From: Akkermansiaceae bacterium | GTDB taxonomy: Bacteria; Verrucomicrobiota; Verrucomicrobiia; Verrucomicrobiales; Akkermansiaceae | Assembly (NCBI GenBank): GCA_013001695.1 | Contig: JABDMC010000359.1 | Coordinates: 1-37,044 of the forward strand | Length of the DNA stretch: 37,044 nucleotides | Direction: 5' to 3' | Part shown: positions 1 through 37,044 of the stretch, piece after piece | How the letters are laid out: each line of letters opens with the position of its first letter | Numbering within the stretch: the stretch's first letter is position 1 | Position numbers and translations under genes: made by a program | Notes under the pieces: generated by a model | Databases searched by the model: none | Told to the model about the DNA's origin: nothing | The model's input: the letters and a program-made list of their open reading frames with translations, nothing else

Positions 1-656
1 AGGTAGGGGGCGTCGGTCTCGACCATGAACGATCCGGCCGGGCAGCGGGTGGCGGCGTCGAGGACCTCGGCGGCGTTCTTGAAGGTGGCGATGCCGGTGA
101 AGGAGACGAGGCCCCCGAGATCGAGGACCCGCCGGGCCTGCGGGAACGGTCCCGGGAAACAATGGAAGACGGCCCGCACCCGGCCGGCGAACGGCTCATA
201 GATCGCGAGGGCGTCCGCGAAGGAGGCGTCGCCCCGGCGGTCGCGGGTGTGGATCACGACGTTCAGCCCGGTTTCCGCCGCGAGTTCAAAGTGGGCGGCG
301 AGGAAATCGCGCTGGCGCCGGTGGTAGGCGTCCTCGTCCCAGCCGTCGGGGGCGGGGTGGAAGTAGTCGAGGCCGGTTTCGCCGATGGCGGCGGTCCGGG
401 GGTGGCGGGCAAACTCGCGCAGGGCCCCGAGGTAGTCGTCGGGGGTCGTGGCGACGTCGCACGGGTGGATCCCGACGCAGGCGAACACCGTGTCGAACTG
501 CTCCGCGACGGCGAGGTTGGCGGGGATGTCGTCGAGATTGGTGGCGAGGGTGACGAGGCGCCTGATGCCCGCCTCCGCGGCGCGCGAGACAATCGCGGGG
601 AGTTCGTCCGCCGGGAACTTCCGGGAAGCGAGGTGGCAGTGGGTGTCGGTGAGCAT
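1..656 (-). CDS. TatD family metal-dependent hydrolase (3' end cut by window edge)
   Basis: Reading the minus strand from the ATG at 656 gives a TatD-type TIM-barrel hydrolase, open to the window edge, so about 218 residues are visible and the C-terminus is missing. Metal-binding residues of the family can be seen in order: the N-terminal HxH in 'DTHCHL' (residues 4-9), the Glu in 'GETGLDYF', the His in 'VIHTRD', the His in 'FHCF', and the final Asp in 'ETDAPY' close to the cut edge. Known members are cytoplasmic Mg-dependent 3'-5' DNA exonucleases or deoxyribonucleases linked to DNA repair and damage processing, but the substrate of this paralogue is not given by sequence. It lies 57 bp downstream of the peptide transporter on the same strand, so co-transcription is possible. 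The family call is firm; the exact tatD/ycfH-type assignment is not. Confidence 0.88.
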   Translation of the reverse strand, partial: MLTDTHCHLASRKFPADELPAIVSRAAEAGIRRLVTLATNLDDIPANLAVAEQFDTVFACVGIHPCDVATTPDDYLGALREFARHPRTAAIGETGLDYFHPAPDGWDEDAYHRRQRDFLAAHFELAAETGLNVVIHTRDRRGDASFADALAIYEPFAGRVRAVFHCFPGPFPQARRVLDLGGLVSFTGIATFKNAAEVLDAATRCPAGSFMVETDAPY

Positions 657-713
657 GGGGACGGGTGGTGGCCGGGGCGGGCGACCGGCGGGAAAACATG
701 GGCCGCTTCCCCC

Positions 714-2603
714 CTAGCGCTGCAGGATCGTCTTGCCGCGGTAGAGGCAGGCGTAGGGGATGAAGAGGAGGGCGGTGGCCAGCATGAGGCCCGTGAAGAA
801 CCAGAAGTAGGCGGCTCCTTCGAGGCGGGTGCCCCCGCCGGCATAGGTCTCCCGGGTGAAGGGCCCGGCCATCGCGGCGGCCTCCCCGGCCTGCAGGACG
901 CCAAGGGCCTCCTTGCGCCGCTGGAGCCATTCCGTTCCGGGACGGAGGGCCGCGGTCCACGACTGTTCCGGATCCGTCTCGCCGGGAGCGGCGACCGTGA
1001 TGCGGAGGCCGACATCCCACGGGGTCTTGGGCGCCTGGTCGGGCCCGTCGCTGGATATCCGGGCGGTGGTGCTGTTCTCGAGGTAGTAGCGGAGGGGGCG
1101 GCCCCACGGGTCGGGGAGGGAGGCGAGCAGGGCCGTGCCGGCTTCCGGCCGCGGGAGGCGGTTGTTGTCCGCGGCCGCGGCGGCCTCGATGCGGCCGGCG
1201 GCCTCTTCGAATATCTCCTCGCCGGGGATCGTCACCACGAGGCCGGTGCCGGTGAGGTAGCGCATGGCGAGGTCATCCTCGGTTCCGAGGGATTCGTCGA
1301 AGCCGGCGTGGGCCACGGTGGCCGACACCGAGTCGCCGCGGGCGGTGGCCTCCTCGAGCTTGTGCTCGAGAATGGCGGCGGGGGAATCGACCTGGATGAA
1401 GTGGTTCACCCCGGCGGTGAAGAAATTCCCGAGGGCCACGGCGCCGAGGTAGAAGCACATCACGAGGGACTTCATGGTCCGCGGCGACTGGGTGTAGGCG
1501 AACTCCAGGGCGACGATGGAGACCATGACCTCCGCGGCGGTCAGGAGGGCGTAGGCGAGGAACTGCCAGCCGATGTTGGGAGTGGCCCCGCCGTCGATCC
1601 GCATCTGCACGAGCGCCACGAGGGCGAACGACAGGGACATCCCGATGAGGCCGAGCGCGATCTTGCGCAGCGAGGTCAGCTTCCAGAACTTGTCGATGAG
1701 CGGGTAGAGGCCGTAGGCGAAGAGGGGGATGAAGGTCAGGACGAAGAGGGAATTGATGGACTGGACCTGGGACGGCAGCCAGTCGATCCCGAGGAAGCGG
1801 CGGTCCATGTCGAGGGCCTGGAAGACCCAGGTCGATTGCGTCTGGTCGAAGAGGGCCCAGAACATCGCCACGAAGAGATAGAGCGGAGCCAGCTTCAGGA
1901 GGGTCTTCCAGCCGTCCGGCGTGGCGAGCTCCTGGACGAAGCGCATGCCGCCCGGGGGGATGTGGACGAACTTCCGGCGGCCCATCCAGAAGACGATGGT
2001 GGCGATGGCCATCAGGATCCCGGGGACGCCGAAGGCGAGGTGCGGCCCGTACCACTTCAGGAGCCAGGGGGTGAGCAGCATCGAGATGAAGGCCCCGAGG
2101 TTGATCGAGAAGTAGAACCAGTTGAAGACCTTCGAGAGGAGGTGGGAATTGCCGGGACCGAACTGGTCGCCGACGTGGGCCGACACGCAGGGCTTGATGC
2201 CGCCGGAACCGAGGCAGATGAGGGCGAGGCCCACGAAGAGCCAGACGGCGGCCTCCCCCCGGATCCCCATGAACGCCAGGGCGGCGTGGCCCATGCAATA
2301 GACGACCGACAGCCAGATGATGGTGCGGTATTTTCCCGAGAAGATGTCGCTGAGGAGGGCTCCGAAAAAGGGCGTGAGGTAGACCCAGCCGTTGAACAGG
2401 TGGACCGCCTCGGCGGCGGCGGTTTCCGTCATGGCCCGCTCCGGGGCGTCGTTCATGAGGTGCAGGTACTGCACCATGAAGACCGCGAGGATCCCCTTCA
2501 TGCCGTAGAAGGAAAAGCGCTCGGCGGCCTCGTTCCCGACGATGTAGGGAATGCCGGGCGGCATGGTGGTGCGCTCGGGGTCGGGGGATGTGCGGTAGGA
2601 CAT
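714..2603 (-). CDS. POT/PTR2 family proton-coupled peptide transporter with a periplasmic insertion
   Basis: A 629-residue inner-membrane transporter. The proton-coupling signature 'EAAERFSFYG' lies near residues 19-28, followed by the hydrophobic helices typical of bacterial POT (DtpT/YdgR-like) proteins, which import di- and tripeptides with protons. I chose the ATG at 2603 (MSYRTS), which fits the usual short N-terminus; an in-frame ATG at 2687 would add 28 residues that do not resemble the family. Oddity: the protein is longer than the usual 450-520 residues. About 195 residues (near 403-598) sit between the last two helices, in a loop expected to face the periplasm. Within it 'DPWGRPLRYY' followed by 'ISSDGPDQ' resembles the C-terminal globular part of GspG-type pseudopilins. 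The final helix then follows. The peptide-transporter role is a family inference; the insertion's function is unknown. Confidence 0.9.
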   Translation of the reverse strand: MSYRTSPDPERTTMPPGIPYIVGNEAAERFSFYGMKGILAVFMVQYLHLMNDAPERAMTETAAAEAVHLFNGWVYLTPFFGALLSDIFSGKYRTIIWLSVVYCMGHAALAFMGIRGEAAVWLFVGLALICLGSGGIKPCVSAHVGDQFGPGNSHLLSKVFNWFYFSINLGAFISMLLTPWLLKWYGPHLAFGVPGILMAIATIVFWMGRRKFVHIPPGGMRFVQELATPDGWKTLLKLAPLYLFVAMFWALFDQTQSTWVFQALDMDRRFLGIDWLPSQVQSINSLFVLTFIPLFAYGLYPLIDKFWKLTSLRKIALGLIGMSLSFALVALVQMRIDGGATPNIGWQFLAYALLTAAEVMVSIVALEFAYTQSPRTMKSLVMCFYLGAVALGNFFTAGVNHFIQVDSPAAILEHKLEEATARGDSVSATVAHAGFDESLGTEDDLAMRYLTGTGLVVTIPGEEIFEEAAGRIEAAAAADNNRLPRPEAGTALLASLPDPWGRPLRYYLENSTTARISSDGPDQAPKTPWDVGLRITVAAPGETDPEQSWTAALRPGTEWLQRRKEALGVLQAGEAAAMAGPFTRETYAGGGTRLEGAAYFWFFTGLMLATALLFIPYACLYRGKTILQR

Positions 2604-2849
2604 CAAGCCGGGAGACGAAAAGGGACTTCGGGGGAGGCGAACAGGATGGAGTGAAATAGCAACCCACAATTTCCGGATAAATCCCATCCCCCAATGATCA
2701 ATTTCCAGGAAGTGGCCGGACCCGCCAGAGAGGCGATCCCTTGGGGTTTGAAATTTGGTTCGTGGAACTTATCTGGAAATTGGCCGGTGCCATTTGACGA
2801 ATCCCCGAGTCCTCCCGAAAGGTCGATCGCGCCCCACCGAAGAAATTCC
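2604..2849. other. Intergenic spacer with AT-richer, repeat-like sequence
   Basis: 246 bp between fabH and the peptide transporter, both on the minus strand. The part at about 2695-2810 is visibly less GC-rich than its surroundings and, on the minus strand, contains several 'AATTTCC'/'CCAAATTTC'-like words. These recall the degenerate intergenic repeat patterns seen in some PVC genomes. I see no gene, no convincing promoter pair and no terminator with a T-run here. Confidence 0.35.
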
Positions 2850-3851
2850 CTACCAGCGCACTGCGGCGGCGGCCCAGGTCAGTCCGGCCCCGAAGGCGAC
2901 CAGCACGATGTGATCGCCCTTCTCGATGCGGCCCGTGCGGTGGGCCTCGTCGAGGGCGATCGGACAGGCGGCCGCGGAGGTGTTCCCGTACTTGTGGAGA
3001 TTGACGAAGACCCGGTCGTTGGGAACCGCGAGGCGGTCGGCGATGGCGTCGATGATGCGCAGGTTCGCCTGGTGGGGGACGACGAGCTTGATGTCCTCGG
3101 GGTTGAGGCCGGCCCGCGCGATGACGGCGTTGGCGGAATCCCGCATGCGGGTCACGGCGTGCTTGAAGACCTCGTTGCCGATCATCGACAGGGACGCGAG
3201 GCGCTGGTCGGCGTTGGCGATCGTGATGGGGCACGCCGAGCCGCCCCCGGGGATGTTGAGGAGGCGCGTCTGGCGGCCGTCGGTGCCGATGTCGGTGGCG
3301 AGGATCTCGCCCTTGCCGGGCTCGGAGCGCTTCAGGATGGCGGCCCCCGCGCCGTCGCCGAAGAGGACGCAGGTCGAGCGGTCCTCCCAGTTCACGAAGG
3401 CGGAGAGCTTTTCGGCGCCCACGATGAGGGCGTTCTCGAAGGCCCCGTCGGAAATCAGGCGCTTGGCGATCTTCATCGCGTAGAGGAACCCGGAACAGGC
3501 CGCCGAGATGTCAAACGCGACCGCCTTGGTGGCCCCGAGGTTCTGCTGGACGTAGCAGGCCGTGGCGGGCGTCAGGGTGTCCGGCGTGATGGTGGCCACG
3601 ATGATGAGCTCGAGGTCGTCGGCGGTGAGGCCGGCCTGCTCGAGGGCCTTGCGGCCGGCATTGGTGGCGAGGTGCGACGAGAACTCGTCGTCGGCGGCGA
3701 TGCGGCGTTCCTTGATCCCCGTGCGCGAGGTGATCCACTCGTCGGAGGTGTCGACCATCTTCTCGAGGTCGGCATTGGTGAGGACGCGTTCGGGCAGGTA
3801 GCTGCCGGTGCCCGCGATGGCAACGGGTCGCGAGTTTCCGGGACCGCTCAT
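2850..3851 (-). CDS. fabH: 3-oxoacyl-ACP synthase III (beta-ketoacyl-ACP synthase III)
   Basis: A 333-residue cytoplasmic thiolase-fold enzyme that condenses an acyl-CoA (usually acetyl-CoA) with malonyl-ACP and so starts fatty acid synthesis. The catalytic triad is visible: Cys in 'DISAACSGFLYA', His in 'VVPHQANLRI' and Asn in 'KYGNTSAAACP'. The N-terminal 'GTGSYLPER' and 'DTSDEWITSRTGI' are also typical of FabH. Start: the ATG at 3851 (MSGPGNSRP) gives the family length; the frame stays open upstream to 4304 only because of base composition, and that extension looks non-coding. It is the last gene of a yceD-rpmF-plsX-fabH block, 119 bp after plsX. The plsX-fabH coupling is conserved in many bacteria and ties phospholipid to fatty-acid synthesis. 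Confidence 0.96.
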   Translation of the reverse strand: MSGPGNSRPVAIAGTGSYLPERVLTNADLEKMVDTSDEWITSRTGIKERRIAADDEFSSHLATNAGRKALEQAGLTADDLELIIVATITPDTLTPATACYVQQNLGATKAVAFDISAACSGFLYAMKIAKRLISDGAFENALIVGAEKLSAFVNWEDRSTCVLFGDGAGAAILKRSEPGKGEILATDIGTDGRQTRLLNIPGGGSACPITIANADQRLASLSMIGNEVFKHAVTRMRDSANAVIARAGLNPEDIKLVVPHQANLRIIDAIADRLAVPNDRVFVNLHKYGNTSAAACPIALDEAHRTGRIEKGDHIVLVAFGAGLTWAAAAVRW

Positions 3852-3970
3852 CGGGTGGAGTGAAGGGGCGGGACCGCCGCGGGGCAAGTGGGAATTCCCG
3901 GGGCTATTCCCAATCGCTCCCGGGGCCCGCGGGGAGGCCGCCGCGGCCCGGCGGCCGGCGGGGCGGGGGG

Positions 3971-4993
3971 TTACACGTGGCGGAGGGACTCGAGGGCCGC
4001 CTCGATTTCGGGATTGATGCCGTGGCGGATCGATTCGGAAGCGACGCGGATGGCATTCTGGATGGCGAGGGCGGAGGACCCGCCGTGCGCGATGATGCAC
4101 ACCCCGTTGACGCCGAGCAGCGGGGAACCGCCGTAGCACTCGTAGTTGGTGCGTTCCTTCACGGCCCGGAAGGCCCCTTGGGCGAGGGCGGCCCCGGCGA
4201 GGCGCAGCGGACTCCGGCCGAACTCCTCCTTCATCCATTTGGCGATGGCCTTGGCGGTGGCTTCGCAGGATTTCAGGACCACGTTGCCGGTGAACCCGTC
4301 GCACAGGCAGACGTCCAGCTTGCTGGTGAAGAGGTCGTGGCCCTCGACGTTGCCCACCCAGGTGAACGGGGCCCGGCCGGAATCGGCGAGGGCCTTCAGG
4401 AGGTTGAAGGTTTCCTTGGTGAACGAGGTTCCCTTCTCGTCCTCCTCGCCGTTGGACATGAGGCCCACCGTGGGCTCCGGAACGCGGAGAACGTGCCGCG
4501 CGTAGACCGCCCCCATGATGGCGTAACCGACGAGGTGGGCGGGTTTCGCCTCGGGGTTGGCCCCGGCGTCGATGATGTTGCAGAGGCCGTTCTCGTTGGG
4601 GATCGGGGACGCGATCCCGGCCCGTTCGACGCCCTTCAGGAGGCGGAGCTTGAGGGTGGCCGCCGTCACGGCGGCGCCCGTGTTGCCCGCGGAGATCACG
4701 GCTTCGGCATCGCCCGCCTTCACGAGGTCGGTGGCCACCGCCACCGAGGCCTTCTTCTTGTGCCGCACGGCCTTCACCGCCGACTCGTTCATGGCGATGG
4801 TTTCGGGGGCGTGCACGATGGCGACCCGCGTGTCATCCAGCCCGTGCGCCTCGCACTCCGCTTCCACCACCGCGGCGTCCCCGACAAGGAAGAGCCGCTC
4901 GATGCCGGGATAAAGCCGCAGGGCATCCCGGGCCCCGGTGACCACCACCGCCGGGGCGTGGTCCCCGCCCATGGCATCGAGGGCAATTCTCAT
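3971..4993 (-). CDS. plsX: Phosphate acyltransferase PlsX
   Basis: A 340-residue protein matching PlsX over its whole length. This peripheral membrane enzyme converts acyl-ACP and phosphate to acyl-phosphate, the substrate of PlsY in phosphatidic acid synthesis. The start 'MRIALDAMGGDHAP' is the family hallmark. Also seen are 'SAGNTGAAVTA' (near residues 101-111), 'LMSNGEEDEKGT' and 'DGFTGNVVLKS'. The C-terminal 'GGSPLLGVNGVCIIAHG' is another conserved stretch. It lies between rpmF (90 bp upstream) and fabH (119 bp downstream) on the same strand, the classical order. The plsX-fabH gap is very GC-rich and partly self-complementary. Confidence 0.96.
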   Translation of the reverse strand: MRIALDAMGGDHAPAVVVTGARDALRLYPGIERLFLVGDAAVVEAECEAHGLDDTRVAIVHAPETIAMNESAVKAVRHKKKASVAVATDLVKAGDAEAVISAGNTGAAVTAATLKLRLLKGVERAGIASPIPNENGLCNIIDAGANPEAKPAHLVGYAIMGAVYARHVLRVPEPTVGLMSNGEEDEKGTSFTKETFNLLKALADSGRAPFTWVGNVEGHDLFTSKLDVCLCDGFTGNVVLKSCEATAKAIAKWMKEEFGRSPLRLAGAALAQGAFRAVKERTNYECYGGSPLLGVNGVCIIAHGGSSALAIQNAIRVASESIRHGINPEIEAALESLRHV

Positions 4994-5083
4994 GGGTCGG
5001 CCGGAACGAATGGTCTACCGTCTTCGCCGGATGGGGCGGGCGACATGCGCTGCGAGCCGCCTGCCGGGCGCGGGGGCGCGCCG

Positions 5084-5266
5084 CTAGAGGACATCCACGT
5101 CGAGCACCTGGCGCTGGCGGTAGTAGCCGCACGACGGGCAGGCGATGTGGCCGGGGACGCGGCTGCCGCACTCCGGGCAGGTCTGGAGGAGCGGCGCCCG
5201 CCAGCGGTTGGCGCCGCGGCGCATGCGCTGTTTGCTCTTGGAAGTTCTGCGTTTGGGGACTGCCAT
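5084..5266 (-). CDS. rpmF: 50S ribosomal protein L32
   Basis: A 60-residue basic protein of normal L32 length, starting 'MAVPKRRTSKSKQRMRR', the conserved N-terminus of bacterial L32. Two CxxC pairs ('CPEC' and 'CPSC', about 14 residues apart) form the zinc ribbon found in zinc-binding versions of the protein. It is a structural component of the large ribosomal subunit. The gene follows yceD by 20 bp and precedes plsX by 90 bp, the widely conserved yceD-rpmF-plsX order, so the block is very likely co-transcribed from a promoter before yceD. Confidence 0.97.
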   Translation of the reverse strand: MAVPKRRTSKSKQRMRRGANRWRAPLLQTCPECGSRVPGHIACPSCGYYRQRQVLDVDVL

Positions 5267-5287
5267 GGGATGAGGCGGTTGAGATGA

Positions 5288-5797
5288 TTACGATTCCGGG
5301 TCGGGGGAGTCGAGGGCGTCGAGGGCCGCCCAGCGGCTGTCGCCCTTTTTGGGGGCGGCGGCGGGCGGGACGTCTACCCCAGCCGCCCCCGGCTTGTCCA
5401 CCGCTAAATAGCGGGGATCGATCTCGCAGGGGAGGGGGTCGTCGCCCTCGTCGCAGCGGGGGTAGGCCGGAAAGGCCAGGAGGAGCTCCTCCCGGAGGGG
5501 CTCGCTGGCGTCAATTTCGGCCTGGCCGTCGATTTCGAGGCTCACCGCGGCCCGGGGAAGCTCGATGGTCTGGGCGAAGGGGGTCAGGGTCCGGACGCAG
5601 GTGAACTCGAAGGTCGCGGCGAGGCGGCCCTGCAGGAGGAGCTCGTTGCCGAAGCGCTGGACGTGGAGGGCATAGGAGAGGGGGCTGAGGGGCTTCGGAT
5701 CGCCCTCCCCGAGGTCGAAAATTCCGGCCGGCAGGGTGCCCTCGATCTGCTTCCCCTCCTCCGGCAGCGAGCCAAGGTCGATCACCAAGCGCTTCAT
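5288..5797 (-). CDS. yceD: YceD/DUF177 family protein (23S rRNA accumulation factor)
   Basis: A 169-residue acidic protein starting 'MKRLVIDLGSLPEEG'. The two-part YceD pattern is visible: a beta-rich half with 'LHVQRFGNELLLQGRL' and Cys in 'FEFTCVRTL', and a C-terminal half with the conserved 'CDEGDDPLPCEIDP' acidic/Cys region. In the family it is linked to 23S rRNA accumulation, and position directly before rpmF supports the call. Its start lies only 20 bp from the start of the divergent aat gene, which leaves almost no room for a leader. The C-terminal 35 residues are Ala/Pro/Asp-rich and look disordered. Confidence 0.88.
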   Translation of the reverse strand: MKRLVIDLGSLPEEGKQIEGTLPAGIFDLGEGDPKPLSPLSYALHVQRFGNELLLQGRLAATFEFTCVRTLTPFAQTIELPRAAVSLEIDGQAEIDASEPLREELLLAFPAYPRCDEGDDPLPCEIDPRYLAVDKPGAAGVDVPPAAAPKKGDSRWAALDALDSPDPES

Positions 5798-5817
5798 AAT
5801 GGGGAATCTAGATTGAA
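5798..5817. promoter_or_regulatory. 20-bp divergent spacer between yceD and aat with a 10-bp palindrome
   Basis: The two start codons face away from each other with only 20 bp between them. In the spacer AATCTAGATT (5805-5814) is a perfect palindrome. Core promoters for both genes must therefore lie partly inside the opposite coding sequence, and mRNAs are probably leaderless or nearly so. A role for the palindrome as an operator is inference. Confidence 0.35.
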
Positions 5818-6486
5818 ATGAAGGCCGGGCGGAACGAAATTCGGCCTGTGGATCGGATTCCCCCCCATGTCCTGATAGGTGCCTACACGGAGGGAGTCTT
5901 TCCCATGGCGGAGAGCGGGGAGATCCTGTGGTTCTCGCCGTTGAAGCGCGGGGTGATCCCGCTCGACGACCGGTTTCACATTCCCCACGGCCTGAAGCGC
6001 ACGCTGAAGCGGGGGCGATTCGAGGTGCGGCGCGACACCGCCTTCCGCGCCGTGATGGAGGGATGCGCGGACCGGTCCGAAACCTGGATCGATGATGTCA
6101 TCATCGACAGCTACTGCCGGCTGCACGAGTTGGGATTTGCGCACTCGGTGGAGTGCTGGGACGAGGACGGGTTGCAGGGGGGGCTCTACGGGGTGGCGCT
6201 GGGACGCGCCTTCTTCGGCGAGTCGATGTTCTCCCTGAAAGCCGACGCCAGCAAGGTGGCCCTCGTCGGCCTGGTCGAGTGGCTGCGCGCGAACGACTTC
6301 CTGCTGCTCGATTCGCAATGGATGACGGATCACCTCCGCCAGTTCGGGGGCGAGGAGATTCCGCGCGAGGAGTACCTCAGGCGTTTGGATGAAGCCCTGC
6401 TAGATGCCGGTGAAGGTGACGGGGATCGTCAAGCAGAAGGGCCTGAGTCCGAGCCAGCGCGGCGCGAGGGTGGTATCCCCAGGTGA
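5818..6486 (+). CDS. aat: Leucyl/phenylalanyl-tRNA--protein transferase
   Basis: A 222-residue enzyme that transfers Leu or Phe from aminoacyl-tRNA to proteins with N-terminal Arg or Lys, marking them for ClpS/ClpAP (N-degron pathway) in the cytoplasm. The family motifs are clear: 'YTEGVFPMAE', 'ILWFSPLKRGVIPL', 'TWIDDVIIDSYCRLHELG', 'GGLYGVALGRAFFGESMFS', 'ASKVAL' and 'LLLDSQWMTDHLRQFG'. The N-terminal segment before 'LIGAYTEG' is shorter than in E. coli, and the ATG at 5818 is the only start that keeps that motif. After the usual end ('RRLDEAL') there is a poorly conserved tail of about 28 residues. That tail and the last conserved helix lie in a 110-bp tail-to-tail overlap with the HAD phosphatase gene. 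Confidence 0.94.
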   Translation: MKAGRNEIRPVDRIPPHVLIGAYTEGVFPMAESGEILWFSPLKRGVIPLDDRFHIPHGLKRTLKRGRFEVRRDTAFRAVMEGCADRSETWIDDVIIDSYCRLHELGFAHSVECWDEDGLQGGLYGVALGRAFFGESMFSLKADASKVALVGLVEWLRANDFLLLDSQWMTDHLRQFGGEEIPREEYLRRLDEALLDAGEGDGDRQAEGPESEPARREGGIPR

Positions 6487-7039
6487 CGAGGAGCGGCTGC
6501 ATGCCGGCGTTGTCGGCGGTTTCGTAGTCGATGGTGGAGTCCCCGACAAAACCGACCTGCGCGGGGGCGAGGTGCATCTGCGCGGCGATCTCGAGGGCGC
6601 CGGAAGGATCGGGCTTGCGGGGAGATCCCTCGCGGTGACCGAGCACGGCGCAGAAGGGGATGTCGCCGAACAGTTCAGCCGCGATCGTGACCGTGTGGGC
6701 GTGGGCCTTGTTCGAGAAGATCGCGAGGGCGACCCCCCGGCCGGCAAGGTCCGCGAGGAGCGGGGCGATGTCGTCGTAGACGCGGGTTCCGGTGCGCCAG
6801 GTGCGGGCATAGCGGGCGAGGACGGCCTCCTCGACGGCGGCCACCTCCTCGTCGGGCACCTCGGGGGGCAGGCCGCGGCGTGCCAGCATCCACGTTCCAT
6901 TCCCGATGAAGGTGCGGACGCGTTCCTCGGGATGCCCGGGATGGCCCCGTTCTGCGAGCGCCCCGTTGAGGGCCTCCGCGATGCCGGGCAGGGAATCGAC
7001 CAGAGTGCCGTCGAGATCGAAAATCAGCCCGTGGAGCAC
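6377..7039 (-). CDS. HAD superfamily phosphatase, phosphoglycolate phosphatase-like
   Basis: About 220 residues with all four HAD motifs: I 'IFDLDGTLVDS', II 'IFSNKAHAH', III 'RKPDPSGA' and IV 'GDSTIDYETADNAGM'. The alpha-helical cap and 'FIGNGTWMLARRGL' closely resemble phosphoglycolate phosphatase (Gph), which removes 2-phosphoglycolate made during repair of 3'-phosphoglycolate DNA ends or by Rubisco oxygenation. Start: I prefer the GTG at 7039 (GTG-CTC-CAC), which places motif I at residue 5 as in the family; the frame is open upstream to 7300 but that part is unlike the family. The last 110 bp overlap the 3' end of aat on the other strand. Substrate assignment is by similarity only. Confidence 0.88.
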   Translation of the reverse strand: MLHGLIFDLDGTLVDSLPGIAEALNGALAERGHPGHPEERVRTFIGNGTWMLARRGLPPEVPDEEVAAVEEAVLARYARTWRTGTRVYDDIAPLLADLAGRGVALAIFSNKAHAHTVTIAAELFGDIPFCAVLGHREGSPRKPDPSGALEIAAQMHLAPAQVGFVGDSTIDYETADNAGMQPLLVTWGYHPRAALARTQALLLDDPRHLHRHLAGLHPNA

Positions 7040-7366
7040 GGGAGGAGCTAAGGGGGAAGCGGGTCCGGTGGCAAGGCAGCGGCCCCGGGACGGGCCGGGC
7101 GGGCGCCGATTCCGGAGAATTGGAGGCCGAATCCGGCTGATTCTGCAAATCGACCCGGAACCGGCGTTGCCCCTTGGATGCAGTGGGCCCAATGCAGCGG
7201 GGGTGGCCGCGTGGTCGTTGCCGGATCCGGTCGCGGGCCCGGGCCGGGGGCCGTGGCCGGGCGGAAGGGATGGGCAGTTCCCCGCGGATTGTCTTGCCAA
7301 AGGCGAGGCGCTGGGGCCCCGTATTTACGATGGTTATTCGCGGGGGGGCGTAGCCTCGATCCCGGA
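7040..7366. other. Divergent intergenic region before the FecR-barrel gene
   Basis: About 330 bp between the HAD phosphatase start and the FecR gene, very GC-rich, with near-repeats of CCGATTCCGG/CCGAATCCGG at 7108-7140. A lower-GC patch at 7287-7338 (TTGTCTTGCC ... TATTTACGATGG) is the most promoter-like part for the plus-strand gene, but the spacing between -35-like and -10-like words is not standard. No ORF looks coding and no terminator is seen. Confidence 0.3.
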
Positions 7367-7396
7367 ATGAAACACGTCGCCATCCGTGTCTCATGA
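7367..7396 (+). CDS. Possible 9-residue leader peptide overlapping the FecR gene start
   Basis: ATG at 7367 opens a tiny frame, M-K-H-V-A-I-R-V-S, whose stop overlaps the FecR-gene start as ATGA (7393-7396). Such an arrangement can couple translation of the downstream gene to the leader. A weak GGA precedes the ATG, while the FecR start itself lacks a clear ribosome binding site. It could equally be chance, since the frame is short and its conservation is unknown. Confidence 0.25.
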   Translation: MKHVAIRVS

Positions 7397-10300
7397 AAGA
7401 CGATCTCGACGCACGCCGATGCCGCCACGGGCGCGACCCGAACCGGGGCGTCCGGAGGGCGGGGGCATGGCCGCGGTGGATGCTGGCGGCGATGCTGGCG
7501 GCGATGCTGGCGGCGATTTCGGGGCCGGCCGCCGCCCAGGATGCCGAGGTGCTCGCCGTCGAGAACATCGTGCAGGTCGCCCGCACCGGCGGGGCGGCGT
7601 GGAGCCCGGCGAGCGTCGGGCAATCGCTGGCGATCCGGGACCGGGTGCGCACCAGGCAGCGCAGCCGCGCCACGGTGCGCCTCAGCGATCTCTACAGCAT
7701 GCGGCTCGATCAGTTCACCACGATCGAGATCACCCCCGCCATCACCGGGGCGCAGAAGCCGCGGCTCGACGTGATGCGCGGCGTGACGTTCATCTTCAGC
7801 CGGGCCGAGGAGGGCGAGATCGACATCCGGACGCCCACCGCGAATGCGGCCCTGCGGGGGACGCAACTGGTGGTGGAAGTCGGTGACGCGGGGCGGACGA
7901 TGGTCACGGTGTTGGAGGGCGTCGTGGACCTGAGCAATGAGAAGGGGCAGCTGGCGCTGAAGGCGGGCGAATCCGGCGAGGTGGCTCCCGGGCAGGCGCC
8001 GCGGCGCGCGGCGGCCCTCGAGGCGAAGACGATCCTGCAGTGGACCTTGTATTACCCGGCGGTGCTCGACCCGGGTGAACTGGGCGAGGGGATTCTCGAG
8101 GCCCGCGGCCTTCGCGGCTCGGTGGATGCCTACGCCTCCGGCGACTTGCTCGGCGCCCTGGAACAGTATCCGCTCTACTCGCCGAGGAGCCGGTCGGCGC
8201 GCCTCTACAAGGCGGGGGTCTATCTCGCGGTGGGCCGGACCGGCGAGGCGGAGGCCATCCTCAAGGGGGTGCCGCGGGGGAACCGGGCGCGGCGGGCCCT
8301 GGAGCGCACCATCGCGGCGGTGCAGGGAAGGGCCCAGGAGCCGTGGCGGCTGGAAGACCTCGAAACCGCCACGGAGGCCCTCGCGGAGAGCTACTACCGG
8401 CAGTCGACCTTCGATCTGCCGGGCGCCCGCCTCGCCGCGGAGCTGGCGACCCGCATCTCGCCCGCGAACGGGTACGCGTGGACGCGGCAGGCGGAGGTCG
8501 AGTTTTCCTTCGGGCACAACCAGGAGTGCAAGCGGCTCCTCGACAAGGCCATCCGGCTGAGCCCGCGCAACGCCCAGGCCCACGCGGTGCTGGGGTTCGT
8601 CCTGGCCTCGGAGAATCGCCTCGACGAGGCGCTGGCGAGCTTCAACACCGCCATCGATCTCGACTGCTCCCTCGGCAACGGCTGGCTCGGCCGCGGCCTG
8701 GTCAGGATCCGCCGGGGCGATCTCGCCGGGGGCCGGGCCGATATCCAGATCGCGGCCACGGTCGAGCCGACCGTGTCGATCTTCCACAGCTATCTCGGGA
8801 AGGCCTTCGGCGAGGAGGGCCGCCACGATCTCGCCGAAAAGGACCTCGCCCTGGCGCGGAGGCTGGATCCCAACGACCCGACCCCGTGGCTCTACTCGGC
8901 CATCGAACGGCAGCGGACCTACCGGCCGAACGAGGCCATCGCCGACCTCGAGGAATCGATCCGCATCAACGACAACCGGCGCGTCTACCGGTCGAAGTTC
9001 CTCCTCGACCAGGACCGGGCGGTGCGCGGGGCGAACCTCGCCAGCATCTACCAGTACGCCGGCATGAACGCGGTGGCCGTGCGGGAGGCCTCGCGGGCCG
9101 TGGAGAGCGACTACACGAACGCATCGGCGCACCTGTTCCTCGCGAACTCCTTCGACGCCCTGCGCGACCCGAACCGGGTGTCGTTGCGCTACGAGACGCC
9201 CTGGTTCAACGAGCTGTTTCTTTCCAACCTCTTTTCCCCGGTCGGCGGGGGACCGTTGTCGCAGTTCGTTTCGCAGCAGGAGTACTCGAAGTTCTTCGCG
9301 CAGGACGGGATCGGGGGGAGCATTCTCGGCGAATGGCGCAGCGACCCCGAGATGCGCAACGTGGCGTCCATCTACGGGTCGCACGGCAATGTCAGCTGGG
9401 GATTCGACTTCGAGTTCCGCGACGACGACGGCGACCGGTCGAACGGCGATTCCGAGCTGTTCGAGACCTACGCGCAGCTCAAGTTGCAGGTCACGCCGTC
9501 CGATATCCTGTATTTTCTCGGGAAGTGGCAGGACCAGGAGAGCGGGGACAACATCCAGAGGTACGACAACCGGGTGCTCAATCCCAGCCTCGACTTCGCG
9601 GAGGACCAGGGGCCGGGCCTGGCGCTGGCCGGGTGGAATCACCAGTGGTCGCAGGGGTCGAACACCCTCTTCCTCGGCGGGCGCCTGGCCGCCAAGCAGC
9701 GCCTGCGCAACCCGATGACGAGCCAGTTGCTCATCCAGCGTGAGAACGACGGCCTGCGGCCCGGGTTCATCACGGCCGGGCCGGGCGGCGACATGTTCAC
9801 CGATTTGCCGGCGGATAGCGTCAGCCTCGACTTGGGTCCGTCCGGGTTGCACCTCGTCTACTCGGACGAGCTGCTCCGGGCGATCGCCCCCTTCCTGGGA
9901 TCGGGAGACGTGGAGAAGATCGTCTTGGCGCCCTTTGACTTCGAAACGTCGCGGGACATCGAGATCTACACCGCCGAGGTCCAGCACATCATGCAGACCG
10001 AACGCAACACGCTCCTGCTGGGAGGGCGGATCCAGCAGGGGGAAATCACCTCCCAGGCCCGGCTCAACGCGATCGGCTTTTCCGGGGGATTCTCCTCGCC
10101 CGCGGCGGACCAGAACGTCACGTGGGATACCGAGCGCCTCAGCCTCTATGCCTACGACTACTGGAACGTGCATCCCGACCTGACCCTCATCGGCGGGCTT
10201 GCCTGGGACCGCGTCGAGCACCCCGAGAACTTCCGGAACCCGCCCCTCGATGCGGGGACGAAGACCGATGAGAAGCTGTCGGGGAAGGCCGGCTTCACCT

Positions 10301-11133
10301 ACGCGCCCTCGCGGGGGTTCGCGCTGCGCGGCGTCTACGCCGAGGGGCTGGGGGGCATCACCTTCGATGAGAGCGTGCGCCTCGAGCCGGTGCAGTTGGC
10401 CGGCTTCAACCAGTCCTTCCGCACCGTCATTTCCGAATCGCTGACCGGGTCGATCGAGGCCCCGGAGTTCACCACCTACGGTTTGAGCATGGAGGGCGCC
10501 CTGGCGAGCCGGACCTGGTGGGGACTCAGCTGGAATGTCATCGAGCAGGACGTGGAGCGCAGCACCGGGGTGTTCACGGGGTACGACCCGAGCGTGTTTC
10601 CCCTGACCCCGGCCTACTTTCCGGACAGCATGCCGCAGCTGCTGGCATACGACGAGCAGAGCCTCACCGCCACCCTCAACCAGCTGGTCGGCGACGAATG
10701 GGCGTTGGGTGCGATGTACCGGGTGACCCGTTCGGAGTTGGAACAGACGCTCCCGGAGCTCGTGGGCGCACCGTTGGATCCCGGGCAGATGGATATCTCG
10801 CACACCACCGACCGCGCGACCCTGCACGAGTTCTCGCTCTTCGCCGACTGGAACTCGCCGACCGGGATGTTCGCGCACCTCGAGGCCAATTGGTACGGCC
10901 AGGATCTCGATGACGATTCCGGCCGCCCCGGGGCGGGGACCATGCCGCGCAGCGACGACGAGTTCGTCCATGTCAACGCCCTCATGGGCTACCGGTTCGA
11001 CGACAACCGCGGCGAGGTGAGCGCCGGACTTCTGAACCTGTTCGACGTGGATTACCAGCTCAGCCCGCTCAACCCCTACCTCGACCTTCCGCGGGAGCGC
11101 ACCTTCGTGTTGCGTTACCGGTGGAATTTCTGA
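7393..11133 (+). CDS. FecR-TPR-outer membrane beta-barrel fusion protein
   Basis: A 1246-residue exported protein. A long basic n-region and a hydrophobic 'MLAAMLAAMLAA' core ending 'GPAAAQ' (about residues 30-49) form a signal peptide. Residues ~50-205 are a FecR-type domain ('DRVRTRQRSRATVRLSD', 'IRTPTANAALRGTQL', 'VTVLEGVVDL'). Residues ~230-600 are TPR-like helical repeats ('GYAWTRQAEVEFSFG', 'HAVLGFVLASENRLDEALA', 'GNGWLGRGLVRIRRGDL'). Residues ~640-1246 alternate like a beta-barrel and end 'TFVLRYRWNF', with the C-terminal Phe that the BAM machinery recognises. No TonB plug domain is seen, so it is not a standard TonB-dependent receptor. The CHASE2 cyclase follows 9 nt downstream and is surely co-transcribed; FecR next to CHASE2 proteins is a recurrent pairing. 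A role as outer-membrane sensor or porin feeding the cyclase is inference. Confidence 0.82.
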   Translation: MKDDLDARRCRHGRDPNRGVRRAGAWPRWMLAAMLAAMLAAISGPAAAQDAEVLAVENIVQVARTGGAAWSPASVGQSLAIRDRVRTRQRSRATVRLSDLYSMRLDQFTTIEITPAITGAQKPRLDVMRGVTFIFSRAEEGEIDIRTPTANAALRGTQLVVEVGDAGRTMVTVLEGVVDLSNEKGQLALKAGESGEVAPGQAPRRAAALEAKTILQWTLYYPAVLDPGELGEGILEARGLRGSVDAYASGDLLGALEQYPLYSPRSRSARLYKAGVYLAVGRTGEAEAILKGVPRGNRARRALERTIAAVQGRAQEPWRLEDLETATEALAESYYRQSTFDLPGARLAAELATRISPANGYAWTRQAEVEFSFGHNQECKRLLDKAIRLSPRNAQAHAVLGFVLASENRLDEALASFNTAIDLDCSLGNGWLGRGLVRIRRGDLAGGRADIQIAATVEPTVSIFHSYLGKAFGEEGRHDLAEKDLALARRLDPNDPTPWLYSAIERQRTYRPNEAIADLEESIRINDNRRVYRSKFLLDQDRAVRGANLASIYQYAGMNAVAVREASRAVESDYTNASAHLFLANSFDALRDPNRVSLRYETPWFNELFLSNLFSPVGGGPLSQFVSQQEYSKFFAQDGIGGSILGEWRSDPEMRNVASIYGSHGNVSWGFDFEFRDDDGDRSNGDSELFETYAQLKLQVTPSDILYFLGKWQDQESGDNIQRYDNRVLNPSLDFAEDQGPGLALAGWNHQWSQGSNTLFLGGRLAAKQRLRNPMTSQLLIQRENDGLRPGFITAGPGGDMFTDLPADSVSLDLGPSGLHLVYSDELLRAIAPFLGSGDVEKIVLAPFDFETSRDIEIYTAEVQHIMQTERNTLLLGGRIQQGEITSQARLNAIGFSGGFSSPAADQNVTWDTERLSLYAYDYWNVHPDLTLIGGLAWDRVEHPENFRNPPLDAGTKTDEKLSGKAGFTYAPSRGFALRGVYAEGLGGITFDESVRLEPVQLAGFNQSFRTVISESLTGSIEAPEFTTYGLSMEGALASRTWWGLSWNVIEQDVERSTGVFTGYDPSVFPLTPAYFPDSMPQLLAYDEQSLTATLNQLVGDEWALGAMYRVTRSELEQTLPELVGAPLDPGQMDISHTTDRATLHEFSLFADWNSPTGMFAHLEANWYGQDLDDDSGRPGAGTMPRSDDEFVHVNALMGYRFDDNRGEVSAGLLNLFDVDYQLSPLNPYLDLPRERTFVLRYRWNF
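7481..7516 (+). repeat. Triplicated 12-bp tandem repeat in signal-peptide core
   Basis: Three exact copies of TGCTGGCGGCGA run head to tail (7481-7492, 7493-7504, 7505-7516), encoding the repeated Leu-Ala-Ala-Met core of the FecR protein's signal peptide. The unit is a multiple of three, so copy-number change would lengthen or shorten the hydrophobic core without a frameshift. Confidence 0.9.
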
Positions 11134-11142
11134 GAATGCCGC

Positions 11143-13254
11143 ATGCCCGGGTTGTCGAGCGCTGACCGTCGCGGGTTGATCCGCGGGACCGAGCGGGGGA
11201 CGCGCCTGGCGGTGGCGGTGGTCGGGGCGGTCCTGGCGGTGCTGGTGGGCGTCGTGGCCCTCCTGCGGCTCGGGTGGCCGCTGGTGTCGCTGAGCTACGA
11301 CCTGCCGTTCCTGGTGCACCGGGGCGGGACCCCCGGCAACCTGTGCATCGTCTACATGGACCAGGCGGACGGCGAGAGCCTGGCGCGCGCCCCGCACGCC
11401 GACCTGCTGGACCGCCTCGGGGAGGGGGGCGCGCGGGCCGCGGTGTATGACCTCCTGTTCGACCGGCCGTCGCCGAAGGAACCGGGGGAAGATCCGGAGG
11501 CGGAGCTTGCCGCGGTGGATGCCGCCTTTGCGGCCGCGATCCGCCGGTTTCGCGGGGTGGGCCCCGGCGGGGAGGCGCTCCCCGGCGCGGCGGAGCGCAG
11601 CGTGATCCTGGCCGCCGGGCGGAAGAGCTTCGAGCGCCTCGGGGTCGCCGGGGAACAGCTCATCATGCCGATCGACCCCCTCCTCGAGGCCGCCGACTTC
11701 AACTTCGGGCTGGTGGCCTACGAGGACGAGAAGTTCACGGCGCGGCGCATCACCACGGGGACCCCGGACGAGCCGTCGCTCTCGTGGAAGGCGGCGCAGT
11801 TGGTCAATCCCGCGTTGGACGAAGGCCGGCGGCTCGAGGACCGGTGGGTGAACTTCGCGGGGCCGCCGCCGAACCCCGCCGATACCGGCATCGTCCCGCC
11901 GATTCCCTCGGTCCGCGCCAGCAACGTCATCAGCGGGGGGTTCAACCCGGAGTTCTTTCGCGGGAAGATCGTCGTCATCGGCGGCGAACCCGGGATCGTG
12001 GGGGAGGCGCTGGGGAAGGACCTCTTCGCCACGCCCTTCCACCGCGCCTTCGCCGGCGGCCGCCTGCCCCTCATGAGCGGCGTCGAGCTGCAGGCCAACA
12101 TGATCGCCAACCTCGCGCAGGAAAACTGGCTGACGCGCAGCGGCCGCAACTTCGATCTCCTCCTCGTCATCGTTGCGGGCCTCGGGTTGGGGGTCGCCTT
12201 CGCCCTCTTGCGGCCCCTCCGCGCCGGGATCGTCTCGCTGGTGGTCGTGGTGGTGATGATCTGTGCGGGCGTCCTCGCGGTGCGCTTCGCCGGAACGTGG
12301 TTTCCCTGGAGCGTGGTGGCCTTCGCGCAGGTTCCGGCGGCCCTGGTGTGGGGCAGCGGGGCGCACTTCTACGTCGAGCGCTTTTTCCGGATCAAGCTGA
12401 GCGAGGAACAGAAGGCGATCCGGGAGGCCTTCGCGCGCTACCTGTCGCCGCAGATGCTCGACCAGCTCACCGAGAAGGGCTTCGAGATGAAACTCGGGGG
12501 CGAGCGCCTCCGCGCCGGCCTGGTCTTCACGGACCTGGAGAACTTCACCGCCATGTGCGAGCGCGTCGATGATCCGGAATGGGTGGTCAACACCCTGAAC
12601 GGGTACTTCGAGCGGACCACCGAGCAGATCTTCAAGCATGACGGCGTCATCATGGATTTCGTGGGCGACGCCATCTTCGCGGCGTGGGGCGTGCCGGTGG
12701 CGGATCCCGAGGCGCCCCGCAAGGCGATCCGGGCCGCGTGGGACCTCCTGCAGAGCGCCAAGCTCAACATCCGCGGCGAGGAACTGCGGACCCGCGTCGG
12801 GGTGCACTTCGCGGAGGTCGTGGCGGGCAACGTCGGGAGCCACCGCCACGTGGACTACGCCCTCGTTGGCGACGGGGTGAACCTGGCGTCGCGCCTCGAG
12901 GGACTCAACAAGCTGCTCGGGACGAGCATTCTCCTGAGCGAGGAAGCGCGGCAGGAACTCGACGGCGAGTTCGCGGTCCGGCGGGTGGGCCGATTCCGGG
13001 TGAAGGGGCGGAAGGAGGCGACCGGCATCTACGAACTCGTCGGGCCGAGCCGGGACGGGGATCCGCCGTGGGCGGGCGCGTATCACGAGGCCCTCGAGGC
13101 CCTCGAAGGGAACGACCCGGACCGGGCCGCGGAGCTCTTCCGGGCGGTGGATGCGAGCCGGAGGGAGGGTGACGGCCCCTCCCGCTTCATCCTGGACGCC
13201 ATCGATCGCGGTGAGGACCTGCGGGACGGCGTGGTGAGCTTGACCGTGAAGTGA
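11143..13254 (+). CDS. CHASE2 domain class III adenylate/guanylate cyclase-like protein
   Basis: A 703-residue inner-membrane protein. TM1 is at about 23-47; an extracytoplasmic CHASE2 sensor domain follows ('VYDLLFDRPSP', 'GKIVVIGGEPGI'); three TM helices lie at about 340-405; the cyclase homology domain is at about 440-620. Metal-binding Asp464 ('FTDLENFT') and Asp509 ('MDFVGDAIF') are present, as are Asn580 and Arg584 ('GVNLASRLEG') that stabilise the transition state. However, the usual adenine-binding Lys (K-x-x-G-D) is Asp505, and the second base-selecting position (Asp or Thr) is Ala573. Nucleotide specificity therefore cannot be called as cAMP with confidence. A C-terminal ~60 residues ('YHEALEALEGNDPDRAAELF') resemble a TPR-like helical pair. 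The ATG at 11143 is 9 nt after the FecR gene. The frame is intact and the metal sites are kept, so activity is plausible. Confidence 0.9.
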   Translation: MPGLSSADRRGLIRGTERGTRLAVAVVGAVLAVLVGVVALLRLGWPLVSLSYDLPFLVHRGGTPGNLCIVYMDQADGESLARAPHADLLDRLGEGGARAAVYDLLFDRPSPKEPGEDPEAELAAVDAAFAAAIRRFRGVGPGGEALPGAAERSVILAAGRKSFERLGVAGEQLIMPIDPLLEAADFNFGLVAYEDEKFTARRITTGTPDEPSLSWKAAQLVNPALDEGRRLEDRWVNFAGPPPNPADTGIVPPIPSVRASNVISGGFNPEFFRGKIVVIGGEPGIVGEALGKDLFATPFHRAFAGGRLPLMSGVELQANMIANLAQENWLTRSGRNFDLLLVIVAGLGLGVAFALLRPLRAGIVSLVVVVVMICAGVLAVRFAGTWFPWSVVAFAQVPAALVWGSGAHFYVERFFRIKLSEEQKAIREAFARYLSPQMLDQLTEKGFEMKLGGERLRAGLVFTDLENFTAMCERVDDPEWVVNTLNGYFERTTEQIFKHDGVIMDFVGDAIFAAWGVPVADPEAPRKAIRAAWDLLQSAKLNIRGEELRTRVGVHFAEVVAGNVGSHRHVDYALVGDGVNLASRLEGLNKLLGTSILLSEEARQELDGEFAVRRVGRFRVKGRKEATGIYELVGPSRDGDPPWAGAYHEALEALEGNDPDRAAELFRAVDASRREGDGPSRFILDAIDRGEDLRDGVVSLTVK

Positions 13255-13298
13255 GGCGGAGGGCGGGGCCGCCTGCGATGGTCCTCACGGCGGCCCGT

Positions 13299-13502
13299 TC
13301 AGCCCGTGATGCCCTCCTCGGCGGAGCTGCGAAACTCGGGCCGGAGCATGTGCAGCCCGGACAAGGGGCTGAAAAAGCCGGGGCGCTTCTGGACCGGATC
13401 CGCGGCCCCCGGTTGGTTGGCGGGCCGGTCGGTATCGGGAGGCGGGGGGTCCCCCGTCCACGACGCGGAGGGCGGCGGGGTAGTGCGTTGCGAGTCGTTC
13501 AT
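13299..13502 (-). CDS. Small Pro-rich hypothetical protein (67 aa)
   Basis: ATG at 13502 gives 67 residues: a Pro/Ser/Asp-rich, probably disordered first half ('PPPSASWTGDPPPPDTD') and a better ordered C-terminus with 'GFFSPLSGLHMLRPEF'. I do not recognise it. Composition changes from disordered to amphipathic in a way chance frames of this region do not, which is why I list it. It lies 86 bp downstream of the membrane-anchored hypothetical gene on the same strand and converges on the cyclase gene. The rest of 13255-13588 shows nothing else I can support. Confidence 0.4.
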   Translation of the reverse strand: MNDSQRTTPPPSASWTGDPPPPDTDRPANQPGAADPVQKRPGFFSPLSGLHMLRPEFRSSAEEGITG

Positions 13503-13588
13503 GGCGATTAAACGCCGATTCCACCCCCGTTTGTGCAGATTTCGCAACTTTCTCCGGGGCGGGCCCGGGGCGTCCCGCGGCGGGCCGT

Positions 13589-14797
13589 TCAGGGGGCCGG
13601 GGCGGCGGGGAGCGGGGCGCGGCCGGCGGTGAATTGCCGGAGGCGGCCCACCATGGTGTCGAGGTGGGGACGGACCCTGGCGAAGGCGGGATCCTGCTGC
13701 CAGCGGCTGACGAGCGAGAGGACCTCCACGTCGTGCGCCCGGAGCTCGACGCCGGACGGCGGCGTTTCAGTGGTGAGGAGGTTCGTCGAGATCATGCGGT
13801 TGTTGTTGGGGAAGATCCCGGCGAAGGCGTGCAACTCGCCGGGCGTCCGCTCCGGGGCGAGGAGCCACGTCCGGACCAGCTCGCGCTGGGCGGGTTCCCG
13901 CAGGTCGGCGCGGGCGAACTGCTGGGCGACCATCCCGGGGCGGCTCTCGCGGAGGGGGCCGTCCGCCCGGAGCCGCTCGAGGACCTCCACGGGAGCCCGC
14001 TGCGTGAGCCGGTCCAGGGTGAGGTAGCCGGCGTGGGCGAGGTCCCGCCGGTCCTTCCGCCGGATCAGCTCGGAGAGCAGCGGGGTGCTTTCCGTCGCGC
14101 GCGTGTGGACGAGGACGTCGAAGGCGTTCAGGTAACCGACCGACGGGTTCGCCTGCCACGTTTCGTTGCGGATGAGCTCCTCGGTCTTGGCGCGGAGGTA
14201 GTTTCGCTCGCTGCCATCCTCGTCGATGCGGGCCACGTCCCGCAGGGCCACCGCCCACTCGTCCGCATTCGTCGGCGTCGAGAGGATGTCCTTCCCGAGG
14301 GCGGCCGCGGCTTCGGGGTCGAGGCGGCCGAGCAGGTCGAGGAGGGCGACGCGCAGGGTGGGGGGCGTCTCGAGGAATCCGCCGGGGCCGATGCGGAACT
14401 CGAGCGGGAGGCTCACGTCGCGCCCGCTCTCGAGGAACCCGCGGATGACCGGGGCGGCCGCGCCCGGGCGCAGGCTCCGCAGCCACGTCTCGAGTTCGGC
14501 GAGCGACTCGCGGGCGGCCTCGGCGGTCGCGGCTCCGGCGAGGGCCTCGACGTGATCCTCGAGACCTTCGTCCGGCGGGTCCGCCGGGCCCGGCCGCGGC
14601 GAGGCTTTCGTGGCGGCCGCCGGGCTCTCCGCGGCGACGGCGGGTCCCGGCGCCGGTGACGTTCCCGCGCCCGATCCATCGCCGGGGGCGGGGGCCTGCT
14701 GCGCCGACATGCCCCCGCGCATCACCACCCAGACCGCGGCCACGATCCCCACCGCCATGATGACGATGACGGCGCGGCCGGCGGGAGAGTGCGTCAT
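13589..14797 (-). CDS. Membrane-anchored hypothetical protein, helical
   Basis: A 402-residue protein from the ATG at 14797 (MTHSPAGRAV). An in-frame ATG at 14863 adds 22 basic residues and overlaps the stop codon of the giant gene upstream, so it is less likely. One TM helix near residues 9-31 ('VIVIMAVGIVAAVWVV') is followed by an Ala/Pro/Gly linker to about residue 85. A soluble, mainly helical domain follows ('LLDLLGRLDPEAAAALGKDIL', 'YLNAFDVLVHTRATESTPLL') that looks like HEAT-type repeats. The topology suggests an N-terminal anchor with the domain in the periplasm. I do not recognise the family. It begins 65 bp after the giant secreted protein on the same strand, so the two could be co-transcribed. 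Confidence 0.7.
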   Translation of the reverse strand: MTHSPAGRAVIVIMAVGIVAAVWVVMRGGMSAQQAPAPGDGSGAGTSPAPGPAVAAESPAAATKASPRPGPADPPDEGLEDHVEALAGAATAEAARESLAELETWLRSLRPGAAAPVIRGFLESGRDVSLPLEFRIGPGGFLETPPTLRVALLDLLGRLDPEAAAALGKDILSTPTNADEWAVALRDVARIDEDGSERNYLRAKTEELIRNETWQANPSVGYLNAFDVLVHTRATESTPLLSELIRRKDRRDLAHAGYLTLDRLTQRAPVEVLERLRADGPLRESRPGMVAQQFARADLREPAQRELVRTWLLAPERTPGELHAFAGIFPNNNRMISTNLLTTETPPSGVELRAHDVEVLSLVSRWQQDPAFARVRPHLDTMVGRLRQFTAGRAPLPAAPAP

Positions 14798-14862
14798 ATC
14801 CTGGAATCTATACGGCCCGGGGCGCTTGAAAAGGACCTTCCCGCCGGGGCGGGCGCGCCCCA

Positions 14863-17800
14863 TCAGGGATCGATCCTGACGACCGTCAGCCGGTAGATGC
14901 CGGTCCCGGCGAAGGCCGCGACATCGCTCAGCGTCACGGCCCCGTCGGCCAGGAGCGGTCCCGCGCTGGCGACCGTCGCGTAAGCGCCCCCCGCAGTGCC
15001 GGGGTGCAGCTGCAGTTCATAGAGGCGTCCGGCCTTGCCGTCGACGGTGACGGCAAAGCTGTTCCCGGTGCGCTCGACGGAGGTGGTGCGGAAGAAATCG
15101 AGCGGGTCGAGGGGATCGGTGCCGGCCTCGAACTCGTCGATGTTGACTTTCCCGTCACGATCCGGATCGGCGTCGTCCTCGGCGTCGGCGGGGTTGCCGG
15201 TGGCATCGATGATGGCCTGCCGGAAGGCGCTGAGCTCCGCGGATTCGGCCTCGTAGGTCACCGTGAAGGTGTTCAGCTTTCCGGCCTCCACCGTGACCGG
15301 CACCGTGAATCCTGAGAATCCCGGAATGTCGCTCATTTCGAGCGTGTGGGAGATGCCGGGAGTCAGGTTCACCACCACGTCGCCGTCGCTCCGTTCCGTC
15401 GGGTTGGGCAGGAGTTTCCACCGTGCGGCGGCGACCGCGGCGGGGTTCGGCGGGTTGGTTTCGATCAGGACCTGCAGGGCGCCGGGATCCGTGGAACTCC
15501 CGATGGTCACGGCGCTCGTCAGGGTAATCCCGCCGCTGGTGTTGTTGGCGCCCCCGTTGGCGCTGACCTCGGCGCGATTGAAGAGATCGATCACGCTGCT
15601 GTCGATGGTCCGGGCGAGGCTCGCGGCGGTGCCGCCGAGGAAGATCCCGGCCGGGAAGTAGGATCCGCCCTCGCGCTGCACGCACAAGGGGCCCCCGATG
15701 AAGCCGGCCCCCCCCCGGATCGCGGTGGTGGTGTAGATCCGGAACGGCGTGCCGGGGGAACTCTGGCCGGGAAGGCGGGTGAGCGCCGCCGCGGTCGGCG
15801 GGGTGGCGTGCATCCGCCCCTGCTTCGACGGCGAGATCCCGTTGATCGGATAGCCGACGAGCGTCTTGAGATCCGCCGACTCGAGGAACGGGTTCTGGTC
15901 CTCGTCGCTGGCGAGGAAACCGCTGAATCCTCCGCGACCGGCATCCTCGAGGAAGAACAGGGCGGCCACGTTGTTGTTCTGGGAGGCCGGCCCGAACTCG
16001 CCCGGGGTGCCCTCGGCCCGGCGCTGGCCGGCGTAGTCGTCGAAGAGGTAGAACCCGCGCGGCAGCTGGGGCCCGGGTTCGTAGGTGCCCTTGTCGCGCT
16101 GGAGCAGCCACTGCACGCCGGTGGTGGCGGTGAGGGATTCCTCGTCGATGACGACCTGCGCGGCGGTGGCCACCACCCGCGGCTTCACGACAAACCCCGA
16201 ATGCGAACCGCGGTCGCTCCGGATCTGCCCGACAAAGCCGTAGGGGAGGTCCTGGCTGGTGGTGACCGTCTCGAAGGAGAGCACCTCGGGAGGGTTGAGG
16301 GTGGGCGCACCGGGCCGCAGGTAGGCGATGGTGACGGTGGCGAGGCCGCCGTTGGTGACGAACACGTTGGCCGGCGGCGGGGTGTTCTCCCCGGGAACCG
16401 GCTTGCACTCGACGAGGTAACTTCCGCCGGGGAGGTTCGCGAGTTCGGTGCCGGAGTCGCGCCACGCGGGGTCGGTCCCGCCGAGCAGGCGCCACTGGGC
16501 GCGCGAGTCGACCGGGACCTCCGGGCCGGTGAGCGCCGCGGGCGCGAGGGTGACCCGCAGCCGTCCGCCGGCGGGAGTGGCCGCCAGGTAGTAGAACCGG
16601 TCGACCACCACGGGGGCTTCCCCGCTGACGACCGCCACCGATTCCGGGAGCGGTTGGATGAACCCGGGGACCGGTTGGAACTCGATCTGCCGGTCGCCGG
16701 TCGGCAGGCCGCTCACCGTCGCGCCGGACGGGCGCCACGCGGATTCGCCGGCAAAGCGCCATGCCCCGGTGCCGGCGGGAAGGAGGTTGACCTGCAGCGA
16801 CCCGGTGCGCTGGCTTTCCGGAACGACCCGCGTGAAACTCTGGCGGAGGCCGAGAAGGGCGTCGAGCTGCAGCGGGAGAGTGGCGCCCACCGCTTCGGCG
16901 CCGCCGCCGGGGCGGACGGCGCGCACCCGGTAGAAGTAGGTCGGGCGGAGTTCGCCTTCCTGGAGGTTGGTGAACACCGCGCTCACCGGAACCTCGAGGT
17001 TGCCGTTCACCGGGGCGACCTCGATGCTCGTCGGGAAGGTGAGGCCGTCGGTCCCGAGGTCGAAGAACACCCGCGTCTCCGTGCCGCGCGGGCGCACCAC
17101 CCCGGTGACCCGGGCGCTCGATTGCGATTGCGCCTCGGCTTCGCCAGTGACCGCCTCCGGGGCCGGGAAGCCCGCCGTGAAGGTCCGGTCGTCGCCAAAG
17201 GTCGTCCCGAGGCTGTTGGAGGCCGCCATCCGGTAGTGGTAGAGCGTCCCGGGGACGAGCCCCTCGACGTCCTGGAGGATGAGTTGCGGGGTGGTGCCGT
17301 TGCCGGCGCCCCGCGGGACGGTGGTGCGGCCGTAGCCGGGCGTCAGGCCGTACTCGAAGCGCACGAAGGTCGTGCCGTCGTTCGGGTTGACCGTCCCGAG
17401 GAGGGTGGCGGATGTCGGGGTGATGTCCTGCGCGGCCCCGGTGGTGACGTCCGGCGGGTTGTCGGCCATGCCGTCGGTGCCGCCGGGCACCGTCGTGGGC
17501 GTGAAGGCCACCGCCTGGCTGACGGTGAAGACCTGCCCGCCCTGCGCCGCCACGAGGCGATAGCAGTACTCCCGCCCCTCGATGAGGCCGGTCACGGTGG
17601 CGGTGACTTCCTGGATTCCGTTGATGGCGAGGACTTGCTGGGGCGGCGTGGTGTTGTCGTAGCTGTTGTCCAGCCCCCACTCGAAGAAGACGTCGAAATC
17701 GCGGCCCTGGGGATCGACCGCCCCGATGAAGGTGGCCTGCGCGGTGGTGACTCCGGAGGGATCGCCGACGGCCGTGAGGGGCCGCGGGGTCAGGGTGGTG

Positions 17801-20800
17801 AAGGTCCCCGTGTCGCCGAAGATCGTGCCGCCCGGGGTCTGGATGGCGAGGCGGAACTGGTAATCGGTGCCCCCGATGAGATCCATGAGCGGGGCCTGCA
17901 CCGGCACGGGGACGCCGCCGCTCACCAAGACCGGCGAGGTCGATTCGGCGAAGGTGCCCGCCGGGCCGTACTGGAAGAAGACCGCCGCGGGTCCGTTCGG
18001 CACGACCGAGGCGTTCAGGGTGGCACTCACGTCCGTGATGTCGGTGACCGCCTCGGTCTGCTGCGTGGGTGCCGGACGGCGCGTGATGGTCACGCTGTAG
18101 CTGCGCGAGGCGTTCCCGTCGCCCGCGGTGACCACCACCGGGATGGCGTTGGCGCCGACGGTGAGCGGGAGGGAATCGCTCTCGGGGCCGGTCAGCGCCA
18201 CGCCGTTCACCTCGATGGCCGACTGGGCGTTCGGCGCGATCTGGGGGGTGGGCGCGACGGTGACGCTCGACACGAAGTGCGGCACCGAGGCGGTGTAGGA
18301 GAGGATGGAGGGGTTGAAGCGCGGACTGAGGACCGGTTCGAAGAGGCTCGCGTTCACGACGAGGTCGGCGAGGTTCGGGTTCGTCGACGGGCGGACCACG
18401 ATCTGGCTGACGGTGCTGTCCGCCGATCCGCTGATGCTCACGGCGCGGGCCCGGTAGCGGACCGGGGCGGTGACGGGGGGCGTGGTGAAGCTCGCGGCGG
18501 TGGCTCCGTCGATGAGGGTCGCGGTGGTGCCGTCGACCTCGAACCACTGGAAGCCGGGCGCCGGCGTGCCGCTGGCCTGCACCGCGAGGGTGGTCGTGAG
18601 CCCGAACTCGACTTCCCGCACGGGCGGGAGGTCGCGGGTGATGGCGGGCGCGGTCCCGGTCACGTTGAGGGTGAGATCCGCGGTGGCGGTGGCGCCGTTG
18701 ATCGTGGCGGTGATGGGAATGACATAGGCGCCGGCCACGTCGGGGGTTCCGGTGAGCAGGCCGCTCGACGGATCGAGCGAGACACCGGACGGAAGACCCC
18801 CGGCGGCCGGACCGAAAACGAGGCCCGGTCCGACATCATCGCTCATCACCTGGTAGTTCACGGGAGTGTTGACCGCAACGGTGATCGTGTCGGGCAGGAG
18901 GGTGAGGGTCGGTGCGGAGACGATGGCGAGCGGCCGGCTGTCGGCGCCGCCGCTGTTGGCGGCGCGCATGGTGACCTCGAACCGGCCGGCTTCCTCGGGG
19001 GTGCCCGAGATCGCTCCGGTCAGCGGGTCGAGCGACACCCCCGGCGGCAGGTCCCCGAGGACCGCGAAGCTCTCGGCGCCGGCGGCCGCGATCTGGTAAT
19101 CGAGGAACTCGCCGCGGGTGACGAGGACCTCGCTCTCCGACGTGATGACCGGGGGCGGCACGATCTCCGCGTAGGTGAACGTCACGGTGAGGAGTTCGCC
19201 GCCGGTGACCGTGACCGCCGGGGCGGCGGGGGGCTGGAAGCCGGGAACGGTCGCGAAGGAGAGGCCGTAGAGGTTCGGGTTGAGGTCGTCGAGGCGGGTC
19301 CCGCTGGCGAGATACGCCCCCTGGCTGCTGATGCGCCAGCCGGCACCCGCGGCGCGGGCCGCGGCCGGCTCGATGATGACGCGCAGGGACCCGAGCACCG
19401 CGGGGGAGATGTCGGTGACGGCCTGGTCGGTGATCATCCCGCCTGCACCACCGATCCCGGCGTCGCCGCTGGCTTCCGCGAAGCCGATGAGGTTCACCAC
19501 GTCGCTGTCGATGGCGCGTACCACCGTCTGGGCCGTTCCGCCGAGGTAGATGGCGGCCGGGTAATACGACCCGGTGGGATGCAGGACGCAGAGCGGCCCG
19601 CCGGAGTTGCCGCCGGTGCTGCTGATTCCGGAGGTCGTGTAGGTTTCCCCGAACGCCGGCGTGAAGGTCACCGGGCCGATCGGGGTGGCGTGCATGCGAT
19701 TGAGGTTCGTGCCGGTGGTCCCGTCGACCGGGTAACCGACGAGGGTCATCGGGGCCGTGGAGACGAGAAACTCGTTCTCGATGGCATCGCTGGCGAGGAA
19801 GCCGCTGAACCCGCCGCGGCCGGCGTCCTCCGGGAAGTAGAGAGTGGCGGCGTCGAGCGTCTGCGATTGCGGGGTGGAGGTGCCGGGGGAGTCGTCGGCC
19901 TCGCGCTGGGCCTCGTAGCCGGTCAGCAGGTAGAATCCCCGCGGGATTTGCGGCACCGGCTCGTGCACGCCGGCCTGCCGCTGGAACCGCCACTCGAGAC
20001 CGGTGGCGGCCTGCAGGGTGCCGTCGTCGAAGACGGCGTGCCCGACGGTGGCGACCACCTTGGGACGCACCACGAAGCCGCTGCTCAGGCCGGCGTCGCT
20101 GCGCAGCTGCCCGGCAAACGGGTAGGGGAGGACTTCCGTCACCGAGACATCGGCGAACGGCAGGACCCGCGGGAGACGTCCCAGCGGGGACTCCGCGAGG
20201 AAGTAGGTCACGGTGCCCGTGGCGGTCCGGGCCTCGAGGACCTCGACGGTGATCGGGGACGGGGTGGTGCGTCCGGCGACCGGCTTGGCCTCGATGACAT
20301 AGTCGCCGGGAACGAGACCGCCGAGGGTGGTGCCGCTGTCTTTCCAATCGGCGTCGGATTCGCCCAGGAGGCGCCACTGGGACCGCGCCTCGACCGGGTT
20401 GGCCGGGTTGGCGAGGGACCCGGGCTGCAGGACCACCGTGAGGTCGCCGCTGCCGGTGGCGGCCGGGACGTAGGCCCGCTCGAGGAGCAACGGCGGATCG
20501 CCGCTGACGATCGAGAGGGCTTCCACCGGCGGCTGGATGAAGCCGGGGACGGGACGGAACTCGATGGCGCGGTCGCCGGTCGTCAGGCCGGCCGCCGCCT
20601 CCCCGGATTCGCGCCACAGGACTTCACCGACGAACCGCCAGGCGCCGAGGCCGCCGCCCGACGCCAGGTTCACCCGGACCGAGGCGTTCCGGTCGGCGGG
20701 GGGGACCGGCGCGGGGAAATTCTGGAACAAGCCGGAAAGGCTCGCGACCCGGAAGCTGCGGGTGGCCCCGGTTCCCGAAACGCTGTCGGGCGCGGTGCCC

Positions 20801-23800
20801 GTGACGGCGCGCACCCGGTAGTGGTAGGTGGTCGCCTGGGCGAGGTTCTCGAGGACCGCCTCGACCGGCCGGAGGATGTTTCCGGACACGCTGCCGGGCG
20901 TGGCGGTCGTGCTGAACGGGAAGGTGATGCCGTCGGTGCCGTATTCGACGGTGACCGCCGCGGAGGGGCTGCGGGCCCGCACCGCGCCGCGCACCAGCAC
21001 GCTGGTGGTCGTCAGGGCGATGGCGGGGCCGGTCTGCGCCTCGGGCGGGGCGAACTTCGTGGTGAAGCTGCCGGTGGCGCCGGCCACCGACCCGAGGCTG
21101 TTGGTGGCGACCGGACGGAAGAAGTACTTCCGCCCCGGGAGGAGATTGGAGGCGGGAATGGTGGTGAGGACATCCTGGTCGGCGCTGCCGATCCCCTGGA
21201 GCGGCGTTTGCTGGCCGAGGTTGGCGGTGGTGGTGCCGTAATCGAAGCGCACCACGGTGGTGCCCCCCCTGGCATTCACGGTGGCCTGCAGGAAGGCGCC
21301 GTTGGCCGTGACGAGATCGGCGGAATCGGTCACCACCGTCGGCGGGGCGGTCGGTTCGCCGTTGCCCGGGCCGCTGTCGCCGCCCGCCACGAAGTTGTTC
21401 TCGCCCTCGTTCGACATGCCGGTGACGCTCATCGCAACGAGACGGAACCGGTAGGTCTGGCCGTCCTCGAGGCCCTCCACCGTCGCGGTGACATTCGTCA
21501 GGCCGAAGGTCCCCGCCGGGATGGTCTGCTCGGGCGTCTGGTTGCCGAAGAGGTTGGTGGTGCCGTACTCGAAGAAATACTTCGTTTCGAGCCCGCGCGG
21601 ATCGACCGCGCCGACGAGGGTGGCGGTGTTGGTGGTGACCCCGACGGCATTTCCCGTGGCCGCCACCGGCGGATCGGGAAATGTCGTGAAGGTGGCGTCG
21701 TCCCCGAAGATCGTGCCGTTCGGACCCATCGTCACGATGCGGTAGTGGTAGGTCACCCCGCCGGTCAGCCCCGCGAGGGGCGAAAGGAGATTCACGATCC
21801 CGGGACCCGAGACGAATTGCTCGGCGGTCTCCAGCCCGTAGCCGGTATCGGTCCCGTACTGGAAGTACACCGTGACGTCGCCGTTCGGGATGACGGTCCC
21901 GTTCAGCACCGCGGCGGTGTCGGTCAGGTCGGTCACCGACCCGGTCACCGCGGTGGTCGGCGGGACGCGGGTGATCTCGACGGTGTAGGTCTCCTGCGTG
22001 ATGCCATCGAGGGCGGTCACCACGATCGTGACGGTGTTGTCGCCGACCGCGAGGGGAATGGGCGGGCTGGAGGCGCCGGAGGGCACCGGGGTCCCGTTCA
22101 CCACGATGCTCGCCGCGGGTTCCGCGGCCTCGGGGGTCACGGTGAGACTTTCGGTCGCATTCGGGACCACCGCGTCATAGTCCGTGATGAATCCGCTGAA
22201 GGGGGGAGCCAACTCGACGGCCTCGGGAACGGTGTCGGGCACGAGGGGCGGGAAGAAATCGAGGGCGCTCAGGAGCGCGTTCGAGGATTGCACCACGTCG
22301 ATCAAGGCCACGTTGCTGTCGGCCGCGCCGGAGGCGTTCGTGGCCCGGGCGAAGAACCTCCCGGTGGCGAAAAGCGGAGGCGTGACAAAGGTGGCGGAGG
22401 TCGCCCCCGGGATCGCGGTCACGGCCTCCCCGTCAACCTCATACCACTGGATGTCCGGCGTCGGCACCCCGATGGCTTCCACCGTGAGGGTGGCGCTCGT
22501 CCCGCCGGAGATGACCTGGCCGGCAATCGGATCCGCAGTGATGAGCGGGGCCGAGGCCGGAAAATCGGCGGCGAAGAGGTAGGCTGCGCCCGCATTTGGC
22601 GCGCTGTTGTCGGCCTGGTTGCCCCCGACCCCGTTGCCCGCCTCCCAGCGGGCTCCGGAGACGATGAGCTCGTTCGAGACCGCGACGGCGTGGCCGAAGT
22701 TGTCGAAGGCGTCCGTGTTGGATGCCTTGAGATAGCCCGCGCTCGACCACGAGGACCCGCTGCGGGTGAAGAGGTAGGCGGCGCCGGCCTTGCTCGCGCT
22801 GTTGTCGAGGGCATTGCCGTTGAGACCCGTGGCGCTGCTGTCTTCCTCGCTGCTGCCCACCACGATGGTGTCCCCGGAGATGCCGATCGTCCGCCCGAAG
22901 AGATCGGTCGCCTCGGTGTTGGAGGCCTTCAGGTAGGCTTCCTGGTCCCAGCCCTCGCCGTTGAAGGCGAAGACGTAGGCCGCGCCCGATTGCCCGGCAT
23001 TGTTGTCGGCCTGGTTGCCGTCGACGCCGGTTGCGGCGCTGTCCTCGGCGGGGGAGCCGACCACGACGGTTTCCCCGGAAATCCCGACCGCCCATCCGAA
23101 GCTGTCGGATGCGCCGGCGTTGGATGCGGTGAGAACGGTCTCGGCGCTCCAGGTGGCTCCCGATCGCCGGAAGACGGCCGCCGCCCCGGCATTCAGCGCC
23201 GCGGGCGAGACGAGGTCCTTGCCGGGGATCCCCACCACGATGCGGTCGCGCGAGATGCCGACCGCGTAGCCGAACTCGTCCGAGTTCGCCGGGCTGGCGG
23301 CCTTGAGGTAGGCCTGCTGGTTCCATGCGGTCCCGGTCCGCTGGAACACGTAGGCGGCGCCCGCATTCGGGAGACTATCGTCGGCCTCGTTGCCATCGAT
23401 GCCCGGGGCGGCACTCGCCTCGGCCGACGCGCCGATCACGACGGTGTTGCCGGCGATGGCGACGGAGATCCCGAATCGGTCGTCGGCGTCGGGATTGGAC
23501 GCCTTGAGGTAGGCCTCCTGGCTCCAGGTGTTGTTGTTGCGGACGAAGACATAGGCGGCGCCGGCGTTCCCGGCGCTGTTGTCGTTCTGGTTGGCGCCGA
23601 CGCCCGCGGCGCCCCCGTCTTCAAAGTAGGCACCCACCACGATGGTGTCGCCGGAAATGGCCACCGTCTGTCCGAATCGATCGTCGGGGTCTGTGTTGGA
23701 CGCCTTGAGGTAAGCCTCCTGTTCCCACGATTCCCCGTCGAAGGTGAAGACATACACCGCGCCGGCGCGCACCGCGCTGTTGTCGTCCTGGTTGCCGTTC

Positions 23801-26800
23801 ACGCCGGTCGCGGAGCTGCCCTCGAAGGGCGCCCCGACCACCACCGTGTTCCCCGAGACCGCCACCGCGCTGCCGAACCAGTCGTCGGCACCCGTGTTGG
23901 ACGCCTTCAGGTAGGCCTGCTGCGCGATGGCCAGCGGCGAGAGGCCGGTGCCGGTCAGTTCGATGACGAACGGGCCCCCGGGGTCATTGCTCGGCAGGGT
24001 GAGGGTGGCGGAGCGGACCCCGGCCACAAGGGGAATGAAGCGCACATCGAAGAACCCGGTCCCGCCGGGCGGAATGCTCTCGCCGAAGGACGTCGTCACG
24101 GAGAATTCGCCGGGGCTGCCGGTGAGGTCCACGCCGAGGATCTCGAGGGGAAGCTCGCCGTCGTTCCTGATGTGGAAGGTGGTGGGATCGTTGCTGCCGT
24201 CCCCGATGAGCACGCTGCCGAAATCGCGGCTGCCGCCGTTGGCGAGGCCGCTGCCCGCCGGTTGCTCGATCACCAGCTCCGGCCCGCCCGGCGAAACGGT
24301 GGCCGTCTGGCTGTCGGCGAATCCGAATCCGTTGCTGGCGCGCACCCAGAAGTCGGTGGGGGCATTGATCGGCGGGGTGGTGAAACCGGGTCCGGTCTCA
24401 TCGGGAACGGGATTGGAGGTGTCGCCGCTGAGACCCTGATACCACTGGAAGCCGGGCGTTGGGTCGCCGGCCGCCGTCACGGTGAGATTGGCGGATCCCC
24501 CCGCCGGGACGAACTGCGCGGCGAGCGGTTCCGCCGTGATGACAGGCGCGCTGCCCGGAATGCCGGTCACCGTGGCGGTGATGGTCTGGTTGTCGTCGTA
24601 GTCGACGAGGTAGGTGTATCCGTCGGAGGACGTGAAGGTCGTGTCGTCCTGGATCGAGGCGGTCCCGTCGGGAGTGAGAAAGAGGCCGAGGGGGGCGGCG
24701 AAAATCCAGTCGACGAGCGGGATGGTTTCGCCGATTTGGAGGAAGTCGGGGGCGACGATGTCGAGGCGGATGGCGTTCGGTTCGCCGCTCTGGTAGTTCT
24801 CGATACCCACCGCGGGGGACTCGATGGGGGAGAAGGGGCGGGAGGGATCGTAATGGAAGCGCCACGTGATGGCACTCGGCCCGAGGCTGTCGCCGTCGGC
24901 GTCGGGCAGGATGCCGGAGAGGGGCGTCAAGAAGCCCGGCGGCGGCGGGGTCGCGGTCAAGAGGATGCCGAGGGTGGCGCCGCCGCCGAAGTAGTCGAGG
25001 GTCGCATCGCCGCCCACCACCGATCCGAAGAGGAGGCCGTCGAAGAAAGCCGCGTTGGCATCCGCCTCGAGCCGGAGGGTGGCGGGTGGCGCCCCCTCCG
25101 CGCCGATGACGCGGGAGGCGCTGAAGGCCGTCAACGATCCGCCCGAGACGTGCAGGGCGCCGGTTTGGATCTCGAGGGCGTGAATCTGGGCCGACCCGGC
25201 GAGGAGGACCGGCGAGGGGCTGCTGATGACGACCCGGTCGGTGTCGTCGGGAACGAGGTCGAAGGACCAGTTGGCGGGGTCATTCCAGTCGGACCCGTCG
25301 CCGAGGCCCGTCCAGAGGCGGTCCGTGATGGCCGGGAAACCGATGAAACCGGCGCCGGTGGCGGTGAAGCTCACGTTGCCGCGGCGCTGCTGGAGTTGCG
25401 GCAGGAGGACCTGGCCGTCGAAGGCTTCGACAATGAGGGTGCCCGTGCCGGGGCCGTCGAGGAGCACGAGGTTTGGCAAGGAGAGCACGCTCCCGGGTCC
25501 GTCGGCCTGCAGGCGGGTGGTCTCCGTGGAGGCGTAGGTGGTGACCATGGGCAGGTTGAGCGTCGCCCCGTCGGACAGGAAGATGCTGGCGTTGTCGATG
25601 TTGGCCAGCAGGGGGGAATCGAGAAGGCCCGAGCCGGCGACGGTGAGGTCCCCGTCATGGAAGTCGGTGAGGAGCGGGGCGAAAATTTCCCCGCCGAACT
25701 GGGCCGTGAACCCGCCCCCGCCGGGACCCTCCCCGGCGAAGGCCGTCAGGGAACCGAGGTCGATGATCGAGCCGCCGTATTCGCCGCCGGCGCCGGAGGA
25801 TTCAAAATGGACGTTTCCGGACTGGCTGACGAGGGCGGGCATGTCGACGCGGCCGCCACCGAAGGCCTGCACGTCGAGCCGGGCGCCATTGACGGTGTTG
25901 GAAATCGCGCTGAGTGCCGAGAGGACGATTTCGCTGCCGGGTCCGGTGGCGCGGATCTCCCGGTCGCCGGTGTGGGAATACGATGCGAGGGCCGGCAGAG
26001 CGATGCCGGCGCCGGCCAGCGCGTAGCAGCCGGCGTCCTCGAGGACGGTCGCACCGGTCGCCGCGAGCGTGGTTCCGTTGCCGGTCACGGTGAGGGTGGT
26101 GCCGGCCTGCAGTTCGAATGGCCCGGAAAGGACGGAAGCCCCCTGGGTGAGCTCGAGCGAGCCGTTGGCGACGATCAGTTCCTCCGCACACTCGATGCGG
26201 GCGATGCTGACGGGGGTGTTGATGGTGATGGTCGGGGTGCCGTCGACGTTGATGATGACCACTTCGCCGGGGCCGGGGACGATGTTCCCGCGCCAGTTGC
26301 CGGGATCTTCCCAGCTCGTCCCGTCCCCGCCGCCGGTCCAGGCGGCGACGACCGTGGCGGCAATGGCCCCGTCGAGGTCGTAGTCGATCCGGAAGGCGGC
26401 CGCGGGCGTGTTGATCGTCTCGCCGTCGAAGACGGGACTGCCGTCGGGACGCTGGAACTCGCCTGAGTAGAAGCCGGCGTGATCCACGAGCGGGAAGGAA
26501 TCGCCCAGTTGGAAGGGGCGGCCGGTCGAGACGATCTCGAGGGTGATGGAGGGGAGGGAGGCATTCTGGAAGGCGGTGAGTTCCAGCCCGGCGCGGCATT
26601 CGATCGGCGTGAAGGGCTGGTCCGGGTCGATCCGGAAGATCCATCGAATGTCGCTGGGGGAGGCGGCGAAGAGATCCGCGTCCGGCGCGATGCCGCTCGG
26701 TTCCGGCGCGCCGAAATTCCCGAAGCCGGTCAGGGGGCTGTGGGCGAACTCGAGAATCGCATCGCCGCCGTAGGGGCCCCCGAAGCGGATCCCATCTTCG

Positions 26801-27198
26801 AATCCCGCGAAGGCACCGCTCTCGATGATGAGTCGCCCGTCGCCCCCGAGGCCGCCCACCCGCGGGATGTCCGGCGCTCCCGCCTCGGCGTCGATCAGGC
26901 CACCCGGAAGGATTTGCAGCGTGCCGGAGGTGGAGGTCAGGAAGGGATCCCCGATCTGCAGCCCCCGAACCAGGGCCCCGGTGGAAAGTTGGGCGACGCC
27001 GTCATCGCGGATGAGGATATCCTCCGCGGGACCGGCACCCGGCGCGACGCCGGTATCCCAGTTGGAGCCGTCCTCCCATGCCCCCACTCCGGGGGTGATC
27101 CACTCCGCGGCGTGGAGGGGAAGCAGGCCGAGCAGGACGGTCAGGATGAGGAAGCAGGAGGGCGCAAGGGTGCGCCTTGGGATCGGAGGGATTCGCAT
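14863..27198 (-). CDS. Giant secreted multidomain protein with tandem trypsin-like protease and pseudoprotease
   Basis: 4111 residues with a Sec signal peptide (about 1-31). Three beta-rich modules start with 'W.G.GDG..W.DP.NW'-like motifs (near residues 33, 287, 629). Then come an Ig-like domain (~883-968), an ASH-like domain (~972-1085), a seven-repeat beta-propeller (~1093-1544) and two copies of a long module (~1553-2676 and ~2850-3984) separated by two putative-Ig (He_PIG-like) domains. Each module runs Ig, cadherin-like sandwich, four Fn3-like repeats ('YGT...YG'), PEGA-like repeats, trypsin-like domain, PEGA-like. Copy 1 has His2387 ('ATVGHAVF'), Asp2449 ('DAATLYF') and Ser2532 ('GNSGGPL'); copy 2 has Gln3681, Asn3743 and Ile3834. 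A calcium-binding 'DPDRDGKVNIDEFEAGTDP' and a beta domain end the protein; no PEP-CTERM, LPXTG or barrel is seen. Likely a surface or extracellular adhesin-protease; substrate unknown. Confidence 0.85.
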   Translation of the reverse strand: MRIPPIPRRTLAPSCFLILTVLLGLLPLHAAEWITPGVGAWEDGSNWDTGVAPGAGPAEDILIRDDGVAQLSTGALVRGLQIGDPFLTSTSGTLQILPGGLIDAEAGAPDIPRVGGLGGDGRLIIESGAFAGFEDGIRFGGPYGGDAILEFAHSPLTGFGNFGAPEPSGIAPDADLFAASPSDIRWIFRIDPDQPFTPIECRAGLELTAFQNASLPSITLEIVSTGRPFQLGDSFPLVDHAGFYSGEFQRPDGSPVFDGETINTPAAAFRIDYDLDGAIAATVVAAWTGGGDGTSWEDPGNWRGNIVPGPGEVVIINVDGTPTITINTPVSIARIECAEELIVANGSLELTQGASVLSGPFELQAGTTLTVTGNGTTLAATGATVLEDAGCYALAGAGIALPALASYSHTGDREIRATGPGSEIVLSALSAISNTVNGARLDVQAFGGGRVDMPALVSQSGNVHFESSGAGGEYGGSIIDLGSLTAFAGEGPGGGGFTAQFGGEIFAPLLTDFHDGDLTVAGSGLLDSPLLANIDNASIFLSDGATLNLPMVTTYASTETTRLQADGPGSVLSLPNLVLLDGPGTGTLIVEAFDGQVLLPQLQQRRGNVSFTATGAGFIGFPAITDRLWTGLGDGSDWNDPANWSFDLVPDDTDRVVISSPSPVLLAGSAQIHALEIQTGALHVSGGSLTAFSASRVIGAEGAPPATLRLEADANAAFFDGLLFGSVVGGDATLDYFGGGATLGILLTATPPPPGFLTPLSGILPDADGDSLGPSAITWRFHYDPSRPFSPIESPAVGIENYQSGEPNAIRLDIVAPDFLQIGETIPLVDWIFAAPLGLFLTPDGTASIQDDTTFTSSDGYTYLVDYDDNQTITATVTGIPGSAPVITAEPLAAQFVPAGGSANLTVTAAGDPTPGFQWYQGLSGDTSNPVPDETGPGFTTPPINAPTDFWVRASNGFGFADSQTATVSPGGPELVIEQPAGSGLANGGSRDFGSVLIGDGSNDPTTFHIRNDGELPLEILGVDLTGSPGEFSVTTSFGESIPPGGTGFFDVRFIPLVAGVRSATLTLPSNDPGGPFVIELTGTGLSPLAIAQQAYLKASNTGADDWFGSAVAVSGNTVVVGAPFEGSSATGVNGNQDDNSAVRAGAVYVFTFDGESWEQEAYLKASNTDPDDRFGQTVAISGDTIVVGAYFEDGGAAGVGANQNDNSAGNAGAAYVFVRNNNTWSQEAYLKASNPDADDRFGISVAIAGNTVVIGASAEASAAPGIDGNEADDSLPNAGAAYVFQRTGTAWNQQAYLKAASPANSDEFGYAVGISRDRIVVGIPGKDLVSPAALNAGAAAVFRRSGATWSAETVLTASNAGASDSFGWAVGISGETVVVGSPAEDSAATGVDGNQADNNAGQSGAAYVFAFNGEGWDQEAYLKASNTEATDLFGRTIGISGDTIVVGSSEEDSSATGLNGNALDNSASKAGAAYLFTRSGSSWSSAGYLKASNTDAFDNFGHAVAVSNELIVSGARWEAGNGVGGNQADNSAPNAGAAYLFAADFPASAPLITADPIAGQVISGGTSATLTVEAIGVPTPDIQWYEVDGEAVTAIPGATSATFVTPPLFATGRFFARATNASGAADSNVALIDVVQSSNALLSALDFFPPLVPDTVPEAVELAPPFSGFITDYDAVVPNATESLTVTPEAAEPAASIVVNGTPVPSGASSPPIPLAVGDNTVTIVVTALDGITQETYTVEITRVPPTTAVTGSVTDLTDTAAVLNGTVIPNGDVTVYFQYGTDTGYGLETAEQFVSGPGIVNLLSPLAGLTGGVTYHYRIVTMGPNGTIFGDDATFTTFPDPPVAATGNAVGVTTNTATLVGAVDPRGLETKYFFEYGTTNLFGNQTPEQTIPAGTFGLTNVTATVEGLEDGQTYRFRLVAMSVTGMSNEGENNFVAGGDSGPGNGEPTAPPTVVTDSADLVTANGAFLQATVNARGGTTVVRFDYGTTTANLGQQTPLQGIGSADQDVLTTIPASNLLPGRKYFFRPVATNSLGSVAGATGSFTTKFAPPEAQTGPAIALTTTSVLVRGAVRARSPSAAVTVEYGTDGITFPFSTTATPGSVSGNILRPVEAVLENLAQATTYHYRVRAVTGTAPDSVSGTGATRSFRVASLSGLFQNFPAPVPPADRNASVRVNLASGGGLGAWRFVGEVLWRESGEAAAGLTTGDRAIEFRPVPGFIQPPVEALSIVSGDPPLLLERAYVPAATGSGDLTVVLQPGSLANPANPVEARSQWRLLGESDADWKDSGTTLGGLVPGDYVIEAKPVAGRTTPSPITVEVLEARTATGTVTYFLAESPLGRLPRVLPFADVSVTEVLPYPFAGQLRSDAGLSSGFVVRPKVVATVGHAVFDDGTLQAATGLEWRFQRQAGVHEPVPQIPRGFYLLTGYEAQREADDSPGTSTPQSQTLDAATLYFPEDAGRGGFSGFLASDAIENEFLVSTAPMTLVGYPVDGTTGTNLNRMHATPIGPVTFTPAFGETYTTSGISSTGGNSGGPLCVLHPTGSYYPAAIYLGGTAQTVVRAIDSDVVNLIGFAEASGDAGIGGAGGMITDQAVTDISPAVLGSLRVIIEPAAARAAGAGWRISSQGAYLASGTRLDDLNPNLYGLSFATVPGFQPPAAPAVTVTGGELLTVTFTYAEIVPPPVITSESEVLVTRGEFLDYQIAAAGAESFAVLGDLPPGVSLDPLTGAISGTPEEAGRFEVTMRAANSGGADSRPLAIVSAPTLTLLPDTITVAVNTPVNYQVMSDDVGPGLVFGPAAGGLPSGVSLDPSSGLLTGTPDVAGAYVIPITATINGATATADLTLNVTGTAPAITRDLPPVREVEFGLTTTLAVQASGTPAPGFQWFEVDGTTATLIDGATAASFTTPPVTAPVRYRARAVSISGSADSTVSQIVVRPSTNPNLADLVVNASLFEPVLSPRFNPSILSYTASVPHFVSSVTVAPTPQIAPNAQSAIEVNGVALTGPESDSLPLTVGANAIPVVVTAGDGNASRSYSVTITRRPAPTQQTEAVTDITDVSATLNASVVPNGPAAVFFQYGPAGTFAESTSPVLVSGGVPVPVQAPLMDLIGGTDYQFRLAIQTPGGTIFGDTGTFTTLTPRPLTAVGDPSGVTTAQATFIGAVDPQGRDFDVFFEWGLDNSYDNTTPPQQVLAINGIQEVTATVTGLIEGREYCYRLVAAQGGQVFTVSQAVAFTPTTVPGGTDGMADNPPDVTTGAAQDITPTSATLLGTVNPNDGTTFVRFEYGLTPGYGRTTVPRGAGNGTTPQLILQDVEGLVPGTLYHYRMAASNSLGTTFGDDRTFTAGFPAPEAVTGEAEAQSQSSARVTGVVRPRGTETRVFFDLGTDGLTFPTSIEVAPVNGNLEVPVSAVFTNLQEGELRPTYFYRVRAVRPGGGAEAVGATLPLQLDALLGLRQSFTRVVPESQRTGSLQVNLLPAGTGAWRFAGESAWRPSGATVSGLPTGDRQIEFQPVPGFIQPLPESVAVVSGEAPVVVDRFYYLAATPAGGRLRVTLAPAALTGPEVPVDSRAQWRLLGGTDPAWRDSGTELANLPGGSYLVECKPVPGENTPPPANVFVTNGGLATVTIAYLRPGAPTLNPPEVLSFETVTTSQDLPYGFVGQIRSDRGSHSGFVVKPRVVATAAQVVIDEESLTATTGVQWLLQRDKGTYEPGPQLPRGFYLFDDYAGQRRAEGTPGEFGPASQNNNVAALFFLEDAGRGGFSGFLASDEDQNPFLESADLKTLVGYPINGISPSKQGRMHATPPTAAALTRLPGQSSPGTPFRIYTTTAIRGGAGFIGGPLCVQREGGSYFPAGIFLGGTAASLARTIDSSVIDLFNRAEVSANGGANNTSGGITLTSAVTIGSSTDPGALQVLIETNPPNPAAVAAARWKLLPNPTERSDGDVVVNLTPGISHTLEMSDIPGFSGFTVPVTVEAGKLNTFTVTYEAESAELSAFRQAIIDATGNPADAEDDADPDRDGKVNIDEFEAGTDPLDPLDFFRTTSVERTGNSFAVTVDGKAGRLYELQLHPGTAGGAYATVASAGPLLADGAVTLSDVAAFAGTGIYRLTVVRIDP
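15240..18655 (-). repeat. Module B of the tandem duplication in the giant gene (pseudoprotease copy)
   Basis: Residues ~2850-3984. It parallels module A domain by domain: Ig ('QWFEVDGTTATLI' here, 'QWYEVDGEAVTAI' there), cadherin-like, four Fn3-like, PEGA-like ('EFQPVPGFIQP' here, 'EFRPVPGFIQP' there) and trypsin-like ('DAGRGGFSGFLASD' in both). The offset between copies is 1294 residues up to the Asp site and 1302 at the Ser site, showing a tandem duplication that has since diverged. Confidence 0.85.
19165..22545 (-). repeat. Module A of the tandem duplication in the giant gene (intact protease copy)
   Basis: Residues ~1553-2676, with the same domain order as module B. Catalytic residues His2387, Asp2449 and Ser2532 are all present, spaced 62 and 83 residues apart, compatible with a chymotrypsin/glutamyl-endopeptidase fold. 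In copy 2 the first spacing is the same (62). Confidence 0.85.
22568..23922 (-). repeat. Seven tandem repeats encoding a beta-propeller
   Basis: Residues ~1093-1544 hold seven units of about 67 residues, each with 'YLKASNT...D.FG..VAISG.T.VVG' followed by 'NAGAAYVF...'. The fourth is shorter (about 58). The pattern fits FG-GAP/integrin-alpha-like blades, and seven is the classical blade number. In most units 'GxxGNQ.DN' has Asp/Asn suited to calcium binding, though that is inference. The DNA copies have diverged enough to be distinguished. Confidence 0.85.
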
Positions 27199-27277
27199 TG
27201 AGATCGGCTCGGGATGTGCGTGGGAGGCTGTTTGGTGCGGAGCGGGACGCGGAGGGGAGCGGGCTCAATTGGGAATG

Positions 27278-27994
27278 TCAGTGAGGAAGAACGGGACGGC
27301 GGCGGTGGAAACCGGCGAGGGCCGCGACGATCAGGAGGAGCCCGGCGGCGGGCTCGGGAATCAAAACGACCTCCTGGGCGAGCTCGGCGCCGATGAGGGT
27401 CAGCGGCCCGACGGCGAATCCTCCGCCGGGATTGGCGAAGCGGGCGTTGCCCGGACTGGCGGGGATCCCCGAGGGGCTGTTGTGGGTGAAGAACTGCCCG
27501 GCGACGGTGCTGGCCGCCACGGGAGCGACCCCCAGCCAGTACGTTCCGGCGGTGGGGAGGAGGATGTCGAGGTTGAGGCTGACCAGTCCGTATTCGTCCG
27601 AGATCGCCGGGGCGAAGGGAATCACGGAGACCCCGGCGCCGGGAGCCAGCAGGACGCTGGCAATGTCGCCTTCCAGTCCGGCGCCTGCCGCGGCGGGATC
27701 GGAGAAGACGCTCACCTGGTAGCCGGTGACCTCCTGGAAGGAGGGAAAGCCCCCCTGGGCGCGGAGGAGGGTGGTGACATTGACGATCCGGCGCTGGGTG
27801 GCGGCGACGGCGAGGTCATCGATCGACATCGAGCTGAAGCCCGGGAAGTCGGTGAAGATCTGGCTGACGTTGGGAGTGACCGCTTCGGATGGGTCGAAGG
27901 TGGCGGGGTCCGGGATGGCTCCGGGGAAGACCGCCGCGCCGCGGGCCGGAAGGCCGGCCACCGTGAACACAAGGAGGAGGATCAATATTTTCAT
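27278..27994 (-). CDS. PEP-CTERM domain exported protein
   Basis: A 238-residue protein from the ATG at 27994 (MKILILLLVFTVAGLPARGAA), a clear signal peptide; an ATG nine codons upstream is possible but would spoil the n-region. The C-terminus is a textbook PEP-CTERM tripartite signal: 'PEP' in 'VLIPEPAAG', a hydrophobic helix 'LLLIVAALAGF' and basic 'HRRR'. Such proteins are exported and processed by an exosortase (EpsH/XrtA type) and often join the extracellular matrix. The middle is a beta-rich domain ('AGTYWLGVAPVAASTVAGQFF') resembling 'choice-of-anchor' type domains. The giant secreted gene starts 79 bp downstream on the same strand, so both may be expressed together. No exosortase gene is in this window. 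Confidence 0.88.
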   Translation of the reverse strand: MKILILLLVFTVAGLPARGAAVFPGAIPDPATFDPSEAVTPNVSQIFTDFPGFSSMSIDDLAVAATQRRIVNVTTLLRAQGGFPSFQEVTGYQVSVFSDPAAAGAGLEGDIASVLLAPGAGVSVIPFAPAISDEYGLVSLNLDILLPTAGTYWLGVAPVAASTVAGQFFTHNSPSGIPASPGNARFANPGGGFAVGPLTLIGAELAQEVVLIPEPAAGLLLIVAALAGFHRRRPVLPH

Positions 27995-28370
27995 CAAGGA
28001 CGCTGGCGGTTGAATTCCCAATGGGGGCCGGCCGATGACAGGATCCGGCCGGGGATTTCCGCGAGCGCGCTCGCAACACCGGTGGCGCCCTCCATCCCGG
28101 AATCATTGGATGCATTCCGGAACGGAAACGATGTCCGCCCATGTTGATTTCCCCCACCAACCCTGATCGGTTTTGGTATATTCAGGACTTGAGAAAACTC
28201 ACATCTTGGCAAGCACAATCGGGGTGTAGATCCTCTGGAGATCAAGGAAGGATGCTAGTGAACCACCGCGGATAATTAATGCCCTCCACGGAACCCGCGC
28301 GCGCTTCGCGCCGGAATTGGCGGGTCGAGCCGCGCCGGAGCCCGGGCCGGGGAGGGACGGCGGGAGAATT
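27995..28370 (-). other. 376-bp intergenic region with hairpins before the PEP-CTERM gene
   Basis: No gene is supported here. The part proximal to the PEP-CTERM start contains three inverted repeats: an imperfect stem around 28027-28053 (CCGGCCGAT paired with ATCCGGCCGG, one bulge), a perfect 14-bp palindrome GCGAGCGCGCTCGC at 28061-28074, and a 7-bp stem CCGGAAT/ATTCCGG at 28097-28120. The distal part (about 28140-28280) is AT-richer, with TATATTCAGG and GATAATTAAT words, and is the likely place for the promoter. A structured 5' leader is possible, but none of this matches a riboswitch class that I know. Confidence 0.35.
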
Positions 28371-29144
28371 TCAGGCGGGTTTCCCGTCGTGGCCGTTCTC
28401 TTCGGCGAGGCGACGCAGGGCGGCGTGCGCGAACATGGGGGTGAGGCCGGGAAAGACGGAGAGGAGGCGGGCGAGGAGGCCGGTGAGGTGGGCCGCCGCG
28501 AAGCTGCTGCCGGTGAGCACCGCGGAACTGCCCGACGGGGCGAGCACCGGGATGTCCACCCCGGCGGCGGCGAAGGAGATGAGGCTGCCGTGGCGGAAGC
28601 GCAGTTCCTCGGGAGCGAGATGGTCTCCCGTCACGGCGAGCACCTGCGCCAGCGACGCCGGCCAGTGGGACTCGTCGGGATCGGCGTTGGAGGAGGCCGC
28701 CACCACGTGCCGGTCGCGTTCGAAGGCGTGGTCGGTCCATGCCTTGTACACCGGCAGGGTGAAGGCCGCCCCCGGGATGCCGAAGGAGCAGTTCAGGATG
28801 GTGGCGCCCTCCTCGATGGCGTAGAGGGCCCCGAGCTTGACGACCTCGTGGCGATGCTGGCGCTTCTTGCAGTCGAGGACGCATATGCTCTGCATCTCGG
28901 TTTCCGGCGCGAGGGCGTGGATGATGCCGGCCACCGCGGTGCCGTGCCCGAAGGCGTCCTCCGGCGCGCACTCCCCGACGCGGAAGCCGTTCGGGGCCGC
29001 CTGCACGGCCTGCGCCTGGAGAAAGCCGGCCCCGGACAGCCGGGGATGCTGCTCGTCGATGCCGGTGTCGAGGATCGCGACCCGCACGCCGCGACCGGTG
29101 CCGGACCGGCAGGCGCTTCGAATGGCGTCGAGGTCAGGCCACAT
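28371..29144 (-). CDS. Minimal S8 (subtilisin-like) serine peptidase without leader
   Basis: A 257-residue subtilase. Asp26 ('AILDTGIDEQHP'), His67 ('FGHGTAVAGI') and Ser214 ('LTGSSFAAAHLTG') make the catalytic triad, and Asn153 ('ASSNADPDESHWPA') is the oxyanion Asn; the order Asp-His-Ser is that of clan SB. The ATG at 29144 lies only 4 nt after the GAF gene stop. There is no signal peptide and no I9 propeptide, and the whole protein is barely the catalytic core (typical domains are 275 or more residues), so it is probably cytoplasmic and held in check some other way. Co-transcription with the GAF protein, and the divergent sigma/anti-sigma-like pair, suggest a regulated intracellular protease. 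Its substrate is unknown. Confidence 0.9.
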   Translation of the reverse strand: MWPDLDAIRSACRSGTGRGVRVAILDTGIDEQHPRLSGAGFLQAQAVQAAPNGFRVGECAPEDAFGHGTAVAGIIHALAPETEMQSICVLDCKKRQHRHEVVKLGALYAIEEGATILNCSFGIPGAAFTLPVYKAWTDHAFERDRHVVAASSNADPDESHWPASLAQVLAVTGDHLAPEELRFRHGSLISFAAAGVDIPVLAPSGSSAVLTGSSFAAAHLTGLLARLLSVFPGLTPMFAHAALRRLAEENGHDGKPA

Positions 29145-29148
29145 CGAC

Positions 29149-29643
29149 TTATTTCTCCGGGCCGGCGGCCGGGAGGGATCGATCGAGGATTTCGGCCACC
29201 TGCTGGGCGGTGTGCTCCAGTTCGGCGAGGTGGGCGGGCTCCAGCTCTTGGGTTTGGGATCCACCCTCGACCTGCACGGCGGAGAGAACTCCGGCCACGT
29301 CGGCATCCGAGAAGATCGGGGCCGCCATCATGGCCGTGGTGCGCTGCCCGACGATGGAATCCACGGTGGGATCGTGCGCGGTGCGCTGGGTGACATCGGA
29401 CTCGAGCAGCGGCAGGCCGGTGACGAAAACCTGGGAGATGAGCCCCCGGTCGAGCGGCTGGCGCATGCCCTCGAACCCCGCCGCCCGGGGATTGTGGATG
29501 GCCTCGAGGAAATGGCCCTCCTCGCTTTCGACCCAGACGGTCGCCTCGTCGGCCGGGATGCGGGCCAGCAGGTCCGCCACACACTGGAAATCGTCGGGAC
29601 TCCCCCGGGAGGGACCGGGCGGCGGCTGGGATTCGTCGGCCAT
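29149..29643 (-). CDS. GAF domain protein
   Basis: A 164-residue soluble protein. After a short Pro-rich N-terminus, residues ~18-150 read as a single GAF domain: 'LLARIPADEATVWV', 'RGLISQVFVTGLPLL' and 'RTTAMMAAPIFSDADVAGVLSAVQ' are the recurring GAF pattern (G-x-x-x-x-V and 'M..API'). GAF domains bind small ligands such as cyclic nucleotides, haem or redox signals, or mediate protein contacts; the ligand here cannot be read from sequence. No output domain is attached. The 4-nt spacing to the S8 peptidase suggests the two products are made together, so the GAF protein may control the peptidase. It starts 62 bp from the divergent sigma factor gene. Confidence 0.85.
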   Translation of the reverse strand: MADESQPPPGPSRGSPDDFQCVADLLARIPADEATVWVESEEGHFLEAIHNPRAAGFEGMRQPLDRGLISQVFVTGLPLLESDVTQRTAHDPTVDSIVGQRTTAMMAAPIFSDADVAGVLSAVQVEGGSQTQELEPAHLAELEHTAQQVAEILDRSLPAAGPEK

Positions 29644-29654
29644 CAGTTATCATT

Positions 29655-29670
29655 GAATCCCCAAGGATTC
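29655..29670. promoter_or_regulatory. Perfect inverted repeat in the shared sigma/GAF promoter spacer
   Basis: GAATCC-CCAA-GGATTC is a perfect 6-4-6 inverted repeat in the only 62-bp spacer between the GAF and sigma factor start codons, near the GAF start. A second short palindrome, CGATATCG, is at 29679-29686. A regulator binding here could affect both directions. This role is inferred from position only. Confidence 0.4.
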
Positions 29671-29705
29671 GGAATTGTCGATATCGGATTGAGCAATCTA
29701 GTCTC

Positions 29706-30431
29706 ATGTCCATGGATGAGGGGCAATTGCCGGACGAATCTCCCGCTCCGCCGCGTTATGCGGAGGAACTCGAGATCGCGTTGGCGGCCCTCGACGGGGA
29801 AGAGCAGGCGGTCCAGGCCGTGAAGGCCATCCTCGACGATCCCGCCCTGCGTCGCTGGCTGGTGGCGCGCGGCGCGTCCGCCGCGGAAGCCGACGAGCTC
29901 TTCGGGGACCTCCTGACCGATTGCTTCGCGGGTCGGAAGAAGTCCGGGGAGATGAACCGCCTCCTCGGCCGCTACAACGGCGCCTGCAAACTGCAGAATT
30001 TCCTCCGCCGGGTGGTCTTGAACCGCTTCATCGACCGCAAGCGGCGCGCGCCGGATGTCGTGAGCCTGCCCACCGAATCGGACGAGGACGACGGCCGGGG
30101 CGGGAGGGAACTGGCGGCCCCCAGCGGGATCGACAGCGAAGATGCCATCAGCCAGATCCTGGTGGATGCCGTGCGGCGGGCCTTTGCCTCGGTCGACCAG
30201 GAAAAGCTGGTCCTGTTCCGCCTGTTTCACTCCTACCAGATTTCCCAGCAGCGCATCGCGGCGATGTGGGGGTGGCATTACAGCAAGGTGAGCCGGGCCC
30301 TGACCGGCCTCTGTGAAGAACTCCGGGACGGGATCATGGCCGAGGTGCGTCAGGCTGACCCATGGCTCCAGCTGGAGTGGGAGGATTTCGTGGATCTCTG
30401 CGGGGATTCCCTCGATCTGTTCGATTATTGA
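29706..30431 (+). CDS. ECF-like sigma-70 family RNA polymerase sigma factor
   Basis: A 241-residue protein. Region 2 is seen around residues 60-115 ('ADELFGDLLTDCFAG', 'LQNFLRRVVLNRFIDRKRR'), and region 4 around 158-215 ('KLVLFRLFHSYQISQQRIAAMWGWHYSKVSRALTGL') with a helix-turn-helix. It has no region 3 or region 1.1, as in ECF (extracytoplasmic function) sigma factors. An acidic N-terminus and an acidic C-terminal tail ('WEDFVDLCGDSLDLFD') are unlike the shortest ECFs and may contact a partner. ATG at 29706 or 29712 are both possible. The small anti-sigma-like gene lies 55 bp downstream, and the GAF and S8 peptidase genes are divergent; self-regulation of the shared spacer is a reasonable inference. 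Confidence 0.85.
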   Translation: MSMDEGQLPDESPAPPRYAEELEIALAALDGEEQAVQAVKAILDDPALRRWLVARGASAAEADELFGDLLTDCFAGRKKSGEMNRLLGRYNGACKLQNFLRRVVLNRFIDRKRRAPDVVSLPTESDEDDGRGGRELAAPSGIDSEDAISQILVDAVRRAFASVDQEKLVLFRLFHSYQISQQRIAAMWGWHYSKVSRALTGLCEELRDGIMAEVRQADPWLQLEWEDFVDLCGDSLDLFDY

Positions 30432-30486
30432 GAAAAGAGGCGGAAATCTCTGCAAATGGACCGGGCGGGGCCGTTTACCCGGCGTC

Positions 30487-30726
30487 ATGAATCAGCCAAA
30501 CTCCATTGAAGCCTCACTCCGCGTTGTCGCGACCTTCTTCGACAAATTCGGGGCTCCCGTCGAGGGCCATGCCCGCGAAGACCTCACGCGGGAACAGCGG
30601 AGCCAGATCGAGCGGCTCGCTGCCGGGGACCTCTCCGATGAGGAACGGGAAACGATCGTCCCGCTCCTGATCCGGAACGAGGCCGCCATTGAACTTCTCG
30701 CCGCGACTGTGCCCGGGGACCGGTAG
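30487..30726 (+). CDS. Small acidic protein resembling a zinc-less anti-sigma domain (79 aa)
   Basis: The ATG at 30487 gives 79 residues ending 'LAATVPGDR'. Its second half, 'IERLAAGDLSDEERETIVPLL', follows the helical pattern of anti-sigma (ZAS-like) domains ('L..GDLS.EER..V..HL'). However, the His and Cys residues that bind zinc in ZAS proteins are absent and no TM helix follows, so it would be cytoplasmic. It follows the sigma factor by 55 bp on the same strand. A role as its antagonist is inference from position and helix pattern; I do not recognise a family. Its stop codon runs directly into hairpin 1 of the structured 3' region. Confidence 0.6.
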   Translation: MNQPNSIEASLRVVATFFDKFGAPVEGHAREDLTREQRSQIERLAAGDLSDEERETIVPLLIRNEAAIELLAATVPGDR

Positions 30727-30870
30727 GGTGGCTCACCGAGCCGCCTCATCCGGTCGACGTTGCAGTCGCACGGCACCAACGCACAGCCCAGCCGCATCCA
30801 TCATTCCACCGGGCAAACGATTTCGATGGATCGGCTGATGGAGCGGCCCTCTTCGGAGGGCCGTTTCCTT
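30727..30870 (+). ncRNA. Candidate structured RNA or structured 3' UTR of the sigma operon
   Basis: Three hairpins in a row. H1 (30727-30745) pairs GGTGGCTC with GAGCCGCC (one G-U, 3-nt loop) directly after the stop codon. H2 (30791-30835) pairs GCCG-C-ATCCATC with GATGGAT-CGGC, 11 bp with one bulged C around a 22-nt loop. H3 is the terminator below. H2 is too well paired for an ordinary spacer. It could be a 3'-UTR-derived small RNA or just mRNA stabilisation; I could not match it to tRNA, 6S or a riboswitch class. Confidence 0.35.
30844..30870 (+). terminator. Rho-independent terminator of the sigma operon
   Basis: A perfect 8-bp stem CGGCCCTC/GAGGGCCG closed by a TTCG tetraloop (30844-30863), followed by TTTCCTT. 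The T-rich tail exists only on the plus strand, so it ends the sigma/anti-sigma-like transcript (and the candidate RNA), not the convergent minus-strand gene. Confidence 0.8.
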
Positions 30871-30936
30871 TGGGGAACGGGCCTCGGGAAAGCGCGAAGG
30901 GGCGGGGGGCGCGGGGCGGGGATCCGGGACCGCCTG

Positions 30937-31317
30937 CTAGTAGAGCATGGCGAGGAGTTCCGCGTCCGAGAAGAGGTCGGGGTTCTCGGCGGCGGTGATG
31001 AGGAGCTCCTTGTCGAGGTCGCTGGCGAGATCGGCCAAGGCGGCGTCGGCGCCGGCATCGGTGAGGGGAGAATCCGGGGCGGAGCCCATGTTGACGCTGA
31101 CCATGATGGCCACCGCGGCGGCGGCCGCCAGCGCTCCGGCGGTGAGGGGGACCGGCGCGAGGAGGCGTTTCCACCACGGACCCGGCGCGTCGCCCGCGAG
31201 GCGGATCTCCCGCATCACGTTCGAGACGAAGGTCGGCCCGGCCCCGGGGGGGCGGGCCTGGTCCACGAGCTGCCAGACGGCATCGTGTTCCATGTCCTGT
31301 GGGTCGTGCTGGTTCAT
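30937..31317 (-). CDS. Small membrane protein, verrucomicrobial anti-sigma-like
   Basis: A 126-residue protein from the ATG at 31317 (MNQHDPQDMEHD). The first ~50 residues ('DAVWQLVDQARPPGAGPTFVSNVMREIRLAG') resemble the cytoplasmic part of small anti-sigma proteins seen next to ECF sigma genes in Verrucomicrobiota. A TM helix follows ('LTAGALAAAAAVAIMVSV', about 72-90), then a short acidic extracytoplasmic tail ending in 'DLFSDAELLAMLY'. No sigma gene is adjacent in the same direction; the nearest is the convergent ECF gene at 29706-30431. The frame upstream remains open into the queE 3' end, but the residues there do not look coding. Membrane topology is well supported; the anti-sigma role is inference. 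Confidence 0.6.
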   Translation of the reverse strand: MNQHDPQDMEHDAVWQLVDQARPPGAGPTFVSNVMREIRLAGDAPGPWWKRLLAPVPLTAGALAAAAAVAIMVSVNMGSAPDSPLTDAGADAALADLASDLDKELLITAAENPDLFSDAELLAMLY

Positions 31318-31411
31318 GGCGCGGTTTCTTCGGGGGAATGAACCCGCTTCGTAACAAAAAGTCTCGGAAAATTCGGCCCTTTTTTTGCCGGTCTGGGGAG
31401 GGTTGGGGGCC
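31318..31411 (-). promoter_or_regulatory. Spacer with possible promoter for the small membrane protein
   Basis: 94 bp between queE and the anti-sigma-like gene. On the minus strand a T-rich stretch (CTTTTTGTTACGAAG, about 31346-31360) lies about 30-40 bp before the ATG at 31317 and is the most promoter-like sequence in an otherwise G/C-rich spacer. I see no hairpin with a T-run to end queE here. Confidence 0.25.
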
Positions 31412-32164
31412 TCAAACCCCCCGGCGGGCGCCCCAGAGGCGCAGATGGAGGCGGTCCGAGAACCGGTAGCCGTGGCGGAGGCAGGCTTCCGCCACCCACG
31501 AGCGGGCCGCGAGGCCGTCCGGGGTGCGGGCCTCGGGCATGACCAAAATCCGGTCCGGCGGGAGGGCCAGGAGGGCCTGGAGGCCCTCGACCTCGGCGAG
31601 GTCGGCGGGATCGGCGACGACGAACTTGAACCACGCCTTCGGGGAATCCCGGAAAAACGCGATGGCGTCCGGCCGGAGGCGGAGGTCGTCGGCATTGCCC
31701 GAGTTGGTGAGCTTCGGGGAGACGTTGTAGCGCCCCACGAGGGCGTCACACCGGTCGCCGGGCCGCAGGGTCCCGTTGGTTTCGATTTCCACCGTCCAGT
31801 CCGGGTCGGCGGCGCGCAGGATCTCGAGGACCTCGACGAAGGCGTCCTCCTGCAGGAGCGGTTCCCCGCCGGTGAGCACGAGGTGCCGGCACGGGAAGGC
31901 CGCCGCCGCCGCCGCGACCTCCGCGGGAGTCATCTCGATGATCTGCTCGGCCTTGCGGAACTTGGCGTAGCCTTCCTCGCCGTCCCGTTCGTGGGGCCAC
32001 GGGGTGCCCTCCCAGTTCCACGTGTAGTCGGTGTCGCACCACACGCAATGCAGGTTGCAGAGCGAGGCCCGGATGAACACCGCCGGAACCCCCGCGTCCA
32101 CGCCCTCGCCTTGCAGCGTATGAAAGATCTCGGGGTTCCCCGAGGGCAGTCGCGCGATCTTCAC
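31412..32164 (-). CDS. queE: 7-carboxy-7-deazaguanine synthase
   Basis: About 250 residues, a radical SAM enzyme of the queuosine/7-deazaguanine pathway that rearranges 6-carboxytetrahydropterin to 7-carboxy-7-deazaguanine. 'EIFHTLQGEG' (residues 12-21) and the CX3CX2C cluster 'CNLHCVWCDTDYTW' (Cys36, Cys40, Cys43) are diagnostic, followed by 'HLVLTGGEPLLQ', 'VEIETNGT' and 'NVSPKLTNSG'. Start: a GTG at 32164, 14 bp after the isomerase-like gene stop, with GAGG about 8 nt upstream; no ATG fits. The isomerase-like gene upstream on the same strand may share its transcript. queC, queD and queF are not in the window. Confidence 0.92.
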   Translation of the reverse strand: MKIARLPSGNPEIFHTLQGEGVDAGVPAVFIRASLCNLHCVWCDTDYTWNWEGTPWPHERDGEEGYAKFRKAEQIIEMTPAEVAAAAAAFPCRHLVLTGGEPLLQEDAFVEVLEILRAADPDWTVEIETNGTLRPGDRCDALVGRYNVSPKLTNSGNADDLRLRPDAIAFFRDSPKAWFKFVVADPADLAEVEGLQALLALPPDRILVMPEARTPDGLAARSWVAEACLRHGYRFSDRLHLRLWGARRGV

Positions 32165-32178
32165 GGACCCAGCCTCGG

Positions 32179-33108
32179 TCAGGAATAGGCCGAGGCAAGC
32201 TGGGTCCGCACCTTCTCGAGCAGTTTCTTGGTGGCCTTGATGCCCTCTTCCTCGCTGAGCTTGCCGCCCTCGTATTCCACCCCGACGTGACCGCGGTAGC
32301 CGGCGTCGAGGACGATCTTCAAGGCCTTCACGTAGTCGGTGTGGACCTCGTTGCCGTCGTCGTCGAAGTCGTGCGACTTCGCCGAGACCCCCTTGGCGAA
32401 GGGCATGAGGTCCTTGATTCCCTGGTAGCGGTCGTAACTTTTGCCGGCCTTGCGGTCGATGACGAAGTTGCCGAAGTCGGGCAGCGACCCGCAGTTGTCG
32501 AGGCCCACCTTGGAGAGCACGCCCGCCAGCCACTCGCCGTTCGACGACAGCCCGCCGTGGTTCTCGACGATGACGTTGATGTCGTGGTCGGCGGCGAACT
32601 GCGAGAGGCGGCGCAGGCCCTTCACGGTGTTGGCGGCCTTCTCCTCGTCGCTGTCGCCGTGGCCGTGCGCATTGACCCGGATCGAATGGCAGCCGAGATG
32701 CTTGGCGGCTTCCACCCACTTCTTGTGGTTGTCGATGGTCTTCTGGAGTTCCTTCTGGTCGCTGTGGCCGAGGTGGCCCTCGCCGTCGACCATGATGAGG
32801 AGGCTCTGCACCCCGAGGTCGTCACAGCGCGTCTTGAGCTCGTCGAGGTAGGCCTTGTCGCGCGCCTTGTCCTTGAAGAACTGGTTCACGTACTCCACGG
32901 CGTGAATCCCGAAGGTCTCCTTGGAGACTTTCGGGAAGTCGAGGTTGGTCATGGTGCCGCCCCGCAGGGTGCGGTGCAGCGACCATTCCGCGAGGGAGAT
33001 GTCGAAGAGGGGCGGCGTCTTGATGTGGAGAGGATGGGCCAGGCTCGCTCCGGGCGCCAGCCCGAGGCCGGTCGCGGAGGAAATTGTGAGAAAACGGCGG
33101 CGCTTCAT
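32179..33108 (-). CDS. Tat-exported sugar phosphate isomerase/epimerase-like protein
   Basis: 309 residues. The N-terminus '[16 protein letters not shown]' fits a twin-arginine signal, so the protein is likely exported folded with its metal. The body is a xylose-isomerase-like TIM barrel (AP endonuclease 2 family). Candidate metal ligands in the right order are Glu in 'VIVENHGG', Asp in 'LPDFGNF', His in 'KSHDFDDDG' and Glu in 'VGVEYEGG'. The family holds many sugar isomerases and epimerases of unclear substrate, and exported copies are common in PVC bacteria. It starts 94 bp from the divergent adenosyltransferase gene and ends 14 bp before queE. Function beyond the fold is not supported. Confidence 0.85.
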
Positions 33109-33202
33109 GGTGCGGGAGTGTCCGGTGCCCGGTGCCCGGATTCAAGTGGGAAGAGGGGAAAGAATCGTGGCCGGGTCCCGGGGGAGGTGCTAGATACGCG
33201 CC

Positions 33203-33727
33203 ATGAGCATCGTCACCGGGCGCGGGGACGAGGGGGAGACCGATCTTCTCTTCGGGAAGCGCATCGCCAAAACCGACCCCCGCGTGGAGGCCATCGGAGC
33301 CGCCGACGAACTGACCGCGGCGCTCGGGGTGGCGCGCGTGCTGTGCCCGGGCACGCCCGTCGAGACATCCCTCGACTGGATGCAGGACCGCCTCGTGGCC
33401 CTCATGGGTGAACTCGCGGTCCTGCCGGAGGATGCCGCCCGCTACCAGCAGGACGGTTATCCGGCCGTGGCCTCGGAGGACGTGGCGCGCGCCGAAACGG
33501 CGGCCCGCGAAATCGAGGCCGGGGGCGTGAAGCTCGACGGCTGGGCGCGCCCCGGGAAGGCCGGCAGCGCCCTCGCCGCCCAGCTGGACGTGGCCCGCGC
33601 CATCTGCCGCCGCACCGAACGCCGCGTGGTCGATCTCGGCACCGGGGTGACCAATGCCAGCATCCCGATCTTCCTGAACCGCTTGTCGGATTGGCTGTGG
33701 CTCGCGGCCCGGCGCGAGGAGTCGTGA
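33203..33727 (+). CDS. PduO-type cob(I)yrinic acid a,c-diamide adenosyltransferase
   Basis: 174 residues of the PduO/MMAB adenosyltransferase family, which makes adenosylcobalamin from cob(I)alamin and ATP in the cytoplasm. The N-terminal 'VTGRGDEGETDLLFGKRIAK' holds the ATP-binding signature ('T..GD.G.T.L..G.R..K'). 'RVEAIGAADELTAALG', the helix with 'ARAICRRTERRVVDL', and 'PIFLNRLSDWLWLAAR' at the C-terminus are all conserved. No cobalamin riboswitch is seen in the 94-bp upstream spacer, and no other B12 genes are nearby. It converges with the VIT1 gene, separated by 31 bp that contain a short CCGCC/GGCGG inverted repeat. Confidence 0.9.
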   Translation: MSIVTGRGDEGETDLLFGKRIAKTDPRVEAIGAADELTAALGVARVLCPGTPVETSLDWMQDRLVALMGELAVLPEDAARYQQDGYPAVASEDVARAETAAREIEAGGVKLDGWARPGKAGSALAAQLDVARAICRRTERRVVDLGTGVTNASIPIFLNRLSDWLWLAARREES

Positions 33728-33758
33728 CCGCCGCCGTGCCGATTCCCGGCGGGACGTC

Positions 33759-34517
33759 CTACAGCCCTTCCGCGAAGGGGCGCAGGAGATAACCGATGCC
33801 GTAGGCCATGCCCGCGGCGAGGGCGCCGATGCCCAGCGTTTCCGCGCCGCCGAGCGCCCAGTGCTGATCGACGAAGCGGCTCTTCAAGGCCCCCACCGCG
33901 AAGAAGGCGATGCCGGTCAGGAGGCACGCCGGGGCAAACGGCTTTCCCAGGATGGTCGGGTCGACGAGGTCCACGATGTAGGCCGCGAGCGGAATGCCGC
34001 CGATCATCAGGAAGGCCGCGAAGGTGGCGAGGGCGGCCTTGATCGCGGACGGGCGGTCGCGCGAAAGCCCGTGCTCCTCCTGCATCATGGTGTCCACCCA
34101 GCGCTCCTTGTCGGCCGTGATGACTTTCACGACCTCCTCGAGGATCTCGCCCTTGAACCCCTTGTTGGCAAAAATCTGGCGGACTTCCTCGCGCTCGCCC
34201 TCCGGGTGGGAATCGATTTCGTCGGCCTCCTCGCGGCGCGCCTTGCTGGCCGCCTGGTTCTCGGCGCGCGTCCCGAGGAAGTTCCCGGAGGCCATCGAGA
34301 ACCCGTCCGCGAGCAGGTTGGCGAGCCCGAGGATGATGACGATGCCGCTGCTGAGTCCCGCCCCCGCAACCGAGGACACCACCGCGAAGGTCGTCACAGC
34401 CCCGTCGATGGCCCCGTAAATGGAATCCTTGAGATACCCCTGCGACGGCTCCCCCGCCAGGCGGGCCTGGATGGCCTCGGGCGTGTGCTCCGCTTCGTGG
34501 TCGTCGTGGTGGGTCAT
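33759..34517 (-). CDS. VIT1/CCC1 family iron/manganese transporter
   Basis: A 252-residue integral membrane protein. It begins with a His/Glu-rich cytoplasmic stretch ('MTHHDDHEAEH'), then 'SIYGAIDGAVTTFAVVSSVAGAGLS', the signature first helix of VIT1/CCC1 proteins. Five helices can be picked out, with a long Glu-rich cytoplasmic segment between helix 2 and 3 ('EEADEIDSHPEGEREEVRQI') that binds metal in the plant and yeast homologues. Family members export or store Fe2+ or Mn2+. The last helices are 'AETLGIGALAAGMAYGIGYLL'. No metal regulator is next to it. Heptameric repeats lie between this gene and purB, upstream of its start. Confidence 0.9.
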   Translation of the reverse strand: MTHHDDHEAEHTPEAIQARLAGEPSQGYLKDSIYGAIDGAVTTFAVVSSVAGAGLSSGIVIILGLANLLADGFSMASGNFLGTRAENQAASKARREEADEIDSHPEGEREEVRQIFANKGFKGEILEEVVKVITADKERWVDTMMQEEHGLSRDRPSAIKAALATFAAFLMIGGIPLAAYIVDLVDPTILGKPFAPACLLTGIAFFAVGALKSRFVDQHWALGGAETLGIGALAAGMAYGIGYLLRPFAEGL

Positions 34518-34579
34518 GGGACGGAATTCGGAGGTCGGAGGTCAGTGCGATTTCGGAGAGACTTTGCTATCAGGGGGTG

Positions 34580-34691
34580 ACTACCGACTACTGTCTACCG
34601 TCCACTGCCTACTGTCCACCGTCCACTGCCTACCGTCCACTGCCTGCCGTCCACTGCCTGCCGTCCACCATCCACTGCCTACTGCCTACTG
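34580..34691. repeat. Sixteen tandem heptamers (STRR-like) between VIT1 and purB
   Basis: On the minus strand the sequence reads as 16 head-to-tail heptamers of consensus CRGTRGR (for example CAGTAGG, CAGTGGA, CGGTAGA, CGGCAGG), 112 bp in all. It ends one base before the purB stop codon (34693-34695). Two heptamer variants, CAGTRGR and CGGYRGR, often alternate. It resembles the short tandemly repeated repetitive sequences known from cyanobacteria. No ORF is supported in it. Confidence 0.85.
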
Positions 34692-34692
34692 G

Positions 34693-36111
34693 CTACAGGA
34701 TCACGCCGGGTTCATAGGCGGCGGCGCTGGGGTGCTTGGCGGTGAAGATCTCGACGGTCTCGACAAACATGTCGACCTGCTGGCCGGCCATCCCGACCTC
34801 GTGGCGGCCCTCTTCGAGGAGGGCATCCAGCGCGGCGCGGTCAAACGGGAGCCGCTCGTCCGCGGCGAGGCGGTCGAGGAGGTCGTTCTCCGTCACCGCC
34901 CCGGAACGAAGGTCGTTCACGGTGGCGACGGCGTGCTCCTTGATGGCGGCGTGCGCCGTCTCGCGGCCCACCCCCGCCTTGACGGCCTCCATCAGGATGG
35001 TGGTGCTCAGCAGGAAGGGAAGGAAGCGGTCCCGCTCGTTGGCGATGACGCCGGGGAACACCTCCATCTGCCCGAGGATGGTGAGGAAGGTTTCGAAGAG
35101 CCCGTCGGCGGCGAAGAAGGCATCCGGCAGGACGACGCGGCGCACCACCGAGCAGGAGACGTCGCCCTCGTTCCACTGTTCGCCGCTCATCCCGGCCGCC
35201 ATCGTGACGTGCCCCTTCAGGATGTTGTGGAAGCCGTTGACCCGCTCGCACGAGCGGGCGTTCATCTTGTGCGGCATGGCGCTCGACCCCGTCTGGCCCT
35301 TGGCGAAGCCCTCCGACGCCAGCTCGTGGCCGGCCATGAGGCGCAGGGTCGCGCAGAACGACGACGGCCCGGAGGTGAGCTCGGTGAGGCTGCTCACCAC
35401 CCGCAGGTCGAGCGAGCGCGGGTAGACCTGGCCGACGCACACCCAGTCGTCGGGCAGGCCGAGGTGCCGGGCGAGCCGGGATTCGAGCTTGGCCACCTTG
35501 CCGGCGTCGCCCTCGAAGAGGGACAGCTGGTCCATCTGGGTTCCCACCGCGCCCTTCAACCCGCGTACCGGGTACTTTTCGATGAGATGCTCGAGCCGCA
35601 CGAAGGAATCGATGAGCTCCTCGCCGAACATGGCGATGCGCTTGCCCACCGTGGTCGCCTGCGCCGCGACGTTGTGGGTCCGCCCGGTGATGACGAGGTC
35701 GCGCCACTCCGCGGCCCGGCGCGCCATGGCCCCCATCGCCGCCACCGCCTTCTCATGAATGACCCGCAGGGCTGAGAAGACCTGGAGTTGCTCGACGTTC
35801 TCGGTGAGGTCGCGGGAGGTCATCCCCTTGTGGATCTCCTCGTGACCGGCGAGGGCGTTGAATTCCTCGATGCGCGCCTTCACGTCGTGGCGGCTGACGC
35901 GTTCGCGCTCCGCGATGGATTCCAGGTCGACGTCCTCCTTGACCTTCTCGTAGGCCGCGATGGCTTCCTTCGAGATATCGAGCCCGAGGTCCGCCTGGGC
36001 CTTCATGACCGCGATCCAAAACTCGCGTTCCAGCTCGATGCGCCCCTCCGGGGACCAGATTTCGGCCATCGGGGCGGTGGCGTAGCGTTCAGCGAGGACG
36101 TTCGGGATCAT
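34693..36111 (-). CDS. purB: Adenylosuccinate lyase
   Basis: A 472-residue fumarase/aspartase-superfamily enzyme that catalyses two steps of purine synthesis, splitting SAICAR and adenylosuccinate to release fumarate. The signature 'GSSAMPHKMNARSCERV' (with the catalytic Ser loop) is intact, as are 'TSRDLTENVEQLQV', 'TGRTHNVAAQATTVGKR' and the N-terminal 'NVLAERYATAPMAEIWS'. Start: the ATG at 36111 gives normal family length; the frame stays open to 36627, but that extension overlaps the neighbour and looks non-coding. The C-terminus ends 'AAAYEPGVIL' right against the heptamer array. No other pur genes are in the window. Confidence 0.96.
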   Translation of the reverse strand: MIPNVLAERYATAPMAEIWSPEGRIELEREFWIAVMKAQADLGLDISKEAIAAYEKVKEDVDLESIAERERVSRHDVKARIEEFNALAGHEEIHKGMTSRDLTENVEQLQVFSALRVIHEKAVAAMGAMARRAAEWRDLVITGRTHNVAAQATTVGKRIAMFGEELIDSFVRLEHLIEKYPVRGLKGAVGTQMDQLSLFEGDAGKVAKLESRLARHLGLPDDWVCVGQVYPRSLDLRVVSSLTELTSGPSSFCATLRLMAGHELASEGFAKGQTGSSAMPHKMNARSCERVNGFHNILKGHVTMAAGMSGEQWNEGDVSCSVVRRVVLPDAFFAADGLFETFLTILGQMEVFPGVIANERDRFLPFLLSTTILMEAVKAGVGRETAHAAIKEHAVATVNDLRSGAVTENDLLDRLAADERLPFDRAALDALLEEGRHEVGMAGQQVDMFVETVEIFTAKHPSAAAYEPGVIL

Positions 36112-36215
36112 GGCGGGAGACGCTGGGGTGTGGTTCCGGCAGGCAGGATTGTCCCCAATCCTCCGGCCGAGAAGCCGAATTTTTTCCAACTGCCGGTCGT
36201 GGCGCCGATTCCCGT

Positions 36216-37044
36216 TCAGGATGTGAACGACTCGCCCCGGGCGGTTTCCAGGACCATGTCGAGGCGTGCGATCAGGCGGGCCCGCAGGGGCGCGGCGCGG
36301 GCCGTGAAGGCGCGCTGGTGGGATTCGTATTCGCGGCGGCCGTCCTCGGTTTCGACTGCGATCGGCTCGTACCCGAAGGACCGGAGATCGTAGGGGCTGG
36401 CGCGCATGTCGACCGCGCGGATCGCGATCGCCAGCTCGAAGGCGTCCGCAAGGAGATCGCTGCCCGCCCACGGCATCGACTTGAAGGCCCACTTGTAGAG
36501 GTCCATGTTGGCGTGCAGGCAGCCCGCCTGCTCGTGCTCTTCCCGGGTCCACAAGCCGGGTTGCAGCTTGTTCAGCGGCTTGCTGGCCGGCGTGAAGAAG
36601 CGAAAGGCGTCGAAGTGGCTGCAGCACACGGGCCGCGACTCGACGAGGGCGTCGATGTCCCCCTGGGCAAGCCGGAGCGGCACGGTGTCATGGTGCCGGA
36701 CATCGGTGCCGCCGTACACCATCGCCCATTCGTGCAGCCCGTGGCAGGAGAAGTTCGGGGGCCGGTCCCGCGTCGCCGCCAGCAGGTTCCGGATCCACCT
36801 GAAGCGCTCCCGCTGCTTCGGCCGGAGCGCGGACGGATCGAGGACGTGCAGCATCTCCGTATACGTATACGGAGATGCCGCATGGCGCTCGTGGGCTTCC
36901 GGGCAGGACTCGAGGGCGACCCCGATCCCGGGATGCCATTCCGCCAGCTTGGTGAGCGAGTACGGGTAGTAGTCGAGGAGGAAGTCGAGGACGGGGTGCT
37001 TCTCGCCGCGGGCCCGGCGCTCCCGGATCGGCCCGGTGATGCGC
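36216..37044 (-). CDS. Protein of the family annotated 3-methyladenine DNA glycosylase (5' end beyond window)
   Basis: The frame is open to the window edge; about 276 residues are visible and the start lies outside. The pattern 'HPVLDFLLDYYPYSLTKLAEWHPG', 'FSCHGLHEWAMVYGG', 'CSHFDAFRFFTPA', 'QAGCLHANMDLYKWAFK' and 'FELAIAIRAVDMRASPYDL' matches a family that databases label 3-methyladenine DNA glycosylase. I know no biochemistry behind that label, so the name is weak even though family membership is strong. It lies 104 bp upstream of purB on the same strand. A perfect 28-bp palindrome (36851-36878) sits inside the frame, coding 'SPYTYTEM'. An internal ATG at 36854 exists, but the conserved block upstream of it shows it is not the start. 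Confidence 0.75.
   Translation of the reverse strand, partial: RITGPIRERRARGEKHPVLDFLLDYYPYSLTKLAEWHPGIGVALESCPEAHERHAASPYTYTEMLHVLDPSALRPKQRERFRWIRNLLAATRDRPPNFSCHGLHEWAMVYGGTDVRHHDTVPLRLAQGDIDALVESRPVCCSHFDAFRFFTPASKPLNKLQPGLWTREEHEQAGCLHANMDLYKWAFKSMPWAGSDLLADAFELAIAIRAVDMRASPYDLRSFGYEPIAVETEDGRREYESHQRAFTARAAPLRARLIARLDMVLETARGESFTS
36851..36878. repeat. Perfect 28-bp palindrome inside a coding sequence
   Basis: The two 14-base arms are fully self-complementary, with arms GCATCTCCGTATAC and centre ...TATAC|GTATA.... It can form a DNA cruciform or an RNA hairpin, or be a site for a dimeric protein. It lies in frame in the gene at 36216-37044 and adds no stop codon. Confidence 0.95.

Follow-up and report, generated by a model that had tools for sequence, protein, structure and literature searches.

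Four adjacent genes of an Akkermansiaceae bacterium, encoding a subtilisin (S8), a GAF protein, an ECF-like sigma factor and a 79-residue anti-sigma-like protein (S79), form a conserved module and represent a real system. S79 has a short VEGH-like motif in common with unrelated proteins that neighbour GAF-S8 pairs, a new finding that the original prediction for this DNA did not contain. The reading preferred here, with a probability of a little under 60%, is that GAF and S8 constitute a processing peptidase that reads this motif: a signal received through the GAF protein would lead to S79 being cut at the motif, and the sigma factor would be freed.

Gene layout and the divergent spacer

Within the window (the whole stretch of 37,044 nt that was analysed), the minus-strand genes for S8 (257 aa; nt 28371–29144) and the GAF protein (164 aa; nt 29149–29643) are separated by 4 nt. 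They diverge across a spacer of 62 bp (nt 29644–29705) from the plus-strand genes for the sigma factor (241 aa; nt 29706–30431) and, after a gap of 55 nt, S79 (nt 30487–30726), which is zinc-less and is termed anti-sigma-like from its gene context and a predicted helical bundle. The motif, P-V-E-G-H-A at residues 24–29 of S79 (nt 30556–30573, plus strand), is the proposed site of cleavage or recognition. The positions of the four genes, the 4-nt gap and the 62-bp spacer were all as originally described. Elsewhere in the window, a PEP-CTERM protein gene (nt 27278–28021, minus strand) adjoins the gene of a giant, secreted-looking protein of 4111 aa with repeated modules (nt 14863–27198, minus strand).

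The sigma factor matches TIGR02937 at 37.1 bits (E 2e-9; cut-off 42.9) and TIGR03001 at 36.8 bits, both below cut-off, and from its sequence is best regarded as a divergent ECF relative that probably works like one, rather than as a formal member. An inverted repeat in the spacer had been taken as a meaningful element. The repeats are weak, with arms of only 6–7 nt, and a regulatory role was rejected; a search upstream of 35 orthologous sigma genes for a recurrent bipartite motif gave nothing exceeding shuffles. No sigma70-type promoter was found in the spacer.

Linkage and spread of the module

About 60 Verrucomicrobiota loci were mapped using profiles made from the window proteins; some of the sequences surveyed are metagenome assemblies. 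Sigma homologues were found in 53 of 190 genomes of the same order, and the S8 subfamily in 51 of these 53 compared with 16 of the 137 without sigma (hand tally; nominal Fisher p 2e-29, a guide only, as the genomes are related). A GAF gene adjoins 52 of 53 S8 genes in the Verrucomicrobiota loci. No S79 gene stands apart from sigma and GAF: of the 40, 29 are within 1 kb of sigma, 30 of GAF and 19 of both. The neighbourhood search proposed along with the original prediction has thus found the homologues to be neighbours repeatedly, and the set of four recurs across families with gene order and strand varying freely. S79 remains with GAF-S8 where sigma is far away (L108, L111, L113, L114, L116–L118) and with sigma where GAF-S8 is far away (L103, L112, L115); in keeping to either partner it behaves as would be expected of a link between them. 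Chthoniobacter flavus has the module as well (L112).

A second module lies on contig C141 of the window's genome, whose only three S79 copies are all inside the two modules. Two FecR-domain proteins (PF04773) flank the sigma-S79 part of this second module (L043, nt 7571–8437 and 9727–10551, both minus strand). It is also adjoined by two small ORFs (nt 3149–3709, minus strand) that by eye resemble a BrnT-like toxin and its antitoxin, and ORF pairs of this type occur in L081 and L056 as well. In a wider scan, GAF-S8 pairs were also detected in Chloroflexota, Actinobacteria, Hyphomicrobiales and Deltaproteobacteria.

The S8 subtilisin and its GAF partner

S8 is a subtilase by its match to PF00082 (72.7 bits; Pfam cut-off 21.8). 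Among 20 relatives compared, the catalytic residues D26, H67 and S214 are invariant and the oxyanion residue N153 nearly so. All 20 begin shortly before the catalytic core and have neither propeptide nor signal peptide, and the profile match to mature subtilisin starts at about residue 20, which bears out the description of the enzyme as an intact, leaderless subtilisin of cytosolic type. The best NCBIfam match is to QhpE (NF049966; 96.8 bits, below the cut-off of 165), and no QhpC or QhpD genes were found among adjacent window ORFs or conserved neighbours. Family searches with the window protease gave no Lon or SAVED match. Viral relatives are at most 35% identical.

The GAF protein matches PF01590 at 34.7 bits (cut-off 22.4), and its predicted model (pLDDT 90) is closest to the cAMP-bound GAF structure 5w10 (E 9e-10), with GAF domains of PDE5, PDE2 and PDE6 among the next closest. 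It is proposed as the gate or adaptor of S8. Because of this nearest structure, and because both module contigs carry a CHASE2 cyclase, a cyclic nucleotide would be a reasonable first candidate for the ligand, and is offered as that and nothing further. The cyclase of the window (CHASE2-class III nucleotide cyclase, 703 aa; nt 11143–13254, plus strand; PF05226, PF00211) is a possible, weakly linked source of the signal. There are only two CHASE2 genes in the window's genome, one on each module contig, and by coordinates a cyclase lies close to GAF-S8 in this genome and in G155 and G068. A cyclase beside GAF-S8 was rejected as a general rule, the test being uninformative in Chloroflexota, where PF00211 genes are too abundant. 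Upstream of the window cyclase is a gene for a FecR-TPR-beta-barrel protein, also weakly linked (1246 aa; nt 7393–11133, plus strand; PF04773 and TPR/TonB-type matches).

Predicted resemblance of S79 to anti-sigma domains

Searches with S79 found no Pfam or NCBIfam family, including no Pfam anti-sigma family, and no significant PDB sequence match. The predicted model (pLDDT 80) has a helix at residues 5–21, a loose loop at 22–34 and a three-helix bundle at 35–74. The motif sits in this loop, which is exposed, joins helix 1 to the bundle and is a low-confidence block (pLDDT about 57). The three best aligned chains are all anti-sigma domains (MucA, DdvA), superposing with an rmsd of 2.3–2.5 over 46–48 residues compared with 9–11 for unrelated rows, although the similarity is weak (Z 2.9–4.1; Foldseek E not significant). 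The predicted likeness to zinc-less class I anti-sigma domains is suggestive and falls short of proof. S79 proteins have P-E-V-x-G-[RH] in common (A-P-V-E-G-H-A in the window), and after it comes a conserved helical part. In L105 three S79 genes stand in tandem beside one sigma gene (nt 5041–6137, minus strand).

A motif common to S79 and unrelated neighbours of GAF-S8

Motif counts were made with the pattern [DE][VIT]x[GA][HR] on proteins clustered at 70% identity, with shuffles as background. The pattern is present in 20 of 28 non-redundant S79 proteins (0.68 in shuffles); the full form is missing from the other 8, and the window copy has P where most carry D or E. Since the pattern was extended to R and A only after S79 had been seen, the strict form [DE][VIT]xGH, which is close to the Chloroflexota repeats described below, is the fairer test, and it occurs in 7 of 28 (0.05 in shuffles). 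Controls were near background, with 7 of 47 GAF proteins (3.3 in shuffles) and none of 23 sigma factors (1.9). A strict 11-column PSSM built on the repeats of Chloroflexota could not tell S79 proteins apart from shuffles (8 of 39 at p ≤ 0.05; median p 0.23), and only the five-residue core is common to the two, the acidic flank not being shared. Neither the motif nor the GAF-S8 pair was found described in the open full-text literature that was searched.

Many GAF-S8 pairs outside Verrucomicrobiota are accompanied by small proteins with tandem DVEGH/DTEGH repeats, of which DDDDVEGHVHTRAS is an example unit. Same-strand matches to [DE][VT]EGH number 80 near GAF-S8 and 0 farther out in the same loci; 26 further matches are on the opposite strand, many of them inside coding-like ORFs. 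By our own count, coding-like ORFs with the motif are present in about 30 of 40 Chloroflexota and Actinobacteria loci. The Chloroflexota proteins hold up to seven motifs each. The repeat proteins of both groups look like multi-copy peptide precursors and are unannotated (L301–L339; for example L303, nt 2951–3487, plus strand, and L320, nt 3662–4051, minus strand).

In a second kind of locus, GAF-S8 occurs without sigma and is followed by an L,D-transpeptidase (PF03734) with some 200 extra N-terminal residues (L078, nt 8477–9631, minus strand; L083, nt 9756–10892, plus strand; L072, nt 8191–9390, minus strand). Here the motif, E-[VIA]-[EQ]-[GA]-[HR]-G, stops a few residues before the most hydrophobic stretch of the protein, after which there is an A-x-A site, as in a buried signal peptide. 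The loose pattern is present in 7 of 8 of these enzymes (0.93 in shuffles) and the strict form in none, as they carry the R or A variants. Possibly their export is licensed by proteolysis.

L086 is a Verrucomicrobial RiPP cluster with genes for a radical SAM enzyme, an MNIO-like protein, GAF and S8, and is related to L119 of Hyphomicrobiales. Its precursor ends in EGDVEAHG-WCWRRNYFCNHWRRNCWRNHCR, with DVEAHG at the apparent leader-core junction. Precursors of the WRNCWRNC type are found in both groups (L086, nt 12737–13078, minus strand; L119, nt 4979–5338 and 8973–9308, plus strand), and the L119 MNIO matches HvfB/bufferin maturases below cut-off. No convincing motif partner was found near GAF-S8 in the Verrucomicrobiota loci L080, L084, L085 and L087.

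Proposed mechanism and alternatives

The preferred reading is that GAF and S8 would together form a two-gene cytosolic processing peptidase recognising approximately [DE]-[VIT]-x-[GA]-[HR]. S79 would probably hold the ECF-like sigma factor by its N-terminal helix and its C-terminal three-helix bundle. On sensing a signal, which may be a cyclic nucleotide, the GAF protein would gate S8, and S8 would then cut the PVEGHA loop and part the two sigma-binding portions of S79, upon which the sigma factor would be released. This agrees with the link between transcription and proteolysis that was originally predicted, and the sigma/anti-sigma-like pair, then named as one possible target, can now be considered the likely one. 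We put at about even odds the broader reading that a single family of GAF-partnered cytosolic subtilisins, reading one motif of the approximate form [DE][VIT]x[GA][HR], has been wired in several phyla to four unrelated substrates: a RiPP precursor (leader removal), tandem-repeat precursors, an L,D-transpeptidase whose signal peptide is buried (licensing of export) and an anti-sigma-like protein (transcription).

The motif might instead be a docking site for GAF or a third protein, so that tethered GAF-S8 degrades or processes something else. Co-occurrence of motif and GAF-S8 alone would be accounted for in this way, as would the many motifs of the Chloroflexota repeat proteins, but at the RiPP leader-core junction and ahead of the buried signal peptide the motif lies where a cut is needed, and docking is considered unlikely. 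Somewhat less probable again is a role for S79 not as an anti-sigma factor but as a small peptide precursor, or as an adaptor, that GAF-S8 makes into a signal, with sigma merely driving expression of the module. The precursor-like appearance of the other motif partners, the lack of a Pfam anti-sigma match and the tandem S79 genes of L105 would all suit this, yet S79 has a conserved helical part, predicted to be a MucA/DdvA-like bundle, and often directly follows sigma.

In the scheme originally proposed, GAF would constitutively inhibit a protease that is dangerous if left unchecked, as part of a system for conflict or stress. This fits the adjacency of GAF and S8 but now appears very improbable. 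Partners across phyla resemble processed precursors, and QhpE demonstrates that a cytosolic subtilisin can limit itself (PMC7876137). A PADLOC search found no link to defence, returning only a generic subtilase model and weak IetS matches; as no specific model matched, a conflict or defence role was rejected. Chance association of four unrelated genes can be dismissed given the conserved linkage across genomes, and nothing was found in its favour.

Comparison with known systems

The module belongs neither with its nearest functional parallel, CalpL/CalpT/CalpS, nor with its nearest protease, QhpE. The former consists of a Lon-SAVED protease, an anti-sigma factor and an ECF sigma factor of type III CRISPR, and in it a nucleotide second messenger gates the soluble protease CalpL, which cuts the anti-sigma factor and in this way acts on the ECF sigma (PMC11417357). 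The logic is the same as that proposed for the window genes. However, CalpL combines Lon and SAVED in one chain, in contrast to an S8 subtilisin with a separate GAF protein, and CalpT is a 33 kDa protein of CRISPR immunity, while S79 has 79 residues and no CRISPR link was seen.

QhpE, a subtilisin located in the cytosol, serves the maturation of quinohemoprotein amine dehydrogenase; it is encoded alongside its substrate, from which it takes off the leader peptide before export, and acts only once, in a suicidal (single-turnover) manner (PMC7876137). This precedent of single use means that constant inhibition is not the sole way to tolerate a subtilisin in the cytosol. Unlike QhpE, the window S8 scores below the family cut-off, is without QhpC/QhpD, and has a GAF partner and a sigma context. 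Subtilisin-type leader peptidases of RiPP pathways offer a further comparison, as the window S8 has a weak profile match to PatA and GAF-S8 pairs occur in the radical SAM/MNIO clusters L086 and L119. The window S8 differs in having a separate GAF partner and no fused modification domain; no RiPP genes were recognised in the window.

Class I anti-sigma domains grip sigma by means of a bundle of three helices together with a fourth that a flexible linker carries (PMC7406223). S79 resembles members such as MucA, RseA, RskA and DdvA in being small and helical and in lying beside an ECF-like sigma, and several of these proteins are freed by proteolysis, as is proposed for S79. It differs in having no transmembrane helix, and in the placing of the extra helix, which precedes the bundle in the S79 model, with the motif loop between, and follows it in known domains (PMC7406223).

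Implications

If the proposed mechanism is true, narrow motif specificity would be the reason why the cytosol can harbour an active subtilisin that lacks a propeptide, and a small soluble anti-sigma switch would be added outside CRISPR. RiPP leader removal, protein export and control of transcription would all be tied to one motif-reading protease pair. The motif also provides a testable handle on the many unannotated DVEGH-repeat proteins of Chloroflexota.
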